Both the position numbers and the translations under genes were made by a program. Positions 1 to 64,000 of a stretch of DNA of 64,000 bases are shown one piece after another; within the stretch, counting starts at the first letter, position 1; the number at the start of each line of letters is the position of its first letter. This stretch comes from a virus. The DNA lies in IMG/VR virus record IMGVR_UViG_3300009375_000001, positions 26,357 through 90,356 of that record. One strand, given 5' to 3'. The notes below the pieces were generated by a model that worked only from the letters and a program-made list of their open reading frames with translations, did no database searches and was not told the DNA's origin.

Positions 1-156
1 TTATTTTAATTATTTAGCCATTACACGTTGGCATCAAATTACAGACCTCAATCTAATTACGTTTAAGATATTATAGTCTGCTCACTTCACTTTCGCTACT
101 ATCCTAGTTTTCACGTTCTAGGCAGAATTTGTATTTATATGTGTAATTTTCAATAT
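1..156 (-). other. Non-coding leader for a gene left of the window
   Basis: All three minus-strand frames are stopped by TAA codons within the last 18 nt before base 1, so no gene enters from here. The sigma-70 and late promoters at 157-185 and 132-139 both point left, so transcripts carry at least 130 nt of leader. Short inverted repeats are visible (CCTAG/CTAGG at about 103-122). No tRNA cloverleaf was found. It may be a structured leader or a small RNA. Confidence 0.35.
132..139 (-). promoter_or_regulatory. T4-type late promoter box
   Basis: TATAAATA on the minus strand, just downstream of the sigma-70 promoter, so the unseen left gene can be read both early and late. Confidence 0.6.
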
Positions 157-185
157 ATTATACACTATACTTATACAAAAGTCAA
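157..185 (-). promoter_or_regulatory. Consensus sigma-70 promoter, leftward
   Basis: On the minus strand TTGACT (180-185), a 17-bp spacer and TATAAT (157-162). This is a near-perfect host promoter for the gene beyond the left edge. A late box lies 18 nt further downstream. Confidence 0.8.
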
Positions 186-190
186 GCGAT

Positions 191-493
191 TTATGTGATT
201 ATTTTCTGACTTGGTAGATCAATTGGAGAAAACATACTTTGATATTGTTCTGCGATTTGTGGGTTTGCTTCTGCAATGAATAAAATGTCTTGAAGTGCTA
301 AATGTATAATATTGTCCTTACAACTCATTAAAAATGGTGTAAATCCTAATTGTGCGCCCTGGTCATCGTGGGATACTACACCAATCGTCTGTGGGTCTTT
401 GATAGTGATTGCCATATTTTCTTCATTCATTTCAATTAGGTCACAAATAACTTCTGTGCCTGTATGTTTCATATGTACTACTGATATATTCAT
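191..493 (-). CDS. Small conserved phage protein, Sm-like-sized, function unknown
   Basis: This is a 100-residue protein with no cysteine cluster, signal peptide or membrane segment. Its N-terminal half alternates short beta-strand-like stretches (VICDLIEM, AITIKD, TIGVV). That resembles the short Sm-like-fold proteins commonly annotated in marine T4-like phages, but the resemblance is general and no function follows from it. Its ATG overlaps the uvsW stop codon as ATGA, and an AAGGAG ribosome site lies about 10 nt upstream, so it is translationally coupled to uvsW in the uvsY-uvsW operon. It is the last gene of that operon; a sigma-70 promoter for the next gene to the left starts just beyond its stop. 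Confidence 0.6.
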   Translation of the reverse strand: MNISVVHMKHTGTEVICDLIEMNEENMAITIKDPQTIGVVSHDDQGAQLGFTPFLMSCKDNIIHLALQDILFIAEANPQIAEQYQSMFSPIDLPSQKIIT

Positions 494-1968
494 AATTTAA
501 TGCTCCTTAGTTTGTAATCAAATTTTTCTGTGTTATAAATTTTTACCCTTTCAATGAAATGTTTCAATGAAAAGTTTTTGTGTTTCTTCCAAGACAAATC
601 GTCACTCAAATCAAATAACGTTGCTACTTCCTTTCCTTCAGATTTTCGTAAACCTCTACCAACCGATTGTAAATTCCTAATACGGGATTTACTAGGATGA
701 GCAAAAATAATGTTATGAAGATTGCGAATATTGATACCAGTAGAATAAGTCCCATATGAAGCGACGATAATAGCATTTGTACTACTCTCGGTGATTGCTC
801 GTATTTCCTCACGAACATCGACTCCAACGTTTCCCGATACGAAAAATATTGGTCGTTCTGGTTCTTTCTTTTTAAGATATTCATATAACTTCTTTCCGTG
901 CTTTTCTACGAATTGAAATAACACTAATGTGTTTTTAGTTCTACTCAAAGACAAGTCACAAATAAATTTATTTCGTTTAGGGTGGTCAATCAACCAATCA
1001 ATTTCTTCTTGGTATGTTAATTGTTTTACAAATTTGCGTTCATCATCTTTATATTTCAACATGATTGCTTCAATATGTAATTTTGTAATTGTTTCATCGT
1101 CCATTAATTGTTTCGTTGTGATAACTTTTTTAACAGCACCAAACAATCCCTCAAGCACTAATTTATGCGTAGTTGTACCATCAAGTGTACCAGTAAAACC
1201 AAACTTATATTTACAATCTGTCATCTTAGTTAAAATAGACGTTAATGATTTTGCTTTGAAGTTATGTGCTTCATCACCAATAACACAACCAAATTGTTCA
1301 AAGAATGGTTTCTTTAATTTGTAAATAGATTGCCACGTTGTGATTACGATTTGTTTATCAGTTTCTTTTTCTTTGCCTGAATAGATTCTATGAACGTTGT
1401 CGTCAGAAAACGTAGGGTCTAGTTCAGAAGCATAATCAGCAAAGTCTTTGTATAGTTGTTCAACAAGTGATGTTGTAGGTACAATAATAAGAATTTTACG
1501 GTCTTGTTCTTTACGGTAATATTGTGTTAACCCATATATCATAAACGACTTACCAGATGAAGTTGGTGATAGTAAAAGTGCCCTATCGTTGTTAATTGCG
1601 TGATTAATGGCTTTTATTTGATACTCGTATGGTAATATAGGGGACGAATTAACGTGGGGATTTAACCCCTTAACGAAGTCCTCAGTGGATTTAAGGGTTT
1701 GAATAATGTGTTTTTTAGGGTATTCTAGTGTATATTCACGTCGTTTTGCAAACTCAATAATATAGGGTAAAAGACCTACATAAACCTCACCACCAAATAC
1801 ATTGAACAAACGTATTTTACCGTCCCATGCTCTAGCACGATATGCTGGCATAAATTTATAGCCAGGTACTTCAAATGTAAAGAAATCGGATAATTCATGT
1901 CCAATACCTGACTCACATTCTACATTTAAAAATACATCATCTTTGATGTGTACTACTATATCACTCAT
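490..1968 (-). CDS. uvsW: UvsW-like superfamily 2 DNA/RNA helicase
   Basis: The 492-residue length is close to T4 UvsW (about 500). Visible helicase motifs in order are the Walker A SPTSSGKS near residue 134, the DEAH box in GDEAHNF near residue 231, a motif III-like GFTGT soon after, and the motif VI stretch SVGRGLRKSEG near residue 436. The N-terminal 100 residues match the small DNA-binding domain that precedes the helicase core in UvsW. In T4 the enzyme unwinds R-loops and branched DNA, ending origin-dependent replication and supporting recombination and fork rescue. It lies directly after uvsY, which fits joint recombination-dependent replication. Identification is firm from motifs plus neighbourhood. 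Confidence 0.95.
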   Translation of the reverse strand: MSDIVVHIKDDVFLNVECESGIGHELSDFFTFEVPGYKFMPAYRARAWDGKIRLFNVFGGEVYVGLLPYIIEFAKRREYTLEYPKKHIIQTLKSTEDFVKGLNPHVNSSPILPYEYQIKAINHAINNDRALLLSPTSSGKSFMIYGLTQYYRKEQDRKILIIVPTTSLVEQLYKDFADYASELDPTFSDDNVHRIYSGKEKETDKQIVITTWQSIYKLKKPFFEQFGCVIGDEAHNFKAKSLTSILTKMTDCKYKFGFTGTLDGTTTHKLVLEGLFGAVKKVITTKQLMDDETITKLHIEAIMLKYKDDERKFVKQLTYQEEIDWLIDHPKRNKFICDLSLSRTKNTLVLFQFVEKHGKKLYEYLKKKEPERPIFFVSGNVGVDVREEIRAITESSTNAIIVASYGTYSTGINIRNLHNIIFAHPSKSRIRNLQSVGRGLRKSEGKEVATLFDLSDDLSWKKHKNFSLKHFIERVKIYNTEKFDYKLRSIKL

Positions 1969-1974
1969 TATATA

Positions 1975-2385
1975 CTATACTTCACCTTGTGTAAATTTCA
2001 TAAAATCTATCGCATTCTTAATTGCAAAACCACGAACAGAAAACATTTTACAAATCTCTTCTAAATACTTAACCATTTCTTCTTGCATAACAACACGTGC
2101 TTCTGCTTCAACAACCATTGGGTCTACTTTTACATATTCTTTAACTTCCCTATCTTTAAGTACATACTCATATGGATCTGGATCGTTTCCATTATAATAG
2201 TTAGTTCTACCCAATGATACTCTATATAGGTCGGTTTTTAATTTCTTTAATTTCAAACGTTCCCTTAAAAGTAATTTTAAGTATTTATTATGTTTATTTG
2301 GGGTTGCTAATGACTCTTTAGCAAGTACAGTTTCATTTATGTATAGGTCTTTATCGACCTGTTTTTCAAGTTCTTCTAAGTTCAT
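1975..2385 (-). CDS. uvsY: UvsY recombination mediator
   Basis: This 136-residue protein matches T4 UvsY in length (137) and pattern. It opens MNLEELEKQVDKDLYI, comparable with the T4 start MRLEDLQEELKKDVFI, and ends with an RGFAIKNAIDFMKF segment like the T4 C-terminus. UvsY loads the RecA-like UvsX onto single-stranded DNA coated by gp32. The start at 2385 is supported by the N-terminal match. A perfect sigma-70 promoter ends only 6 nt before this ATG, which puts the expected transcription start on the A of the start codon, so the mRNA may be leaderless. A weak AGG lies 5 nt upstream. It is followed after 6 nt by uvsW. Confidence 0.93.
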   Translation of the reverse strand: MNLEELEKQVDKDLYINETVLAKESLATPNKHNKYLKLLLRERLKLKKLKTDLYRVSLGRTNYYNGNDPDPYEYVLKDREVKEYVKVDPMVVEAEARVVMQEEMVKYLEEICKMFSVRGFAIKNAIDFMKFTQGEV

Positions 2386-2391
2386 ATACCT

Positions 2392-2420
2392 ATTATACCA
2401 TAATATATTAAAAAAGTCAA
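2392..2420 (-). promoter_or_regulatory. Consensus sigma-70 promoter of uvsY-uvsW
   Basis: TTGACT (2415-2420), a 17-bp spacer, TATAAT (2392-2397). The -10 box ends 6 nt before the uvsY ATG at 2385, so the expected +1 is the A of the start codon. This fits early or middle expression of recombination genes by host polymerase. Confidence 0.8.
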
Positions 2421-2423
2421 ATT

Positions 2424-2915
2424 TTAGGTATCAACTGTCATATAATCGAATTGTAGTGTTATGTCTGTTATTACCTCTTCTGCCTGATCGTTGTTAAATT
2501 GGATCTCGCCTAGAATAGTAGGAAATATATTATGAAATGTAAATACAGTATCTGATGTATTTTTATTGTTAGATAAAATATGCAAACTACCTGTAGTTCT
2601 TATATCTACTTTTGAGTCTACCCTTTTTGAAGTGTCTGGGTGATTAGTCATATTTATCCAGTTTAACAGTTCCATATAATTACTAAAATCTTCATCAACT
2701 AAGAATGTACACATTAATGGTGCATAAATCGTTGTAGTTGTTGGTTGGTATGTATGACCATGTATTGGATTTGGGATTGGTACTTCGTTTGCCGATATTG
2801 TTGGAATATTTGCAGTAGTCAACCAAAAAGTAGTGCCTGGAATTGCATTAATAACTAATTTGTAATTAGTTGATTTAGCAAAGTTAATTTTTTGTGGGGA
2901 TAATCTTTCACTCAT
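2424..2915 (-). CDS. gp19-like tail tube-fold protein (paralogue)
   Basis: This is a 163-residue protein of the size of T4 tail tube gp19. It has the family pattern: an N-terminal strand with NYKLVINAIPGTTFWLTTANIP, then a middle segment CTFLVDEDFSNYMELLNWI, then a C-terminal beta half. Similar small proteins in marine T4-like phages are annotated as tail tube or tail completion proteins. It is not the main tube protein, which is the 170-residue gp19 at 8433-8945. It lies alone between a terminator after gp23 and the uvsY promoter, with its own late promoter only 5 nt from its ATG. A role at a tube end or at the neck is possible but unproven. Confidence 0.65.
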   Translation of the reverse strand: MSERLSPQKINFAKSTNYKLVINAIPGTTFWLTTANIPTISANEVPIPNPIHGHTYQPTTTTIYAPLMCTFLVDEDFSNYMELLNWINMTNHPDTSKRVDSKVDIRTTGSLHILSNNKNTSDTVFTFHNIFPTILGEIQFNNDQAEEVITDITLQFDYMTVDT

Positions 2916-2920
2916 ACCAT

Positions 2921-2928
2921 TATTTATA
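2921..2928 (-). promoter_or_regulatory. Late promoter box abutting the 2424-2915 gene
   Basis: TATAAATA ends 5 nt before the ATG at 2915. T4 late transcripts start about 6 nt after the box, so the mRNA should begin at the ATG. Confidence 0.7.
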
Positions 2929-2950
2929 ATGTTTTATTTCATTGAATAAA

Positions 2951-2972
2951 AAACCCCCAATTAAGGGGGTTT
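2951..2972 (-). terminator. Intrinsic terminator after gp23
   Basis: An 8-bp stem AAACCCCC/GGGGGTTT with loop AATTAA. In the minus direction it is followed by a run of T residues. The same 22 bp occur at 23307-23328. Confidence 0.75.
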
Positions 2973-2976
2973 AACG

Positions 2977-2996
2977 GTTTCCCAAGGTAGGGGAAC
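2977..2996 (-). terminator. Second hairpin directly after gp23
   Basis: GTTTCCC/GGGGAAC 7-bp stem (one G-T pair), loop AAGGTA, lying between the gp23 stop and the main terminator. It may stabilise the capsid mRNA 3' end or help termination. Confidence 0.45.
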
Positions 2997-3006
2997 TTTT
3001 TAACTA

Positions 3007-4200
3007 TTACAGGTTAGTAACAGTAAACTTACGGAAGTAAGGGTTTGCACCAGCAGCACCAGAAGCAAATGGATTCATAGTAATTCCGTAACGAGTCTTG
3101 AAACCAAGACGTGGTTGGAAGTCCTCTTCACCAATTGATTTCATCAACTGTAATGGAACGTATGGGCAGTAGAACATACCAGCATCATACATATTTGAAC
3201 CTTTAAAACCAACGATTACTGAATCACTAGAAGCAAATTGGTCAACAAATACCTTAAACTTACCACCTAATGTACCAGCAAACACGTTGTCAGTAACGTC
3301 AGGTTGTGAACCGTTGTCAAGTGACATATTAGGTTCAGCAAGTGAAGAAGTCATATCTAGAGCAGATGCAACATCTGGAGATACGATTAACCAGTTACCA
3401 CGACCACGACCAGTGTTCTTAGCAATTAAGTTTGCTTCCTTGTTAATCTGTACAAGTAGTGACTTATAACGTTCACCACCCCAACGAGCACCACGGTTAT
3501 CAACTGCATCAGCAACGTCGAAAGTACCAGCAGTAGTAGTACCAGCAGTAGCACCAGCAGTAGCTTGTGAACTAATAGTATTGATAATCTCACGGTTGAT
3601 TTCAGCAAGAATTTCACCTGAAAGAATGTTACTTAATTCAGACTCAGCGTCTAAACCATGAATTGCTTTAAGGTCTTGTGCAAGTTCTAAAGAGTACTTG
3701 GCTTTAAGTGCCTTAGTTTTAGCAGTAACACTTGACTTTTCAATTGAGAATGACATCTCATTGTAAGTAGTTGCACCACCATCAAAACCACCAAGATTCT
3801 CACCTTGTGCAGTAGTCATTGCGTCAGCAGTACCATCGTCACCAGCAAAATCTGTATCTGGAGCACCTGCAGTAGTAGTAAGAGCTTCAGCACCAGTAGC
3901 GGCGTTACCAGTGTAATGAGATTTCATTGCAAAGATAAGACCAGTTGGACCACTCATTGGTTGTACACCAATTGTGTCATATGCCATAAGTTTAGGCATA
4001 GTACGACGAACTAATGAAATAAGAACTGGATCCCAGTTATCTACATTAGCACCTGTAACATTAGCTTCATCTAAAGCTGTCTGTTGATTTTCTAAAAGAC
4101 GAAGTGTAATAGCTCGTTTTGTAGCATCTTTAATTGCAGGTACATCTGCGTGCTCCATAACCGGCTCCCACTTATCTTTAATTTCTTCTGATAAAAACAT
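3007..4200 (-). CDS. gp23: Major capsid protein gp23
   Basis: The protein has 397 residues, clearly shorter than T4 gp23 (521). The N-terminus (KWEPVMEHADVPAIKDATKR, then ITLRLLENQQ) matches the conserved gp23 start, where T4-like capsids have a KW-P-LEH-D-P-I-D pattern. The tail RLGFKTRYGITMNPF is also typical. It assembles the head hexamers around the gp22 core and is matured by the gp21 protease. It has a good GGAG ribosome site (AAGGAGAAAAC) before the ATG. It follows gp22 and gp21 in T4 order and is followed by two hairpins that probably terminate transcription. No separate gp24 vertex gene is seen next to it. Confidence 0.97.
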   Translation of the reverse strand: MFLSEEIKDKWEPVMEHADVPAIKDATKRAITLRLLENQQTALDEANVTGANVDNWDPVLISLVRRTMPKLMAYDTIGVQPMSGPTGLIFAMKSHYTGNAATGAEALTTTAGAPDTDFAGDDGTADAMTTAQGENLGGFDGGATTYNEMSFSIEKSSVTAKTKALKAKYSLELAQDLKAIHGLDAESELSNILSGEILAEINREIINTISSQATAGATAGTTTAGTFDVADAVDNRGARWGGERYKSLLVQINKEANLIAKNTGRGRGNWLIVSPDVASALDMTSSLAEPNMSLDNGSQPDVTDNVFAGTLGGKFKVFVDQFASSDSVIVGFKGSNMYDAGMFYCPYVPLQLMKSIGEEDFQPRLGFKTRYGITMNPFASGAAGANPYFRKFTVTNL

Positions 4201-4231
4201 TTTGTTTTCTCCTTAATATTAACTATAAATG

Positions 4232-5329
4232 TTAAGCACCTAAGATGCTTTTCGTGGTTGTTGATGAAAGCGAATCAACGATGCGTTTCATAGAATCGCT
4301 CATCTCTCCGTCATTAGTGTTTACTTCTGTGTTACCTTCAGCAATTACTTCTTCTTTCTTTTCTTCAGAAGGAAAGTAAGTTTCCTTCAAAGTTTCTAAC
4401 TTTTCAGTATAAGATTCAGCGTCTTCAAATACAACACCTTCAGCAAGAGAATTTAACTTCTCTACTTGTGTCATAGTCAAATCTTCAGAAACTGTACCAA
4501 AAATTTCTTTAGCAGTTGCTTCATCTAAAGACTTACGTGCTTCAATGTTTTTATTCATTTCAGCATCTAACTCTTCTTTAAGACTAGCAATTTCATTTGC
4601 TTGTTCGTCAAGGATGTTATGTTTGTCCTCTGGAACTTCAATGTAATTTTCTGCGAATAATGTTTGTAGACCACCAACGAAACCTTCTAAGATTTCATTT
4701 TTAAGACCATTTTCAACAGCAAGTTTATTTTCTTCAACCCACTCGTTTACCATGTAGTCCAAGTAACCGTCTAACTTAGCAGTCACATCTTCTAAAAGTG
4801 CGTCTGTTTTTTCAGTTAATTCTGCTTCCATTTTTTCTTCGATAGCAGATAGGTTTTCTTTAACTTTTGCCTTAACAGCAGTTTCAAATACTAAAGTTGT
4901 ACGTGCTTTAAAGTCTTCAGTCAATTCTTGACCGTCGAATAATGCGTCCATATCTTCTTGAACGTCAACTTCTAATTCCACTTCTTCTTTAGCAACTTTT
5001 TTGTCTTCTTCAACTTCGTCGTCTTCGTCTGCATCATCAGCGTCTTCGTCGATGTCGTCTTTGTCTTCATCTTCGTCGTCATCTTCCATAACTTCACCAG
5101 AGCCAGGAATTACCTTTTTCTTTTTAGTTACATTTTTCGCTTTAGGTTCAGCAGCACCTTCTGTTACATCATCAGTATCTTCAGCAACAATTTCTAAATC
5201 GCCAGATTCTAATAATGCATCAACTTCAGACGCCTCAATTGAAGTATCAGATGTAGCATCTTCAGAAATATAAAATTCCTGTGCTTCATCTAAAACTAAC
5301 ATTTCGCCAGTTTCTGTTTTTAACTTCAT
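4232..5329 (-). CDS. gp22: Prohead core scaffold protein gp22
   Basis: This 365-residue acidic, helical protein lies directly before gp23, where T4 gene 22 lies. It is longer than T4 gp22 (269). The first 60 residues are predicted compact. Residues about 70-125 are an almost unbroken Asp/Glu stretch (EDDDEDEDKDDIDEDADDAD and beyond). The rest is coiled-coil-rich, with repeats such as EEKMEAELTEKTDALLEDV. In T4 the scaffold is degraded to small peptides by gp21 before DNA packaging. A late promoter box lies about 60 nt upstream. Assignment rests on position and composition, which are distinctive. Confidence 0.88.
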   Translation of the reverse strand: MKLKTETGEMLVLDEAQEFYISEDATSDTSIEASEVDALLESGDLEIVAEDTDDVTEGAAEPKAKNVTKKKKVIPGSGEVMEDDDEDEDKDDIDEDADDADEDDEVEEDKKVAKEEVELEVDVQEDMDALFDGQELTEDFKARTTLVFETAVKAKVKENLSAIEEKMEAELTEKTDALLEDVTAKLDGYLDYMVNEWVEENKLAVENGLKNEILEGFVGGLQTLFAENYIEVPEDKHNILDEQANEIASLKEELDAEMNKNIEARKSLDEATAKEIFGTVSEDLTMTQVEKLNSLAEGVVFEDAESYTEKLETLKETYFPSEEKKEEVIAEGNTEVNTNDGEMSDSMKRIVDSLSSTTTKSILGA

Positions 5330-5390
5330 CTTAGGTTCTCCTAATTATTTTTGATTATAATCTTCAATTAGTTTTATTTCTAATTACTAT

Positions 5391-5398
5391 TATTTATA
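5391..5398 (-). promoter_or_regulatory. Late promoter box for gp22-gp23
   Basis: TATAAATA about 62 nt upstream of the gp22 ATG, in the gap after gp21. It is the nearest exact late box to the capsid gene. Confidence 0.7.
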
Positions 5399-5428
5399 AA
5401 ACTTATTACTTTAACAAACAACAAATTA

Positions 5429-6070
5429 TTACAGTTTATTGATAAATTCATTGAAAATACGTGCTTCTAACGCCGTTAAACGGTTTTTGCTAGTTTTTTC
5501 AACTTCTTTTTTCATCTCTGCAATTTCTTGTTCTTTAATAATACCATTATCCCAAACCCATTCTTTACCTTCCATAATACCATTTACAAAGGCATCTGGT
5601 GCAGATGGATCTGCTACAATGTCAGCGGCAGTAGCAAGATAAAAGTCACCTTGTACTTCCTGAATTCCTTTCTTATTTGCTTTCAGTGTTCCCATACCTC
5701 TTGACGAAACACCAAGTTGGGCACCTTCATTAATAAGATTCTTAACAATATTTCCGTGTGGTGTATCTGTAATCTTTGCCTTACCAATATAATTTGAACC
5801 ATCTTTCTTTAGTTCTGTAATCATATGTGATACACGGTCAAGATTAATAGTAGGTCCATCAGGATGTCCTAACTCACCAAAAGCACGTTTCTTGTCAATG
5901 TATGTTTCTGTGTAACGTTTAACTTCCTTTTCCATAATAGAGCCAGGATAAACACGTCCGTTACGATTCTTCAAATCTGCTTGTAAAAACACACCTTCTA
6001 TGTATAAGTCTTTTCCTTTACCTTCTGTTAGGTAATTTACTTGCTCATTAATTTCAGATATTAGTCTCAT
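5429..6070 (-). CDS. gp21: Prohead maturation protease gp21
   Basis: The 213-residue length is that of T4 gp21 (212). It carries the family S77 catalytic residues in typical context: histidine in FGELGHPD at residue 69 and serine in GVSSRGMG at residues 122-123. The N-terminal block ends with NRNGRVYPGSIMEKEV, also typical. The enzyme cleaves gp22, the capsid protein and other core proteins during head maturation. It lies between the small core proteins and gp22, matching T4 order. Stop to gp22 start is about 100 nt and contains the late promoter for gp22. Confidence 0.95.
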   Translation of the reverse strand: MRLISEINEQVNYLTEGKGKDLYIEGVFLQADLKNRNGRVYPGSIMEKEVKRYTETYIDKKRAFGELGHPDGPTINLDRVSHMITELKKDGSNYIGKAKITDTPHGNIVKNLINEGAQLGVSSRGMGTLKANKKGIQEVQGDFYLATAADIVADPSAPDAFVNGIMEGKEWVWDNGIIKEQEIAEMKKEVEKTSKNRLTALEARIFNEFINKL

Positions 6071-6075
6071 AATTG

Positions 6076-6549
6076 TTATCCTTTATATGAAATAGATCGA
6101 CCACCACGACGTTTTCTGGCGGCACCCATTTTTCCACTTTTACCTGACATATCACCACCACCAAACTTTCTGTGACGTTTTTTCTCAAGTCTTTTGCGTT
6201 TTACTTTAAATGAAGATTTTCTTCTTTTAATCTTCATCTTCATTTTTTCTCTACGGTTACGACCTCTGTTACGACGTTTTTTCAACTGTGTTTTGTGTAC
6301 TTGTCTTTTAGAGCGTCCATTGAAACCACGTGCTTCTTCAATATCTTCGTCAGATACTAAAACGTATTCTTCACCCCCTATAACCCAAATGGCGTCACCA
6401 TTTTCTGCTTCAAATTCACCTTCAATATCTTCTTCAATATCAAGGTATTCGTCTTTTTCTTCTTCGGAAAGAGAATTCCATTCATCTTCAGAAAATGCAA
6501 AATATGTTTCCTGTGTAGTTTCTTCCCTTAAAGTATTGAATGATTTCAT
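6076..6549 (-). CDS. Bipartite acidic/basic head-region protein, unknown
   Basis: This 157-residue protein has two opposite halves. Residues 1-75 are acidic (EEEKDEYLDIEEDIEGEFE). Residues about 78-157 are strongly basic, with runs such as KKRRNRGRNRREKMKMKIKR and ending in a Gly/Lys/Arg tail. It lies between the 67/68-like core protein and gp21, the place of T4 gene 68, so a prohead core role is likely. The basic half looks like a nucleic-acid-binding, protamine-like peptide. Gp21 cleavage between the halves would release it inside the head, but that is inference. Base use is normal, and the short gaps to both neighbours fit a co-transcribed gene. Confidence 0.6.
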   Translation of the reverse strand: MKSFNTLREETTQETYFAFSEDEWNSLSEEEKDEYLDIEEDIEGEFEAENGDAIWVIGGEEYVLVSDEDIEEARGFNGRSKRQVHKTQLKKRRNRGRNRREKMKMKIKRRKSSFKVKRKRLEKKRHRKFGGGDMSGKSGKMGAARKRRGGRSISYKG

Positions 6550-6561
6550 ACTAACTCCAGT

Positions 6562-6873
6562 TTACATTGAACGTCTACATTTTTTATATCTTTCACGAGA
6601 ACGTGCTAAATCAGGATCGTTACTTGCCATTTCGCCATCAGCAACGTCTTCTTTATTCTTATCGTAAATTGCTTTTAAGTGTTTACATTTATCACGTTCT
6701 TCTTCAGTAACTTCTTCAACGTCTTCTTTCGCAAACAAAGTAGTTGCAATAGAACGTTTCATTGTGTCTAATTTGTCTGCAACACGTGATGCCAATTCAC
6801 TATTAAATGCACTTTTAAAATCATTCGCTTTTTTAGATCTTGCATATTTGATCATTTTTTCTAAATTATTCAT
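6562..6873 (-). CDS. Small prohead core protein (gp67/gp68-like)
   Basis: This is a 103-residue charged, helical protein immediately downstream of the portal gene, where T4 has genes 67 and 68. The N-terminus (MNNLEKMIKYARSKKANDFK, then SAFNSELASRVADKLDTMKR) has the same plan as T4 gp67: an amphipathic helix, a repeat of Ala/Glu/Arg residues, then an acidic segment. The T4 proteins are minor core components that help set head shape and are cleaved by gp21. Sequence similarity is limited, so the choice between gp67 and gp68 is open. The gap to the next gene is 12 nt. Confidence 0.6.
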   Translation of the reverse strand: MNNLEKMIKYARSKKANDFKSAFNSELASRVADKLDTMKRSIATTLFAKEDVEEVTEEERDKCKHLKAIYDKNKEDVADGEMASNDPDLARSRERYKKCRRSM

Positions 6874-6881
6874 AATTTCTC

Positions 6882-8381
6882 CTAATATGTATCGTCTGCA
6901 TCACCATCGTCGTCTGTTGGTGTATTTTCTTTTTCTTTAGCCATCAATTTATCCATGGCACTAATTTCTTCATCAGTCTGCATAAGAATGTTTTTACGAA
7001 CCCATTCTATAGAATAATAACGACCAATCATTTCACCATTAGTAATTGTATCAAGCATTTCTAGTCTAGTATTCATCATTTCAAGTTTCTTTATTTCACT
7101 AAAGTAACCATCATCTGCAAAAATAAAATCAATATTTTCTTTATACGAATTCCACTCACCATTACTTATAATACCTTTGGCAATAAGTTGTGTTCTCAAT
7201 AAAGTATAAAATAAATCCGAAAAACGTTTTCTTAGTTTAGTAACAAACTTTGTAAACTTAATTTCATCTCTACTAATTTCACCACCACGACTGAAGCCCC
7301 AAGTTTGTTCTTGTTCCATACGTGATGGAGGTACATGAAGTGATTGATATACTTTCTTTTGAAAATACATTACATCTTCCATATCACCTAAATTTTGTCC
7401 ACCAGGCAATGTAGTAACTTCTGTCCCTCTACCACCTTCTTTACGTGGTAACCAGAAATCTTCCATCATTGACATAGTATCTTTACCGTCTTTGACTTTA
7501 CCTGAACTAGCATCATAAACCATTTTGTTTTTGAACTTGTTCATAATGTTTCTTAGATATTGCTCTGCCTTTGTTTTAGGTAGATTACCAACATCAATAT
7601 AAAACACACGACGCTCTGGAGCACGTGTAATTCTGTAAATCACCATCGCATCTTCTAACATACGAAGTTGATTAATAGGTTTCATTGCTTTATGTAAATA
7701 AGACAATGTAACTTCTTTATCGCTGTCAAATAAACCACTATCTGCAACGGCAATAGTTTCATCTGCAACTTTAAGTGTTTGAAGACCTCCTACACCTGTT
7801 GTGGTGTATAACCAGTATTCTTCTACATCTTTAATTATTTCTATACCGTTTTTATCTTTATCTTTTGTAACTTCTTTAACTTTTTTGATATCTAGAGCAT
7901 CAATATATCTCAACTCTTTAATACCTTTTTTGACATTTTCATTGTCAAAAATAATGTGATAGTGAATTGCACCATCAACGTACCAACGCTTAAAAATATC
8001 AGGGCCTGCATTATTGAATTCTAACTTTTTACAAATAGTTGCAAATTCTTCTGCAATAGTCGTTTTAATATTTTCAGATACATCTAATTTTTCTAAATGT
8101 ATTTGTACTGCGTCTTTATATGGATCTAATACAACTGCTTCATTAACCACATCATCAATAGCAAGTTCTGCTTCTGGGTTTTGTGCAGTATTTCTGTATT
8201 GTCCAATTAAATCTTTCTGGTTTTTGAAAGATATATCAAAATTAGTGGAGAAGGCATTAATACCTCCTCCGTTGATAACAGTGGAACCGTCATTTAAATC
8301 CGGCGGTACAAAAGAGTTTGTCCCCTTTTCAATTACCGCCGAACCTAACTGTTTTTCGATCTTATAACCAAATAATTCCAT
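6882..8381 (-). CDS. gp20: Portal vertex protein gp20
   Basis: The protein has 499 residues (T4 gp20 has 524). Family segments include FWLPRKEGGRGTEVTTLPGG and the following NLGDMEDVMYFQKKVYQSL, and HVPPSRMEQEQTWGFSRGGE; these are among the most conserved gp20 regions and are used as marine myovirus markers. Twelve copies form the ring through which gp17 pumps DNA and to which the neck attaches. An acidic C-terminal tail ends the protein. A late promoter box lies about 30 nt upstream of the ATG, so transcription can start here and run through 67/68, 21 and onward. Confidence 0.97.
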   Translation of the reverse strand: MELFGYKIEKQLGSAVIEKGTNSFVPPDLNDGSTVINGGGINAFSTNFDISFKNQKDLIGQYRNTAQNPEAELAIDDVVNEAVVLDPYKDAVQIHLEKLDVSENIKTTIAEEFATICKKLEFNNAGPDIFKRWYVDGAIHYHIIFDNENVKKGIKELRYIDALDIKKVKEVTKDKDKNGIEIIKDVEEYWLYTTTGVGGLQTLKVADETIAVADSGLFDSDKEVTLSYLHKAMKPINQLRMLEDAMVIYRITRAPERRVFYIDVGNLPKTKAEQYLRNIMNKFKNKMVYDASSGKVKDGKDTMSMMEDFWLPRKEGGRGTEVTTLPGGQNLGDMEDVMYFQKKVYQSLHVPPSRMEQEQTWGFSRGGEISRDEIKFTKFVTKLRKRFSDLFYTLLRTQLIAKGIISNGEWNSYKENIDFIFADDGYFSEIKKLEMMNTRLEMLDTITNGEMIGRYYSIEWVRKNILMQTDEEISAMDKLMAKEKENTPTDDDGDADDTY

Positions 8382-8412
8382 AACTTACCTTAACTGTATA
8401 ATATTGTAATAA

Positions 8413-8420
8413 TATTTATA
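8413..8420 (-). promoter_or_regulatory. Late promoter box for gp20
   Basis: TATAAATA in the gap after gp19, about 32 nt before the gp20 ATG. Confidence 0.7.
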
Positions 8421-8432
8421 ACAGTTTATAGA

Positions 8433-8945
8433 TTAGTTGTTACCACTATTATCGTGAGTAATAGAGAAAGTAACAGTGTACTCTTGAACAGCATCAGTAG
8501 TTTCCCAAGAAAGGTCAATAGCACCAATCTCTGAAGGCCAACCGTAAAGGTCAACTTCTGAATCTAGCAAGTCACCTAATGCTCTATCTTTAGGTGTAAC
8601 TGTTAAAGTCCTATGATGATCATCAGGTGTGTTGCCATCACTACCAAAAGAATGGAAACCTTGGATCTCTGATTGCCACTCTAATAACTGGTGTCTGATT
8701 GACATTCTCTCGTCGTTGATAATAGTAACAGTCCAGTCTTGGAACGTTCTGTCGCCAGGAACTTTTAATTTACGGTTCTGATATGGAACTTCAACAATAC
8801 CAACAGAAGTTGCTGGTAAAGAAGCGGCTTTACATACAAACGTTTGATCCTGACCTGCTAACCCAATAGATACTTCAAACAGATTAGGGCGTGCATAGTT
8901 AGAAGAACCACTTTGGAGTTGTGAACTAAAGTTATCGTAATTCAT
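8433..8945 (-). CDS. gp19: Tail tube protein gp19
   Basis: The 170-residue length agrees with T4 gp19 (163). The N-terminus contains YARPNLFEVSI, followed by the beta-rich core with VCKAASLPATSVGIVEVPYQ and FQDWTVTIINDE, all typical of the T4 gp19 family. Copies stack as hexameric rings to form the inner tube inside the gp18 sheath. The gene lies directly after gp18 in transcription and before gp20, as in T4. The start is supported by TAGGAGAATTG upstream of the ATG. Another protein in the window (62630-63172) begins almost identically and is a tube-fold paralogue. Confidence 0.95.
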   Translation of the reverse strand: MNYDNFSSQLQSGSSNYARPNLFEVSIGLAGQDQTFVCKAASLPATSVGIVEVPYQNRKLKVPGDRTFQDWTVTIINDERMSIRHQLLEWQSEIQGFHSFGSDGNTPDDHHRTLTVTPKDRALGDLLDSEVDLYGWPSEIGAIDLSWETTDAVQEYTVTFSITHDNSGNN

Positions 8946-8960
8946 TTCAATTCTCCTATA

Positions 8961-10574
8961 TTATACCTGACCGATAACTTCAGAGAAGTCAACGCCAGTT
9001 TTAGTTGCAACAAAATTCAACGTAATGTAGTTAATTGATTTTGATGGTTTAATGAACATACTTGCAACAAACTGGTTACCATCGATAACTTCAGGAGTGT
9101 TGTTAGTTTCGTCACATTGAACATAAAAGTCGTACATACCTTGTTTACCCTTAATTCCTGCAAGGAATGGGTTTACCATATTTACGAAGTTTCTACGAGT
9201 GTACTTGTTATTAAACTCAAACAAGAAATACTTAGCAGAAATTGCAATTGCTTTCTCAAGTACAATAAACAATCTACGAACATTGATTCTATCAAATGCA
9301 GAAGGTTTTGTAAGTAAAGTTCTATCACCCCAAAGTACAGTACCTTGGCCTGGGAAAGAAACAATTGGGTTAATACCATTCGGAAGCATATACAATTGGT
9401 CACGATGAGCAGTAGATGGGTTGTATGCCAACTTAACTACACCTTTAATTTGACCACGGTTTAGACCAGCAGGTGACCACCAAGCGTCACGATTTGCATC
9501 AGTGTATGCAAGTAGACCTGCAGTATCACCACTAAAGCCAATCCAACGATAAGTATCATTATACTTGTCATATGTGTACTTGTAGTTTGCGTCTAAAGAA
9601 CCGTAAGATGAAGCAACGTTAAACGATGTATCTTTACGTGAAGCAATAACGTTTGCAACAGCATTAGATGCTCCACCAACATTTACTACGTCTTCTTTAG
9701 CAGGCGAAAGCATCGCCATACAATCTTTACGTTGTTCTGCAACTTGTTCAACCATATACTTTTCAACAGCATAACATACTGCTTTAGGTTCATTAGAAAC
9801 ACCACCAGCAATTAAGATAGAAACGTTTATATCATCAGCATTAGATAACTCGTCCCAACCTAATTTGTAGTCGTCTTCACCAACACCAGTATCAACACCA
9901 TCAGCAAAAACAACACTATTTACACCATTAGTGATGTTGCTACTAACTGCTAAAATTAACTTTGATGTATCGTTAATAACCTTTTCAACGAAAATATTAT
10001 TTCCGTCTGCATTCACATTACCATCAGTTAAAGAAACGATATGTGCTTCTGCAACTTCACCATCAACTAAAACAGCAATTGCCATTTCATCATTTGATGA
10101 ACTAGGTGATACATCAAATGCACCAGCATATGACCAAGTGGCATAACCAGTTTCGTCTGATGTTTCAACTGTAATTGAGTTACCATATTCGCCTGGGTAA
10201 CGTGCATAAAAATCTTCTGTTAATGTACCTGAATCCATTTGTGTTTCAAAATCTTCAGAATTCTTAATCAAAACACCTGTTCCAGATGCGTTAGCATTTG
10301 TAGCAGTAGCATCAACTACACGTACAACTTGTAGTGAATTTGCATAAGATAAGAAAGCCGCAGAAGTTAAAAACGCTGGGTATGAAGTTGCATCTGGTTT
10401 ACCAAAGGTACTAATTAGATTGCTCTCTGAAACCACTAAAGTTGCATCAAAGCAAGGGCCCCAAGTGAAACGACCAACTGTAGCACCAAGGCTAGTAGCA
10501 ACTGCAGGGATAGACGTACTCAAATCGATTTCTTTCGTTTGAACGCCTGGACTTAATTGAAATCCCATTGTCAT
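8961..10574 (-). CDS. gp18: Tail sheath protein gp18
   Basis: This 537-residue protein starts MGFQLSPGVQTKEIDLST (a frequent start of phage sheath proteins) and has the C-terminal sheath core with TLLTKPSAFDRINVRRLFIV. T4 gp18 has 659 residues; the shorter form lacks part of the variable outer domain. The sheath contracts around the tube during infection. It is followed after 15 nt by gp19. The first codons MTM allow a start at either of two ATGs two codons apart; the upstream one is taken. A late promoter box lies in the gap to gp17. Confidence 0.96.
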   Translation of the reverse strand: MTMGFQLSPGVQTKEIDLSTSIPAVATSLGATVGRFTWGPCFDATLVVSESNLISTFGKPDATSYPAFLTSAAFLSYANSLQVVRVVDATATNANASGTGVLIKNSEDFETQMDSGTLTEDFYARYPGEYGNSITVETSDETGYATWSYAGAFDVSPSSSNDEMAIAVLVDGEVAEAHIVSLTDGNVNADGNNIFVEKVINDTSKLILAVSSNITNGVNSVVFADGVDTGVGEDDYKLGWDELSNADDINVSILIAGGVSNEPKAVCYAVEKYMVEQVAEQRKDCMAMLSPAKEDVVNVGGASNAVANVIASRKDTSFNVASSYGSLDANYKYTYDKYNDTYRWIGFSGDTAGLLAYTDANRDAWWSPAGLNRGQIKGVVKLAYNPSTAHRDQLYMLPNGINPIVSFPGQGTVLWGDRTLLTKPSAFDRINVRRLFIVLEKAIAISAKYFLFEFNNKYTRRNFVNMVNPFLAGIKGKQGMYDFYVQCDETNNTPEVIDGNQFVASMFIKPSKSINYITLNFVATKTGVDFSEVIGQV

Positions 10575-10627
10575 TCTCCTATATTAAATAAAATAAATTT
10601 GTCGAAACATTATTATTTCGATACTAT

Positions 10628-10635
10628 TATTTATA
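10628..10635 (-). promoter_or_regulatory. Late promoter box for gp18-gp19
   Basis: TATAAATA in the gap after gp17, about 54 nt before the gp18 ATG. Confidence 0.7.
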
Positions 10636-10647
10636 AAATAGGAGTTT

Positions 10648-12237
10648 TTAAAACAATATGTTACCAAACTCTTCTTGTGTTGTCCATACCTCACCCCCCT
10701 CTACAAGAACTTCTTCAGTACCTCCGTCATCTATAAAACCAAATGGTGCTAAATCTTGTTCGATTTGATTAATTTTAGTTTGATATAAACGAACACGTAG
10801 TTCCATATCAGTCAATTCTTTGAATTCTGGTTGAGTAGATAACCACCCAAACATAACAAGACCCATTACCATATCATCGTGTCCATTACCTTCTGCGGCC
10901 CAAGACTTTCCTTTAACAATAAACATTGATAATTCTGAAATTGTACTCATATCATTAATAATCAATTTATCTTGCTCGATTAAATCCTTCAAATTAGAAC
11001 AACCAATTGCTTTAACCCTACTTGTCATTTTACGACCAAGTTTATTATGAACACCAGATTCATTAATAGTATTATCATATTCTAAATCATAATGAAGAAT
11101 ATTGGCAACTTCAGCGCCAGGACCATTTGATTCAATAATAACAGTAGCATTATTATAAGCCTCTGCAGTAGTCATAATATAATGTGGAAATAATAATGGT
11201 GAAATTTCGTTTGACCTATAAGTGGCAACTTGTTTAAATGGTAATTTAGAAACATCAATAATATTCATTGTTGAATAGTCTTGACCCCTACCTTCAGCAA
11301 CATCAATAGCAATTACATAAGAGTTACCTTCAACAGTTTCTTCATAAACTTTTAATTCATCTTTCGTATAGATAGGATCTTTCATCACCAAAGAATGTAA
11401 TTTAGCAGGAGCAATTAACGTACCTGCAGAACCTAAGAATTCACATTCAAATTCTTGTTTAAATTGTTCTTCAGACGTGTTTTGAATTGTTTCTTCCCTC
11501 CATTTATCATCACGGCCAGGAACGTCCCAGTAATTAATTTCAAATGCTTTGTATGTGTTTCTTTTTTCAACAGCGTCCATCCACATTTTATAGAAATGGT
11601 TCATACCATTAGGTGTTGATACAATGATTACTTTAGAATCTTTACCTGAAGAAATTGTAGGATATACTGAACGGAAGAAATCTTCTGCCATACTTTGTTG
11701 TACGAACGCAAACTCATCAAGGAAAATCAAGTTAAATGAATAACCACGAATTGAACTGGATGATGTAGAACCGGCCATAATTCTAGAACCGTTTTCAAGT
11801 TCAATAGAACCTTTGTTCCATTCCATCACACCTTGCTGTAACCACATCGGCAATTTTTCATATGCCATTTGAAGGCGTCCAAGCAATTCACGTGACGTTG
11901 CTGATTTATTTGCAAGAATAGCAATATTCTTTTGGTCATTGAAAAGAACATAATGAAGCATAAACGCAAGTGATGTTTGCGATTTACCCGACTGACGTGG
12001 ACACTTAACAATTGTGAAACGTGATTCGTAAAGTGTATTAATAAGTTTTTCTTGGAACGGATACAATTCAAATTTCATCAAACCTTTATCAAGGTTTACA
12101 ATATGAATGTAGTTCTTTACAAAGTAAATAGGGTCGTCCCTACACTTCACATATTCTTTGATTTGTTCTTCGGTGTAGTCAATATCGACGTTTTGACGTT
12201 TAAGGTTTGGATTACCGAGATATATTGTCTTTGCCAT
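10648..12237 (-). CDS. gp17: Terminase large subunit gp17
   Basis: The 529-residue protein has an N-terminal ATPase domain with Walker A CPRQSGKS at residues 79-86 and Walker B LIFLDEFAF near residue 171. A C-terminal RNase H-like nuclease domain starts with the acidic motif in VIAIDVAEGRGQDYS near residue 314 and includes IIESNGPG. It cuts concatemeric DNA and drives packaging into the prohead through the portal. T4 gp17 has 610 residues. It is separated from gp16 by two small genes, which is unlike T4, where 16 and 17 overlap. Confidence 0.97.
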   Translation of the reverse strand: MAKTIYLGNPNLKRQNVDIDYTEEQIKEYVKCRDDPIYFVKNYIHIVNLDKGLMKFELYPFQEKLINTLYESRFTIVKCPRQSGKSQTSLAFMLHYVLFNDQKNIAILANKSATSRELLGRLQMAYEKLPMWLQQGVMEWNKGSIELENGSRIMAGSTSSSSIRGYSFNLIFLDEFAFVQQSMAEDFFRSVYPTISSGKDSKVIIVSTPNGMNHFYKMWMDAVEKRNTYKAFEINYWDVPGRDDKWREETIQNTSEEQFKQEFECEFLGSAGTLIAPAKLHSLVMKDPIYTKDELKVYEETVEGNSYVIAIDVAEGRGQDYSTMNIIDVSKLPFKQVATYRSNEISPLLFPHYIMTTAEAYNNATVIIESNGPGAEVANILHYDLEYDNTINESGVHNKLGRKMTSRVKAIGCSNLKDLIEQDKLIINDMSTISELSMFIVKGKSWAAEGNGHDDMVMGLVMFGWLSTQPEFKELTDMELRVRLYQTKINQIEQDLAPFGFIDDGGTEEVLVEGGEVWTTQEEFGNILF

Positions 12238-12261
12238 AATATAAATTAACCTTTATTTTAG

Positions 12262-12459
12262 TTACCTATCTAAAATATCATTACAAATAACTTCACGTTC
12301 TTCGTCAGTATATGACTCCCATTTTTGTAATTCTTCAATAGATAGTTTGCATATTTCACAACCAGTAAAATCATTATTCATTTTGTGGTTATTTGGGTTT
12401 GGACAAGGGGACATTGCGACGCATTGACTAATAAATTTTGCTTTTTGGTTTTCATTCAT
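12262..12459 (-). CDS. Small cysteine-containing protein, unknown
   Basis: This 65-residue protein has four cysteines, arranged C-x5-C (CVAMSPC) and CEIC, and a helical acidic C-terminus (EELQKWESYTDEEREV). The spacing could form a small zinc site, but I recognise no family. Its start overlaps the end of the preceding 107-residue gene by 8 nt and it lies 24 nt before gp17, so it is part of the 16-17 packaging transcript. A role in packaging is suggested only by position. Confidence 0.55.
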   Translation of the reverse strand: MNENQKAKFISQCVAMSPCPNPNNHKMNNDFTGCEICKLSIEELQKWESYTDEEREVICNDILDR

Positions 12460-12775
12460 TATATTTATCCTCTAATACATCTAATCTTTTATTTACTTTC
12501 TTCCATCTTGACATATCACCTGCTTCGTGTTTCAATATTTCTTGTCTAGCAAAGTTCCTCACTTTTTCTGGCATTTCTTTTCTTTCTTGTACAAATGATA
12601 ATATCTTATCTTGATTGTCGTGTAATGTTTTGACTTCTTTTATAACGTCCATAATATTCATAGCAATGAACATTGTACCTGCGATACCAACAACCATACC
12701 TAATGATTGTAATCGTGTTTCTCGTCTATGTTTATATAATACTTCGTTTTTAATTTGTTGGTTTAAATTTGTCAT
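12452..12775 (-). CDS. Small membrane-anchored protein between terminase genes
   Basis: This 107-residue protein has one probable transmembrane helix at about residues 25-45 (LGMVVGIAGTMFIAMNIMDV), a basic N-terminal flank (YKHRRETR) and a long charged helical C-terminal part. It overlaps gp16 by 4 nt (ATGA type) and the next small gene by 8 nt, so all are translated together. I do not recognise a family. The single helix plus coiled-coil shape could fit a holin-associated or membrane-tethering protein, but nothing in the residues shows that. Confidence 0.55.
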   Translation of the reverse strand: MTNLNQQIKNEVLYKHRRETRLQSLGMVVGIAGTMFIAMNIMDVIKEVKTLHDNQDKILSFVQERKEMPEKVRNFARQEILKHEAGDMSRWKKVNKRLDVLEDKYNE

Positions 12776-13251
12776 TTTATATCTTTGCCCTTTAACATTG
12801 CTTGTAAATCGGCAGTCGAACCAACATATAGATTATTATGAGTGGTCGTATTACCGCTTGGTTTTTCCCCTTTCATAATCTGTAATTCTTTCTGTATTTT
12901 CATCAACTCCATAGTTGAATCTGTTACTGTCTTTATTAATCCACCAGCAACTTCGTATGCTCTTGGATGTTCCATTTCTTTTGCTAACTTAACAATACCT
13001 TCTAGTGCTTCGTTTCCACGTTCGACTAAATTGTATAAATTATCTCTAGCATATTCATAATCGACATTCAAATCACCTGTATCTGCATTAGACTTAACTT
13101 CAACTCTAGGTGCAATACCACGTTCCTTACCTGAACTTAAAACTTCAACTTCGGTTACTTCTACGGTTTCTGGGTGTTCAAATTCAGCAATAATATCATC
13201 TGCTAAACCTAACTCCTCATCAAGTTTTTCTGCAATGGTTTTCTTTGTCAT
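12772..13251 (-). CDS. gp16: Terminase small subunit gp16
   Basis: The 159-residue length matches T4 gp16 (164). The C-terminal half has the family helical pattern: YARDNLYNLVERGNEALEGI, then EHPRAYEVAGGLIKTVTDST, then a MELMKIQKELQIMKG coiled coil. In T4 it forms rings that recognise DNA and regulate gp17 ATPase and nuclease activity. It lies between gp15 and gp17 as in T4 but is separated from gp17 by two small genes. Confidence 0.88.
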   Translation of the reverse strand: MTKKTIAEKLDEELGLADDIIAEFEHPETVEVTEVEVLSSGKERGIAPRVEVKSNADTGDLNVDYEYARDNLYNLVERGNEALEGIVKLAKEMEHPRAYEVAGGLIKTVTDSTMELMKIQKELQIMKGEKPSGNTTTHNNLYVGSTADLQAMLKGKDIK

Positions 13252-13266
13252 AATATAATTCCATAA

Positions 13267-14082
13267 TTAAACAGGCCAATTAACTTCGGTCACTGTGTCT
13301 GTATCTGTAGAATCGTCTGGGTTATCTGGATGACCAACTTCAACTTTAGTTGTCCAGACGTCATTTACACCAGCAGTTAATGGATCAACTGATTCTTTAA
13401 CTTGTTCCATAATTGGTGCATTTGTCAAATCAAAATCACCATCATCACCTGCAAGTTTGTAGTTTGCAATGATTTCTTTAATAATTTTACCATCTGTAAT
13501 AGGTGGATACATATTACCCTTCATTACAAAATCTAATGTCCAATTTACAATACGATGTTCACCGAAATCACCTTCAAATTCATCAGTCATAGTAACACCA
13601 CTAAGTACAATAGGAACATCACGTTCTACATTAAGTTGTGGTACTTCTTCAATAACAACATTAAAATCTGGTTGAAAATAAGGTAATATTTGTTCAATTA
13701 TTTGTAAACCATCGTCCATATAATCTACGTAAATATCTAACGTAAAGTTAAAATTATATGGGATAGGAGAAAAGTGTTTGTATGCTTTATCTGAATCTTC
13801 ATGGTCATAACGATATTCATTCATTTGATTACCGGCACGTGTTAAATCAATTTCAACACCATTCATAATAAATCCCATACGTGGAACTTGACGATTCTTT
13901 TTGGTATCTTTAATTAATCTAGCAAGATATTTCTTTTGTGATTCATATGCAATAGGAACTTTAATATCTTTAATTAAAGTACCATCTGATTCTTTTCTTT
14001 GGACGTGAATATTATTAAATACTGAAGCAAAAGCAACAATAAGTTTACGAGTAGAACCGTGATAAAAAGTAGTACCAAACAT
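13267..14082 (-). CDS. gp15: Tail completion and sheath stabiliser gp15
   Basis: The 271-residue length equals T4 gp15 (272). The start MFGTTFYHGSTRKLIVAFAS is characteristic, and IKVPIAYESQKKYLARL follows as in the family. The protein caps the tail as a hexamer and joins it to the neck. It is followed by gp16 and preceded by gp14 with 4-nt spacing, which keeps the T4 order 13-14-15-16. The C-terminus is acidic and less conserved. Confidence 0.93.
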   Translation of the reverse strand: MFGTTFYHGSTRKLIVAFASVFNNIHVQRKESDGTLIKDIKVPIAYESQKKYLARLIKDTKKNRQVPRMGFIMNGVEIDLTRAGNQMNEYRYDHEDSDKAYKHFSPIPYNFNFTLDIYVDYMDDGLQIIEQILPYFQPDFNVVIEEVPQLNVERDVPIVLSGVTMTDEFEGDFGEHRIVNWTLDFVMKGNMYPPITDGKIIKEIIANYKLAGDDGDFDLTNAPIMEQVKESVDPLTAGVNDVWTTKVEVGHPDNPDDSTDTDTVTEVNWPV

Positions 14083-14086
14083 AATA

Positions 14087-14698
14087 TTATCCTATTGTTC
14101 CAAATGGGTTCATTTCTTCAAAATTAAGAACGTCGTCATCTTCTAAATCCCAATCAGGGGTATTAAGTTCATTATTTAATGAAGTTTGAATATCTGCTTC
14201 AAGACCTTCAATTTCTGTATCTGTAACATCAATACTTTCGTGGTCATATTCCCAAGGTTTAAGATTAACTTGCCAAACGTGTTGTGGACCATCGGGAGTT
14301 GGGTAAAAAGAAGAATCGTTACCAACAAACGTTACTTCAAATAATGCTTCTAGGTCACCAAAATATAATAAATCACCTGCAATTGGTGTATCATCATCTG
14401 TAGAAACTGTTTCTTCTGCAAACTCTTTCTTTGTGAAAGATACCTTCATTTCATCGGTTACTTGTACTCCAAACTTTGAATAGAAGTCACCAATATCACC
14501 ATAATCTTGGTATTCATCTACAAGAATATTTAATGTCCATACAGTATCAAAATGTGAAGTTGGATCCTCACCAAAAATAGGATCTAAGTTTTTGTACTTA
14601 CGTGGTAGGTACTTGGCTTCAAACCCAATAACTTGTACTATTTCTTCCACCATTGATTTAATCATTGGTGATTTTGACATATTGTCGAACATACCCAT
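14087..14698 (-). CDS. gp14: Neck protein gp14
   Basis: The protein has 203 residues (T4 gp14 has 256). It lies between gp13 and gp15 with gaps of about 4 nt on each side. Segments such as YLPRKYKNLDPIFGEDPTSH and VDEYQDYGDIGDFYSKFGVQ fit the gp14 family. With gp13 it completes the neck after packaging and prepares the head for tail joining. The acidic C-terminal third is less conserved. Assignment is by conserved segments and strict synteny. Confidence 0.9.
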   Translation of the reverse strand: MGMFDNMSKSPMIKSMVEEIVQVIGFEAKYLPRKYKNLDPIFGEDPTSHFDTVWTLNILVDEYQDYGDIGDFYSKFGVQVTDEMKVSFTKKEFAEETVSTDDDTPIAGDLLYFGDLEALFEVTFVGNDSSFYPTPDGPQHVWQVNLKPWEYDHESIDVTDTEIEGLEADIQTSLNNELNTPDWDLEDDDVLNFEEMNPFGTIG

Positions 14699-14702
14699 TA
14701 TA

Positions 14703-15581
14703 TTAACCTACAAGAAAGTTAGTTGGTATTTCGTAATTCAATGAGAATTCTTCTTCTAATCTTTGAATTTCTTCATTTGCTTCATCAAATAACTGTTGAC
14801 CATTTACAACAATTCCACCAGGCAATGGCATACCATCAAATTGCTTCATATTAGAACCCCATTGCTTTTTAAGTAATGCAGTCACATATTTTTTAATCCA
14901 TTCGTCGTTATATACGTCAAGTGCGTATGATGTAGATTCATCTGGTTCAACTGCAACAAATGCCCTAACAATAATTCTACTACCATTGTACCATTTGCTT
15001 CCAGCAGTAGTACATTTAGATTCTGTGTCGTATGCTGTCCAAGTTTCAGAAGCACCTGTACAAGCAGTTTCGTCTGTGTAAGAAGTATCTGAACAAACAC
15101 CTTTAACATTACATGATGGACCTAGAATAGTTCCAGAATGAGAGTATAAACGATTATTTGCTTTATTGTAAGTGAATGTACGGTCTGGGTTGAAGTAATC
15201 AGAAATAAGATCTAAATGTTGCATAGTCATTTCAAAATATTGCATATTGACTTTAGTCATATCAAACATCTGATCCATCATAATTCTATAACGAACATCA
15301 TTCATCGCTTCAGAAGAATATGCACCAGGCTCATAAATACGTGTAACTGCAACAATACCATCATCTAATGTTAAGTATTGGTTTGCTTCATCTGTAGCAA
15401 CAAACCTAATTGTAATAAACTTTTCTTCAACACCATCGAAATGTCGTTCAACGAATAATTGAATAGCATCGTCAATACGGTCATATGCTTGAGTGTCGTC
15501 CACTTGTATTTCTACCTTTGGATAACCCAATCTACGATATGCGTATTCTTTTAATTCTGTTGCTGATTGTAACTTTGCCAT
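14703..15581 (-). CDS. gp13: Neck protein gp13 with an inserted Cys/Trp microdomain
   Basis: This 292-residue protein (T4 gp13 has 309) starts MAKLQSATELKEYAYRRLGY and continues with DRIDDAIQLFVERHFDGVEE, as gp13 homologues do. Between residues about 150 and 194 it holds a segment with five cysteines and two C...C...W units (CSDTSYTDETACTGASETW and then CTTAGSKW). The same kind of unit is common in the tail proteins of this window but is not expected in a neck protein. Upstream and downstream of the segment the gp13 pattern resumes (IIVRAFVAVEPDE, then KKYVTALLKKQWG). The gene heads the 13-14-15-16 block. Confidence 0.93.
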   Translation of the reverse strand: MAKLQSATELKEYAYRRLGYPKVEIQVDDTQAYDRIDDAIQLFVERHFDGVEEKFITIRFVATDEANQYLTLDDGIVAVTRIYEPGAYSSEAMNDVRYRIMMDQMFDMTKVNMQYFEMTMQHLDLISDYFNPDRTFTYNKANNRLYSHSGTILGPSCNVKGVCSDTSYTDETACTGASETWTAYDTESKCTTAGSKWYNGSRIIVRAFVAVEPDESTSYALDVYNDEWIKKYVTALLKKQWGSNMKQFDGMPLPGGIVVNGQQLFDEANEEIQRLEEEFSLNYEIPTNFLVG

Positions 15582-15600
15582 AATTCTTCTCTTATATTAA

Positions 15601-15966
15601 CTATTTATTAGTCCTTTTTAGATTACAATGTTGATAGTCGCAATGCGATTCTACATCAACTTGCCACTTCCACTTAAAACGTAAAATAGTATATGTGAAT
15701 GCAAGAATAGACAAACTAAACATACCTTGTATCAATACACAAGCAATAGCAAAATCTGTCGGTTCTAATATTTGTCTGATGAACTCGAAATTGTATGAAT
15801 GAAGTGTCGAACTAATACCACCTAGTAGTATTGACGAACGAGCATAAACTGAATAAAACTTTCGATGTTTTAGAGCAAATAAAAATCCACCAATACCAAG
15901 TGTAGCACCTAGTATTGCCAAAAGCATCTCTAAATCAAATAAAAAACTAATCATACCATCATCCAC
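15601..15966 (-). CDS. Multi-pass membrane protein, possible holin
   Basis: This 121-residue protein has three to four hydrophobic segments: LEMLLAILGATLGIGGFLFA near residues 12-31, a weaker SSILLGGISSTLH, and IACVLIQGMFSLSILAFTYT near residues 73-94. The C-terminus is basic and cysteine-containing (HCDYQHCNLKRTNK). Its start overlaps the end of an 84-residue membrane-anchored coiled-coil gene by 8 nt. Small size, several helices and a coupled partner fit a lysis holin, but no family match is recognised and no endolysin lies nearby. Confidence 0.55.
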   Translation of the reverse strand: MDDGMISFLFDLEMLLAILGATLGIGGFLFALKHRKFYSVYARSSILLGGISSTLHSYNFEFIRQILEPTDFAIACVLIQGMFSLSILAFTYTILRFKWKWQVDVESHCDYQHCNLKRTNK

Positions 15967-16213
15967 CCTTTATCCAATATATTACTAAACCAATAACAGC
16001 AGATGCCACTAACCAAAAGAATCGTTCACCATTACCAATCTGTATTTGATTGGTTGCGATATCGACATTTTGTGATGAACTCTGCTCAAGTAACTTATCT
16101 ACCTTACCCTCAATGACCTCTGTCTTATTATAGACAGTTTTCATTTGCTCCTCAAGTCTAGTAATTCGTTCTTTCATAATATCAATCGAGTCCCTAATTT
16201 CTTTATCTTCCAT
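15959..16213 (-). CDS. XhlA-like coiled-coil protein with C-terminal membrane anchor
   Basis: This is an 84-residue protein. Residues 1-45 form a heptad-rich coiled coil (IMKERITRLEEQMKTVYNKT). Residues about 66-81 form one transmembrane helix (FFWLVASAVIGLVIYWI), and the protein ends with KGG. This is the layout of XhlA-type haemolysin/holin-associated proteins. It precedes and overlaps the multi-pass membrane gene, so the two probably act together at the membrane. A late promoter box lies about 48 nt upstream. The lysis role is inferred from architecture only. Confidence 0.6.
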   Translation of the reverse strand: MEDKEIRDSIDIMKERITRLEEQMKTVYNKTEVIEGKVDKLLEQSSSQNVDIATNQIQIGNGERFFWLVASAVIGLVIYWIKGG

Positions 16214-16260
16214 AGGGTTTCCTTGTTATATTGTCGTTATACATATTAACGTAATTGGTA

Positions 16261-16268
16261 TATTTATA
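16261..16268 (-). promoter_or_regulatory. Late promoter box for the membrane-protein pair
   Basis: TATAAATA 48 nt upstream of the XhlA-like gene. A weaker plus-strand variant (TATAAAAT, 16267-16274) overlaps it and could serve hldE. Confidence 0.6.
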
Positions 16269-16286
16269 TAAAATGGATAGTTAGTG

Positions 16287-17531
16287 ATGAATGAAAAGAA
16301 AATTATAGTTATTGGTGATGTAATGGTGGACGAATACTGGAATGGCAGTTGCACACGGATATCACCAGAAGCACCTGTTCCAGTAGTGGACGATATATCG
16401 GTTTCTCATAGACTTGGTGGTGCAGCCAACGTTGCACTTGCCACAAAGGTATTTACCCCCGATACAAGGTTATATGGGTGTGTGGGGTATGATAAAGGCT
16501 CTATGATCCTAACACATAAATTAACAGAAAATGACGTTAAATATAACTTTAGATATTCTTATGAAAATAAGACTATTACTAAAATTAGAATTATGTCGGA
16601 CAAAAACCAATTAGTACGTATTGATCACGGTAATGTGGAATATCCACAAAATAACACAATAGATTATCAACCTGATGTTATTATCGTTTCTGACTATAAT
16701 AAAGGTACTATATGTGGTGAGTATTTAGACTATTTAATGGATTTTTCTTGTCCAGTTATTATTGACCCTAAAGGTACTGATTGGATAAAATACAAAGGTG
16801 CTTATTGCTTAACACCAAATAAGAAAGAGTTTGAAGAAGTGTATGGTGAATTTAGTATAGAATTAGCACGTGATGTGGTTTTTCTTTTAGACTTAAAGGG
16901 TATATTGGTTACCCTTGGTGCTGAGGGAATGGTATGGGTAGATAAGGATAATCATATTAAATTAAACTCTGAAGCAAAAGAAGTATATGATGTTACAGGA
17001 GCAGGTGATACTGTTATAGCAACGTTTGCTTCTTTCTTACACGAAGGTGTTGAAACTGCTATGAGAAAGGCAACCAAAGCGGCTGGTGTAGTAGTAGGTA
17101 AAGTTGGTACTGCTGTTCCGAAATATGAAGATGTTATTGAAAAGGTTGTGTTTACTAACGGTTGTTTCGACATTATACATAGTGGTCATATTGCCTTATT
17201 AAAGGAATCTGCTAAATTGGGAGATAGGTTAATTGTTGGTATTAACAGTGATAAGTCGGTAGAGCGTATTAAACGAAACCCTATTAACAATGAGGAAGAT
17301 AGAAAACTTATTTTAGAAGCAATTGATGGTGTCGATGAAGTTGTTATTTTTGATGACGACACACCAATTGAGTTGATTAAAAAAATCAAACCAAACGTGA
17401 TAGTGAAAGGTGGTGACTACACAGTTGAAACTGTTGTAGGTGCTGATATTGTAGATGAAGTTGTTATATTTCCAACGTTAGAAGGAAAGAGTACAACAAA
17501 TGTGATTAAGAGGATTAAAGATGTCGACTAG
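16287..17531 (+). CDS. hldE: HldE-like bifunctional heptose kinase/adenylyltransferase
   Basis: Two domains are clear. Residues 1 to about 285 are a PfkB-type sugar kinase with VIGDVMVDEYWNGSCTRISP (as in bacterial HldE), GGAANVA and the catalytic DVTGAGDT. Residues about 290-414 are a nucleotidyltransferase with FTNGCFDIIHSGHIALL and VKGGDYT. HldE phosphorylates D-glycero-beta-D-manno-heptose 7-phosphate and then adenylylates it to ADP-heptose. The total length is a little below E. coli HldE (477). GTG at 16284 directly precedes this ATG; the ATG is preferred because it gives the expected N-terminus. The cupin gene overlaps its end by 11 nt. It reads opposite to all neighbouring virion genes, as inserted accessory genes often do. 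Confidence 0.92.
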   Translation: MNEKKIIVIGDVMVDEYWNGSCTRISPEAPVPVVDDISVSHRLGGAANVALATKVFTPDTRLYGCVGYDKGSMILTHKLTENDVKYNFRYSYENKTITKIRIMSDKNQLVRIDHGNVEYPQNNTIDYQPDVIIVSDYNKGTICGEYLDYLMDFSCPVIIDPKGTDWIKYKGAYCLTPNKKEFEEVYGEFSIELARDVVFLLDLKGILVTLGAEGMVWVDKDNHIKLNSEAKEVYDVTGAGDTVIATFASFLHEGVETAMRKATKAAGVVVGKVGTAVPKYEDVIEKVVFTNGCFDIIHSGHIALLKESAKLGDRLIVGINSDKSVERIKRNPINNEEDRKLILEAIDGVDEVVIFDDDTPIELIKKIKPNVIVKGGDYTVETVVGADIVDEVVIFPTLEGKSTTNVIKRIKDVD

Positions 17532-17880
17532 AATTCAAAAGGGTTGGGGACACGAACTGATACATGAAAGTAATGAGCAATATTGTATGAAGGAACTGCA
17601 CTTCTACAAGAAAGGTCATAAATCATCAATGCATTTCCATAAAAATAAAACCGAAACGTGGGTCATTATGGAAGGGAAAATACAGATTGAATTTATGGAT
17701 ATGTCAGATTCTTCAACACACGTAACTATAATGGAAAAAGGTTATGTAATAACTATTCCACCTATGAAACCACATCAAGTAACTTGTTTAGAAGATAATA
17801 CGATAGTTATGGAATCATCTAGTAAAGACGAATCATCCGATAACTATCGTATTAGACCTGGCGATAGTCAGGTCATATGA
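17521..17880 (+). CDS. Single-domain cupin, sugar-modification type
   Basis: This 119-residue protein has cupin motif 1, HFHKNKTETWVIMEGKIQIE (metal-binding His, His and Glu), and motif 2, IPPMKPHQV. The opening KGWGHELIHESNEQYCMKEL resembles cupins related to mannose-6-phosphate isomerase/ManC C-terminal domains and lipopolysaccharide-sugar cupins. It starts 11 nt inside the end of hldE, so the two are co-translated. A role in isomerising or epimerising the heptose or a related sugar is likely by context; the exact reaction cannot be told. Its 3' end overlaps the convergent hldD gene by 8 bp. Confidence 0.75.
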   Translation: MSTRIQKGWGHELIHESNEQYCMKELHFYKKGHKSSMHFHKNKTETWVIMEGKIQIEFMDMSDSSTHVTIMEKGYVITIPPMKPHQVTCLEDNTIVMESSSKDESSDNYRIRPGDSQVI

Positions 17881-18739
17881 TTTGTTCATATGACGACATA
17901 TTTGCCTTGGTGTATTTTTGATAGTGTTGTTGCAGTTCATCTGGCATATTAATATATTCAATATCACTATCACTGACGCCAATTTCATCTTTTGCTAATT
18001 GAAGGAAAGATCTTGCTTCGCCAGTACCAATATTATATACACCACTTTTACATATTTCCATTAAATGTATTGTTTTATCAACTGCTTCGTCTATATGAAT
18101 AAAATCACGTTTATAATCATCAGAACCCTTGAATAATTTAATTTTACCAGTAGACACATATTGTTCTTTCATCCAAGCAGTTGGTGATTTCATACCAACT
18201 TTATGTGTTTCGAATTCACCATCAGAATAAACATTAAAATACCTAAGACCAATCATTTTACATTTCTTCATTAAAGGTCTTGCATATTTATCTGCCTGTA
18301 GTTTTGAAAAACCGTACATATTGTTTGGTTGGTAGTTGTCTTTTTCATCATGGAAATATTCTTCTTCACTTCCATAAACAGATGCCGATGATGCATATAA
18401 TAAATTAATTTTATGTTTAGCACATATATTCATTATATTGCAAGTAAATTGATAGTTGTTAGACATTAAGTATTTACCATCATTGCAAGTTGTTGATGAC
18501 TCAGCACCAAAATGGTATATTTCTGAAACCATGTCGTTTTCTGCTAATATTGATAAAATTTCAATAAAATTTTCTTTATCAATATAATCACTAATCTGAA
18601 GATCTTTAATATTATTAATTTTAGTTCCGTCTGTTAGGTCATCAACTAAAATAATGTTAGTCACCCCACTATCATTGAGTTTTTTAATAACCCTACTACC
18701 AATAAACCCTGCTCCACCTGTTACTATAATATTTTTCAT
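17873..18739 (-). CDS. hldD: HldD-like ADP-heptose 6-epimerase (short C-terminus)
   Basis: This is a 288-residue short-chain dehydrogenase-type epimerase. It has the NAD(P)-binding VTGGAGFIGS at the start, ASSASVYGS (catalytic Ser), YGFSKLQADKY (Tyr-x3-Lys) and FKGSDDYKRDFIHIDEAVD. These follow E. coli HldD closely. HldD converts ADP-D-glycero-D-manno-heptose to ADP-L-glycero-D-manno-heptose, the next step after HldE. E. coli HldD has 310 residues; this copy stops about 20 residues early, after YQKYTKANMSSYEQII, exactly where it runs into the convergent cupin gene. The catalytic core is intact. It overlaps the carbamoyltransferase by 4 nt. Confidence 0.92.
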   Translation of the reverse strand: MKNIIVTGGAGFIGSRVIKKLNDSGVTNIILVDDLTDGTKINNIKDLQISDYIDKENFIEILSILAENDMVSEIYHFGAESSTTCNDGKYLMSNNYQFTCNIMNICAKHKINLLYASSASVYGSEEEYFHDEKDNYQPNNMYGFSKLQADKYARPLMKKCKMIGLRYFNVYSDGEFETHKVGMKSPTAWMKEQYVSTGKIKLFKGSDDYKRDFIHIDEAVDKTIHLMEICKSGVYNIGTGEARSFLQLAKDEIGVSDSDIEYINMPDELQQHYQKYTKANMSSYEQII

Positions 18740-20517
18740 TTATTTTTAACCTCAATTATTAAATTATTATCTGGAATATAGAGATATTCAATATCACTAT
18801 TGGCAAGTGTACGAATGGCGTCATCAATAGTTTCAACAAGTGGTTCGCCACCAAGATTGAAAGATGTATTGAATAAAATTGGCACTCCAGTTTCTTTGTA
18901 GAAGTGGTCAATCATTTCATAGTAAACTGGATTTTGATGTTCTTTTACAGTCTGAATTCTACAAGTACCATCTACGTGAATGATTGCTGGAATTTGTTCT
19001 GCATATTCATCAGTTGAACAATTCATAGCATACATCATATGTGGTGACTCTTCAAGACCTCTCATATCAAACCACTCATGTGCGTGTTCGTGTAATATTG
19101 AACCTGCAAAAGGTCTAAAGTATTCTCTACGTTTAACTTTATTCACATAGTCTTTACCATCAAGTGTACGTGGATCGAATAGGATAGAACGGTTACCTAA
19201 AGCACGAGGACCATTTTCGCATCTATCTTGGAATAATGTAACAATATTACCTTTTAGAATTAACTTAACTGCATCAGTGGAGTACTGTTCATCAAACACA
19301 CCAGTCGCACCATATTTCTTAGCAATTTCAATAATTTCTTCAGTAGTATTCTTTTGTACAGGACCAAGATATAACGATTCTGCAAAATCTCTAACTTTAC
19401 TATCTTTATTAATAGAATGGTGTACCAACATGGCGGCTCCCATTGCTGTACCAGCATCATTAGAAATAGGTTCTACATAAATGTTAATGTCCTCATCTTT
19501 CAATTGTTCTAAGTACCAATAGTTTGCTACACAGTTAAGACCGTAACCACCAGAAATAACAACGTTCTTCTCTCCACTCATTTTAACTGCTTTACGGATT
19601 AAATCTAATACCATTTGTTGAGATTCAGTCTGTACTGCATATGCCATATCTCTACGGTTTTGTAGTAATGTTACGTCACCTGATATTTGTTCTTCACTAG
19701 AAGTTAAATACTTATACTTACCAAAGTTAACTAATGCACCATTCGGATATGTTGGAATAATTACATTTCTATCTGCCGTTTTCCACTCACCACCTGCATC
19801 TGTATAGATATTAGGGAATTTATCATTTGGTTTACCGTAAGGAAATAACCCCATTGTCTTTCCTGCTTCAATAGGTGACCAACCACAATATTGTGTAACT
19901 GCTTCATATGACTTAACAATACCTGCAGTATCATCAAGAATCAATTCATGTGTTCCTTCTTCACCTTCACGTTCACTAGAAACTTCTGGTAAATGAGCAC
20001 CTTGCCATGGACCTCTACCACCTTGGTGTTTATATAACGTTTTAAAATCTGCAGGATATTTACAATTAATAATACTTTCTAATTCCCAAGTCATTTCTTC
20101 ATTACCATTAATATTCATTGGAATGAATGTACCTGCTCCGTCTACAATAACTGATACTGCAGTTTCAAAACCAGAACGGTAAAATGCACAGGCAGAATGT
20201 GACTTATGGTGCCATTTGTGTAAATCTAATACTTGATTTTCTGGGTCATCAATTAAACGTAATTTACGTGCTAGACCAGTATAAACACTATCACCACTAA
20301 AATCAACTCTAGAATCATCTGGTTGTGTATGTGAAATTACAAGATAATCTAACTTATCTGTGTAGTCTAAAATCTTAACCATAGAAGCATATGGTCCACC
20401 ATCATATTTCTGTCTACTTAAACGCTCTTCCTCAATAGCAAAAACAACCTCTCCATCCTTTAATAGACATACACCACCGTTATGTCCTCTAGCAATACCT
20501 GCAATCCACTGACTCAT
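18736..20517 (-). CDS. NodU/TobZ-type O-carbamoyltransferase
   Basis: This 593-residue protein starts with the Kae1-like domain: GIARGHNGGVCLLKDGEVVF and EEERLSRQKYDGGP, then metal-binding histidines in HKWHHKSHSACAFYRSGFE and VDGAGTF. The C-terminal domain has CENGPRALGNRSILFDPR and REYFRPFAGSIL, diagnostic for this family. Such enzymes move a carbamoyl group from carbamoyl phosphate, through carbamoyl-AMP, onto a sugar hydroxyl. Placed between hldD and a glycosyltransferase, the likely substrate is a heptose residue. Bacterial LPS core heptoses are carbamoylated in some species, which is a precedent for the chemistry. Members are common in large marine phages. Confidence 0.9.
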   Translation of the reverse strand: MSQWIAGIARGHNGGVCLLKDGEVVFAIEEERLSRQKYDGGPYASMVKILDYTDKLDYLVISHTQPDDSRVDFSGDSVYTGLARKLRLIDDPENQVLDLHKWHHKSHSACAFYRSGFETAVSVIVDGAGTFIPMNINGNEEMTWELESIINCKYPADFKTLYKHQGGRGPWQGAHLPEVSSEREGEEGTHELILDDTAGIVKSYEAVTQYCGWSPIEAGKTMGLFPYGKPNDKFPNIYTDAGGEWKTADRNVIIPTYPNGALVNFGKYKYLTSSEEQISGDVTLLQNRRDMAYAVQTESQQMVLDLIRKAVKMSGEKNVVISGGYGLNCVANYWYLEQLKDEDINIYVEPISNDAGTAMGAAMLVHHSINKDSKVRDFAESLYLGPVQKNTTEEIIEIAKKYGATGVFDEQYSTDAVKLILKGNIVTLFQDRCENGPRALGNRSILFDPRTLDGKDYVNKVKRREYFRPFAGSILHEHAHEWFDMRGLEESPHMMYAMNCSTDEYAEQIPAIIHVDGTCRIQTVKEHQNPVYYEMIDHFYKETGVPILFNTSFNLGGEPLVETIDDAIRTLANSDIEYLYIPDNNLIIEVKNK

Positions 20518-20518
20518 A

Positions 20519-21580
20519 TTATAATTCTCCTAAAAGGTTCTTTGTATTAAATTTATATTCTGGTGTATTACTACCTGCAGGAATAGACCCACAACTACCA
20601 CCACACTCTTCTGTTGGTGTAAAAGAACCTTCAAACCTTTCACCTTTACCTAGAAACGAAACTACAGAATCAACTACAAGTTGCTCTTGTTCTTCGTCCA
20701 TCATCATTACTTCATCATTTCCACGATCACGTTCATCATCTATAGAAACTCTAATAGGGGAATAAACCCTTTTATCTTTACCAATATCTACAATATCAAA
20801 CCCATCAAAGTTTGGGTAACTAATATTTTCTGGGAATGTAGACCCTGTTACTACCGTTGCAGTTTTACCTAGAGATTTTGCGATATGTTGACCTACAGAG
20901 TCGCACCCTAAGAAATGGTCTGCAGAATTAATAATGGATGCCCATAATCTAATATCAGGTATTTGTGGGAATGCTACCATATTTTTCTCATCTGTAGATA
21001 CTGTTATTGGGTATTCGCTCATTACAATAACTAAATACTCTTTTCTTAGTTTCTCAATAATGTTAATAATATTTTGTAATTCAAAAGAGCGGCTGGATTG
21101 GTCTACTAAAAAATCACCCATTTTTGAAATAGAACGTCCAAATGGTTGAACTACTACTACCTTATTTTTCCCAATAGATGACTTCATCTCTTGTATTGTT
21201 TGGTGACCTTGAATTAATTCATTTTTATTTAGTTTTATAATTGGATCTGGTAAAACCCTTGGTTCGACTAACTCATTAATTATTATATCAAACGCTTGTG
21301 CTAAATTGCACTTCTGATTGAAATATTCATTAACCCTATATGGTTCAGGTGATACTATATCTTTATCTTTAAGGTGGTTTTCAAATAAACCTTTATGCCA
21401 TGATTCATAAGCACGTTTGTGTAGATTTGGATGTCCCCTATAGAAGTCCATACCTGCTTCACAAACAATAATAAAATCATCATCACCAGATTCTTCTGCA
21501 TATTTATTCAATGCTGGAATTGAACACAGAACACGTCCTGCACCACCGTTTATAAAAAACGCTTTAGAGCGATTGCTCAT
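20519..21580 (-). CDS. Family 9-like glycosyltransferase (heptosyltransferase-like)
   Basis: This 353-residue protein has the plan of a GT-B enzyme of the LPS heptosyltransferase family. The N-terminal FFINGGAGRVLCSIPALNKY resembles the GGIGD-P-- acceptor-domain motif. VVVVQPFGR opens the second domain. ADHFLGCDSVGQHIAKSLGK and the TVVTGS that follows resemble the family's nucleotide-sugar site. The C-terminal tail holds CGGSCG, which is unusual. It is the first gene of a three-gene operon with the carbamoyltransferase and hldD, driven by a consensus sigma-70 promoter. With ADP-heptose made by HldE and HldD, heptose transfer is the likely activity; the acceptor is unknown. Confidence 0.75.
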   Translation of the reverse strand: MSNRSKAFFINGGAGRVLCSIPALNKYAEESGDDDFIIVCEAGMDFYRGHPNLHKRAYESWHKGLFENHLKDKDIVSPEPYRVNEYFNQKCNLAQAFDIIINELVEPRVLPDPIIKLNKNELIQGHQTIQEMKSSIGKNKVVVVQPFGRSISKMGDFLVDQSSRSFELQNIINIIEKLRKEYLVIVMSEYPITVSTDEKNMVAFPQIPDIRLWASIINSADHFLGCDSVGQHIAKSLGKTATVVTGSTFPENISYPNFDGFDIVDIGKDKRVYSPIRVSIDDERDRGNDEVMMMDEEQEQLVVDSVVSFLGKGERFEGSFTPTEECGGSCGSIPAGSNTPEYKFNTKNLLGEL

Positions 21581-21620
21581 TTTTCACCTCACTTGTTAAT
21601 AATATAATCATAATAGAGTT

Positions 21621-21649
21621 ATTATACCCTATTTTTATGTAAAAGTCAA
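21621..21649 (-). promoter_or_regulatory. Consensus sigma-70 promoter of the sugar operon
   Basis: TTGACT (21644-21649), a 17-bp spacer, TATAAT (21621-21626), about 41 nt before the glycosyltransferase ATG. It drives glycosyltransferase, carbamoyltransferase and hldD, so these are probably made before the late phase. Confidence 0.8.
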
Positions 21650-21662
21650 CCTTTTGTGAAAT

Positions 21663-21670
21663 TATTTATA
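21663..21670 (-). promoter_or_regulatory. Late promoter box at the halogenase stop
   Basis: TATAAATA overlaps the halogenase stop codon and lies just upstream of the sigma-70 promoter, giving the sugar operon a possible second, late start. Confidence 0.55.
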
Positions 21671-23255
21671 CACCACTATAAATTGTACGTTTTAGGAATT
21701 CATAATGTGTAGGTAATGAATTGATATAATCTTTGTTTAATTCTATTTCTTCAGATATTAGTTGTTCAATTTCTTTAGACCTAGAATATGGAACATTCAT
21801 ATTATCTTCACCATAAAACATTTCTATACCCATTTTAGTTATTGGGTTATATCCAAATCCTGCCATGATAAAAGACATACCATTTTTTCTTGGTGTTTCC
21901 CCAGACCAATCTGAATATAGAGTTATCTTTTCAGGTACATAATCTATTAAACCTTTCCACTCGTCTGAAGAATCATCAGTATATTTTATATCTTCAGTTA
22001 CATATTTCCAATATGGTGTATCATCACGTTCTGACATAGCATAATGGGCTGCTATAAATGAAGTGAATTTTTGCATTCCAACTCTAATATTTCTATTAAA
22101 AATTTCTTTATCATAACCATTTACACCACAATTACGTCTTTGTAATGTTTGTATTAGTGCAAATATACTATTATGTGTCAACATTAAACCAGTTGCTTCT
22201 ATTGGTTCTATGAAACCGTTTGATAGACCAATAGCACATACGTTTTTAACCCAACTTCGTTCACGTATGCCTGGATTAATATCAACGTGCATTGCTTTAA
22301 TTGATTCTATTTCCTCTCTACTATGTTTAATATCCCTATCATTAATCAAATACTCTCTAAACTCATTTTCTGCTTCTTCTTCAGTTAAAAACTTAGAACT
22401 ATACACGTACCCTGTGCCTATCCTATCCCACAGTGGGGTATTCCATACCCAACCAGAACTTAATGTAGTTGCATTTGTTGAATGTTCAAGTTCTTCGTTT
22501 TTATTAACATAAGGTATTCTTATTGCAATTGCCTTATCATTAAGAAGTTTATCTGTAAATGAAATATAAGGTTCGTTTAATACCCCATCTAGTAGTAATG
22601 ATCTAAACCCAGTGCAATCTATAAACAAATCTGCAGTAACAGTATCACCACCAGATAGAATTAATTTATCCACATCGCCATCTTCATTTTGGGTTACTGA
22701 AATTACTGTATCTATTGTTTGTGTAACCCCTTTTGGAATACAGTAATATTTTTTCAAATAATCACCAAATAGACCTGCGTCCATATGATATGCTGTATCT
22801 TTATCAAAATTCCAACCACGTATTTTAAAATCTCTAGTTAATTTATTATTTCTAATCATTTGATCAGAACCAAGTGCAAATGATGTAAATTCATCTTTAT
22901 CTGCACCTATCAATGCCTTTTTAGTAAACCAATCTGCAGCTATATAATCATCAAAGAAATTAGATTCACCAAATGGATAACGTATTCTTGTACCTTTACC
23001 GTCCCAATTAGTGAAATCTATTGATGTTTTATATACGGCATTACACTTCTTCATCCAGTCGGAATCTTTAAGACCTAAGTCTTTTAAAAATATATTAATT
23101 GAATTAATGGTGGATTCACCAACACCTATGGTGGGGATATCTGTTGATTCAATTACTGTAATTTCTAAATCTGGGAAATTTTTCACTAAACTAGATGCAG
23201 TCATCCATCCGGCACTACCACCACCTACTATAACTACTTTTTTAATACTTTTCAT
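21666..23255 (-). CDS. Flavin-dependent halogenase (tryptophan halogenase family)
   Basis: The 529-residue protein has the FAD site GGGSAGWM at residues 11-18, the GVGESTI motif near residue 44, and a lysine at residue 76 (VYKTSIDF) that aligns with the catalytic Lys79 of PrnA. GWVWNTPL near residue 268 matches the family W-x-W-x-I-P motif, with Thr in place of Ile. The fold is complete, so it should be active with reduced FAD. A viral member, VirX1 from cyanophage Syn10, has been shown to halogenate (notably iodinate) small aromatic molecules. The natural substrate here is unknown. It is flanked by a terminator upstream, and the late promoter box at its stop serves the next operon. Confidence 0.9.
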   Translation of the reverse strand: MKSIKKVVIVGGGSAGWMTASSLVKNFPDLEITVIESTDIPTIGVGESTINSINIFLKDLGLKDSDWMKKCNAVYKTSIDFTNWDGKGTRIRYPFGESNFFDDYIAADWFTKKALIGADKDEFTSFALGSDQMIRNNKLTRDFKIRGWNFDKDTAYHMDAGLFGDYLKKYYCIPKGVTQTIDTVISVTQNEDGDVDKLILSGGDTVTADLFIDCTGFRSLLLDGVLNEPYISFTDKLLNDKAIAIRIPYVNKNEELEHSTNATTLSSGWVWNTPLWDRIGTGYVYSSKFLTEEEAENEFREYLINDRDIKHSREEIESIKAMHVDINPGIRERSWVKNVCAIGLSNGFIEPIEATGLMLTHNSIFALIQTLQRRNCGVNGYDKEIFNRNIRVGMQKFTSFIAAHYAMSERDDTPYWKYVTEDIKYTDDSSDEWKGLIDYVPEKITLYSDWSGETPRKNGMSFIMAGFGYNPITKMGIEMFYGEDNMNVPYSRSKEIEQLISEEIELNKDYINSLPTHYEFLKRTIYSGV

Positions 23256-23306
23256 TGTTCATATACCTATCATAATATAAAATTTCATTAATATATATAA
23301 ACACAA

Positions 23307-23328
23307 AAACCCCCAATTAAGGGGGTTT
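23307..23328 (-). terminator. Intrinsic terminator after the adhesin module
   Basis: The hairpin is identical to the one at 2951-2972. It lies between the end of the chaperone-like gene and the halogenase start, with T-rich sequence on both sides, so it may work in both directions. Confidence 0.7.
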
Positions 23329-23355
23329 AATTTTTTATAGTGTTTGATACTTTAA

Positions 23356-24126
23356 TTAATTTACATTATTTGGTAATTGAGCGACCACTACATCATCATC
23401 GCCAGTTCTATCACTAATATTAATTACATCTACATCAGGATCTGCAAATACTGAAGCATCTGCTTCATCTGGTGCCTGTGGAATAACAATTAAATCTGCA
23501 GGTACACCGTCCCAATCGTTTGGAAGATCGCGTAATTGTTGTCTATAATCAATCCACTTTTGTTTTATACTATCTGGCATATCTTCAGATGTAGCTGCAT
23601 CTGATGCCTCTAAATCATCATTTCTAACACCTCTAATAAACTCCATATTCCAATTATCCCTACCCCATTCGTTGTTAGGGAAATCGTCACCACAACGACC
23701 AGTTTCATAAGTCAAGTCTGCCCACTCACTTCCGTTGTAACCTTCGGCAACTGAATTTTGATCATAAACTTCTGAAATGTGTGTTGGGTCTTTGATTACA
23801 TTATTTTTTTGATTTTCTGGACCTACTGCAACCTCATAAACTTTTGGTTTATCATAACCTACAGGACCAATTAAAGTACATCTAATACAATTTTCAACAG
23901 ATTCATCACAATCTAATACTAATTCGTAAAAATCTAGTGGTGTAGGTTGTTCACATAAGTTGTCCATATCTTGTACTTCCTTAACCATATGTGTTTCTTT
24001 ATCCATGAATAACATCAAATGGCTAGGACCAACGTATGTATGTGTTGACGTTTTACCTTCTGAATCGTCTGTACCATAACGTTCATTTGGAATTTTATAT
24101 GTAATTGTTTTTGTTAATTCTGACAT
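23356..24126 (-). CDS. Tail assembly chaperone-like protein, copy 2
   Basis: This 256-residue protein is a paralogue of the 245-residue protein at 25156-25893. Both share the N-terminal block TYKIPNERYGTDDSEGKTST and the C-terminal helix MPDSIKQKWIDYRQQLRDLP. A W-x2-YR-x-LR-LP helix is typical of phage tail assembly chaperone families (for example the PF16778 type). It immediately follows the adhesin-like gene at 24146-25126. That pairing suggests it folds or attaches that adhesin, like T4 gp38 or gp57A-type helpers; this is inference. A hairpin terminator follows 28 nt after its stop. Confidence 0.65.
   Translation of the reverse strand: MSELTKTITYKIPNERYGTDDSEGKTSTHTYVGPSHLMLFMDKETHMVKEVQDMDNLCEQPTPLDFYELVLDCDESVENCIRCTLIGPVGYDKPKVYEVAVGPENQKNNVIKDPTHISEVYDQNSVAEGYNGSEWADLTYETGRCGDDFPNNEWGRDNWNMEFIRGVRNDDLEASDAATSEDMPDSIKQKWIDYRQQLRDLPNDWDGVPADLIVIPQAPDEADASVFADPDVDVINISDRTGDDDVVVAQLPNNVN
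24043..24106 (-). repeat. 64-bp block identical to 25819-25882
   Basis: The block covers the TYKIPNERYGTDDSEGKTST start of both chaperone-like genes with no difference, while the following sequence is strongly diverged. Confidence 0.85.
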
Positions 24127-24145
24127 TTTCTATACTCCTAATATT

Positions 24146-25126
24146 CTATTGGTATGATACTTTAAGTAAACCACCAGCGCCAAATCCACCCCAACAACCT
24201 GATCCACCAGAAAAACCACCATGGGCACCACCACCGCCAGGGAAATATGCATGACCCCTACAACAACCCCTTCCTGTGGTTGTACAATGGTTAGTATCCT
24301 GACCTTGCGAACCTGAGCCAGAGAATGGACCAGTTGGACCACCACGTGTTGTTGATAAGTGAGAACAACATGAGTATCCTTTATTAATCATTCCTGGCGT
24401 ACCTGTAAATCCATAGTCTGCTCCGAAGAAGCCTGGAGTACAAGATTGGCATTGACCCCAACCACCAGATACCACATGACCGATTGTACATTGAGCACCA
24501 ATAGAACAATCATAACAAGAACTTAGCTTATCCCAAGCAGTCCAACCACCTTCTCCACCAGTAGCACAGAAGTTACTTAAACCTGGCCCAGTAGCGTATG
24601 AAGTACAACCAGTATGACAAGGTTGACAATGTCCACAACAGGCACATTGTGAAGTACCACCGGCACATAAAGTGTATGCCGATACACCAGCAGTAAAATC
24701 TACACCTTCTTCAAGTGTTTTTGAGGCATAGTTACCACCCCAACCACCAACACCAATGTCGTGGTCATAACCACCTGATCCGCCAGGACCACCACCACCT
24801 AAAACTTCAAATTTAATTGATTTGATACCTTCGGGTGCAGTCCAATGTAAACAACAACCACCATTGGTAACAGTCCAATGGTTAGTGTTATATAACATAA
24901 ATTCTTTATATGGTTTTGAACCACCACCAGCAGCAGCTAAAGCGTCAACACCTGCTTGAGTTGTGTCTTCAAGACATTGTACTTGACCAGTTTGAGTTGC
25001 TTCAATTTCTCCCTGTTTTGTACAAACATCGCGCAAAGTTTCAAAAGTCGTATTCGCTAGAAATTCTAACGTTTGGTCGACATCTTTCGCCATTTGGTTC
25101 ATTTTACCAAGTGTTAAAATATCCAT
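24146..25126 (-). CDS. Glycine/cysteine-rich adhesin-like tail protein, copy 2
   Basis: The protein has 326 residues. The first 65 form a helical attachment region (MDILTLGKMNQMAKDVDQTL) ending in AAAGGGS. A short beta domain (NTNHWTVTNGGCCLHWTAPE) follows, then a long Gly/Cys-rich part with runs such as VLGGGGPGGSGGYDHD, CACCGHCQPCHTGC and YFPGGGGAHGGFSGGSGCWG. By hand count it has 23 cysteines, as does its paralogue at 25908-26885. Polyglycine loops recall gp38-type receptor-binding adhesins, but the cysteine content is very unusual for a virion protein. It is followed by its chaperone-like partner. It probably recognises the host surface. Confidence 0.65.
   Translation of the reverse strand: MDILTLGKMNQMAKDVDQTLEFLANTTFETLRDVCTKQGEIEATQTGQVQCLEDTTQAGVDALAAAGGGSKPYKEFMLYNTNHWTVTNGGCCLHWTAPEGIKSIKFEVLGGGGPGGSGGYDHDIGVGGWGGNYASKTLEEGVDFTAGVSAYTLCAGGTSQCACCGHCQPCHTGCTSYATGPGLSNFCATGGEGGWTAWDKLSSCYDCSIGAQCTIGHVVSGGWGQCQSCTPGFFGADYGFTGTPGMINKGYSCCSHLSTTRGGPTGPFSGSGSQGQDTNHCTTTGRGCCRGHAYFPGGGGAHGGFSGGSGCWGGFGAGGLLKVSYQ
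24920..24999 (-). repeat. 80-bp block identical to 26679-26758
   Basis: The block covers the GQVQCLEDTTQAGVDALAAA hinge of both adhesin-like genes without a single difference, including synonymous sites, by direct reading. Confidence 0.85.
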
Positions 25127-25155
25127 TTGTTATTCCTTATTCTAAATAAATTATA

Positions 25156-25893
25156 TTATGTAATGTTATCTGGTAACTGTAGATCAATTGATTCTTGATC
25201 TGACTGTGTTCTATCTGCAATCCTAACAAGGTCTTCAATTAAATCCAATCCATCTGGTTGATCAGGTGCAGTAGGATAACCTATTAAATTGTTAGGGATA
25301 TTGGTAGTTAAAGATGGCAAGTCTCTTAATTGTTGTCTAAAGTCTAACCATTCTTGTTTTAAAGATTCTGGCATATCTTCAGCAATTTTACCATCTGTAG
25401 GGTGTAATAATGCATCCCTAATAGTTCTTACTGAAGCATCATCCCTATCTGCAGTATCACCAGTTCTATATTCTAATGGTTTCCATTCCATTGTATCTAA
25501 ATTAATACAATCATTATCCATTGCTTTAGGTAGTGAATAAACTTCCCTTAAATGCATTGGATCTGCAATTGCAGGATTTGGTAATTCTGCAACACCATTA
25601 TCAACTTCAAGTTGTCTTTGTGATGGAATACCACCATAAATTAGTGCAATTCTTAATGCATTTTCATCTGATTCTGTTGCATCAATTTCAACCACAGTGT
25701 AGTTTTTTGGTGTTGGTCTATCAGGTAATTCATCTTCTGCGAATGCATCTACAATTCTAGTCACATCTTCATTATTAATAACCCAACAAATTAATTTATC
25801 TGGTCCGTTATATGATACTGTTGACGTTTTACCTTCTGAATCGTCTGTACCATAACGTTCATTTGGAATTTTATATGTAATTAATTTTTCCAT
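25156..25893 (-). CDS. Tail assembly chaperone-like protein, copy 1
   Basis: This 245-residue paralogue of the 23356-24126 protein shares TYKIPNERYGTDDSEGKTST and the MPESLKQEWLDFRQQLRDLP helix. The middle differs strongly and lacks the cysteines of the other copy. A 64-bp stretch covering the N-terminal block is identical in the two genes at DNA level. It follows the adhesin-like gene at 25908-26885 by 14 nt. The function is inferred as for the other copy: assembly or attachment of the adjacent Gly/Cys-rich protein. Confidence 0.65.
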   Translation of the reverse strand: MEKLITYKIPNERYGTDDSEGKTSTVSYNGPDKLICWVINNEDVTRIVDAFAEDELPDRPTPKNYTVVEIDATESDENALRIALIYGGIPSQRQLEVDNGVAELPNPAIADPMHLREVYSLPKAMDNDCINLDTMEWKPLEYRTGDTADRDDASVRTIRDALLHPTDGKIAEDMPESLKQEWLDFRQQLRDLPSLTTNIPNNLIGYPTAPDQPDGLDLIEDLVRIADRTQSDQESIDLQLPDNIT

Positions 25894-25907
25894 TATTCTT
25901 TCTCCTA

Positions 25908-26885
25908 TTAAGCGTAAGTGACTCTAACTAAACCACCAGCGCCAAATCCACCCCAACAACCTGATCCAGAAGCAGTCGCATGACCTTGACCGCCACCGCC
26001 AGGGAAGGCAGAATGACCACCACGACAACCTGAACATTGTGTACAAGCATGACCACCAGAACCAGTTCCAGAAACTGCAAATGGGCCTGTAGGACCACCA
26101 GAGTAACCTCTTACCTCATTACAACAGTTGTAACCTCTTGTATATGATCCTGTAGTACCTGTAAATCCGTAATCTGCACCATAAAACTGTGTATGAATAG
26201 ACTGTGTAGACCAAGAACTATCATATGTTGATGCACAACATTGAATATGACCCATATGGCAATCATAACAATTTGACATCTTATCCCATGGTGTTGAACC
26301 ACCTAAACCACCTACGGCACAGAAGTTACTTAAACCTGGCCCAGTAGCGTATGAAGTACAACCCTGTCTACGTGACATACAACATTGGCAACAACATGAG
26401 CACTGTGAAGTACCAGCGGCACATAAAGTGTATGCTGATGAACCCGGCACGAAATGACCTTGTTCTGCATAAATGGTTTTGGATGCATATCCACCACCTT
26501 GTCCACCTACAGTAACTTCATGGTCACCACCAGAAGAACCGCCAGGACCACCACCACCTAAAACTTCAAATTTAATAGTTTTAACGTTCTCTGGAACAGT
26601 CCAATGTAAACAACAACCACCATTGGTAACAGACCAATGGTTAGTGTTATATAACATAAACTCATTCATACCCATACTACCACCACCAGCAGCAGCTAAA
26701 GCGTCAACACCTGCTTGAGTTGTGTCTTCAAGACATTGTACTTGACCAGTTTGAGTTGTTATGATGTCTGATTGTGTATCGCAAATGTCCTTTAGAGTTT
26801 CAAATGTAGAATTTGCTAGGAATTCCATCGTTTGGTCTAAGTCTTTTGCCATTTGGTTCATTTTACCAAGTGTTAAAATATCCAT
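25908..26885 (-). CDS. Glycine/cysteine-rich adhesin-like tail protein, copy 1
   Basis: This 325-residue paralogue of the 24146-25126 protein has the same layout: helical N-terminus (MDILTLGKMNQMAKDLDQTM), AAAGGGS hinge, beta segment with GGCCLHW, then a Gly/Cys-rich body. That body has a CSCCCQCCMSRRQGC cluster, CYDCHMGHIQCC, and the end GSGCWGGFGAGGLVRVTYA. It has 23 cysteines. N-terminal and framework parts are nearly identical between copies even in DNA, while loops differ. This is the pattern of receptor-binding proteins under diversifying selection. A late promoter box lies 37 nt upstream. It starts the four-gene duplicated module. Confidence 0.65.
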   Translation of the reverse strand: MDILTLGKMNQMAKDLDQTMEFLANSTFETLKDICDTQSDIITTQTGQVQCLEDTTQAGVDALAAAGGGSMGMNEFMLYNTNHWSVTNGGCCLHWTVPENVKTIKFEVLGGGGPGGSSGGDHEVTVGGQGGGYASKTIYAEQGHFVPGSSAYTLCAAGTSQCSCCCQCCMSRRQGCTSYATGPGLSNFCAVGGLGGSTPWDKMSNCYDCHMGHIQCCASTYDSSWSTQSIHTQFYGADYGFTGTTGSYTRGYNCCNEVRGYSGGPTGPFAVSGTGSGGHACTQCSGCRGGHSAFPGGGGQGHATASGSGCWGGFGAGGLVRVTYA

Positions 26886-26921
26886 AGTTCTTCTTTGTCC
26901 TTCTTAAATATATTTTTTAAT

Positions 26922-26929
26922 TATTTATA
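26922..26929 (-). promoter_or_regulatory. Late promoter box for the adhesin module
   Basis: TATAAATA 37 nt before the ATG of the first Gly/Cys-rich adhesin-like gene. Confidence 0.7.
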
Positions 26930-26934
26930 ATAGT

Positions 26935-29900
26935 TTATACGTCCCAAACATCTTTCAATGTAATAACACCTTTCATGTTGTTTGTAGAACCGTTAAACCT
27001 AGAAGATTCATACACTAACGAATCTGGTGTACCTTTCTTCCATGATTGTGTAGTAAATTCCCAAGAGTCATTTAATGAGTGACCTTGGTATGATTGCCAT
27101 TGTACTAAAATACCGTTCTTAAAGTTTGTACCTGCAGAATTGTTAGCAGAGAATGGTGAATCATCAGTATTACCTTCTGGTCCAAATAATGCATAATCTG
27201 TATCGGCAGCATTAATAGAACCACCTGTATATGTAACAGGTCCAGCAACAATAATTACTGGTGTTTTGTATGCACTGCCTGGATTATCAATTTGTACGTT
27301 TGAAACATTACCAGCACCACCTAATGAAGCAACACCCGATGCACCATAACCAGTAGGCTCAGGATGAGCGTCTACTACAATAACACGTGTTTGTCCGTTA
27401 ATATAATCATGCCAATCTTCAACGATTGTAACTGCACCAATACCATTATTAAGACCAACAGTTCCTTCAAAACCACCACCAACAGTATTAGTAGAATCTG
27501 TTCCTACAGTTCCTGAAGGGTCTGTTACTAGAACTAAAGGTTCGTCATAATCTGCACCACGTGAAGTAAAGTTAATATCACTAACCACATTGTTGATTCC
27601 TGTACTTAATATAGCACCAGAACCAGTTCCTTGAGGGTCATTGATAATAAGTTCTATATCTACATAGTCACTACCTGCACGGTTTACAGAAACTTCTGTA
27701 ATAGCACCTTGTGGTACTTCAGCAGTCCAAGTATTACCAGTCGTTGTACAAGTAGGTTCGTCAGTAACCAATGCATCAGAACAGAAGGCAGGAATTGTAA
27801 CTAAAGAAATAGTTGCTGTTGCACTCGCACCAGAACCATATACACGATCAATCTCAACACCCAAATCATCGTAAATTGGTGTTCCAGTTGGGTCGAAAAT
27901 AATAATTTCTGTATCTAATGAATAGCCAGAACCAATACTGTCAACTGTAATTGTATCAATAGAACGGTTTGTTACTACATCTGCATATGCACCCTCGCCA
28001 GGACCAGAAACGTCGATTGGTTTAACTGTGTCAGTGGCAACATACCCTTTGCCTGGACGGTCAACTGCGATGTCAATAATATTACCAGAAGCATTTACCG
28101 TAGCAATACCACGCATACCACCACCAGTAGAAGTTACCATATCTACAAATACTGTATTTTCACGAACCCATAGAGTTGCACCACCACCAGTCTGTGTATC
28201 TGTAATTTTATATTCTTTTGTTAATTCTGTGTCATCTACAATAGTGTAACTAAACACAGCATTCTGTGGAATATCACCAGAATCAAATGCACCATCTTCA
28301 TTAGTAACTGTATGAGCACCTATATCTAAGTTAGTAAATTCAACAGTATCACCAACGTTAGCAGAAATAATTGAAGGTTGAAATGCATTATTTTGAATAG
28401 CAACTGAAACTGTCTTAGGTGTTGTATCTGTATAACCAGTACCTTGATTAGTTAATGAAATAGAATCAATACCACCGTCTGCATATGATACTTGAATTGC
28501 ACCAGAAGTAGTTTCGTTACCACCAGTAATAGAAACTATATCTGTTACTAAATAACCAGAACCACCGTTTGTAACAACAACTTTATCTAATTCATTAGTT
28601 TCTGTAAGTAATACATGAGCAACTGCGTTACCACCAAGACCAGCACTGAAATCAACTGTAATAGAAGGGTTAATTTGATATGAATCTGCAACACTACCGT
28701 GATCATGGGCACCAACTTGTGAATCAAATACAAAATTCTCAGTAAATGAATTCCATGAAATTGTAATATCGTGTGAATGACCACCCTCTACTGTAGTAGA
28801 AACTACTGTAGTACCAGACTTAATAGTATTAATTTCTGCTTGTGAAAGTTGTAAGTTATGTGTGTGTCCGTTACCACCGTCTGGTACAACAACGTTCCAG
28901 AAACCCTGATACCCAGCACCACCACCAACTACCTTAATAGAATCAACCATTCCATTTCTTAACGTGAATGTCGCTTCTGCTTTAGTTTCTGTAGAACCTG
29001 TAACGTCAACAGCACCCAAATCAAATGCTCTAGCGAATGTGTTTTCTGAATATTTAGAACCACCATTAGTAATATTTACATCAGAAACACCATCGTCATA
29101 AACTGCATTTAAAATTGCACCAGTACCTAATGTTTTATTTGCGTCAATAGTATAACCGTAAGTATCAACAACACCAGAATCATCTGTAATAGAAACTTTA
29201 TATGTAAGACCATCAGAAAGGTCTGTATCATAAGACTCGCCAACAATATCATACTCGTAAGTTCTACTGAAGTCGTCTAATAATGATACAGATGCATTTG
29301 AATAGTTCTCACATTTGGTTGGATCATCAAAATCACTACCGTCTGAATCGATACCAGATGCACCGTCTGATACAACAACACCCCAACCTGTCACAGAAGA
29401 AAGACCATCATGACAGTAAGAAGAATGTGGTGTAAACATAACTGTTTCATAATCCTCTGCATATTGACCAGAAATACCATCGTTGTAAATAGTACCATCT
29501 AGGTTAGAAACTTTAACCATATCACCAGCGTCAATACCATCAAATAATAATGCATTAGAGTTACCACGACGAATAATTAATTCTGGGTTATCTGTATCTG
29601 CAATTGATGTATTATTCAAAATAGTTAGATCAACACCTGGCGCACCGTCTGTCTCATGAGCAGTAGCTCTAAAAGATTCAATACCAGTCTCTGAAACTGA
29701 TTTAAATATACTATATGCCTTAACCTTTTCAACTGAAGTAGAACCAGTTCCTAATTCTTTATCCAATTTAAGATGCTGAACAAATGGACGTGGTTCACCG
29801 TCAATTTGCATAGACTCACCAAAAGATATAATATTACCTGACTTATCGTAAGCAATGTGATGGGTTTTATTAGCACCTTCTTCTGCAAATGCGATTTGAC

Positions 29901-30507
29901 CATCTTTAGTATATTTGTAGTCTGCAAACCCAATCTCACGTGTCATTGTTAGATCTGACATCAATAAATTCGTTTGATGGATAGAGTAACCTGAATCGGC
30001 AGCACCAGAAGTGTACTGTGAAAGTTGAAGAATCATATCATCAATTGCCTGTTGGATAATTGCATCTTGATTCTGTACGTGGATAGTATAGTCTGATTGT
30101 AACTGCGTCATTTGAGTAGTTACATTTGTTTCTAATAAGTTAGAAGCAGTTGATAATGTAGTACCGGCATCGTTTGCCCAAGGAACAAATACAGTATTAA
30201 TAAAACCAGCAACTTCATCGTTCATGTAAGTTTCTACAGCATTCATAGCAGTATTTGTTCTTACGACAACTTCATCTTTAAACGTATTTTGTTGGTTTTC
30301 TAATGGGGTAGTTACATTTGAATTTAACCAAGCCTTCATGTTGCCCGCCATAGCGTTCAACTTAGTTGGAATCATCACTGCAGGGGTGTTAGTATAAATT
30401 TCTACTTCTTCAACGAACTCTGTAATATCAATACCAGTAAAGGTGATATCTGGAATATCGTTAAATTGGTCAACTTGCGTTGATATGGTTGATAGTGTTA
30501 CAGACAT
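26935..30507 (-). CDS. Long tail/fibre protein with Gly-Tyr beta repeats
   Basis: This is a 1190-residue virion-type protein. Residues 1-160 are helical and Thr/Asn-rich (attachment or trimer stem). Residues about 545-606 hold His-x-His units (NGHTHNLQLSQAEINTIKSG, GGHSHDITISW, GAHDHGS). Residues about 705-770 resemble a cupredoxin (VGDTVEFTNLDIGAHTVTNE) but lack the late Cys/His/Met ligands. From about residue 480 on, at least nine units of the type VTNGGSGY or LTNQGTGY recur every 50-100 residues. A Cys/Trp unit (CSDALVTDEPTCTTTGNTW) lies near residues 907-930. Two tandem late boxes lie upstream. It is probably a tail fibre or baseplate-attached fibre; no enzyme site is seen. Confidence 0.75.
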   Translation of the reverse strand: MSVTLSTISTQVDQFNDIPDITFTGIDITEFVEEVEIYTNTPAVMIPTKLNAMAGNMKAWLNSNVTTPLENQQNTFKDEVVVRTNTAMNAVETYMNDEVAGFINTVFVPWANDAGTTLSTASNLLETNVTTQMTQLQSDYTIHVQNQDAIIQQAIDDMILQLSQYTSGAADSGYSIHQTNLLMSDLTMTREIGFADYKYTKDGQIAFAEEGANKTHHIAYDKSGNIISFGESMQIDGEPRPFVQHLKLDKELGTGSTSVEKVKAYSIFKSVSETGIESFRATAHETDGAPGVDLTILNNTSIADTDNPELIIRRGNSNALLFDGIDAGDMVKVSNLDGTIYNDGISGQYAEDYETVMFTPHSSYCHDGLSSVTGWGVVVSDGASGIDSDGSDFDDPTKCENYSNASVSLLDDFSRTYEYDIVGESYDTDLSDGLTYKVSITDDSGVVDTYGYTIDANKTLGTGAILNAVYDDGVSDVNITNGGSKYSENTFARAFDLGAVDVTGSTETKAEATFTLRNGMVDSIKVVGGGAGYQGFWNVVVPDGGNGHTHNLQLSQAEINTIKSGTTVVSTTVEGGHSHDITISWNSFTENFVFDSQVGAHDHGSVADSYQINPSITVDFSAGLGGNAVAHVLLTETNELDKVVVTNGGSGYLVTDIVSITGGNETTSGAIQVSYADGGIDSISLTNQGTGYTDTTPKTVSVAIQNNAFQPSIISANVGDTVEFTNLDIGAHTVTNEDGAFDSGDIPQNAVFSYTIVDDTELTKEYKITDTQTGGGATLWVRENTVFVDMVTSTGGGMRGIATVNASGNIIDIAVDRPGKGYVATDTVKPIDVSGPGEGAYADVVTNRSIDTITVDSIGSGYSLDTEIIIFDPTGTPIYDDLGVEIDRVYGSGASATATISLVTIPAFCSDALVTDEPTCTTTGNTWTAEVPQGAITEVSVNRAGSDYVDIELIINDPQGTGSGAILSTGINNVVSDINFTSRGADYDEPLVLVTDPSGTVGTDSTNTVGGGFEGTVGLNNGIGAVTIVEDWHDYINGQTRVIVVDAHPEPTGYGASGVASLGGAGNVSNVQIDNPGSAYKTPVIIVAGPVTYTGGSINAADTDYALFGPEGNTDDSPFSANNSAGTNFKNGILVQWQSYQGHSLNDSWEFTTQSWKKGTPDSLVYESSRFNGSTNNMKGVITLKDVWDV

Positions 30508-30545
30508 TGTTCGTTATCTCCAATAAATTAATTCTTATTTAATAA

Positions 30546-30553
30546 TATTTATA
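30546..30553 (-). promoter_or_regulatory. Late promoter box (proximal of two) for the 1190-residue gene
   Basis: TATAAATA about 39 nt before the ATG at 30507; a second copy lies 18 bp upstream. Confidence 0.65.
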
Positions 30554-30563
30554 ATAATACAAC

Positions 30564-30571
30564 TATTTATA
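30564..30571 (-). promoter_or_regulatory. Late promoter box (distal of two) for the 1190-residue gene
   Basis: Second TATAAATA in tandem with the one at 30546-30553. Confidence 0.6.
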
Positions 30572-30599
30572 ATAGTTATTCTATTTTCTAATTCTTTAT

Positions 30600-30619
30600 G
30601 AGGGTGATTGCTCACCCTC
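30600..30619 (-). terminator. Hairpin after the giant fibre gene
   Basis: GAGGGTGA/TCACCCTC, an 8-bp stem with loop TTGC, 8 nt after the stop of the 2654-residue gene. There is no clear T run in the minus direction, so it may be an RNA-end stabiliser or a weak terminator. Confidence 0.5.
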
Positions 30620-30626
30620 AATTATT

Positions 30627-33600
30627 TTATACAATTGTTAATGCAGTTACTTCAGTAAACGTTTGACCGTCTAAGTTTGTTACTCTAACATCGTAAGTTC
30701 CTGCACTAAGTGTAGGTGAAACTGTAATGTTATTTGCATCAACTACCGTAACGGCAGGTGTATCAGCAACCGTAGTAGTACCTGATGAAATAAACTCAAC
30801 TACCGTATCTGCAACAAAACCAGCACCAGTAATAGTATTAATATCAACTACCGTAATAATACGCAATTGATCAGTAACTGTAAATGGTGCATCAGTAAAT
30901 GAAGCAGTATCACCGTCAGAGTTAGTAACAGTTAATACTTGTTCACCAAGTGGTGTAGTTGGAGCAACCTCAAACTTAATCTTATATGGTAAGTTGATGT
31001 TCTGAACGTTAGTTTGTTCAACACCACCTAAAATTACTGTGTAATCCATATCAATACCATCACCAACAATCTCTACCCATTGACCACCCATTTCATCAAC
31101 AACAGTCACATCCCATGTACCACGAGGTGCTTCACAATCTGTTTGATTGTTAACCGTTAAGAATGGTATATCAGTAGTACAATGCTCGAAGTCTTCTTCA
31201 ATCCAAGTTCCTCTAGGTCCTTCACAAACTGCTTGAGATGTTTGAATACCATCAGAACAATAGCCTGGGTCACCAGGCGTCCACGTATTACCTGCAGACG
31301 TCCAAGTATTACCAGCATTAGTCCAAGTATTTAGAGCAGTCCAAACGTTAGTTGGTGTCCAAGTACCACCAGCAGTTCCACATTCAGTATTAGTTGTACT
31401 AACACCATCGGAACAAGTACCGTTCGTCTCGTAACACTCACCAGAAGTAGTAGAAGTTCCATCAGAACAAGAACCACCAGAATCAATACAACCTAATTGG
31501 TTATCATTATATACTGGGTCAGAACAAGTACCAGAGGCAGTACAAGTATATTCAAACGAGTACGAAGGGTCAGAACAAGTACCAGCACCATTACAACTAT
31601 ATTCAGATGTATATAACGAGTCAGAACACGAACCTGGCGTTGCAACAGTCCACCAACCAAATACAGTTTCACAATCTATTTGAGTTGTGTAATCTATATT
31701 ACTACAATGAGCAGGGTCTGTAGGATACCAAACACCAACAATCTGTTCACAAGCGGCTTTAATTGTATATTCTTCAGTACCAAAATTAGTAGTACAAGAA
31801 GGAACAATAGAAGCAACACTTCTGTGACCAGTAGTAACATCAAATGTAGATAATGAAATAGGTGGGTTCATAATTTCGTTACCACGTCTATTAACGTCGT
31901 AGTAATCTTCAATTACAGACTCACCGAATGATTCCATAGTTCTATGACCACAAATAGGTTGTCCAGTGTAGTCTGCGTTTTCCATATCTAAATGATTAGA
32001 ATTCCATCTTTCTTCACCACCAATTGGAACACCCATAACATTCATAGAACGAGCAAGTAATAAATACTCGTCAGATGAAAGGTTAGGAATTGTCTTAACT
32101 GAAACATCGTCCCAATATGTGTAACCATTTCCAGTAGTAGAAAGTGTCAAGTAACAAGTACCAGCAACAGGTGATTTGAATACAAAGTCACGTGCTTCGT
32201 CGAATAGTCCATTAGTGTCAGTATCTTCTATAACTAAAGAACCATACTCCGAACTATCTGGAGTTGGACCTAGTTTAAGAATAGAATCTGTAGGTCTGTC
32301 AACTTTAACTGCAACCTTGTAACTCATATTGGCTTCAATTTCGAAATTGATATGTGCAATACCACGGTTGTTTGGACCAGTACCAGAAGTATAAATTTGT
32401 TTAGTATTTTGATCAACATATGCAACACCATCTTGTTGTGAAGCAAACGTCCAATTTTCAATAATTTCACGTACTGAAACATTATCAATAGAACCTTCAA
32501 AACCAACATTAGAATAGTATGGGTTATTTTCCTCTGGGTTGTTATTATCAACATCACCGATAAAGTGAATCTTTTGATCATATGAACCAGCACGAACGTG
32601 ATATACTTTCTCACCCTCTTGGTTTAAACCAGTAGTATCGTAATCAATAACAGGAATATCTTCCTCAACCAATTTAACACTATTAATAGCACCAGAATCG
32701 TTCATATTTAATACTAAATCTGTAGTAATTTCACCAATAAAGTTAATATGGCGAATACCAGACTTATTAATAGTACCCATTGTGTTTCCGTTGATTACAA
32801 AATCAATACTAGGTGTATTAATAGTAGTAGAAACCAACGTTAATTCATCGTGTCCTTCAGGATTTGATTGTTCTGTTATCGTATATTGATTAATACCACC
32901 AACATTTAACCACTTAATTGTAAATTCGTGTGTATATGTTTCTGCATGATAACCATCGGTTTGCTCGAATGTTAAACTGTTATTTGTGCTTTCTTGTAAC
33001 CATTGACCCTGCGACTCAGTCATTTGGAAAGTGTGTGGATGTGTACCAGTAGGGCCAGGTCCAACTTGGAAGTTAAGGATATTATCTTCAATTAAATCAC
33101 AATCAATAGTTAATTCATATTTAACACCACCAACTAATGCGTTAGATAGTGTGTAAGTAGAAGTATCATTAGAAGCAGAGTTAAATATCAGTTGTCCATC
33201 GATAATTTGAACAGTATCACTTGAATTAGTCCAATTAACTAAATCAGTATCTGTAATATCGAAGTTCCAATTAGAAATTAACTGATTTGGGTTAGTACCC
33301 AATGTTACTCTCATACGTCCAGTCATACCATTATTATCGTTATCTACATCTGCAAGTGAGTATTTAACTTCGTATAGTTTACCAGTATCAATAGAAACTG
33401 TTTGAGAAACTTCAGTAGAAGAAGCAATAGAACCATCTAAATATGCTTTTGCACCATCAGATGTCCAACCTTCACCCATAGACCAAGCATTCTGACCAGT
33501 AACACGTTCTTTAATAGAAATGTTATCAATCTTACCTTTACCACTATTAACTAATCTAAGAATAGTAGTATTTGCAGGAGCAACTAGAGTTTCAGAATAA

Positions 33601-36600
33601 TGACCAACTAAAGTGTTAGAAATACCTTGAACTATCGTGTCACCACGCAATTCTGCAGTAATAGAACCAATTTCAGCACCATATTGGTCTTTAAATGATT
33701 CAATAATATCGTATTTAACTTCGTATGTAACACCTTCGGAAATAGAACCAGTCACAATCTGCTCAATATAAGCGGCATCTGTAGTATTAGTAAATGCAGA
33801 ACCACCTTGAATCTGCCAAGAACCTGTTTCAGTCCATACAACTTCTTTAAATGTTACATTGTCTAAAATAATATCAGAACGTTGATCAATATCTACACTG
33901 AAGTAAACTTTAGCAAGTCCACCAATATCATTAGTAACAAGGAATTGCTCAGAACCAATACCTGGCACCATCGCAAGAGGGTCGATATAAGATACAGTAC
34001 CTAATTCAATATTCATTGCCTGTATTTCTGGTACAGCGCCAGGACCAGTAGCAGTAAGTGCATTATTAGTACCTAAAATATCTGCTTGAGTTCCTTTTAC
34101 TGGGAACGCATTTTCTGGGGCAGGTTGTACTTGGAAGTAATCTGTAGATGTACCATTATCAACAACAATCTTATCCTTAATATGTAATGGAGTGTACATA
34201 TTGTCTTGACCGTGATGGAAGTAAACAACAATATCATCACCAGCGTTAATAACAGGCATATCAAGGATATTGAATTGTCCCATCATTGAAGCGTGCCATG
34301 CACACTGATAGTACATAGTATCTGGCGCAACTTCTGGAACAGTCCATACTAACTCTTCGTATTTTGGAACACCAGAATCGTCATTACCCCACATATCAGT
34401 TCCTTCAGTCTGAACACCAGCACCTTCTTCTGCACGTGAGTTTTGAACACCTAATAAGTATTCACCAAAGTATGCACCTGGCGTGAAATGCGAACCGTCA
34501 TCTGTTGTAACGTAAAGTGGGTGTCCAGCAGAGTTAATCTTAAACGTGTATGTACCACCACGATATAAATTAATCGTTCTGTTAGTACCTTCAATCATAC
34601 CAGATTTATCAAAACGGTATAAACCACCATCATGTGTCATATGGTAAGCACCATTAACCTCGCCAGGTGGTACAAAAGGACCTAATCCAGTTGCACCATC
34701 TGAACCTGTCAAACCGAAATCTTCAGGAATAGTCCAAGTAAATTCTTTTGAGAAGTTACCAATAAATTGTGATTCTCTCCATTGTGCTAAGCCTGGGTCA
34801 TTAGTAGGGTTAAGTGCTTCACAGTTAGATTTAACGTCTTCACCATTATAATACCAACCATCAACGTCTAATTCTTCACACCAACCACCTAGTCCCATAC
34901 AAACAGGGAATGGTTCTGAACCTACCCACGTTCCTGGCTCTTCTTCAGTATTAACGAAGTCATTATGGTCACCAGCAGTAATTGTTAGACCGTGATTTGC
35001 TCTCATAGAAACACAATTGTTTCCATCGTTTTGTACCATACCTGCTTGAACAAGGTTATCCCACCCAGCACCAAGCATTGCTTTAACACCAGCGGCGTGC
35101 ATATACATAGGTGTTGGGTTACCAGTTACTGGGTCGTTTAATGTAATATGACCAGATGGATTCCAAGCATTATTAGTAAACTTATATGTACCACCACGGA
35201 ATAATTCAAAACCACCGTTAATACCATCATTACCACCGAAGTTGTCATAAGTGGCACCTGCTCTTTGATAAGGGAAGTAAGAATCTGCAGTATGATCCCA
35301 CCAAGACCATAACCAAGGCGAGTCTTGAGCACCTTCAACTGTTGTAAGTGTAGGGTCGTTCCAAGTTACAGTAGTGTTAGTATCTACTGTAATTTCCATA
35401 TTATCTGTCGGACCATAACCATCACCTAAAGCAACAACCGTATGGTCGTTCATAGCACCAGGCAATTCAGATGGTGTATATGGTTGTTCACCAGAAGGCA
35501 ACTGTACAATATCACCAACAGATAAACCATGATTGTTTGATTTAACTGTATTAGGACGACTCCAAAGAATTTCTATACCTTCAACATAAGGCGAACCAAT
35601 ATGATTAGTAATATCACGGTCAACTTGGAATCTGTAAGATGCCAAATCGGCAACCACTTCATACTCTTCAATAACATTATGGATTGTTGGGGTAGTACCG
35701 GCAGAATTTTCTAGTGGGTAAATAACTACTTCAGTTAATGCGAAGTGGTCTGCATCGATTACATAATCAACCCAGTAGTTTGTGTTACCGTGGTGGATTC
35801 CGTTATATACGTTTTCAAAGTGTACTCTATCGCCAGGAATTAATCCATGAGCGTCTGACTCAATACCCTTTTCTTTCTTAACATAACCATTAATATCAGT
35901 AAATGGTGTTGCAATAGCAGATGGGTTTAAATCATCACCACCCAATGCGAAGTCATATTTACCAACAGTGAATTGGTTACTGCCTGGATACCAAACTCTA
36001 CCCATATCGTGGATATGTTGGTCAACTTCAATAATTAAATATGTATCAGTAGCAGGGTCTAAACAACCAAATTCTACTGTATGGAAATGTTGTGGATCTG
36101 AAGTACCAAAGTCTGAAGTTCTAATAATGGTATTACCAGAAGTTGCACTCCAAGTACCATCAATATCTTGTGTTACATTTTGTAAAGGAGCGGCTTTTAG
36201 TGTGGCTTCATCGGCTTCAGTAATTAATATTTCATGATAGTGACCAAAGTTTACTAATTCTACTTTAGTACCACCAGTAATATCGTAATAATTTTCCATA
36301 CCGTGTGTATGTGAACCTGTCATACCAACAAGGAACATTGCACCGCCACCATTATTTGCACTTGCGTCCCAATCAAAAGTTGCAGTATGAGTATGACCTG
36401 CATCTTCAGAAGTAACAATCATAGTTGCTGTACTTGCTTGAATTTGAACATATTCTGCAGGTGTGATTTCGGCAGTATGAGTATGACCAATTTGATTTAC
36501 ATCATCAAAGAATACATCTACTCTTTCATTACCTTTTGCAACAGCAGTAATAATATAATCTTCCCAACGACGTTCACCAACACCAACAGAACCATCACCA

Positions 36601-38591
36601 GAACCGTAACCAGAACCACCCGAAGTTAATGTAACTGAATATACAGAACCATCTATGATAGCATTAGCAGCGCCGGCTACTGTTGGTGAACCACCTATGA
36701 AAGTAATAGTTGGTGGTGTGTGATAACCCGAACCCATATTTGTAACTGTAATTGTATCAATTTCACCTGTAGGTGTAATTGTGCAACTTGCTTCTGCTTG
36801 AATAGTATTAATAACTTCATACCAAGTTTCTAATGCAGTTTCACAAGAAGTTTGATCTGTGTATGTAGGATCTGTACATGAAGAATCTGGACCTAATTGA
36901 CCAACATCTGGTGCAGAAATTTGAATTGTTGGTGTTGATTGATAACCGGCCCCCACTTCGCTTAATTCAATACCCGACAATCCACCATCAAATTCTAATG
37001 TACCAGTAGCACCAGAACCACCACCACCAGTGATATAAAGTAGTGGTTTAGATGTATAATTCTGACCGTTTGCAGTTAATTCTAAACCACTTACTACACC
37101 AGCAGTAACATTTGCTGAAGCAGTTGCAGAAATGGTTTCTGCGTCAACACCTCCGGCAAAAGTAACAATCATTGGTACACCTGCTTCTGGATTAGTTTCT
37201 ACATCGCCCGATTGCATACTAATAACATTACCAATAGATAAATCGTGGTATAATGATTCAACAGCAGTATATGGCGCACCACCAGTAGTTGAAAGTGTAT
37301 TAGGTAATAATAAGTTAATAAAGTATGAGTTAGATAATGATGGTAACGAAACCATAGAACCATAGTTAATTGCCATTTTAACAGTATCGCCTGGATTCAA
37401 TCCGTGGTCAATAGAGTAAACATATCTATGATTAGTTTTTGTGGTCATTCTACCTTCTTCAAGAGGGTGGAAAGTACAATGGTAATAAATGTCGTGGTAT
37501 CCATCAACAACCCAATTCCATGTTTCGCCTGGGTTTAAATCTGGTGAAGTGAATGAAATGTTATCATCAGATACTGCGTTGTGTACCAAATAGTTACCAA
37601 CTGGGTTAGTAAAGATAAGTGTATCACCTTCACGTGCTTCTACGTGATAAGGAACAATGTCGTGTTGTTGTGTATTAGGGTTAGTTAATTCGCCCTCATC
37701 CCAAACGGCGTTATTTGCATAACAAGCCGCCTGATCAACTGCACCATTGCCTGGGTAACCATCACCATCATCATCACAATAGAATGAAGATGAGACAGGG
37801 TCGTAGTTCCATACGGCATCGTTTGCTTTACAGGCATTTTCCATTTCACCAAGTGCAAGGTTGTAGTCAACAGTGTTATCCCATTCTACCACTTCACCAT
37901 TACAAGTCGGAAGAACTAAATTCTCGTCTTCAATAATTGAAATAACAATTTGTTGTGGGTCTGGACCACCACCTGCCTCAGAAAACACCATTTTATCTGT
38001 AGATGGAATATCAACCATATTGAAACCACCGTTAGGTAAATCCCAATTTACATTATTAATTGTTAGGTCGTATGAGAATTTATATTGAGTGTTTGGTTTA
38101 AGAACAGTTTCAAACCATGCAACTGCAGTCTGTTGACCATCAGTATATGCACGAATAACTTCAGTTCCTTCAGTAGTAAAAATATCAAATAAGTATGCAA
38201 TACCATTCGCCCAAGGACGTGCAAGGTCTACAGGAACATCAAAACCAGAGTTCTTAACTAATTCAACTTCAAATGCGTCATTGTCAAAAGAAGAGTTTTG
38301 AACTAGGTTGGTTGTGTTATATGTAACATCAAAACCACCGTTAGTGATTAATTCAATTGGGTTAACAAACTCAGCAGATTTTTGTGCAACATTAATAATG
38401 AAATCTTTATATTCTTGAAGGTGCTCTAAATTTTCCATCACCTCTAAAGATTTTAACATAAGTGCTAAATCCTTAACCAAAAGGTCAGGTGAAGATAATT
38501 TAATATTCAAAGAATCTAAAAAATCAGATTTTTGTTGCTCAATAGTATTAAGTTCAGTCAGTGTGAACGTATGTCCAGTGTAATGTGCCAT
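30627..38591 (-). CDS. Giant 2654-residue modular tail protein with cupredoxin-like domains
   Basis: Modules in rough order are: a helical N-terminus (1-100); NGGFD-type carbohydrate-binding-like segments (100-220); Cys/Trp units and a calcium-loop-like DDDGDGYPGN near residue 275; a cupredoxin-like domain (about 310-385) with His in LVHNAVS and YYHCTFHPLEEGRM; Gly-Tyr repeats (500-650); His-x-His units (690-870). A second cupredoxin-like domain (about 1345-1440) has SAGHPLYV and YYQCAWHASMMGQ. NWNFD jelly-roll-like segments lie around 1770 and 2080. A dense Cys/Trp cluster (about 2264-2488) and two IPT/TIG-like domains (2500-2654) close the protein. It is surely a virion fibre; which T4 protein it replaces is unclear. 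Confidence 0.8.
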   Translation of the reverse strand: MAHYTGHTFTLTELNTIEQQKSDFLDSLNIKLSSPDLLVKDLALMLKSLEVMENLEHLQEYKDFIINVAQKSAEFVNPIELITNGGFDVTYNTTNLVQNSSFDNDAFEVELVKNSGFDVPVDLARPWANGIAYLFDIFTTEGTEVIRAYTDGQQTAVAWFETVLKPNTQYKFSYDLTINNVNWDLPNGGFNMVDIPSTDKMVFSEAGGGPDPQQIVISIIEDENLVLPTCNGEVVEWDNTVDYNLALGEMENACKANDAVWNYDPVSSSFYCDDDGDGYPGNGAVDQAACYANNAVWDEGELTNPNTQQHDIVPYHVEAREGDTLIFTNPVGNYLVHNAVSDDNISFTSPDLNPGETWNWVVDGYHDIYYHCTFHPLEEGRMTTKTNHRYVYSIDHGLNPGDTVKMAINYGSMVSLPSLSNSYFINLLLPNTLSTTGGAPYTAVESLYHDLSIGNVISMQSGDVETNPEAGVPMIVTFAGGVDAETISATASANVTAGVVSGLELTANGQNYTSKPLLYITGGGGSGATGTLEFDGGLSGIELSEVGAGYQSTPTIQISAPDVGQLGPDSSCTDPTYTDQTSCETALETWYEVINTIQAEASCTITPTGEIDTITVTNMGSGYHTPPTITFIGGSPTVAGAANAIIDGSVYSVTLTSGGSGYGSGDGSVGVGERRWEDYIITAVAKGNERVDVFFDDVNQIGHTHTAEITPAEYVQIQASTATMIVTSEDAGHTHTATFDWDASANNGGGAMFLVGMTGSHTHGMENYYDITGGTKVELVNFGHYHEILITEADEATLKAAPLQNVTQDIDGTWSATSGNTIIRTSDFGTSDPQHFHTVEFGCLDPATDTYLIIEVDQHIHDMGRVWYPGSNQFTVGKYDFALGGDDLNPSAIATPFTDINGYVKKEKGIESDAHGLIPGDRVHFENVYNGIHHGNTNYWVDYVIDADHFALTEVVIYPLENSAGTTPTIHNVIEEYEVVADLASYRFQVDRDITNHIGSPYVEGIEILWSRPNTVKSNNHGLSVGDIVQLPSGEQPYTPSELPGAMNDHTVVALGDGYGPTDNMEITVDTNTTVTWNDPTLTTVEGAQDSPWLWSWWDHTADSYFPYQRAGATYDNFGGNDGINGGFELFRGGTYKFTNNAWNPSGHITLNDPVTGNPTPMYMHAAGVKAMLGAGWDNLVQAGMVQNDGNNCVSMRANHGLTITAGDHNDFVNTEEEPGTWVGSEPFPVCMGLGGWCEELDVDGWYYNGEDVKSNCEALNPTNDPGLAQWRESQFIGNFSKEFTWTIPEDFGLTGSDGATGLGPFVPPGEVNGAYHMTHDGGLYRFDKSGMIEGTNRTINLYRGGTYTFKINSAGHPLYVTTDDGSHFTPGAYFGEYLLGVQNSRAEEGAGVQTEGTDMWGNDDSGVPKYEELVWTVPEVAPDTMYYQCAWHASMMGQFNILDMPVINAGDDIVVYFHHGQDNMYTPLHIKDKIVVDNGTSTDYFQVQPAPENAFPVKGTQADILGTNNALTATGPGAVPEIQAMNIELGTVSYIDPLAMVPGIGSEQFLVTNDIGGLAKVYFSVDIDQRSDIILDNVTFKEVVWTETGSWQIQGGSAFTNTTDAAYIEQIVTGSISEGVTYEVKYDIIESFKDQYGAEIGSITAELRGDTIVQGISNTLVGHYSETLVAPANTTILRLVNSGKGKIDNISIKERVTGQNAWSMGEGWTSDGAKAYLDGSIASSTEVSQTVSIDTGKLYEVKYSLADVDNDNNGMTGRMRVTLGTNPNQLISNWNFDITDTDLVNWTNSSDTVQIIDGQLIFNSASNDTSTYTLSNALVGGVKYELTIDCDLIEDNILNFQVGPGPTGTHPHTFQMTESQGQWLQESTNNSLTFEQTDGYHAETYTHEFTIKWLNVGGINQYTITEQSNPEGHDELTLVSTTINTPSIDFVINGNTMGTINKSGIRHINFIGEITTDLVLNMNDSGAINSVKLVEEDIPVIDYDTTGLNQEGEKVYHVRAGSYDQKIHFIGDVDNNNPEENNPYYSNVGFEGSIDNVSVREIIENWTFASQQDGVAYVDQNTKQIYTSGTGPNNRGIAHINFEIEANMSYKVAVKVDRPTDSILKLGPTPDSSEYGSLVIEDTDTNGLFDEARDFVFKSPVAGTCYLTLSTTGNGYTYWDDVSVKTIPNLSSDEYLLLARSMNVMGVPIGGEERWNSNHLDMENADYTGQPICGHRTMESFGESVIEDYYDVNRRGNEIMNPPISLSTFDVTTGHRSVASIVPSCTTNFGTEEYTIKAACEQIVGVWYPTDPAHCSNIDYTTQIDCETVFGWWTVATPGSCSDSLYTSEYSCNGAGTCSDPSYSFEYTCTASGTCSDPVYNDNQLGCIDSGGSCSDGTSTTSGECYETNGTCSDGVSTTNTECGTAGGTWTPTNVWTALNTWTNAGNTWTSAGNTWTPGDPGYCSDGIQTSQAVCEGPRGTWIEEDFEHCTTDIPFLTVNNQTDCEAPRGTWDVTVVDEMGGQWVEIVGDGIDMDYTVILGGVEQTNVQNINLPYKIKFEVAPTTPLGEQVLTVTNSDGDTASFTDAPFTVTDQLRIITVVDINTITGAGFVADTVVEFISSGTTTVADTPAVTVVDANNITVSPTLSAGTYDVRVTNLDGQTFTEVTALTIV
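31130..31800 (-). repeat. Cluster of Cys...Cys...Trp units in the giant fibre gene
   Basis: About 220 residues (2264-2488) contain roughly ten units of the type CSDP-YS-EYTC or CSDG-ST-ECGTAGGTW. They include four shortened copies in tandem (NVWTALNTWTNAGNTWTSAG). The DNA repeats are degenerate but obvious, with recurring TCAGAACAAGTACCAG. Confidence 0.8.
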
Positions 38592-38618
38592 TGGTGTTCT
38601 TTCCTTAAATATTAATTA

Positions 38619-38822
38619 TTATTCTTCTGTTTCACCAGAATAATTCAGTTGCATTGAAGTTCTAACCCACGTGTCATTAACACCAAGCATATCAAATTCT
38701 TGCATCTTAACGAAGTTATTTTGTTGCTGAATCATAAGGTTAGTACGCTCTCTCCACTCTTTAAACGTGTCATCTTTTCTAACATATGGAATTTGTGTAA
38801 AACCAGTTTCAGTAGTAGCCAT
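38619..38822 (-). CDS. Small protein before the giant fibre gene, unknown
   Basis: This 67-residue, mostly helical protein (FKEWRERTNLMIQQQNNFVK) has no cysteines and no membrane segment. It starts 10 nt after the 67-residue coiled-coil gene and ends 28 nt before the giant fibre gene. No family is recognised. Its position suggests a small fibre or baseplate connector. A late promoter box lies inside the upstream gene, about 70 nt before its ATG. Confidence 0.55.
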   Translation of the reverse strand: MATTETGFTQIPYVRKDDTFKEWRERTNLMIQQQNNFVKMQEFDMLGVNDTWVRTSMQLNYSGETEE

Positions 38823-38831
38823 AATAACCCT

Positions 38832-39035
38832 CTATTTTTCTAATAAATCCCTTACTAATTTCTTTAGTTCAGAAACTTCATTTCTTAAACTATTTATAAC
38901 TTTTTTAGAATCCTTCTGTGTCTGAATTGTGTTTTTTTGATTTCTTAAAACCTTTTTACGGGCAGAATATGCATCTGCATCCATAAACACAACTGCACCA
39001 GTGTTAGGATCTTTTTTGTATCTTAATTCTTTCAT
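38832..39035 (-). CDS. Small coiled-coil protein, unknown
   Basis: This is a 67-residue protein. Residues 1-25 look like a short folded head (LRYKKDPNTGAVVFMDADAY); residues 26-67 form a coiled coil (INSLRNEVSELKKLVRDLLE). It follows the DUF4815-type gene by 13 nt and precedes another small gene by 9 nt. Small trimeric coiled coils near fibre genes often connect fibres, but nothing here proves that. Confidence 0.55.
   Translation of the reverse strand: MKELRYKKDPNTGAVVFMDADAYSARKKVLRNQKNTIQTQKDSKKVINSLRNEVSELKKLVRDLLEK
38891..38898 (-). promoter_or_regulatory. Possible late promoter box inside the coiled-coil gene
   Basis: TATAAATA within the coding sequence of 38832-39035, about 70 nt before the next small gene and the giant fibre gene. 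It could also be chance, because the codons read Val-Ile-Asn-Ser. Confidence 0.4.
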
Positions 39036-39048
39036 ATTACATTCTCCT

Positions 39049-42000
39049 TTATGTCATTGCCAGTACACGTAATTCACGTACTGCAGGTAAATAACAAGGA
39101 TTGGTTGTATGTAATTCAATTTTTATTCTAAATGAATCGAACTCATCTACAACTTTCTTTAAAGGTTTGAATGTGTGCTCTATAAATTCCATATTAGTAA
39201 CAACTGTACTGTTAGAAATAGAAACACCACTATCTTTCATTTCTCTCCACTCGATAGGTTCTTCTTCAATAACGGCAAGTCCTGAACCATAATCTTCATG
39301 GTCTGCATCAACAATTGAATCGATATATAAAATAGGAACTGGTTCTTTACTAAATGTACCATTAGGTAATAAAACCTTTCTCCAGAACTTTCTATCTAAA
39401 TCATCATCCCATGTACCAAACCAAATATCATCCACTTCATAATTAGAAATATCAGTACCAACACCTGACGATGTTATATCATGTGTTACACCATCTAAAT
39501 CATATCTAGAAATGAAACAACCTTGTTTAATTCCTTTCATGTTAGACATATCAACCAAATGCATTCTTGTTAAGTTGGTTGGTTCATCATCACCATCTAC
39601 ATATGCCGTTGAAACGTGTGTAGAACCACTACCAGTGGCACCAATTACACCATTCCAATTATTTTGTGGTGCATTTTGGTTTGTGATAATATTTTCTGGT
39701 GAAAACGTTCCTGCAGGGTATATGTAACTATATTCTTCCTCGAAATCATTAACATCAAAATCGCCATGAGTAATTGTATTTGTATATGGTATAATATCAA
39801 TATAACGTGGAATAACTTTACCTGTATCGTAAAATACCTTAACATAAGTATTAGGTACTTCTTGAATAGATAACCACATAATTAAATCTTCAGCAGGATT
39901 TGCTAATTGTACAAACTTAGAAACATAAATACCTTTTTGATTCTTTAATAATACATCATCATCTGAAATTACATTATTTTGTACAACCGTACTCATTCTT
40001 TCTGCATTAATAACTGGTGAAATATTACTATTACTTGATGTGTATTTTGCAATATACGAAATAGGTGTATATTGGTAACCAGCGTCAATAGTATGTGAGC
40101 CATCTAGAGTTACTTGTTGTTCTAGAACAACATCCTCTCTATCAACCACACCAGTAATAGTGTTATTTGTATCACCATTAATAATTGCTTCTAATGTAAC
40201 ATCAGTACCTTGTAATGTCATTGGTGCGAAAGATGGTGTAAATGAAGTAACTTTTTTAGTTCCTTCAAATCCCTTCATATTAATTTGTATTGTACCTTCA
40301 GTACCAGTATCAAATGAACATTTATTAATTCTAAATTTAATATCTTTATTTTGTTCTGGTGTCCACGTTGTATTATTCTGTGAAGTGAACATTGAACCAA
40401 GATATGGTTGTGAACTAATTCTATCACCAGTAATAAGATCAACTTCACCTAATTCTGATATGAAAATGTTATAATTTAATGAATCTGAAATAACAACAAA
40501 ACAATACTCTGTATTATTCATTAAATAAATTGGGTCTGCGAATTGGAATCTAGTATTTGCACTACCGTCATTAGATGTAACAACATCATCAGGATACAAC
40601 ATAACAGATGCCATTGGAATTTCTGTAGGTGTAGGGTATCCATTTTCCATAGGTCTAATTTCAACTCGTACTGGTGTGCCTTCTGCATCTTTTGACCAGA
40701 AGTATAAATCAATTGAATCTACAAATACACCACCATCAGAATCTGTAACTAAGAATGACTCTGAAACTGGGTCATACCACTCTGTTACTGTACGTGATTC
40801 ACTTGTAGTGGTTACTTGTCCACCACGTCTAACTGTTCTTGTACCACCAGATAGAGTCTGATTTTGTGTCAAATTTTCAGTAACTGTTACATTTTCTAAT
40901 GTTGAAAGAATTGTTTTCTCTCTTGTTTTTAAAGTTCCTGCAGATGTAAATACTGCATTACCTTGTGTAGTCATATTAGAATCAAACGAATCCATAACTT
41001 CTAAAACTTTAGAACCAGTTCTAAACCTAACACCATCCACACCACCTTCTGATGGAATTGTAAATTTAACATTTTCTAATTTACCATATGCGTCAGTAAC
41101 AACAGGTTCTGCATATGCACCACCACTAGGGGCTACATAATTATCAACATCAACACCATCAAATCTGAAATGCATTTGTGTGTTTGGTTTTAGTTTATGT
41201 GCTTCAATCGTAATATCTTTTGAACGCATCCACTCAATAGCAGAAGTATCAATAACTAGATCACTAACTTCAGACCTAATATCGTTAGTCATTATCCAAC
41301 TTCTTTCACCAGTTCTAACTTGGTTAGTTTGTTGTACTTGTCTTTGATCCCAAGATGCACCTCTTGTTTGTATTTCTCTCCAAATACGTCTTTGACGTGT
41401 AATACCACTTCTACGTGTACTCCAAGTACCAGTCGACCACTGCCAATCATTACCAGAACTAGAAATAACTTCTGAACCAGATGCGTTTTCACGTCCACCA
41501 GTATCTCTCCAACCATTCCAAGTTGTCTGCCACGCATTCCAACGTGTCTGTGTGCCATAATCAATTCGTTGTTGTGTTACTGAATTGTTATTTTCGTTTT
41601 GAACAATAACATCAGGAACGTATAGTTCTTCAAACCAAGTATCTGTTGAAGGTGAAATTGTTACAAAACCGACCCAAGATTTTCTTGCGAAAGGGTTTAA
41701 GTTTATAACTTGTGAACCATTGTTTTGCGAAATCCAACCCTCAATAACATTAAAGTCTAATGTATATGTTAAATTGTTTTGCTTCATACCATTCATTGTA
41801 CCAGATTCAAAATCTAATCCAGTCATTGTGAATGGGGTAGTACAAATACCTGCTTCTGGGAAAATAGAAACATAATATTCGTCGTTTGTGATATCACCAA
41901 TACCATGATCGTGGAATGGGTCAACTAAAATACCATTTTTATATCTCTCAAAACCTAACTCATCCGTTACCTGCATGGCTGCAGTATCTTGTTCTAATAA

Positions 42001-44445
42001 GTTTAATGCAGTATAATATTCTAAATTATTTAAACGTTCGTCCAAAGCACGAATGTCTTGCATTGTGTATCGTTTGTTTTTAACGTGTGTTACATTAATG
42101 TTTTTTGCATCATATGTATATGGTGGTACATATAATTCATATAAAGTCATCTCATTATCTAACTCTGTAGGTAATATTGGATCTTCAGATGGGAAACCTT
42201 CTTTAATATTAATAATACCATCATCGTCAATAGTCAATCTATCTTTACGTGGTAAGTAAAATTCATATGAGCAAGATATATTAGATTCTGGTAATGGTAA
42301 GTATGTACCTGTTAAGTAATCTTCATCAGAAGTTCTAAAATCTAAACAGTCAGAAAGTCTATATACTTTTTGGTTAATGTCGCCTTGATACACACCAATA
42401 TTAGAATAATTAATACCAGCAGTTGTTCTAGAATTTACTGTAAAATATGTTGCAGTTGCAATATCACCAAAAGTGTGTGCCTTAAATGTTACTGTGTATG
42501 TACCTGGCTGTGATGCATTAACTGTATCAGTCCAAGTTAATGTACCATCTTTATATGTTGTATCTGTAACACCATCATCAAAGGTAAAACTAGAAGTAAC
42601 ATCAGTTGTATCAGGTGCAATTACTGATATAATATTTTGTACACCATGTGGTATAGTTAATACTTCATTTAATAATGTAAAAGTACCAGTTGTATCATTT
42701 TCTGAAATACTTCTCCATACTGCATCTGATTGATACATATCTGACATAATATGTAAGAAATCACCATTTAGATCTGTAACTTCCACACCACTAGAATTCA
42801 CAATAGTTATAAGAGCAGAATCATTACCACTTAAATCCTCAGTCCAAAATACTGTTGAGGTTGATGTTGTACCTGCTTTTGGTACAATATTACCAGACGT
42901 TGAATTATAGATATATAATATACGCTCAAAATGTAAACCTACTGGTCCGGCAGGTACGTCAATACGACTACCAGTCATTTGAGCAGTGAAGTTCTTTTGG
43001 GTAGAGAATGTTACCTGACCAGAAGTAACAGAAGAAACAACATCTGTCAATTCATATAACCACGGTTTATTAACACCTTTACGTACTGCAACACCTGTTG
43101 GTATATGTAATTTTGCATATACTGAAGGGTCTGTTTGAGAAACAATAAATCTAGCAGGTGAAATTGCATCTAAACCTTCATCGTTTTCTAAATAAATTCT
43201 AAATGTTGTACCTACCATTGTTACATGGGTAATACGTTTTGCAACACCAATAGTATCTGGTGTAGCCATTGCAGTTGTATAGTCTGAGTTGGTTACAAAT
43301 ATAACATACTCTTTATGTAATACATCAAATACACCATGAAAATCGTTTTCACTTTCTACTTCAAAATAAGGTCCAAATTCTGGTGTAATGTGATCATTTG
43401 CTACTGCTTTTGTACTACGTGATTTATTTGCAGAAACTTCAACTGGTACTAATAATTCATGCTCATAACCACTAATATATGCTTTTGATGGTTCAACTTT
43501 AATATTGTATAATGAATCATCTGTTAGGTTATTTTTTAATTCCAGTGGGAATGGATTTAGTGTATAATTACCACTTTCATCGTGTGTTCTACGAGCAATT
43601 TCATTTGCAAGTAATGAGTAATCAGTGCGTTCATATTGTGTAGTAATCGCACCATTTTCAACATCCATCAACCAAACCCATTTATTTGCTTCTAATGAAT
43701 CTGTTTCTTTTACAAGGTTTAATGTAATGCGATATCTATCAGCGCCTGGAGCATTCTGATTATAAAAACCAGAAGCAGGGTCTAAAAGACTTGCATCGGT
43801 AGTAGAAGCAACAATAGTTTCTTCAATATCAAAACCAACCTTACAAGTAGGTGTTGCTGAATTATCATCTAAGAAAATAGTTTGTGCTAATACAGGAATA
43901 AAGTTATCATCAATCCAATAAATACCATTACCAATCTTGGCTTCAAGTGCTTTACCTTTAGCAACAATAGAACCGTTTAATACAGTTAATGAATTGTCAT
44001 ACCACGAGTTATCTAAACACCCACCAAACTCATCCTGTCCACCATTACATACTGTGTCATATGTTGCTAGTGCTTCTGTATCTGCAAAAGTACCAGATAA
44101 AGTTCTAAAATAATAAATTGGTTGTGTTTCATCAGAATGTAATTGCTCAATTACAGCAACAGCATTAGAAGTTGTTCCATAAACCACACGGTTTAACCAA
44201 GAGGTATCTGCAGAAGCCAATTGTATCCAATCTCTATGGTTAATTGAAACTTCACCACCTAACACATTGGCCCCATCTTTCCAAATATGATTGGCGCCTG
44301 ATGCAACTTGATTTTGAAGAATTGATTGAATTTGCGTTAATTCACGGGCCTGAACTGCTCTGCCTGGATTAAATAGAATCTTTAAGAATCTATTATTCGC
44401 ATCGTAATCATCGTAATATGGTGCTGTATTGAAATTGTAGCTCAT
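39049..44445 (-). CDS. DUF4815-type virion structural protein, 1798 residues
   Basis: The N-terminus (MSYNFNTAPYYDDYDANNRF, then LFNPGRAVQARELTQIQSIL and NHIWKDGANVLGG) is characteristic of DUF4815 baseplate-region proteins of marine T4-like phages. Around residues 960-1040 there is an Arg/Trp-rich stretch (TWNGWRDTGG, RQRRIWREIQTRGASWDQRQ), unusual and perhaps an interface. A loose Cys...Cys...W unit lies near residue 135. Further C-terminal beta domains end with HTTNPCYLPAVRELRVLAM. It occupies the place of T4 genes 9-12 after gp8, so it probably builds the outer baseplate or fibre socket. A hairpin separates it from gp8. Confidence 0.75.
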   Translation of the reverse strand: MSYNFNTAPYYDDYDANNRFLKILFNPGRAVQARELTQIQSILQNQVASGANHIWKDGANVLGGEVSINHRDWIQLASADTSWLNRVVYGTTSNAVAVIEQLHSDETQPIYYFRTLSGTFADTEALATYDTVCNGGQDEFGGCLDNSWYDNSLTVLNGSIVAKGKALEAKIGNGIYWIDDNFIPVLAQTIFLDDNSATPTCKVGFDIEETIVASTTDASLLDPASGFYNQNAPGADRYRITLNLVKETDSLEANKWVWLMDVENGAITTQYERTDYSLLANEIARRTHDESGNYTLNPFPLELKNNLTDDSLYNIKVEPSKAYISGYEHELLVPVEVSANKSRSTKAVANDHITPEFGPYFEVESENDFHGVFDVLHKEYVIFVTNSDYTTAMATPDTIGVAKRITHVTMVGTTFRIYLENDEGLDAISPARFIVSQTDPSVYAKLHIPTGVAVRKGVNKPWLYELTDVVSSVTSGQVTFSTQKNFTAQMTGSRIDVPAGPVGLHFERILYIYNSTSGNIVPKAGTTSTSTVFWTEDLSGNDSALITIVNSSGVEVTDLNGDFLHIMSDMYQSDAVWRSISENDTTGTFTLLNEVLTIPHGVQNIISVIAPDTTDVTSSFTFDDGVTDTTYKDGTLTWTDTVNASQPGTYTVTFKAHTFGDIATATYFTVNSRTTAGINYSNIGVYQGDINQKVYRLSDCLDFRTSDEDYLTGTYLPLPESNISCSYEFYLPRKDRLTIDDDGIINIKEGFPSEDPILPTELDNEMTLYELYVPPYTYDAKNINVTHVKNKRYTMQDIRALDERLNNLEYYTALNLLEQDTAAMQVTDELGFERYKNGILVDPFHDHGIGDITNDEYYVSIFPEAGICTTPFTMTGLDFESGTMNGMKQNNLTYTLDFNVIEGWISQNNGSQVINLNPFARKSWVGFVTISPSTDTWFEELYVPDVIVQNENNNSVTQQRIDYGTQTRWNAWQTTWNGWRDTGGRENASGSEVISSSGNDWQWSTGTWSTRRSGITRQRRIWREIQTRGASWDQRQVQQTNQVRTGERSWIMTNDIRSEVSDLVIDTSAIEWMRSKDITIEAHKLKPNTQMHFRFDGVDVDNYVAPSGGAYAEPVVTDAYGKLENVKFTIPSEGGVDGVRFRTGSKVLEVMDSFDSNMTTQGNAVFTSAGTLKTREKTILSTLENVTVTENLTQNQTLSGGTRTVRRGGQVTTTSESRTVTEWYDPVSESFLVTDSDGGVFVDSIDLYFWSKDAEGTPVRVEIRPMENGYPTPTEIPMASVMLYPDDVVTSNDGSANTRFQFADPIYLMNNTEYCFVVISDSLNYNIFISELGEVDLITGDRISSQPYLGSMFTSQNNTTWTPEQNKDIKFRINKCSFDTGTEGTIQINMKGFEGTKKVTSFTPSFAPMTLQGTDVTLEAIINGDTNNTITGVVDREDVVLEQQVTLDGSHTIDAGYQYTPISYIAKYTSSNSNISPVINAERMSTVVQNNVISDDDVLLKNQKGIYVSKFVQLANPAEDLIMWLSIQEVPNTYVKVFYDTGKVIPRYIDIIPYTNTITHGDFDVNDFEEEYSYIYPAGTFSPENIITNQNAPQNNWNGVIGATGSGSTHVSTAYVDGDDEPTNLTRMHLVDMSNMKGIKQGCFISRYDLDGVTHDITSSGVGTDISNYEVDDIWFGTWDDDLDRKFWRKVLLPNGTFSKEPVPILYIDSIVDADHEDYGSGLAVIEEEPIEWREMKDSGVSISNSTVVTNMEFIEHTFKPLKKVVDEFDSFRIKIELHTTNPCYLPAVRELRVLAMT

Positions 44446-44475
44446 TTTATTCTATTCCTATCAATAAATCATTAA

Positions 44476-44498
44476 AAGGTGCTCTATATGAACACCTT
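44476..44498 (-). terminator. Hairpin after gp8
   Basis: AAGGTG/CACCTT stem with an 11-nt loop between gp8 and the DUF4815 gene. In the minus direction it is followed by TTAATGATTT, so it is a possible weak terminator. Confidence 0.45.
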
Positions 44499-44515
44499 AT
44501 ATCTATTTAGCAGAT

Positions 44516-45511
44516 TTAGAATTCAACTACAAGTTTCAAATCTTCAATCTGGTCAGCGGCACGTGTAATAGCACGTCTATTTTCAAGGTAAATTAACTGA
44601 CCTGAGTCTGTCTCCATTTGGGTATCTGCATTTGCATATACTGAACCTTGAGCACGTGTACCACCACCTGTCAGTTCTGGATTACGTAATAAACCAATTT
44701 GACGGAAGTCATCGTTTTCTGGGAAACCATCTGAAGTTTCCAATCTAACGTGAATTAGACCGTGGTGGCATTTAGCAGTAAAGATTGCATCAACATCACC
44801 GTATAATGATTGGTCTGAATCTGGTAACACTGCACTACCTGTAATAACTGGCATCCAGTCATTTGTAGTTGAGTTAATAATGTCATTTAATTCTAAAGTG
44901 TATAGATATTTCCAAACGTAACCATCTGAAGTTGAAATATCTGCACCATTGTTATGTCCAGTAGGTTCCTCAGAAGCACCAGTAGGTAACCAAAGACCAC
45001 CAGTAGTTGCTTCACAAACAGCACGAGAAGATGCAGTACCACTATCATAAACACCACCAATATAACATTTACCAGTAGAAGGCTCACCAACACATTGGTA
45101 AATAAGGTAATTTGAATTCATTACTGTTGAGTGTGAACCTGTTTTTGATACGAAAGAACGACCAGGCTCATCAATACCAGTAATACCATTGGCAACATCA
45201 CCATCAAACGCAAGTGTATCGCCAACACTCCAGTCTACACGTGGAAGTACAGGCGAAATATCATCATTCTGAATACGCTTTGCACCAACAATATCCAACC
45301 AATACTGATGTTCATCTTCATCTAATGGATCGGGTAGTGTGAATTGACCTGAAGATTCGTCATTACCTTGAGCATCATCTGCCCAAGCATTTGAACGTCC
45401 AAATCCAAGGTATAAGTAATTATCTGTGGCTACATTACCAGTAGTTTTGAACTGGTCAATGAACACCATCAAGTTTTGTGTTCTGAATTTACTGGTTACA
45501 ATAGCACCCAT
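44516..45511 (-). CDS. gp8: Baseplate wedge protein gp8
   Basis: The 331-residue length matches T4 gp8 (334). It starts MGAIVTSKFRTQNLMVFIDQ, like the AIVTSKFR start region of T4 gp8. It continues with PRVDWSVGD and NYLIYQCVGEPSTGKCYIGG, then DGYVWKYLYTLE. All have direct counterparts in T4 gp8 as I recall it, including a Cys...Cys...Trp unit (T4 CSIASLTDKDECLKLGGKW; here CEATTGGLW near residue 170). It lies between gp7 and the DUF4815 gene, matching T4 order 6-7-8. Two late promoter boxes lie upstream. Confidence 0.9.
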   Translation of the reverse strand: MGAIVTSKFRTQNLMVFIDQFKTTGNVATDNYLYLGFGRSNAWADDAQGNDESSGQFTLPDPLDEDEHQYWLDIVGAKRIQNDDISPVLPRVDWSVGDTLAFDGDVANGITGIDEPGRSFVSKTGSHSTVMNSNYLIYQCVGEPSTGKCYIGGVYDSGTASSRAVCEATTGGLWLPTGASEEPTGHNNGADISTSDGYVWKYLYTLELNDIINSTTNDWMPVITGSAVLPDSDQSLYGDVDAIFTAKCHHGLIHVRLETSDGFPENDDFRQIGLLRNPELTGGGTRAQGSVYANADTQMETDSGQLIYLENRRAITRAADQIEDLKLVVEF

Positions 45512-45569
45512 TTTCTTTACTCCTAAAAATTAATCTTAATTTATTTAATGTTTCTTATAAAACTGAAAC

Positions 45570-45577
45570 TATTTATA
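45570..45577 (-). promoter_or_regulatory. Late promoter box (proximal of two) for gp8
   Basis: TATAAATA about 59 nt before the gp8 ATG; another lies 13 bp upstream. Confidence 0.65.
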
Positions 45578-45582
45578 CGACT

Positions 45583-45590
45583 TATTTATA
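45583..45590 (-). promoter_or_regulatory. Late promoter box (distal of two) for gp8
   Basis: TATAAATA in the gap after the gp7-like gene, in tandem with the box at 45570-45577. Confidence 0.6.
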
Positions 45591-45603
45591 ATAAAACCAC
45601 CTA

Positions 45604-48600
45604 TTAAATACTTGTTGGCCACACGTTTGTTTCATCAACAATAGTTGTATGAATATGGTCACCAAGACCAGAACCTTGTGTACTAATTGACCATTGTCCA
45701 CCACTAGCTAATGAACCAACATATGAAATCAAGTTATGACCATCAAGGTTATTAGTTTGATTTAATAAATTATATTGACCACCAGAATAACCAATTGTAA
45801 CGTCGTGTGTATATAAATGTGCGTGAATTGTATCCCTTTGTTGAGTCGTTATGTTAGATCCAGTAACAAGTTGTGTGTATTCTGCAACACTCAACCAATA
45901 GTCATGGTCATGGAAACCACCAGTCAATAAGAACTTATGTATAGTAGTTCCTGTGCCTGGTATTTGGTCATATTGGTTTAATGGTTCAACTACAAACTCA
46001 CCATCTGTTCCTATGTATGGATTAAACTTAATTGTATATCCGTGATAGTGACTATCCGCACCATTTGGTGAATCGTAGAAAATAATTCCATAATTCACAT
46101 CTTGTGCATTAATCAACTCATTTGCCTGTCCAACAGTAATAGGTTCACACATTCTACCTGAGAATGGACCAACCGTATCCAAAGTACAACCTGTGTATAA
46201 TAAGTGGTCATGTGTACCTTCACCGTCAATAAACGTTCCTTGAATCCAAATTATAGGGGCATTGTTTGATTGTAATATACCATTAATTCTAGTTTGACGT
46301 TCTGCCATATCTTCAACTTGTTCTGTTGTAGAAGAAGTATCTTGTTCAGTAGTAGTCTGTGGGTTACCAACAACAGTTTCCATAGTACCATCTGAATAGT
46401 AAGTTTCAGTAGTAACAGTAGTAACAACCGTTGTAGTAACAGTAGTTGTTGTAGTTACGTTATCTAAGAACTTAGTAATTTCAGTGGTGTCTCCTACATT
46501 TGGTGTATCAGTAAGAGTCTCTACGATTGGATTCAACTCGGTAGAACTAGTATCAATAGACGTTTGTGGGTCTGACGTTAATACTTCTGGAGTCGTTACA
46601 ACTCTAGTCACATAAACAGCACCGCCAGTTTGTTGAGGCAATGTTTCGTCGTTTGGATTCCATTCAATAGTCAAGTTATGCCAATGAAGTCCTTCTGATA
46701 CGTTTAGTACAACAGATACGTAATATTTTAATGGATCTTGTGTAATATCTTCAATACCACCACGAATCCAAGTTATTGAATTAGTACAATAGAATTTATT
46801 TTCAACATCATCATACTTAACTGTATAGTCGTGGAAGTGAGCACCCTCAATAGAATCGTAAATAATAACTTCTTCTACAACACCATTAATCAAGTCCATT
46901 GCGTTTTGAACACTTAAACCGTCGGCATAATCAATTTCATTATTCCAAGCGAATGGTCCAACAACAGTTCCGTTGTGGAAATGAGGGTGTGTACCGCCAG
47001 GGTATGGGTAACCAGGCGAAGCAAATACAGGTAAATCGTTACTATTCAGTTCTTGGTTAAAACCATTAATAGATAATTGATTCGATATTTCTGTAGTATG
47101 TGCGTGTGTTCTAGGTGTTAATGATTGAAATTGAGCACCATCTTCTGATACCCACTGTTCAACATCTTCGGCAATAAATGCTAAACCAACATCATCATAT
47201 GTAACTCTAATACCATGATAATGATCACCGTTCGCAATTGAAGAATATAACATAACCGATTCAACATCACCATTAATTAAGTCTGTTGTTTGCTCATCTG
47301 TCAGTGCTTCAGAAATACGTCCTGCATTAACACCAATAGTATCTAGATCTGTACCGTTAAATGAATGTAAATGATCTGGTTTATTACCTTCAAGGTTATC
47401 CCAATCGTGGGCAAGACCTAGTGTAACATCAGGTGCTGTAAATAACGGAGTACCATTCCAACCAAGGTTAGTAGTGATACCATTTACAGTTAATGTGTGT
47501 TCGTGGTTCTTTTGTTCATCTAAAATTATAGTCCATTCACCAGTCCCCATAAGATCCCTATACTCACCAACCTCTTGTGCAAGGAATTGTTGTGTTGCAG
47601 GATTCCATAAAACCTTAAACTCGTGGTAATGTAAATGCGAACCACTATCACTAATTGATGAATAAATAGTAACTTCATTAACAACACCGTTTGCAAGTTC
47701 TTCTGCCTGCAATCTAGTTAATGGTGTTGATAGACGTCCTTGGTTTGTACCATAAGTATCTAATACAGACGAGTCGAAGTAATGTATATGTGTATTTTCA
47801 CCATACTCGTTAGCACCTAAAATAGCAACAGATGGAGCAGTTTCAATGTACGTATATGAAGTATCCTCTTCTACTGGTGGTGCCCAAGGCGTATCTGCAC
47901 CAATATCATATGGCATCCACTGTTCTTCGTCTTCATTATAATACCAACCTGCAGAAGAACCAAGTAATGTTTGTGTATCTGTTTCACCACTCCAAGCACT
48001 GTTTACTGGATGAATATGTGATGCAGGATCATTCCAAGACCAAATTGGCCAGAATGCATCATAGTTTTGCATTTCAATATCTGAAACTTCAACTGCCTGG
48101 AATAAATTCTCCTCGTCATACGTTACTTCGTAACCGTGTATATGAGCAGTTTCTGTTGAAGGTATCTGGTTATTTGCAGTAGGTATATCTTCAGAATTAT
48201 AAGAATCTGTAATTTTATACATTGATGTATTACCTACACCAGAACCTTGGAAAGTATCAATACCAGTTCTAGTAGTAAATATAATTTCACCATCATTAGT
48301 CTCACCCATAGTAAGAATAGACTCGCCCATTGTTGTTAAATCAACAATTTCAGTAGTCGGATCCCAAATAGATAGTGGTGTTCTGTCATATGTTAAATCA
48401 GTTCCATACTCTACAAATTCTAATACATCATGTCCTTCAGGATTAGTTTGACCAATTAAAACAAACTCTTGATTTTCAGAACTCCAAATAATAGTAAATG
48501 TATGGAGGTAGAATTCTGAATGAACTGTATCTGATTGTATTTGTACAACAGGACTGCCTGGGTTATCTTTAAGAAACTGTACGTGTGCTCCTGTCAAGTC

Positions 48601-51600
48601 AACCGTATGACTATGTGTTGACCCATTTATTGCATTCGGTAGAACATTAAAGTGGGCAGAGTTCCCATCAAAATTTTCACTTAATGTGTATAAATGACCA
48701 CTTGTACCTGTCCAAGTGGTTGACCAATCACCAAATATGTATTTACCTTGTAATTCTGTAATAGACCCTTTATAAACAAATCCACCCAATATAGATATAC
48801 CAGTTCCGTGTGAATATTCGTGAATAGGTTCTTTTAAACTTGTTAAGTAATCAAATGTATTTGTGTGTCCTAAATCAATGGCAATTTGGTCGATGATTGT
48901 TTGGTCTTCTTCATACTCGTGGTATGCTTCCATTACTCTCCAACCGTAGTTTCCACCTGCTTCTACAATGTTGATTTCTTCAAACTTGTCTTGTCCAACA
49001 TCAGCACACCACAACTTGCCATCTTGAGCAAATGAGAATCTCCACGGATTTCTAAATCCATAAGCATAAATTTCAGGTCTAAATGAAGTTGCTTCTGGTT
49101 GACCTTCTTTATAAATTGAATTGATAAATGGGTTATCAGAAGGAATAGTGTACGGCATACTATTAACAGTATCTTCTGTAACATCTACTCTTAAAATAGT
49201 ACCTAATAAATTTGTAGGGTTTTGTGCATTACCATAAACACCGTGTCCACCATGACCTTCCATTGAAGAAGTATCACCTGCAGAACCACCATCACCAAGT
49301 CCGATATACAACATACCGTCTGGTCCGAATACTAGTTCACCACCATTATGATTAAAGTCTGGTTGTGGAATAGTAAATAAGTTTCTTTCAGTAGATAAAT
49401 CTGTACAAGTAAGTTTATCTGCATCAGTAACAAACTCTGATATAACAGTAGTCGATAATGGGAAGCCCCAAGCGCCTGTACCACCACCTTGTTCAGTCAT
49501 GTAATAAACGTAAAATTTACCATTTGTATCAAATTGAGGGTGGAAACATAAACCAAGAACACCACGTTCGTCATAGTTCGCAAACGGACCTAAACCAATA
49601 GTATGTTGCAATGAAGTAAGATCCATAAAGGTAGTCTTAGTACCATCATTCTCATTCATTAACTTAATGATACCAGATTGGTCAACAATAGCAACCGTGT
49701 CTGTTTGTACTGAAGAAGGAAATGCTTCTACAACCACAATATCAGTATCAGTACCTAAAGAATCAACACCAATTAAATCACCAGTTGCACCAACTCCAGG
49801 CACTTGAGCAATATGATTTGATGAATATATTTCAACAAAGTCCACATTAGGATTTAAAACCTCTGGCCAAACTTGATTATGTTGTAATGTAATATCTGGG
49901 TTCATTAAGAAACCACCAACATAAGAATCAGGCACATCCATAAATACGTTCTGTGGCCAAGGGTTTCCTAAGAAATCCATACCACCCATAACAGTAGGAT
50001 CTACTGGTAATGATGGGTCATAGTTAAAACATAACCAAGTAGTTATTGGTGTGTAAACAAAACCGTGTGTTAGTGGATTGTTCTGCCAATCTGTGTGTTC
50101 TTTCCAATCGGGGTCGTAAGTTACTTCATATTCGTGATAGTGACCACTTGTAATTTCACCACGAATGTTAGTAATAGTACCACCAATAGTAATATCTTGT
50201 TCGTCTGTAAATACGTGACCTTCATCGTCTAAATAACCAACATTATCATAAAGAGTAACCGAAGCAACATCACCGTCAATAAGTTGTCTTGCTTGTTCAC
50301 GTGTAAGTGGGTCGGCAAATCGTCCACGTTGTCTGTCTACTAATTCACCTTTAACGAAATATGAAACGTGTCCTTTCATTGGAGGTAACGATTCTAATGT
50401 GAAGTAACCCCATGAATGGCCAACTGCATTACACGACGCTTCAGATGAAGTACAATAACTAGGTGTTTCCCAAGTCCAAGTTCCACCAGCAGCCTCACAT
50501 TGCATATGGTCAGGTGATGTTCCGTCCGAACAAGCAGAAGGTGGATTTGCCACCCAAGTATCGCCCATATCTTCACAAACAGATTGATCCATATTACTCA
50601 TATTAGAACACATAGGAGGCATCCAGAACATAGGGTTTCCACCGTATGACGAAATACAATCTGTAGGATTATCGTATTGAGAATTAAAACATTCTCCCAT
50701 ACCATTATAACGTGGGTCTTGTTGTGAATCTACCCAGTCACCCCATAAAGGCGGAGTCATAATACCACCACATACAAGGTTAGCACCGTGCATATGAGGA
50801 ATTTCAAAGTAATCTCTGTCAATTAGTCTTCTTGCCTCGTTGTGGTTCATACCACGAGCAGTTACTGGTTTTCCATGTCTTGTAAAGTTTTTAATTTCTT
50901 CACCATTAAAATAATGTACGTGGAATGCAGATGCACCAACATCCATAACAGGTAGTTCTAAACCTTTTGTAATTACAGTTTCTACTAACGGAGCGAAACC
51001 ATCTTCTCTACCGTGTGAGTGAATTCTATTACCAACTTCTTCATCAAATGCACCAATATGTACTGAATCAATTACATCATTTGTTTTACCATAAATGTTT
51101 TGTATTCTTCCAGATTCTCTATTTGCTTCAAAATAAGCATATGATTTTTCAGGTGCATATTCTGCCTCTGGCATGAAAGAGTCAATAAACTCCAATACCT
51201 TACGCATTGATTTAAATACACCAAGTTCCCAAAGGTCACAACTAATCATTCGACCATCTGTAGTTGAATCTAAACTATCTACAATCTCTAATTCCTGTGT
51301 TGCAGGTGGGAATTCATCAATAGGTAATACTTTAAGTTGTTTAGTAAACTCGAGCATTGTAGTTTCTGGGAATGCAATCAATTGGTTTTGGATATCATCA
51401 TTCATCCAAGAAACTGTGTACAATTTCTCCCTAACTGTTGTACCAATAATACCACCATCAATCTCAAGGTTTACTGATAAGTGATCTGAAGGTTTATCCC
51501 AATCTTCTGCTGGAATTAATTGTCCACTGGCTTCTAAGGCAGACATCATTTCGATTACATATTCTTCAAAACCTTTATCTAAATAAACACCAAATCCTTC

Positions 51601-53175
51601 ATGTGCGTGTCCAAGTGTACCATGCTGTTCCGATTCATTATCCCATATATCCATTGCAACATCAAGATAAGAGAATAAGAAAATTTGTAACTTAACATAA
51701 TCCGTTGGAATTTCAACCGTCATATCTACTGACGATTGGAATGCAAATTCAGCAAATAATTTAAGTCCTACTGGGTGAACTAATTTCTTTAATACTTCAC
51801 GGTAAGATTGAATAGGAACGTCTGACTTAATTACATATGAATAATCTTGGTAATATTCATTATCCTGTAACTTACGGTCTGAAGATAAGAACGCTGAAGA
51901 GTCTAACCAACTACCATTAGGCACCCAAACTGCAGTGTCTACGTTTGGTTGATCTAATAAATTTAAACATTCTTCACGTGTAGTTGGTTGTGTTGTTCCT
52001 ACTTCTAAAAAACTATTTTCAACAGTTTGTACCCCTTTAGTTACAGTAAGGAAAGGAAACCAAAATAAATGTGACGATTCACCATAATGAACAGAAGTTG
52101 GATCATCTGCTTCTGGATGCATGGCATTAGTACATTCTCGTTCAGTTAGAAATGTACCTAATGGCCACTCATTATTTGATGAACAAAAACTTTCAGTTGG
52201 CAGCCATGATGGATTACCTTCTGGGTCGGGGTTATAATTCAATGCAGATGTATTATATACTCTTTCACCTTCAATAAATTCACCTTGAACTTCTGATATA
52301 TTAAATCTAGTCCAATTTACATTCATCACATCAACGTGGGCAGTTGCACCAGAAGTTTCACCAACAATAGTATTATTTGTTGCGTGTTTAACTTCATGTC
52401 GTGGACCAGTAATATTAATCCACTGATCTGTCCATTTACCACCATTAACAGAACACTCACCATCAGAACGTATTCCTTCTGATGTAATAAATGCAGTAGT
52501 TGGTGCATTACCAGATGTACCTACATCTTCATGAATTTCTTCACCTTGAATAAAAGAACCATCAACTTCTGTTAATAGTAACTTTGTGGAATCTGAAATA
52601 GAAATACCTTCATCAATGTCAACAAACGCTGTTGCACCTGATGTTTGACCTATGATCTTTTTATTATAAAATTTCTTTGTGTTAGTTGCAGTACCATCAA
52701 CATTTATCCATTGTGGTTCGTACCAATCTGAACCAGACGCCTTCCACATAAACTCTTTAGGATATGCGACTTTAACCTCTGTATTAAAGTCACGTCTAAA
52801 CATAAAGTCTAATGCAGACTCAGTACCCTTTTGTCTATATGTTGGTTGAATATTTTTAGTAAGAAATGCTTTATCAGTTGTCGGAACTGTTGGGTCAATA
52901 GCAGTTGTAGGTGTACTTGATAAGTATTGTTTTTCAAACTCTGGAATAAATTGATCCAAAGCATGGTCAATATCTACATTTTCAATAAGGTCTGTTATTT
53001 GAGTATATTCACCTAATTCACCATTTACACTTGTTTCACGCTCCAAGTATTCAAAATACTTTTGCATGAATGTGATAAACATTGGGTGGTCTTCACGGAC
53101 ATAATCCGGCACCATACGGTCAACGAAAATTGATAAAAACTTCGCTGGATTATGTGAAAATTTTTCGTTTGACAT
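45604..53175 (-). CDS. gp7: gp7-like baseplate wedge protein with propeller and His-rich extension
   Basis: The protein has 2523 residues; T4 gp7 has 1032. Residues 1-480 correspond to the C-terminal wedge part of gp7 (YVREDHPMFITFMQKYFEYL, RQKGTESALDFMFRRDF, LVHPVGLKLFAEFAF). They include two TSGATA-V repeats and Cys/Trp units. Residues about 850-925 hold more Cys/Trp units. Residues about 1125-1500 look like a glucose/sorbosone dehydrogenase six-bladed propeller (NHNGGELVFGPDGMLYIGLG, YGFRNPWRFSF, ADVGQDKFEEIN). His-x-His modules with LINGxV helices fill about 740-1040 and 1505-2523, with a Thr-rich linker near 2242-2285. It sits exactly between gp6 and gp8, as gene 7 does in T4. Confidence 0.85.
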   Translation of the reverse strand: MSNEKFSHNPAKFLSIFVDRMVPDYVREDHPMFITFMQKYFEYLERETSVNGELGEYTQITDLIENVDIDHALDQFIPEFEKQYLSSTPTTAIDPTVPTTDKAFLTKNIQPTYRQKGTESALDFMFRRDFNTEVKVAYPKEFMWKASGSDWYEPQWINVDGTATNTKKFYNKKIIGQTSGATAFVDIDEGISISDSTKLLLTEVDGSFIQGEEIHEDVGTSGNAPTTAFITSEGIRSDGECSVNGGKWTDQWINITGPRHEVKHATNNTIVGETSGATAHVDVMNVNWTRFNISEVQGEFIEGERVYNTSALNYNPDPEGNPSWLPTESFCSSNNEWPLGTFLTERECTNAMHPEADDPTSVHYGESSHLFWFPFLTVTKGVQTVENSFLEVGTTQPTTREECLNLLDQPNVDTAVWVPNGSWLDSSAFLSSDRKLQDNEYYQDYSYVIKSDVPIQSYREVLKKLVHPVGLKLFAEFAFQSSVDMTVEIPTDYVKLQIFLFSYLDVAMDIWDNESEQHGTLGHAHEGFGVYLDKGFEEYVIEMMSALEASGQLIPAEDWDKPSDHLSVNLEIDGGIIGTTVREKLYTVSWMNDDIQNQLIAFPETTMLEFTKQLKVLPIDEFPPATQELEIVDSLDSTTDGRMISCDLWELGVFKSMRKVLEFIDSFMPEAEYAPEKSYAYFEANRESGRIQNIYGKTNDVIDSVHIGAFDEEVGNRIHSHGREDGFAPLVETVITKGLELPVMDVGASAFHVHYFNGEEIKNFTRHGKPVTARGMNHNEARRLIDRDYFEIPHMHGANLVCGGIMTPPLWGDWVDSQQDPRYNGMGECFNSQYDNPTDCISSYGGNPMFWMPPMCSNMSNMDQSVCEDMGDTWVANPPSACSDGTSPDHMQCEAAGGTWTWETPSYCTSSEASCNAVGHSWGYFTLESLPPMKGHVSYFVKGELVDRQRGRFADPLTREQARQLIDGDVASVTLYDNVGYLDDEGHVFTDEQDITIGGTITNIRGEITSGHYHEYEVTYDPDWKEHTDWQNNPLTHGFVYTPITTWLCFNYDPSLPVDPTVMGGMDFLGNPWPQNVFMDVPDSYVGGFLMNPDITLQHNQVWPEVLNPNVDFVEIYSSNHIAQVPGVGATGDLIGVDSLGTDTDIVVVEAFPSSVQTDTVAIVDQSGIIKLMNENDGTKTTFMDLTSLQHTIGLGPFANYDERGVLGLCFHPQFDTNGKFYVYYMTEQGGGTGAWGFPLSTTVISEFVTDADKLTCTDLSTERNLFTIPQPDFNHNGGELVFGPDGMLYIGLGDGGSAGDTSSMEGHGGHGVYGNAQNPTNLLGTILRVDVTEDTVNSMPYTIPSDNPFINSIYKEGQPEATSFRPEIYAYGFRNPWRFSFAQDGKLWCADVGQDKFEEINIVEAGGNYGWRVMEAYHEYEEDQTIIDQIAIDLGHTNTFDYLTSLKEPIHEYSHGTGISILGGFVYKGSITELQGKYIFGDWSTTWTGTSGHLYTLSENFDGNSAHFNVLPNAINGSTHSHTVDLTGAHVQFLKDNPGSPVVQIQSDTVHSEFYLHTFTIIWSSENQEFVLIGQTNPEGHDVLEFVEYGTDLTYDRTPLSIWDPTTEIVDLTTMGESILTMGETNDGEIIFTTRTGIDTFQGSGVGNTSMYKITDSYNSEDIPTANNQIPSTETAHIHGYEVTYDEENLFQAVEVSDIEMQNYDAFWPIWSWNDPASHIHPVNSAWSGETDTQTLLGSSAGWYYNEDEEQWMPYDIGADTPWAPPVEEDTSYTYIETAPSVAILGANEYGENTHIHYFDSSVLDTYGTNQGRLSTPLTRLQAEELANGVVNEVTIYSSISDSGSHLHYHEFKVLWNPATQQFLAQEVGEYRDLMGTGEWTIILDEQKNHEHTLTVNGITTNLGWNGTPLFTAPDVTLGLAHDWDNLEGNKPDHLHSFNGTDLDTIGVNAGRISEALTDEQTTDLINGDVESVMLYSSIANGDHYHGIRVTYDDVGLAFIAEDVEQWVSEDGAQFQSLTPRTHAHTTEISNQLSINGFNQELNSNDLPVFASPGYPYPGGTHPHFHNGTVVGPFAWNNEIDYADGLSVQNAMDLINGVVEEVIIYDSIEGAHFHDYTVKYDDVENKFYCTNSITWIRGGIEDITQDPLKYYVSVVLNVSEGLHWHNLTIEWNPNDETLPQQTGGAVYVTRVVTTPEVLTSDPQTSIDTSSTELNPIVETLTDTPNVGDTTEITKFLDNVTTTTTVTTTVVTTVTTETYYSDGTMETVVGNPQTTTEQDTSSTTEQVEDMAERQTRINGILQSNNAPIIWIQGTFIDGEGTHDHLLYTGCTLDTVGPFSGRMCEPITVGQANELINAQDVNYGIIFYDSPNGADSHYHGYTIKFNPYIGTDGEFVVEPLNQYDQIPGTGTTIHKFLLTGGFHDHDYWLSVAEYTQLVTGSNITTQQRDTIHAHLYTHDVTIGYSGGQYNLLNQTNNLDGHNLISYVGSLASGGQWSISTQGSGLGDHIHTTIVDETNVWPTSI

Positions 53176-53190
53176 ATTGTTTTACCAGAA

Positions 53191-54942
53191 TTATTCTTGT
53201 AGTGAAACCATTGTTACTTTACTATTATTTAGTACAAGTAGGTTATCACGTTGTGCTATAATATCGTTACTTTGTGGTGTACCATATAAACTAATAACTG
53301 TATTATTATCAACCGTTGGATTAAAACCAATTAACTCAATAATACCCTTATCATAATCAATAGTACCTTGTGTAGTGTTTAAGAAATTTTCAGAAACAAT
53401 ATCATAAAGTAATATATTACCTTGTCCATCATCAAGTAAAGCAAATTGAGTAGAATTTAATGTACTACCAAATACAGAGGATACTGCAGTACCTGGCTTA
53501 AAAGAATTATTAAACTTAAATATGTAGTTACCTGTCGTATTAGATGCCTGAATATAAAACTTCTTATACATCTTAACAGTTGTAAGGTTATTACTAATAG
53601 ATGGATCTGAAGAATCAATAGTATTCATTAATTGTGAATAACGTAATGTAACTTTAAATTGTGATATTTCACTTTCAATAAATAATTTAATATCATCAAT
53701 AATTTTACTCTGAATAGATGCAGATGATTTAGATGTATTTAATGGGTTGTATTTAACTGTAGTTTCAATATCTAAATATGTGTATTCAGGTGCAACAATA
53801 ATTGGATTAATTGCCAACATATTATACTTAGAAAGAATATCTTTAGTAAGTTTATCTTTAGTAATTGGGGACAACTCAAGTCCGTGTTTTGGTTTGATTG
53901 AAATAAACACAGCACCATATTGTGGTGGATCGTTATCTTCACCACCCCATACTGAAATAGAATCAATGTTAGGGTATTTCTCAATAAGAATAGTTTTATA
54001 ATCTTCTGCTGTTACTGCTCTGTCCTGTCTTTCATATGCACGTGGAGCCGTCATTTTAATAGTTTCTGTACTTTCTTCATTAGAACCTAAAGATGAAATA
54101 TTTACAGTTTCAATTATAACCCTGTTTTCATCATACACACCTGCAATAGTAGTATCTAATGAAAATACTTGATCGTATAACGATGATGTATAGTTACCTT
54201 CGGACCCAACAGTAGATAAGTATTTAACTGAAATATTTTCACTATCATTTGGAATTTTACCAAAAATACCATTACCGAAATAAATCTCTGTTACACCATC
54301 TAAACCCTCTTGTATAAAAAATGTTTGTGATGTGGGTGTTAATGATGACAAGTTTTGGTCATTATACCAACCACCATCCATTGTAATAGTGTCCCTATCG
54401 CAACTTTTATCCTTAATAATAAATTGTTTGGTTGTGTTATCTCCATATGTACCAAAATCAACAGTCATCAATTTACCTTGATGAACACGTATTTCTGTAT
54501 AAAAATCACCAGCTTCATCAGGGAAAACATTAACATTTTCTTTACTAATGAAATTTAGTGTCTTACCATTAATTGTCGATACAAACGAAGTACCTGCTTC
54601 AATAGTAATTACCGATGGGTTATAACCATCTGTGTTAAATGTTAGTTTTATAATTGCTTCGGCGGCAGTAACAGATTTGGGTACATAACCTAATGCCTTC
54701 GCATGAGAAACAACTGAATTTCTCAGTGTTGCCGTGTCTAAGAAAGATTCATTGATTGCCATATTAGTATGGAAACCCATATAATGAGTTGTGTATGCCA
54801 TAACATCTAGCATAACACTCATACCAGAACCTTCAAAGTCATAGTCAGTAAAGTCGTCCTGACCCTTTAGGAAATCACGTATATTACCTTTAATTTTATC
54901 AAACTCTAAATCTGAAATATTTAATTGTTTAGTGTCGTTCAT
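53191..54942 (-). CDS. gp6: Baseplate wedge protein gp6
   Basis: The protein has 583 residues (T4 gp6 has 660). The N-terminal half has the baseplate J/gp6 pattern: IKGNIRDFLKGQDDFTDYDF, YTTHYMGFHTNMAINESFLD, TATLRNSVVSHAKALGYVP. The middle has YERQDRAVTAEDYKTILIEK, also typical. Gp6 dimers form the ring that ties the wedges together and is central to contraction. It follows gp25 by 5 nt, as 25 and 6 are adjacent in many contractile systems. Confidence 0.95.
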   Translation of the reverse strand: MNDTKQLNISDLEFDKIKGNIRDFLKGQDDFTDYDFEGSGMSVMLDVMAYTTHYMGFHTNMAINESFLDTATLRNSVVSHAKALGYVPKSVTAAEAIIKLTFNTDGYNPSVITIEAGTSFVSTINGKTLNFISKENVNVFPDEAGDFYTEIRVHQGKLMTVDFGTYGDNTTKQFIIKDKSCDRDTITMDGGWYNDQNLSSLTPTSQTFFIQEGLDGVTEIYFGNGIFGKIPNDSENISVKYLSTVGSEGNYTSSLYDQVFSLDTTIAGVYDENRVIIETVNISSLGSNEESTETIKMTAPRAYERQDRAVTAEDYKTILIEKYPNIDSISVWGGEDNDPPQYGAVFISIKPKHGLELSPITKDKLTKDILSKYNMLAINPIIVAPEYTYLDIETTVKYNPLNTSKSSASIQSKIIDDIKLFIESEISQFKVTLRYSQLMNTIDSSDPSISNNLTTVKMYKKFYIQASNTTGNYIFKFNNSFKPGTAVSSVFGSTLNSTQFALLDDGQGNILLYDIVSENFLNTTQGTIDYDKGIIELIGFNPTVDNNTVISLYGTPQSNDIIAQRDNLLVLNNSKVTMVSLQE

Positions 54943-54947
54943 AGTAA

Positions 54948-55352
54948 TTACCTTAATCTATTTAAGAAGAATTCAATTTCTAACATAATACCAGTTGTGA
55001 CTGGTGTATATGCAATCGTAACGTGGTATGCATTCCTTTCTTCTTCTGCTTTAATTTCTACATTATTTAATGTTATTCTTGGCTCATGTTGTACAATAGC
55101 ATTTTCAATTTGTTTTTCTAACCTAATTCTAGTTGTAGATGAAAATGGTTCAAACAATGAATTATACACATTAGAACCAAAGTCTGGGTTGAAAACCCTT
55201 TCACCTTTACGTGTTCTAATAATATTAATAATAGATCCAGTCAATGCATCATCATCATATCTTCCAACAATGTCATTTGTATGTGGATGTACAATCATAT
55301 CTAAATCAATATCTTTATACTTCCTGACTATTTCCCTACGTAAAGGTTTCAT
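54948..55352 (-). CDS. gp25: Baseplate wedge protein gp25
   Basis: The 134-residue length equals T4 gp25 (132). It contains the GPW/gp25 fold signature, including the ERVFNPDFGSNVYNSLFEP segment and the EPRITL core motif that contacts gp6 in contractile baseplates. The start follows a late box by about 21 nt. It joins gp6 and the hub in the wedge core and is found in all contractile tails, including type VI secretion. Confidence 0.95.
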   Translation of the reverse strand: MKPLRREIVRKYKDIDLDMIVHPHTNDIVGRYDDDALTGSIINIIRTRKGERVFNPDFGSNVYNSLFEPFSSTTRIRLEKQIENAIVQHEPRITLNNVEIKAEEERNAYHVTIAYTPVTTGIMLEIEFFLNRLR

Positions 55353-55378
55353 AAAATTACTTCCTGCCTAATATACTA

Positions 55379-55386
55379 TATTTATA
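55379..55386 (-). promoter_or_regulatory. Late promoter box for gp25-gp6-gp7
   Basis: TATAAATA 26 nt before the gp25 ATG, in the gap after the PAAR gene. Confidence 0.7.
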
Positions 55387-55396
55387 ATTAAGTAAA

Positions 55397-55684
55397 TTAA
55401 TTTACAATAACATCGCCCGAACCCGATGAATTCGTACTACCACAATCAATAGAATCACCAATCCTTGCAAGTGGCATTCCATTTACAAACACATTAGGTG
55501 AACCAGAAGCCTGAGAACCACCGTGGTCAGGACAAACAGCACAACCGTGGCTATCCCAAGAATCACCTACTCTATGTGCTCCACGACTATTTACAAACAC
55601 ATTAGGTGAAGCAGAAATGTTTCCACGACTACCATAACAACCATGACCTGTACAAACATCATTTAACCTTACTGCTCCTGGCAT
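55397..55684 (-). CDS. PAAR-repeat spike tip protein (gp5.4-like)
   Basis: This 95-residue protein is built from PAAR-type units: RLNDVCTGHGCYG, SPNVFVNSRGAHRVGDSWDS, SPNVFVNGMPLARIGDSIDC. Histidines and cysteines (GHGC, SHGCAVCPDHG) can bind the metal that stabilises the pointed tip. T4 gp5.4 has 97 residues and caps the gp5 needle. It lies 1 nt from the 619-residue structural gene and two genes from gp5, in the hub cluster. Confidence 0.93.
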   Translation of the reverse strand: MPGAVRLNDVCTGHGCYGSRGNISASPNVFVNSRGAHRVGDSWDSHGCAVCPDHGGSQASGSPNVFVNGMPLARIGDSIDCGSTNSSGSGDVIVN

Positions 55685-55685
55685 A

Positions 55686-57545
55686 TTACACTCCTATGGT
55701 ACTTACATCAAATGGTGTACTTGATGGTAATGTGGTCGATAACTCAACGTTCTTTTTATGGTTATATGTATTACCACTAACTGTTTTATCTTTTTTAACA
55801 CTAACACATTTCCATGAACCCCCTCTAGATGCACATACTTGTTGTGGTGTACCAGAACCACCCGCGGCTGAAGCACCCACACAACTACAAGTTTTAGTCT
55901 TTTCTTTCTTTACATTTTGCGAATCGAAATTACTTTTCATGTCAGTTGGCCAAGGGGAATTGTCTAATAATGAATCTGATATTCCTTCAAATTTCTCACT
56001 CCACTCATCTGCAACATCTTCTGCAGTCTGTTTAAACCCCTCTAAAGCGGCAGTAAATGGACTAGGCTCATATACACTTTCTTTACCTACACTTCTATTA
56101 ATAGATTTTGATACTGAATGGGGTTTTGGTTGAGCAGGAATTGGAGTTGCACTATCGGCACCCGAACCTGATGATGGTTTACTTAATGTTGATACTGCGG
56201 CCGCCATTTTTGGTGATAATGTTGAAACTACTTTAGATTTTGTTGCGATTATGGTTGGTGTATCTAAAGCAATTTCGTCAAATGCCATATCTGTTAATTC
56301 ACTTGCACTAGATGTTAATTCTTCTATATCGAAATTAAGTTCGTCAAATGCCATATCATCTAAAGTAGTTTCAACAACCTCTGTTAAGTTACTACCTTTT
56401 AAGATAGAATCAAATTCTACTGCACCTTTATTTTCTAGTAGTGATGATACACTCGCTCCCATTTCACCTAAACTATTACCTAAAAACACACCAGCAGAAT
56501 TAAACATAGGGGCAATACCTTCAACAACATCTTCGGCCCCAGCTGAAATACTTGAAAAATATGTTGAGAATGATTCTAAACCTAAGCCTGGTGCTTGGTT
56601 GAAAGTTGGTAATGATGGTAAAGCAGATCCATCTAAAATATTACCTAGAGGAATAATAGGGGCTTCTGGTCCGGCACTACCACCAGTTGCTTTGTTAAAT
56701 AATTTAACAATATCATCCATCACTGGAGCAGATATATGTGAAAGCATTTTATTATTATTTACAAGAGCACAAGGATCTGCATTGGCAATCTTTGCAAAGG
56801 CTGCCCACTGTGCTAATTTGTTCAACGATGCATTAATAGCAGAAAGATCTGATTGTATTAATTTATTAAATGCATCTTTCATGCCCGTACACATACCATT
56901 AAAATCATCAAGTAACCCACTAACAACATCTAAGTTAATTAGCATATTAGACAGTTTACTTGGATCTGTTGCATCACGTATAACACTTTGCATTCGAGAT
57001 TGTATTTGTGGTAAATCACCCAATCCCATTGCATCGTCCATAACACCTGCAGAATCGAATAAGGTCGCAAAACCAGATACACAATCAACCATATCTGAAC
57101 CTTGACCTAACTTTTTGGCTAACTCTCTACCGGCTTCTTGGATACCAGTGTTCTTAATATAATCAGTAGTTGCAGAAGATAGTGCATCTTGGGCATAATT
57201 ACCACACTCATCAAAAGCGTCAGATAGACTTTGTACTTCTGTTAATGTATCCCACATATCATTAGCATTAGATTGACCAAAGGCTTGCTCTAAAGTATAT
57301 TTATCTAAGTTATCTGTAACGTTTAATGAAGTTGATGCGTTTTTCATTTCATCTACTTTTGCGAAGGCAGGTGACTTTAATTCACCTCCCAATGATGTCA
57401 TTGCATCTTCAACGCCTGTAAAATAACCACTATCTGGTGTGTTTATATCGAAACCAGGCGTTAAACTTTTTTCAGACGATGTTGCATCCACAACATCACC
57501 TATTGTATTGGTTACATTATCAATTATTCCGTCTAGAACGCCCAT
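55686..57545 (-). CDS. Baseplate-region structural protein, 619 residues, unknown
   Basis: The protein is mostly helical, with Ala/Ser/Asp-rich segments (SLTPGFDINTPDSGYFTGVE, LGDLPQIQSRMQSVIRDATD). The C-terminal 70 residues hold a Cys/Trp unit (CSCVGASAAGGSG, then QQVCASRGGSWKC near residue 570) and a basic tail. It lies between gp5 and the PAAR tip, a slot where marine T4-like phages carry an uncharacterised virion protein. It has 4 residues of Pro-rich linker near 460-490 (PIPAQPKPHS). A role in hub or spike assembly is likely by position. Long open frames on the opposite strand here are codon-bias shadows. Confidence 0.7.
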   Translation of the reverse strand: MGVLDGIIDNVTNTIGDVVDATSSEKSLTPGFDINTPDSGYFTGVEDAMTSLGGELKSPAFAKVDEMKNASTSLNVTDNLDKYTLEQAFGQSNANDMWDTLTEVQSLSDAFDECGNYAQDALSSATTDYIKNTGIQEAGRELAKKLGQGSDMVDCVSGFATLFDSAGVMDDAMGLGDLPQIQSRMQSVIRDATDPSKLSNMLINLDVVSGLLDDFNGMCTGMKDAFNKLIQSDLSAINASLNKLAQWAAFAKIANADPCALVNNNKMLSHISAPVMDDIVKLFNKATGGSAGPEAPIIPLGNILDGSALPSLPTFNQAPGLGLESFSTYFSSISAGAEDVVEGIAPMFNSAGVFLGNSLGEMGASVSSLLENKGAVEFDSILKGSNLTEVVETTLDDMAFDELNFDIEELTSSASELTDMAFDEIALDTPTIIATKSKVVSTLSPKMAAAVSTLSKPSSGSGADSATPIPAQPKPHSVSKSINRSVGKESVYEPSPFTAALEGFKQTAEDVADEWSEKFEGISDSLLDNSPWPTDMKSNFDSQNVKKEKTKTCSCVGASAAGGSGTPQQVCASRGGSWKCVSVKKDKTVSGNTYNHKKNVELSTTLPSSTPFDVSTIGV

Positions 57546-57557
57546 TTGAAACTCCTG

Positions 57558-58604
57558 TTATGGATTTAAGTGAATAGGGTTACCAACAATCTTTGTTGTT
57601 GCAAACGATTCACTTGTATAATTCTCTACAATGTTTACTGTCTTATTACCAAATATTTCCTCATTCCAATTACCACCAACGTTTATATTAACGTCACCAC
57701 CTACTTCCACATTCCAATCATCCTTTACTTTAAAGTGTGCAGAACCTTCAACGGTAACATATAAATCACCACCAAAATCATCCTCATCCTTTGTAATGTG
57801 TATAAACTCATCTCCCATAACAATATGGTAATTATCGGCAACAACCTTTGTTACTTTTTGACCGTCAGGGTGGATTTCTTCAAACGTTCCTGACTTATGT
57901 TTCTTCATTAACCTTTCTGCTTCTGGTGTATCATCCCATTCTTCAACATGTCCACTTTCACTTTCTCTTACGTGGTTAAATGGGTATTGTGCTTTGTATG
58001 GATCTTCTGGCTCGTCCCATTCACTGTTTATGCCAGAATTAGTACCATCTGCAATTAATACCTTTTTATCAAATACACGTTCACCAATATCTTCATTTAC
58101 TTCTTTATCTGTTAATGCAGTATCTTTACTAAACCATAAATCACCACTTACTGGATCTTCAAAATCACCTACTGCACGTCTATTGGTATCTGGTTCTTTT
58201 AGATAATCTTTATCTGGTATTACTTCATCTGTTTTAGGGTAAAATTTATTAGGATCATTAAAACCTGCTTCACCAGAACCTTCCATTGGAAAACCACCTA
58301 ATGTTCCCATTATAACAGGATCTTGTGCATTAGAACCATCCCTGAAAAAACCAACAACGTGCGTTCCTTCAACAGGTCCTAATGGTGTTGTACCAATACC
58401 ATTCATGGCGGCAGAAGTTATTGGTTGCATTGGATAAGCCCACGGTAAATCTTCAGTTGGTATTCCTTCAGTTTTACCTTTTACTTTCTTTGCAGTATGT
58501 AAACCAAAAATTCTAACTTGTACCCGACCAAGACGCATAGGGTCGTTCCGCTCTTCTACAACACCAGTAAACCAAACAAACCCATCAAAACCCATAAATT
58601 GCAT
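57558..58604 (-). CDS. gp5: Baseplate hub spike gp5 without lysozyme domain
   Basis: This 348-residue protein has an N-terminal OB-fold (FVWFTGVVEERNDPMRLGRV, then LPWAYPMQPITSAAMNGIGT and GTHVVGFFRDGSNAQDPVIM). A C-terminal spike region of short beta repeats (HITKDEDDFGGDLYVTVEGS, VGGDVNINVGGNWNEEIFGN) follows. T4 gp5 (575) has a lysozyme domain between these parts; here the OB-fold runs almost directly into the needle, with only an acidic linker. The virion must degrade the cell wall some other way or not at all. The last repeats form the beta-prism carrying the PAAR tip. Confidence 0.92.
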   Translation of the reverse strand: MQFMGFDGFVWFTGVVEERNDPMRLGRVQVRIFGLHTAKKVKGKTEGIPTEDLPWAYPMQPITSAAMNGIGTTPLGPVEGTHVVGFFRDGSNAQDPVIMGTLGGFPMEGSGEAGFNDPNKFYPKTDEVIPDKDYLKEPDTNRRAVGDFEDPVSGDLWFSKDTALTDKEVNEDIGERVFDKKVLIADGTNSGINSEWDEPEDPYKAQYPFNHVRESESGHVEEWDDTPEAERLMKKHKSGTFEEIHPDGQKVTKVVADNYHIVMGDEFIHITKDEDDFGGDLYVTVEGSAHFKVKDDWNVEVGGDVNINVGGNWNEEIFGNKTVNIVENYTSESFATTKIVGNPIHLNP

Positions 58605-58608
58605 AATA

Positions 58609-59892
58609 TTATCCTCTCGCTGATATAATTGGTTCTTCTACATCAAAATCAAAACCATCTTTAGTACATTCTAAAGTCATTACGTATTCTGCATTACTAA
58701 GTTTATGATGTATTGCAGATACTAGAAAAGAACCACTCATATATTTATCCATTTCTTGCGATTCACCAGTTGTTGATGGTATTAACAACTCAATAACATC
58801 ACCTGCATAAATATTACTATCACCTGCAATATCAAACTTAATAATATTAGACCTAAAACTTGTCATCTTCATATCGTAAAGTGCATAGTGTGAACGTTCT
58901 TCCTTACTGTGCATATTGTAAATATAATCAGAAGTCATAAAACCAACGTGTGCGTTAGGTATTTGTTCTTTTCTATAAACATCACCAAAACCAACATCAC
59001 CCAACACAACATCTAATGGTTCATTTACAATTTCATAAGTTTCATATTGTTTTGTTAAAATGTTATGAGTGTTTATTTTAGAACCATACATACCTTTTGA
59101 TATGTTTTTTGAGAAATCAAACCTCTCTGTTTCTTCATATTTCACTGCATTATTTCCTGATAATGTACCACCACCTTCGGCACCAAATAAATCTGTATTG
59201 ACTTCAGACACCGTTATCGTTCTAGTAATAGGTTTATTCTTTAATGCTTCAATTGTTGTAAAGTGAAACCCTTCGTTATTTTCATAAAATATATAATCAG
59301 AATCACCGTCTACAGAAACTGAATTTTTAGCAAGAAAGTTTAATACCTCAAAAGGTCTCCAATTTGGAATTACAATATTTTTAGTTCGTTTGGTAGGTGT
59401 ATTTGATATTAATGTTGTATCACCATCAACACCAAATTCCATAACTTCAGCCGCAATATAATCAACAATTTCATCACTTGACATTGAGTTAAATGACCGA
59501 CTAATTTTGGTATTATTATTCTTAATTAAGAATGGTGATACAAAACCAATTTTAAAAGTCATTCTACCAGTTCCGTCTTGATGACGTTTAACATTTGATA
59601 ATGAATTTAATACAAATGTTTTTTCAAAATCAGTTGTATCCATATCAGTCATGTAATTTGGTGTTTCGATAAATATTTTTATCTTCTCTTCACCAGTACC
59701 TACTAAACCAAGTGTTTCAATTGTACCAACATTATCAGAGAATATAATATGTCCAAACATACAATTATTATATACAGATTCATAAATAGATACTTGTTGA
59801 ACTAAAGGTGTTAATGAAACTTCTTCACCATTCATAGTAACAATAGAAACGTTCCATTCTGACGCCTGTTTCGTATTAATTAAATCTGACAT
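58609..59892 (-). CDS. gp27-like baseplate hub protein
   Basis: The protein has 427 residues (T4 gp27 has 391). It begins with a tube-like beta domain (EVSLTPLVQQVSIYESVYNN, CMFGHIIFSDN). Next comes VIPNWRPFEVLNFLAKNSVS, a motif typical of gp27 and late-control-D hub proteins, then a second tube-like domain ending LVSAIHHKLSNAEYVMTLEC. Three copies should adapt sixfold tube to threefold spike. It lies directly before gp5 in the transcript with 4-nt spacing, and the two proteins form one complex in T4. T4 gene 27 is elsewhere, so the assignment rests on domain pattern and pairing. Confidence 0.75.
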   Translation of the reverse strand: MSDLINTKQASEWNVSIVTMNGEEVSLTPLVQQVSIYESVYNNCMFGHIIFSDNVGTIETLGLVGTGEEKIKIFIETPNYMTDMDTTDFEKTFVLNSLSNVKRHQDGTGRMTFKIGFVSPFLIKNNNTKISRSFNSMSSDEIVDYIAAEVMEFGVDGDTTLISNTPTKRTKNIVIPNWRPFEVLNFLAKNSVSVDGDSDYIFYENNEGFHFTTIEALKNKPITRTITVSEVNTDLFGAEGGGTLSGNNAVKYEETERFDFSKNISKGMYGSKINTHNILTKQYETYEIVNEPLDVVLGDVGFGDVYRKEQIPNAHVGFMTSDYIYNMHSKEERSHYALYDMKMTSFRSNIIKFDIAGDSNIYAGDVIELLIPSTTGESQEMDKYMSGSFLVSAIHHKLSNAEYVMTLECTKDGFDFDVEEPIISARG

Positions 59893-59896
59893 CTAT

Positions 59897-60403
59897 CTAC
59901 CCTTCTTGGTATTGTTGTTTTACAGTTTTTGTTAGTGATTGGAATTCACGTGCAAGACGTTCTATATGTTTTGGTTTAATTGTATTAATTCTCAATTTTT
60001 TATCGTTTTTATATATTTCCCATTCTATATTAGTAATAGGTTCTAAAGTTTCTTCTGCATTATTAGAATCAAACATATTATAGTCTTCATCTTCCCAATG
60101 ATGTATATCATTAATATCATCATAAATCTTTTCTGCATATACATAAACTTCACTTTCAAGCATAACCCAATCGTAAAAAGGATCCATCACATTATTAATG
60201 GCACATATTACCCACCAATAATCTGTTGTTCCATATAATACATGAGATACAACTTCTGGTGTTTGGTGTTGCTTAATAGTGGTTTTAAAATATAAACCTT
60301 TATATTTTTCTATACCTTTCGACATGACAAATCTATGTGTTATGTCTGTAATAGTAACACCATTATATTCTAGTTTTGGTAATAGATCTCCGTATTTTTT
60401 CAT
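59897..60403 (-). CDS. gp53: Baseplate wedge protein gp53
   Basis: The protein has 168 residues (T4 gp53 has 196). The central segment HVLYGTTDYWWVICAINNVM followed by DPFYDW matches the T4 gp53 pattern AIYGNPQLYWVLLMCNDNYD and the PYYGW after it. The C-terminal helices carry the family KIRIIKP-like pattern (LRINTIKPKHIERLAREFQS). Gp53 helps join wedges around the hub. It is 4 nt before the gp27-like gene and 1 nt after gp48. Confidence 0.92.
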   Translation of the reverse strand: MKKYGDLLPKLEYNGVTITDITHRFVMSKGIEKYKGLYFKTTIKQHQTPEVVSHVLYGTTDYWWVICAINNVMDPFYDWVMLESEVYVYAEKIYDDINDIHHWEDEDYNMFDSNNAEETLEPITNIEWEIYKNDKKLRINTIKPKHIERLAREFQSLTKTVKQQYQEG

Positions 60404-60404
60404 C

Positions 60405-61448
60405 TTAATATCCTGCTAAAACATCTTTACGTGTAATCATTTTCACTTCTTTAAGTGTTATATTAATTTGAACTTCCATAGGTGAACCGTCTACATGAGG
60501 TGTCCAAGTACCAGAAGATGTATAATTAACTTCAACGTTTGTGATGAATGAATCCTTAATCTTAAATAAAGATTCATTTTCATTATCACCATCTAAAAAC
60601 CTTATTGCAACTGTTGGTGGAATTGTTAATCTGCCACCACCTGTGGATTCTGCAGTTGCGTCGGATGGTAATTTTGGAATTTTGACACCTTCATCTGCCG
60701 ACATTGACATTCCTTCCAAAGTCTGTTTAAAGAATTCAAAATCCTCTGCACCACCCCAATTATTGGCAGGTAATGACATTGCCTTTAAATAGAAAATAAC
60801 CTTTTGAATTGCCAACTGTTCAGATGCATTTTTGGCAGACAATCTCCAACTAAAAGAATGTCCTCTAAGATTTGCACCTTCATATTGCATTCCCATATGG
60901 TTATTATTAATACTTGCATTTGACATCTTAGCAGTATTATTAAGATTTGCAAGCGCATTTCCTGCCGCCTTGATCTCCAAACCTAGACCAGTGAAAATAC
61001 CACCAACCCTTTCACCAAGATCACCCATAGTACCAGTACCGTCCCTATCTACACTCATATTATCTGCTTCAGAAAATCTACCAGAATAACCAGTTGATAG
61101 TTGTAAAGGCATAGGTAATTTACATATACCTAGAAAGTCTGTTTTGGTTGTTGAACTTTGTGTATTTACCCCATCAAATGTATCATCGTCTAAATGTACA
61201 CCATTTTTAGATCTTTTCCAACTAAAAAAAGTAAGTTCAGTCCAAAAGTCACCACCCGAAACATTATCCTCAGGGAACTGTACAACTACATCGCCCCCTT
61301 TTAAATTATCTGGCAATATATCAGGCCCAGAAAACAAATCATTTAATCCAATTGTACCAGCTCCAGTAGCACCTGCGAAAGCACCCGAGGCGGCTTTATT
61401 ATCTTGTATCCACTTGCCGACCTTATTGATTATTTGTAATGCACCCAT
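60405..61448 (-). CDS. gp48: Baseplate tail-tube cap gp48
   Basis: The protein has 347 residues (T4 gp48 has 364). The N-terminal half is Gly/Ala-rich; the C-terminal half has the tube-like fold with IPPTVAIRFLDGDNENESLF, SFITNVEVNYTSSGTWTPHV and MEVQINITLKEVKMITRKDV. The last segment is a hallmark of gp48 and related baseplate tube proteins. It caps the hub and starts tube polymerisation. It is the first gene of the leftward baseplate operon, starting from the divergent late promoter at 61487-61494. Confidence 0.9.
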   Translation of the reverse strand: MGALQIINKVGKWIQDNKAASGAFAGATGAGTIGLNDLFSGPDILPDNLKGGDVVVQFPEDNVSGGDFWTELTFFSWKRSKNGVHLDDDTFDGVNTQSSTTKTDFLGICKLPMPLQLSTGYSGRFSEADNMSVDRDGTGTMGDLGERVGGIFTGLGLEIKAAGNALANLNNTAKMSNASINNNHMGMQYEGANLRGHSFSWRLSAKNASEQLAIQKVIFYLKAMSLPANNWGGAEDFEFFKQTLEGMSMSADEGVKIPKLPSDATAESTGGGRLTIPPTVAIRFLDGDNENESLFKIKDSFITNVEVNYTSSGTWTPHVDGSPMEVQINITLKEVKMITRKDVLAGY

Positions 61449-61486
61449 TTTTATTCTCTAATTGATGTGATAATTATTATATCTTC

Positions 61487-61500
61487 TATTTATATAAATA
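61487..61500. promoter_or_regulatory. Palindromic divergent late promoter between gp48 and gp4
   Basis: The 14-bp perfect palindrome TATTTATATAAATA contains a minus-strand box (61487-61494, toward gp48) and a plus-strand box (61493-61500, toward gp4) that share two base pairs. The rightward box ends 6 nt before the gp4 ATG; the leftward leader is about 33 nt. Confidence 0.75.
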
Positions 61501-61506
61501 TAGTCG

Positions 61507-61947
61507 ATGGCATATAAAGGCAAATACAAAGTTAAAAACCGCGACAAATACGTTGGTAATGTAGATAATGTACAATACCGAAGTTTGTGGGAACGAACCT
61601 TTATGCGTTATTGTGATAATAATCCATCAGTGATTGCTTGGAATAGTGAAGAAGTGGTAATACCATACTATAGTCCAGTTGATAATAAAATGCATAGATA
61701 TTATGTAGATTTTCTTATCAAAACCCGCGATACTGATGGCAACATCAAGCATACGTTGATTGAGGTTAAACCAGATATACAAACCCGTCCACCCAAAATG
61801 GGAAAGACTGCAAAGAGTAAACATAGATATTTAAGAGAACTAAAGACTTGGAAAGTTAATGAAGCGAAATGGAAAGAAGCAGAAGAGTTTTGTAAAGATA
61901 GAAAATGGGAATTTAAGATTTTAACAGAAAAACATTTAGTAAAGTAA
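61507..61947 (+). CDS. gp4: Head completion protein gp4
   Basis: The 146-residue length is close to T4 gp4 (150). The sequence follows T4 gp4 closely: YKGKYKVKNRDKYVGN, YRSLWERTFMRYCDNNPSVI, EEVVIPYYSPVDNKMHRYYV, TLIEVKPDIQTRPPK and the end WEFKILTEKHL. It has a TnsA-like nuclease pattern with Glu in SLWER, Asp in YYVDF and EVK. In T4 it acts after packaging on head completion. A + strand late box ends 6 nt before the ATG with no Shine-Dalgarno sequence between them, so the mRNA may start at or 1 nt before the ATG. Confidence 0.95.
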   Translation: MAYKGKYKVKNRDKYVGNVDNVQYRSLWERTFMRYCDNNPSVIAWNSEEVVIPYYSPVDNKMHRYYVDFLIKTRDTDGNIKHTLIEVKPDIQTRPPKMGKTAKSKHRYLRELKTWKVNEAKWKEAEEFCKDRKWEFKILTEKHLVK

Positions 61948-61948
61948 T

Positions 61949-62629
61949 ATGCCAAAAAAACAAACATCAATACCAGTTGGAACCGAAATTAAAGGCAGTG
62001 ATAGAAAAGTCTATCGTTGGTTGGGCGCACAATGGGGTCAGGTGACAAAAACTGGTAAAACTGGTAGAATGGCAAGAAAGAATATTGCACAAGGACTAAC
62101 AAAACGTGCTCTAACGCCAAAAAAGAAATTATCAAAATATAAGAAAACTAAAAATGCAGGTAATTGGTTTAAAGATAAAGTAGGTGAGTCTGCAAAGGGA
62201 TTTAAGAAAAAAACAAAACTAATGCCTGGAAAGATATACACATTTGGGTATGATGCAAAACATAAGAAAACATTACCGTATTGGGATAAGTTCCCACTAA
62301 TTGTAGTCCTTGATGTATATCAAGGTGGATTTATTGGACTAAATTTCCACTACCTTAAACCAACAGATAGAGAGAGGTTTTTAAATAAACTATTAAAATT
62401 TGCCAGTCAAAAGGGAGATCCTGAAACATTTGATCATAAAGCAATATTTAATGTAACGTGGAATATTGTTAAAACAATACCTAATGCAGACAAGATGATT
62501 CATAAATATCTATACAGTCAAGTTAGAACAAGTTTAATGGAGTCACATCCTAGAGAATGGGAGAATGTAATATATCTTCCATACCAGAAATTTGTTGGTG
62601 CGAGTGCAAAGGAAGTTTGGAGCAAATAA
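61949..62629 (+). CDS. gp2-like DNA end protector, tentative
   Basis: This 226-residue protein has an N-terminal basic region (residues 1-90, with KNIAQGLTKRALTPKKKLSK and YKKTKNAGNWFKDKVGESAK). A conserved C-terminal domain follows: MPGKIYTFGYDAKHKKTLPY, FPLIVVLDVYQGGFIGLNFH, then YLPYQKFVGASAKEVWSK. This domain is widespread in marine T4-like phages, where I recall it being labelled DNA end protector gp2. T4 gene 2 also neighbours gene 4. In T4, gp2 shields the packaged DNA ends from host RecBCD. The start is 2 nt after the gp4 stop. The label is from memory and should be treated as tentative. Confidence 0.5.
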   Translation: MPKKQTSIPVGTEIKGSDRKVYRWLGAQWGQVTKTGKTGRMARKNIAQGLTKRALTPKKKLSKYKKTKNAGNWFKDKVGESAKGFKKKTKLMPGKIYTFGYDAKHKKTLPYWDKFPLIVVLDVYQGGFIGLNFHYLKPTDRERFLNKLLKFASQKGDPETFDHKAIFNVTWNIVKTIPNADKMIHKYLYSQVRTSLMESHPREWENVIYLPYQKFVGASAKEVWSK

Positions 62630-63172
62630 ATGAATTACGATAAATTCAATAAACAATTACAAAGTGGAGATTATGCAAGAAGTAATCTTTTTGAAGTTGA
62701 AATATCTGCACCCCCTATTCTTAGATTCGCAGGTGCAGATATACCTGATACCATGAAATTTATGGTTAAGGCGGCCGCACTGCCAGGGAAGCAATTGGGT
62801 GAGCAACAAATAAAACGGTTTGGTGCTCAATTTAAAATGGCAAATGAAATGATTGTAGATACATTACCCTTAACTATTATGTGTAGTAAAGATATGAGAG
62901 AAAGGGATTGGTTTGATGCCTGGATATCTGTAATACATGGAGCTGGTTTAGGGTCTAGTAATCTGTATAGAAATTTATATTATGATATGTACAACACAAC
63001 AGTGAGAATAACATCACTAAATAGAAAGTTGAAAGAAGAGTATTCTATTCAATTGTTAGAGGCTTGGCCAAATAATATGGGACAGGTTGAATTATCTTGG
63101 GACAATAGCGAAGTGTCAACGTTTACATTAACACTTGCGTTCCGTGATTGGGTTAGCGTACAAACTGATTGA
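62630..63172 (+). CDS. gp19-like tail tube-fold protein (baseplate side)
   Basis: This 180-residue protein starts MNYDKFNKQLQSGDYARSNL and continues FEVEI, nearly the same as gp19 here (MNYDNFSSQLQSGSSNYARP then NLFEVSI). It also has VKAAALPGKQLGEQQIKRFG and a C-terminal GQVELSWDNSEVSTFTLTLA typical of tube proteins. It is therefore a gp19 paralogue. Placed beside gp26 and gp4 it may replace gp54, the tube initiator on the baseplate. It begins at the base after the preceding stop. Confidence 0.75.
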   Translation: MNYDKFNKQLQSGDYARSNLFEVEISAPPILRFAGADIPDTMKFMVKAAALPGKQLGEQQIKRFGAQFKMANEMIVDTLPLTIMCSKDMRERDWFDAWISVIHGAGLGSSNLYRNLYYDMYNTTVRITSLNRKLKEEYSIQLLEAWPNNMGQVELSWDNSEVSTFTLTLAFRDWVSVQTD

Positions 63173-63219
63173 ATGTGATATAATATTAATTTTAAATAAT
63201 GATATAGGATGATAATAAA

Positions 63220-63963
63220 ATGTTACCACAAATAGAAACACCGAAATATAAACTAGAACTACCAAGTAATAAAGAAGTTATTGAATATAGACCTTTTCTA
63301 GTAAAAGAAGAAAAGATACTATTACTTGCACTTGAGAGTGCTAAACAAGATGATAAAGATAAAGATGATGTAATAACAGAATCTACATTTCAAATAATTA
63401 AAAACTGTACATTTGGTAAAGTTAAACCAGAAAAGTTACCTAACTTTGATATTGATTATTTGTTTTTAAATATTAGATCTAGAAGTCGTGGTGAATTAAT
63501 TGAAACTGCATATGTATGTCAAAATGAAGTTGATGGAAAAATGTGTGGTGCGACGAATAGTGTTTCTGTTGATATTGGTGACATTAAGGTCGAATTCCCT
63601 GAAGAAGATAATAGTAAGGTAATGATTGATGATGAAATTGGTATTCAATTTAAGTATTTATCTGCTGGTGATCTAAAAAGATATAATAATGAAACATCTG
63701 AAACTGATAAGATGTTCAAAATTATTGTAGATTCTATTGATTATATTTTCGATGCAGATAAGATATACAAAGGTAATGAAACACCTAAGAAAGAATTATT
63801 AAACTTTATCGAAGCATTAAATGAAAACGTGTTTAGTGACATTAGAAAATTCTTTGATGAACAACCTACATTAAGACATATTATTAAATATAAATGTTCT
63901 GAATGTGGTTATACAGAAGATATTATTGTCGAGGGGTTAGAGGCTTTTTTCGATTTAGCATAA
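63220..63963 (+). CDS. gp26: Baseplate hub assembly protein gp26
   Basis: The protein has 247 residues (T4 gp26 has 208). It matches the T4 baseplate (PF12322-type) pattern: ETPKYKLELPSNKEVIEYRP, FLVKEEKILLLALES, NCTFGKVKPEKLPNFDIDYL, FLNIRSRSRGE. Two pairs of cysteines (YVCQNEVDGKMCG and YKCSECGY) look like a zinc ribbon. It takes part in hub assembly and is not known to be enzymatic. AGGATG upstream gives a ribosome site about 9 nt before the ATG. Confidence 0.9.
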   Translation: MLPQIETPKYKLELPSNKEVIEYRPFLVKEEKILLLALESAKQDDKDKDDVITESTFQIIKNCTFGKVKPEKLPNFDIDYLFLNIRSRSRGELIETAYVCQNEVDGKMCGATNSVSVDIGDIKVEFPEEDNSKVMIDDEIGIQFKYLSAGDLKRYNNETSETDKMFKIIVDSIDYIFDADKIYKGNETPKKELLNFIEALNENVFSDIRKFFDEQPTLRHIIKYKCSECGYTEDIIVEGLEAFFDLA

Positions 63964-63974
63964 GTTACGATTCG

Positions 63975-63996
63975 TTGTCAAATTTTTATTTGACAA
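63975..63996 (+). other. Inverted repeat after gp26 with a -35-like sequence
   Basis: TTGTCAAAT/ATTTGACAA, a 9-bp perfect stem with TTTT loop, 11 nt after the gp26 stop. The right arm contains TTGACA, a perfect sigma-70 -35 box for a gene beyond the window. It could be a terminator, a promoter part or an operator. Confidence 0.4.
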
Positions 63997-64000
63997 ACTT

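Follow-up and report, generated by a model that had tools for sequence, protein, structure and literature searches.

Two cysteine-rich candidate receptor-binding tips with cognate chaperones in a marine T4-like phage

The window, a 64,000-nucleotide stretch of viral DNA, encodes two tandem adhesin–chaperone modules, A1-C1 and A2-C2. Each is best read as a receptor-binding cassette located in the host-recognition cluster of a T4-like marine myophage, a reading to which a probability of about three in four can be given. On this reading, the A proteins give a T4-like tail two alternative tips for receptor binding and represent a hypercysteine form of a known kind of fiber or adhesin. Each A protein would be a small fiber or fiber tip, presumably trimeric, that docks to the tail through its N-terminal helix, with the 1190-aa protein or the long fiber as the probable dock. 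Its distal loops, which may contact the host surface, would be presented by a TNF-like/Gly-rich domain resembling that of Pam3 gp24. Each C protein would be a dedicated chaperone that folds and trimerizes its own A protein and is then probably released.

Host recognition and host-range change in marine T4-like phages are largely unknown. The A genes are concrete candidates for receptor-binding tips, both in cultured cyanophages and across a phage group that is abundant; they separate the pieces that move, tip and chaperone, from the piece that stays, the anchor, and they suggest a plausible function for a PHROG family that has none. They also pose a puzzle, the presence of more than 20 cysteines in a phage tip that is built inside a reducing cytoplasm.

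Architecture of the locus and its proteins

The four genes are arranged in the order A1-C1-A2-C2, all on the minus strand (Table 1), and the A1 and A2 proteins are 66% identical; the tandem adhesin and chaperone copies proposed by the first-pass annotation are confirmed, with exact coordinates. The gene for the 1190-aa protein lies immediately before the first anchor-bearing gene in all relatives whose contig reaches that far, and this protein, used as a query, had no match among cultured phages. For the major capsid protein, the nearest counterparts (~50%) are in phages of Pelagibacter, phages of Methylophilales, and cyanophages. The photosystem gene psbA was not found in the 90-kb record, which is possibly incomplete.

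Table 1. Positions of the module genes, anchor-coding segments, and upstream structural gene in the window
Feature	Coordinates	Strand	Description
A1 adhesin / simplified tail-fiber protein, position 1	25908..26885	(-)	325 aa, 23 Cys, 61 Gly
C1 chaperone cognate to A1	25156..25893	(-)	245 aa
A2 adhesin / simplified tail-fiber protein, position 2	24146..25126	(-)	326 aa, 23 Cys, 69 Gly
C2 chaperone cognate to A2	23356..24126	(-)	256 aa
A1 anchor-coding segment, residues 1-70	26676..26885	(-)	position-1 signature DLDQTME...LKD
A2 anchor-coding segment, residues 1-70	24917..25126	(-)	position-2 signature DVDQTLE...LRDVC
1190-aa structural protein, directly upstream of A1	26935..30507	(-)	candidate docking partner for anchors

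Each A protein comprises an anchor helix and a tip. In A1, residues 1-65 form the helical anchor and residues ~74-325 the β/Gly-rich tip. The AlphaFold2 (AF2) model of A1 (pLDDT 68) contains a helix spanning residues 3-65 and tip loops of low confidence (pLDDT 26-57). With the loops at that confidence, the model matches the fold of Pam3 gp24 (Foldseek E 4.9e-7; VIA Z 17.7, rmsd 3.9 Å, 219 residues aligned), and the next fold matches are far lower (Bxb1 tail tip, Z 13.2; ALK domain, Z 8). The predicted fold thereby lends support to the suggestion that the A proteins are adhesins or fibers of a receptor-binding type. A1 matches the Pfam domain PF21722, Gly_rich_2, above its curated cut-off of 24.3 (E 5.5e-7, 30.2 bits), A2 falls below that cut-off (E 6e-4, 20.3 bits), and Pam3 gp24 itself falls slightly below it (E 5e-5). 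A profile comparison between the A family and Pam3 gp24 was not significant, so kinship rests on the fold and the common Pfam domain. Sequence searches of solved structures with A1, singly or as a profile, returned nothing usable, and only the fold search was informative. Both proteins match phrog_4205 (E 4e-37 for A1 and 6e-32 for A2), and this profile matches the tip domain in each of the 22 members aligned (E 1.7e-45 at best).

Both C proteins score above the cut-off of 26.6 for PF16778, Phage_tail_APC (C1, E 1.2e-8, 35.1 bits; C2, E 5.2e-9, 36.3 bits), which bears out their designation as chaperones, and both match phrog_9740 (E 2e-24 and 7e-23, respectively). The AF2 model of C1 (pLDDT 93) has an N-terminal β part and C-terminal helices. 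The APC domain is C-terminal in C1 and C2 and is matched by the solved structure 2kz6 (E 1e-8, fold Z 6.6); the fold search with C1 returned this C-terminal domain and no whole-protein match.

Exchange of tips and chaperones among related genomes

The two-module arrangement was found in 45 loci, 24 of them nonredundant with the window included, mostly with the 1190-aa structural gene on one side and a conserved cluster downstream; in dozens of loci, the A-C-A-C genes are flanked by the 1190-aa gene and GC302/carbamoyltransferase genes. At one locus (L087), the same anchor occupies the same slot with an unrelated, Cys-poor domain attached. Two other contigs carry both A genes at 100% identity to those of the window, as would be expected of the same virus population. 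The anchor alone as query had no match among cultured phages, no relative was detected in bacterial and archaeal genomes sampled at one per species at the sensitivity used, and none of the papers searched describes Cys-rich cyanophage tail proteins.

The possibility, raised in the first-pass annotation, that the two copies are identical in other isolates does not apply: A1 differs from A2 in every two-module genome examined, the tips being 33-61% identical within a genome. When tips with ≥60% identity are counted as one type, none of the 24 genomes has the same type twice (4.4 expected, P 0.004), in line with the idea of two unlike tips per phage; at a 50% identity cut, same-type tips occur in 5 of 24 (7.9 expected, P 0.12, not significant). 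This test counts related genomes as independent. Paired, differing tips fit two receptor specificities in one virus.

In the clade of the window, the anchors keep to their positions, and tip and chaperone move jointly. Tip and chaperone distances are correlated at r = 0.933, a value that 2000 within-genome swaps did not approach (0.758 at most), and in an enlarged genome set the tip-chaperone pairing is consistent in all 155 informative genome pairs, informative meaning a tip difference over 0.05. An initial version of the swap test, in which every genome pair was counted (55/78), is superseded because most pairs carry no signal. Tips are crossed and anchors parallel between the window and L005, L008, and L011, and likewise between L085 and the L022 group. 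A direct recombination breakpoint is seen between L018 and L013, in which the position-2 anchor is near-identical (97 then 92% at the nucleotide level) and identity then falls to about 50-60% in the tip. The position fidelity of anchors is weaker outside the clade of the window. Judged from this co-inheritance, tip and chaperone constitute swappable cassettes, and each chaperone is probably specific to its own adhesin. By exchanging tip and chaperone jointly while the two anchors stay in position, recombination would leave the phage always displaying two unlike tips, with the partners changeable as a unit. In a fuller model, marine T4-like phages would hold two receptor slots permanently, tip plus cognate chaperone would be exchanged as a unit between the fixed docking anchors, and the tips would form a new hypercysteine fiber class with a shared cystine or metal core that holds the loops. 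This model is tentative and stands at somewhat less than even odds.

Alternatively, only one tip might be in use at a time, with A1 and A2 competing for the same dock or one serving as a reserve recombination donor in a two-slot cassette reservoir. The anchors of A1 and A2 are nearly the same (78% identity across 50 aa). Over much of the shared framework, sites that encode the same amino acid in both genes also have the same codon in 80-90% of cases, compared with 44-68% between A1 and its L011 orthologue, a pattern suggestive of gene conversion between A1 and A2. However, neither reading frame is disrupted in relatives, where both evolve under purifying selection, and the anchor signatures are position-specific in the clade of the window, as expected if the docks differ; single use is considered rather unlikely.

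That the Gly/Cys-rich proteins merely decorate or stiffen a fiber or the capsid as accessory virion proteins is improbable. Although phrog_4205 is without an assigned function in PHROGs, the genes follow long structural or fiber genes and precede a tail-fiber-type chaperone, the fold is that of Pam3 gp24, an unrelated tip has been substituted in L087, tip and chaperone swap as a cassette, and the locus falls in a region whose counterpart was named the host recognition cluster (PMC7029224).

Diversifying selection on the loops had been proposed; orthologous loops are instead under purifying selection, with a pooled dN/dS of 0.28, similar to the 0.25 of the framework. Between the paralogues, the loops are more diverged than the framework (dN 0.59 vs 0.24; loop dN/dS 0.77). 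This greater divergence speaks for the scenario of the first-pass annotation, in which a tandem duplication arose recently in this phage and its loops then came under positive selection. This origin is already contradicted and retains very little probability: the paired state is conserved across the 45 loci and common to the 24 nonredundant genomes, the A1 and A2 types each predate the phage and have their nearest kin in other genomes, and the orthologue loop ratio is low.

Cysteine content and chemistry of the tips

Both A1 and A2 contain the 23 cysteines first counted, as well as the motifs TSQCxCC, SNFCA, CYDC, and GSGCWGG. Cysteine makes up 7.1% of each protein, compared with a mean of 0.76% in neighboring proteins of the window, and at the cysteine frequency of those neighbors the probability of ≥23 cysteines in 325 residues is ~2e-15. 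The density is extraordinary relative to the rest of the genome, as the first-pass annotation held, and ordinary within the family, in which every complete Gly-rich member has 21-36 cysteines, one replaced cassette excepted. Of the proposed conserved 23-Cys framework, 18 cysteines fall in aligned columns, and five are private to each copy.

In the predicted A1 model, 16 of the 21 tip cysteines lie outside strands. Most would thus be in loops, and it is about an even chance that they staple these loops through disulfides after release into oxic seawater. Six tip cysteines (155, 164, 189, 209, 254, and 310) are invariant among 51 sequences; which of the other columns are present differs clade by clade. 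Cysteine counts show no parity bias (29 even and 22 odd; 105 and 89 in a second count), and single gains or losses are common across the family tree, observations that weigh against complete intrachain pairing. The columns C168-C287 and C165-C206 co-occur perfectly before tree correction (phi 1.0); on a tree constructed without the Cys columns, each is a single event, which accounts for the co-occurrence. Tree-aware covariation gave no convincing Cys pair once the number tested is allowed for, and paired gain or loss on the tree was not significant.

The main alternative is metal binding. T4 gp37 bears iron at its tip, and the A tips might similarly be Zn- or Fe-loaded through Cys, with His, as in the proposed "Ferrojan horse" tail fibers, the metal being either structural or a lure for siderophore receptors. 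The absence of an even-number bias, the six invariant cysteines, and the alternation of Cys with His in some columns (39 Cys/11 His at C176 and 40 Cys/6 His at C91, of 51 sequences) point in this direction, and iron-binding tail-fiber domains have been proposed for a marine phage (PMC11705849). However, no known metal-site family was matched in Pfam, PHROGs, or NCBIfam, the Cys columns vary between clades, and free thiols tend to oxidize in the oxic water around virions. Metal-loaded tips are possible and somewhat unlikely; disulfide stapling is judged the likelier chemistry.

Comparison with known systems

The closest structural counterpart is gp24, the trimeric tail fiber of Pseudanabaena phage Pam3 (PDB 7ypx and 7yfw), whose gene lies side by side with that of the chaperone gp25 (PMC9608196). 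Similar to the A proteins, gp24 comprises a helix, a TNF-like domain, and a Gly-rich distal domain, and in both systems the chaperone gene is directly downstream of the fiber gene. Like the C1 model, gp25 has an N-terminal β part and C-terminal helices; domain order is all that is common, as gp25 has no PF16778 match and no profile similarity to C1 or C2. The main differences are that gp24 is single copy and has 1 Cys in 280 residues, whereas the marine proteins have 21-36 Cys, occur two or three per phage, and are found in T4-like genomes.

The S16/T2-type gp38 adhesin of T-even long tail fibers, not known to be cysteine-rich, likewise has Gly-rich loops at the fiber tip and is encoded after the long fiber gene. 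According to PMC9608196, it is a structural cousin of Pam3 gp24 and differs in having a three-layer lattice and a β-helix middle domain; S16 gp38 is absent from the match lists of the A1 fold search, and the link runs solely through gp24. The eukaryotic receptor ALK/LTK domain has a similar TNF-like plus Gly-rich topology (Z ~8) and shares only the fold.

Sequence relatives in cultured phages include cyanophage phrog_4205 proteins, annotated as hypothetical, in S-SSM7 (SSSM7_114-116) and Sf-FS3 (97-99), with Cys-rich relatives in P-SSM2 (304/306) and S-CAM1. They share a homologous Cys/Gly-rich tip and an adjacent chaperone, and their genes occupy the same slot, between a fiber gene and GC302/carbamoyltransferase. 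The cyanophage loci differ in gene order (A-A-A-C or A-C-A), with Cys-rich versions occurring three in a row, in having other anchors, and in containing up to 36 Cys.

Organization of the putative adhesin–chaperone locus and its relatives

The window spans bases 26357-90356 of a virus record totaling 90,356 bases and contains T4-like head and tail genes, including those for the major head protein, portal, sheath, terminase, neck proteins, and a baseplate wedge protein. The genes for two putative tail-tip adhesins, A1 and A2, alternate with those for their partner chaperones, C1 and C2, in the place that corresponds, in marine T4-like phages, to the host recognition cluster (PMC7029224).

Coordinates of the adhesin–chaperone genes and the neighboring neck gene in the window
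Feature	Position	Strand	Remark
A1	25908-26885	-	First in transcription order
C1	25156-25893	-	Second in transcription order
A2	24146-25126	-	Third in transcription order
C2	23356-24126	-	Fourth in transcription order
Neck gene, head closure	14087-14698		A1-C2 region lies between this gene and the large structural genes

Dozens of relatives were recovered from IMG/VR contigs. A homologue of the 1190-residue structural gene upstream of A1 directly precedes the module wherever the contig extends that far, and GC302 and a carbamoyltransferase lie downstream, in some cases with a tryptophan halogenase in between. The usual arrangement is A-C-A-C, found in full at 45 loci (24 once near-identical loci are removed); L036, L037, and L041 carry a single module. 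The cultured cyanophages S-SSM7 and Sf-FS3 have A-A-A-C in the equivalent slot, with 25-30 cysteines per A protein, and cysteine-rich genes occupy the equivalent place in P-SSM2 (A-C-A) and S-CAM1 (A-A-A-C). The 194 distinct S-SSM7-type and related proteins contain 24-36 cysteines, a median of 10.4% of residues. High cysteine density is therefore a family trait and no peculiarity of this phage.

In one relative (L087:4001-6384), the cassette of tip and chaperone is replaced: the family's N-terminal anchor is fused to an unrelated cysteine-poor domain in a 167-residue protein, followed by a 457-residue protein with a Gly-rich start and, in the chaperone position, a 162-residue gene with no convincing Pfam match. 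SSSM7_117 of S-SSM7 (L046:6401-6730), annotated in a different frame within the end of cysteine-rich SSSM7_116, is probably not a real gene.

A flavin-dependent tryptophan halogenase homologue (PF04820; 21666-23255, -) lies immediately downstream of C2. Some relatives, such as L002, L006, L016, L035, and L058, have the halogenase in the matching place and others lack it; in S-SSM7 and Sf-FS3, 2OG-oxygenase-type genes fill that slot. The tip proteins or glycans at the surface are possible targets for modification by these enzymes. The genes at 16284-20517 and 20519-21580 (carbamoyltransferase, nucleotide-sugar epimerase, heptose kinase/adenylyltransferase, and the conserved phrog_8954 gene, cyanophage GC302) form a surface-sugar cluster that always follows the adhesin slot. 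Elsewhere, a near-identical motif, C(S/T)Dx(S/T)YTD(E/Q)(T/S)(A/S)C...ETW, is encoded at 15039-15095 and 36822-36878 (-), in a neck-type protein (14703-15581) and a 2654-residue structural protein, the latter with looser Cys/TW repeats close to its C terminus.

Co-inheritance of tips and their chaperones

In the window's clade, the anchor, approximately the first 65 residues, has a signature for each position: DLDQTME..LKD marks first copies and DVD.TLE..LRD marks second copies. The tips ignore position: the A1 tip has its closest kin in second position, in L011 and L007, and the A2 tip in first position. Chaperones follow tips, with a distance correlation of 0.933 (maximum of 0.758 in 2000 within-genome swaps) and consistent pairing in 155/155 informative genome pairs, including 25 crossed ones; the correlation is far lower for anchors (0.36). 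Both chaperone parts track the tip (r of 0.92 for the N-terminal and 0.88 for the C-terminal part). A direct breakpoint is visible between L018 and L013, in which the second anchor is near-identical and the tip diverges sharply right after it. In much of the framework, identical codons are commoner when A1 of the window is compared with A2 than when it is compared with its orthologue, a pattern suggestive of gene conversion between A1 and A2 (24146-26885).

Orthologous loops are under purifying selection (pooled dN/dS of 0.28, compared with 0.25 for the framework and 0.23 for the anchor). Two tips from one genome are 33-61% identical, against a median of 88% for the closest match from a different genome. 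With types cut at 60, 65, or 70% identity, 0 genomes carry two tips of one type (P of 0.004-0.03 versus random pairing, in a test that counts related, non-independent genomes); at 50%, five do, and avoidance is not significant (P of 0.12). Subject to that non-independence, the pattern fits two specificities maintained per phage.

The tip cysteines

A1 and A2 contain 23 cysteines each, 18 in aligned positions, far beyond chance given that other window proteins average 0.76% Cys. Within each type, no class of site is as well conserved as cysteine (pairwise identity of 100% and 98%, versus 74-78% at sites that are neither Cys nor Gly), and six cysteines are invariant across 51 non-redundant sequences. 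Odd cysteine counts are as frequent as even ones, and paired gains or losses do not reach significance when the tree is built with the Cys columns left out. Disulfides, bound metal, or both could account for these residues. Disulfide formation has roughly an even chance. Metal binding, favored by the alternation of Cys with His in some columns, appears less probable, at somewhat under one chance in three.

Comparison with the Pam3 fiber and chaperone

A1 matches Pfam Gly_rich_2 above cut-off, both A1 and A2 match phrog_4205 (function unknown), and both C1 and C2 match Phage_tail_APC above cut-off. AlphaFold2, given 22 family members, models A1 (pLDDT of 68) as a helix at residues 3-65 followed by a β domain whose loops are poorly predicted. 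Structurally, the model most resembles the tail fiber gp24 of cyanophage Pam3 (E of 4.9e-7, Z of 17.7, 219 residues); the Bxb1 tail tip (Z of 13.2) and then the ALK Gly-rich domain (Z of ~8) score lower. The C1 model (pLDDT of 93) has an N-terminal β part and a C-terminal helical part, and a solved relative, 2kz6, was found for the C-terminal domain only. The predicted folds, gene order, and co-inheritance point to fiber/adhesin and chaperone functions, and we read the modules as a hypercysteine, cassette-organized variant of the Gly-rich phage fiber/adhesin with a dedicated chaperone.

Pam3 gp24 is a trimeric fiber in which a helix serves for docking, a TNF-like domain follows, and the distal domain is Gly-rich; it is folded by gp25, a chaperone not in virions (PMC9608196). 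The C1 model and gp25 have the same β-then-helical order. Pam3 gp24 also scores against Gly_rich_2, slightly below cut-off. In the A1 model, 16/21 tip cysteines fall outside strands, in loops whose Pam3 counterparts extend toward the distal tip; gp24, however, has a single cysteine, compared with 23 in each of A1 and A2.

Follow-up and report, generated by a model that had tools for sequence, protein, structure and literature searches.

A glucose/sorbosone dehydrogenase-type beta-propeller with a conserved pocket in the gp7-like baseplate wedge protein of marine-type T4-like viruses

The 64,000-nucleotide stretch analysed here (the window) comes from a virus record of 90,356 bases, whose replication and tail genes are of T4 type (UvsX, DNA polymerase B, gp5, baseplate protein). 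On the minus strand, a 2523-residue open reading frame occupies the gp7 slot, with a gp6-like gene on one side and gp8 on the other, the latter followed downstream by a gene for a DUF4815 protein (Table 1). The wedge profiles PF23786 and phrog_17744 together with the gp6-gp7-gp8 order identify its product as a T4 gp7-type wedge protein. Caulobacter phage Cr30 has the three wedge genes in identical order, and its gp7-like gene, 2304 bases long, encodes a plain protein. The N-terminal region of the window protein (residues 12-232) gave tblastn matches in 459 phage records, mostly of cyanophages, and the viruses that carry the propeller-bearing gp7 described below form a marine-type family of T4-like bacterial viruses. 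In T4-like phages known solely through metagenomes, few parts are as poorly understood as those that bind receptors.

Table 1. Genes, domains and pocket residues at the propeller locus (window coordinates; pocket equivalences in sGDH numbering)
Feature	Position	Strand	Basis
gp8-like baseplate wedge, downstream neighbour	44516..45511	-	PF09215 Phage-Gp8 4.8e-34
gp7-like baseplate wedge protein carrying the propeller, 2523 aa	45604..53175	-	gp6-X-gp8 order
C-terminal decoration of HxH-containing segments, residues ~1678-2510	45646..48144	-	motif list; alignment
Last propeller blade, residues ~1598-1660	48196..48384	-	aligns to C-terminal blade of bacterial relatives (GFGEDxxGELYV...G.xYKI)
S1619-I1620-L1621 at Arg406-x-Arg408 position, PQQ anchor absent	48313..48321	-	alignment
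HxH-containing module inside the propeller, residues ~1514-1592	48400..48636	-	alignment of relatives and model
sGDH/HHIP-fold propeller, first and main part, residues ~1125-1512	48640..49803	-	PF07995, PDB phmmer, AlphaFold and Foldseek
S1485 at Lys377 position, PQQ anchor absent	48721..48723	-	alignment
G1394-Q1395, equivalent to Gly247-Pro248 (main-chain Ca ligands)	48991..48996	-	invariant in phages
R1375-N1376, equivalent to Arg228-Asn229 (around PQQ ketones)	49048..49053	-	invariant in phages
D1295, equivalent to Asp163	49291..49293	-	invariant in 23 phage frames
H1276, equivalent to base His144	49348..49350	-	invariant in 23 phage frames
Second wedge region, residues 424-476	51748..51906	-	PF23786 Baseplate_wedge 3.5e-10
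N-terminal wedge region, residues 12-232	52480..53142	-	phrog_17744 baseplate wedge 1.4e-52
gp6-like baseplate wedge, upstream neighbour	53191..54942	-	phrog_219 1.7e-156

A first-pass annotation of this DNA had proposed that a sugar-dehydrogenase-type propeller is built into the gp7-like protein, and the motifs it quoted were all found in this open reading frame, between window positions 49566 and 48724. Both halves of that proposal held, as the wedge protein also gave a Pfam match to PF07995 (glucose/sorbosone dehydrogenase) over residues 1166-1482 (E=1.9e-32; 113.3 bits versus a cut-off of 25). NCBIfam returned nothing above cut-off, with TIGR03606 (sGDH-family PQQ dehydrogenase) scoring 83 bits versus a curated cut-off of 434.55. 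A phmmer search of the PDB found HHIP as the best solved relative (1.5e-24), then sGDH (3e-13). The structure of residues 1120-1665, modeled by AlphaFold from a 15-row alignment, reached pLDDT 71 and pTM 0.72; its quality was poor around model residues 275-341, part of the pocket wall, where pLDDT drops locally below 50. When the model was compared to the PDB with Foldseek, HHIP again came first (1e-20), followed by sGDH, Asd and related PQQ enzymes (1e-13 to 5e-11). The top 35 matches were all of HHIP, sGDH or Asd type, separated by a gap from unrelated WD40 proteins at 2e-6, so the objection that the domain might have a different fold was not upheld.

The propeller was previously described as complete at residues ~1125-1500; the family and fold stand, but its extent does not, because the last blade follows an inserted HxH-containing module. 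The whole six-bladed domain spans residues ~1125-1660, at about window positions 49803-48196. The HxH insert was found in all relatives aligned and separates the last blade from the rest of the propeller. An HxH module modeled with AlphaFold reached pLDDT 82, and no PDB fold matched it better than E=0.05. The HxH segments of the C-terminal decoration and of residues 719-1014 matched nothing in Pfam or in cultured phages, and a confident model had no counterpart among PDB folds. Every HxH histidine of one decoration segment is invariant across 14 phages, which suggests that these histidines form metal sites. Numerous HxH motifs in degenerate segments also occur at residues 719-1014. In some relatives the propeller loops tolerate further large insertions, with dockerin-like segments resembling EF-hands in L008 and L021, Cys-rich repeats in L009 and an insert of ~130 residues in L025.

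The propeller was present in all 23 non-identical relatives whose frames were aligned, and its conservation equals that of the N-terminal wedge region. Scans of viral contigs yielded overlapping sets of 26 and 32 loci, all with the domain, at 63-100% identity. Over 30 IMG/VR contigs share the fusion, on which ground chance or misassembly was rejected. With the gp7 N-terminus as query, a scan gave 80 loci, and among its uncut frames at 55% identity or above the propeller was found in all except three (L081-L083). These three encode gp7 proteins of 709-712 residues with 60% identical N-termini that end where the decoration would start, with gp6 and gp8 in place. Since they keep the gp6-gp7-gp8 order without the whole decoration, the latter is apparently unneeded for the wedge, and the propeller module would appear to be accessory to assembly. 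Such natural relatives serve as controls, and distant gp7-like proteins (37% identity or below) also have no propeller.

The viral carbohydrate genes reported from mangrove soil viromes include PF07995/AA12 members (PMC6460857), which raises the alternative of an auxiliary metabolic enzyme serving host metabolism. Here every aligned relative has the domain embedded in a structural wedge protein and none has it as a free gene, and this fusion in practice refutes a metabolic role, which we regard as very improbable. Cultured-phage records gave only two kinds of match, both rejected as phage examples: those to 'Acinetobacter phage MD-2021a' are yliI-type bacterial genes with no tail protein context, and an unannotated faecal fragment has many overlapping GTG frames that resemble high-GC bacterial DNA, and no tail context. 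L226 from the viral scan was likewise rejected, as it looks bacterial, with no PHROG hits. Among strong matches in the viral structure library BFVD, no Caudovirales protein carried the domain and only giant-virus proteins did; these GSDH-domain proteins of Pithovirus LCPAC and Marseillevirus LCMAC are viral and share the fold (E 1e-11 to 3e-23), but belong to giant viruses of eukaryotes and have no phage tail fusion. An open-access literature search found no glucose/sorbosone dehydrogenase domain in a phage tail protein, in line with the earlier remark that no described phage example was known.

Scanning viral contigs with a mixed bacterial and phage alignment uncovered a second phage clade. 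In L212, L214 and L215-L217 the propeller forms the C-terminal part of a tail-fibre-like protein of ~680 residues (phrog_2710 tail fiber N-terminus in L215, L212 and L214); the neighbouring genes encode a tail fibre and a baseplate wedge/tail fibre connector. This architecture, exemplified by L215:7104-9128, was also seen in L228-L233. Elsewhere, the propeller ends a 484-residue protein next to a tail-fibre gene (L189), and a different gp7-like wedge of 2852 residues that lies between gp6 and gp8 (L210). Judged from gene context, the propeller thus seems to recur repeatedly in receptor-facing proteins.

The closest relatives of the phage propellers are secreted PF07995 proteins of Planctomycetota and Verrucomicrobiota (for example L168, L146 and L147; 38-39% identity). 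In a maximum-likelihood tree each phage group formed a clade (100/100), both grouped with one, cupredoxin-bearing, bacterial branch (97/98), and the two phage clades were united in none of 200 bootstrap trees. The second clade is therefore apparently a separate capture, giving at least two captures on the sampling used, which covered Planctomycetota and Verrucomicrobiota plus E. coli YliI only, so that the donor may lie elsewhere.

For analysis of the pocket, residues were numbered as in sGDH, and the C-terminal part used for this matched the PDB chain letter for letter. The first-pass annotation had equated a His, an Asp and an Arg with His144, Asp163 and Arg228 of sGDH, and this was borne out by the 19-residue spacing of H1276 and D1295, identical to that in sGDH, and by the match of R1375/N1376 to R228/N229, all four residues being invariant in phages. 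Together with the Gly247 equivalent, they are nearly invariant in 39 bacterial relatives as well, all of which have the His. The Tyr343 equivalent is invariant in every phage copy, and Pro248 is replaced by Gln in phages, as it is in S. coelicolor Asd (3das, likewise G-Q). Across 12 phage propellers from both clades, seven of eight catalytic-face positions (those of His144, Asp163, Arg228, Asn229, Gly247, Pro248, here Gln, and Tyr343) are invariant versus 81 of 429 columns overall (hypergeometric 4.7e-5, a value that treats alignment columns as independent, which they are not, and applies to residues conserved family-wide). None of the three PQQ-carboxylate anchors is kept in these 12 propellers, and no phage row has R or K at the Arg406, Arg408 or Lys377 positions. 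The proposed enzyme is supported in part only: the His, Asp, Arg-Asn and Gly247 equivalents are in place, but S1619, L1621 and S1485 stand at the Arg406, Arg408 and Lys377 positions.

Comparison with solved proteins shows what this mixed pattern can distinguish. sGDH (A. calcoaceticus, 1c9u) and the Asd structures (YliI 2g8s, 3a9g, 3das, 2ism) share six blades and the His144/Asp163/Arg228/Asn229/Gly247 set, with Glu at the Asp163 position in YliI; unlike them, the phage copy has no Arg406/Arg408/Lys377 anchors and sits in a baseplate protein. HHIP (7pgm/3ho5/2wg3) is the best PDB match by both sequence and fold, belongs to the same family and keeps the His/Asp pair, but it is an animal secreted regulator with no part in a virion, and has His-Asp ('GLHDPGR') instead of the Arg228/Asn229 that phages keep. 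Because this non-enzyme retains both His and Asp, that pair alone cannot tell an enzyme from a binder; Arg-Asn would separate the two, and phages keep it.

The earlier suggestion of a PQQ-type enzyme can now be weighed more closely. In its fuller form, the propeller would be a working virion oxidoreductase with a modified mode of binding for Ca and for PQQ (or some other quinone), and would oxidise host-surface sugars during adsorption, as a redox counterpart to tail-spike depolymerases. As expected of an enzyme, neither phage clade varies at His, Asp, Arg-Asn or the Ca-carbonyl Gly, while the missing Arg406, Arg408 and Lys377 equivalents argue against it: all proven or solved enzymes that cover the Arg406-Arg408 stretch (YliI, 7cdy, 2ism, 3a9g, sGDH) have R-x-R, and the PQQ carboxylates of sGDH are held by Lys377 and Arg408 (PMC6881789). 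By our own reading, Arg406 is the equivalent of the conserved Arg621 of that study. AA12 enzymes, on the other hand, anchor the PQQ carboxylates by partly different residues (PMC6881789), and the Planctomycetota and Verrucomicrobiota PF07995 proteins have the same pocket pattern with the anchors missing in nearly all (loci L146-L186). Unlike the phage domain, these bacterial proteins are free and secreted, and some combine the propeller with cytochrome c or with cupredoxin and CHRD domains; fused electron-carrier motifs were found in 16 of 41 (cytochrome c in 13, cupredoxin in three). Given these fused carriers, a lack of anchors need not mean a lack of redox chemistry, which the subfamily may perform with a differently held cofactor. 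The bacterial group is itself of interest, lacking the textbook PQQ anchors yet frequently fused to electron carriers.

The grouping of both phage clades with the cupredoxin-bearing branch fits a redox function, as does L210, which pairs its propeller with a cupredoxin-like YYCHNHAAM motif. In L210:597-9155, cupredoxin-like stretches (YYYCTAH, YYYCHNHAAM) precede the C-terminal GSDH propeller, a pairing also seen in secreted bacterial proteins. A motif search found no cytochrome or cupredoxin motif in gp7-clade proteins or in the window genome, which counts against an oxidoreductase, and the particle would need to acquire PQQ. Overall we consider a working virion oxidoreductase unlikely, although a serious alternative, and the more specific version in which tail fibres and the baseplate rim bear an enzyme that holds its cofactor unlike known enzymes and oxidises sugars in adsorption is less probable still. 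The other suggestion, of a retired enzyme, does not fit well either, as the residue pattern was inherited from the bacterial subfamily and the catalytic face is undecayed.

Conservation of the propeller to the level of the N-terminal wedge region, the His and Asp that HHIP also keeps, and the placement by the model of an extra module between two blades each count in favour of a structural spacer or protein-protein docking domain, such as a fibre platform, which would bind no ligand and keep its pocket residues for folding. Against this, phages retain Arg-Asn even though the HHIP fold survives without them, the same pocket occurs in a separate phage clade at a different, terminal position, and relatives apparently assemble the same wedge without a propeller. 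We judge a purely structural role improbable, and favour pocket binding over an active virion oxidoreductase, and that in turn over a structural role.

By a narrow balance of probability, then, the propeller is an adsorption module of enzyme origin, its pocket still intact, that contacts a ligand of the host surface. The sGDH-fold propeller, which is built into the gp7-like wedge decoration, would have been captured from the bacterial secreted PF07995 subfamily. In T4, six gp7 monomers lie at the baseplate periphery (PMC3004832), so by analogy the propeller would be displayed at the baseplate rim. Its central pocket, in which H, D, R-N, G-Q and Y are invariant, may engage a ligand on the host surface, probably a glycan, and the inserted HxH module with neighbouring HxH segments could supply the remaining, possibly metal-binding, adhesive surface. 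Binding is preferred over turnover since the protein has neither the known PQQ-carboxylate anchors nor a fused electron carrier; the conservation of the pocket is equally expected of an enzyme, which weighs against the binding reading. HHIP, itself a binding protein, provides one parallel: its propeller binds heparin as well as Hedgehog, so this fold can bind a sulphated glycan (PMC8660895).

Enzyme-derived propellers are already known as phage host-recognition parts, the sGDH/HHIP type not being among the named precedents. Phi11 Gp45, PRD1 P2 and phiKZ gp131C carry enzyme-like beta-propellers in receptor-binding or baseplate-periphery proteins (PMC4901313), but these are five- or seven-bladed and of other families, with none of sGDH/HHIP type. 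The enzyme-like cavity of phi11 Gp45 could accommodate GlcNAc (PMC4901313), and the phage pocket described here may be used in a similar way. The propeller is a self-contained, expressible domain whose pocket is conserved, and it seems to have entered host-facing proteins on at least two occasions; it makes it directly testable whether a sugar-dehydrogenase fold in virions is a lectin or a redox enzyme.

Three additional genes were noted. A 592-residue protein near baseplate hub/assembly-like genes (L227:7053-8831) has an Asd-type propeller that keeps R-x-R, with Leu for the catalytic His (TTLNGG). In the window, the tail region encodes a 2654-residue protein with no Pfam match (30627-38591, minus strand), and a small gene beside T4-type baseplate genes (61507-61947, plus strand) encodes a TnsA-like endonuclease N-terminal domain (PF08722, 1.1e-24).
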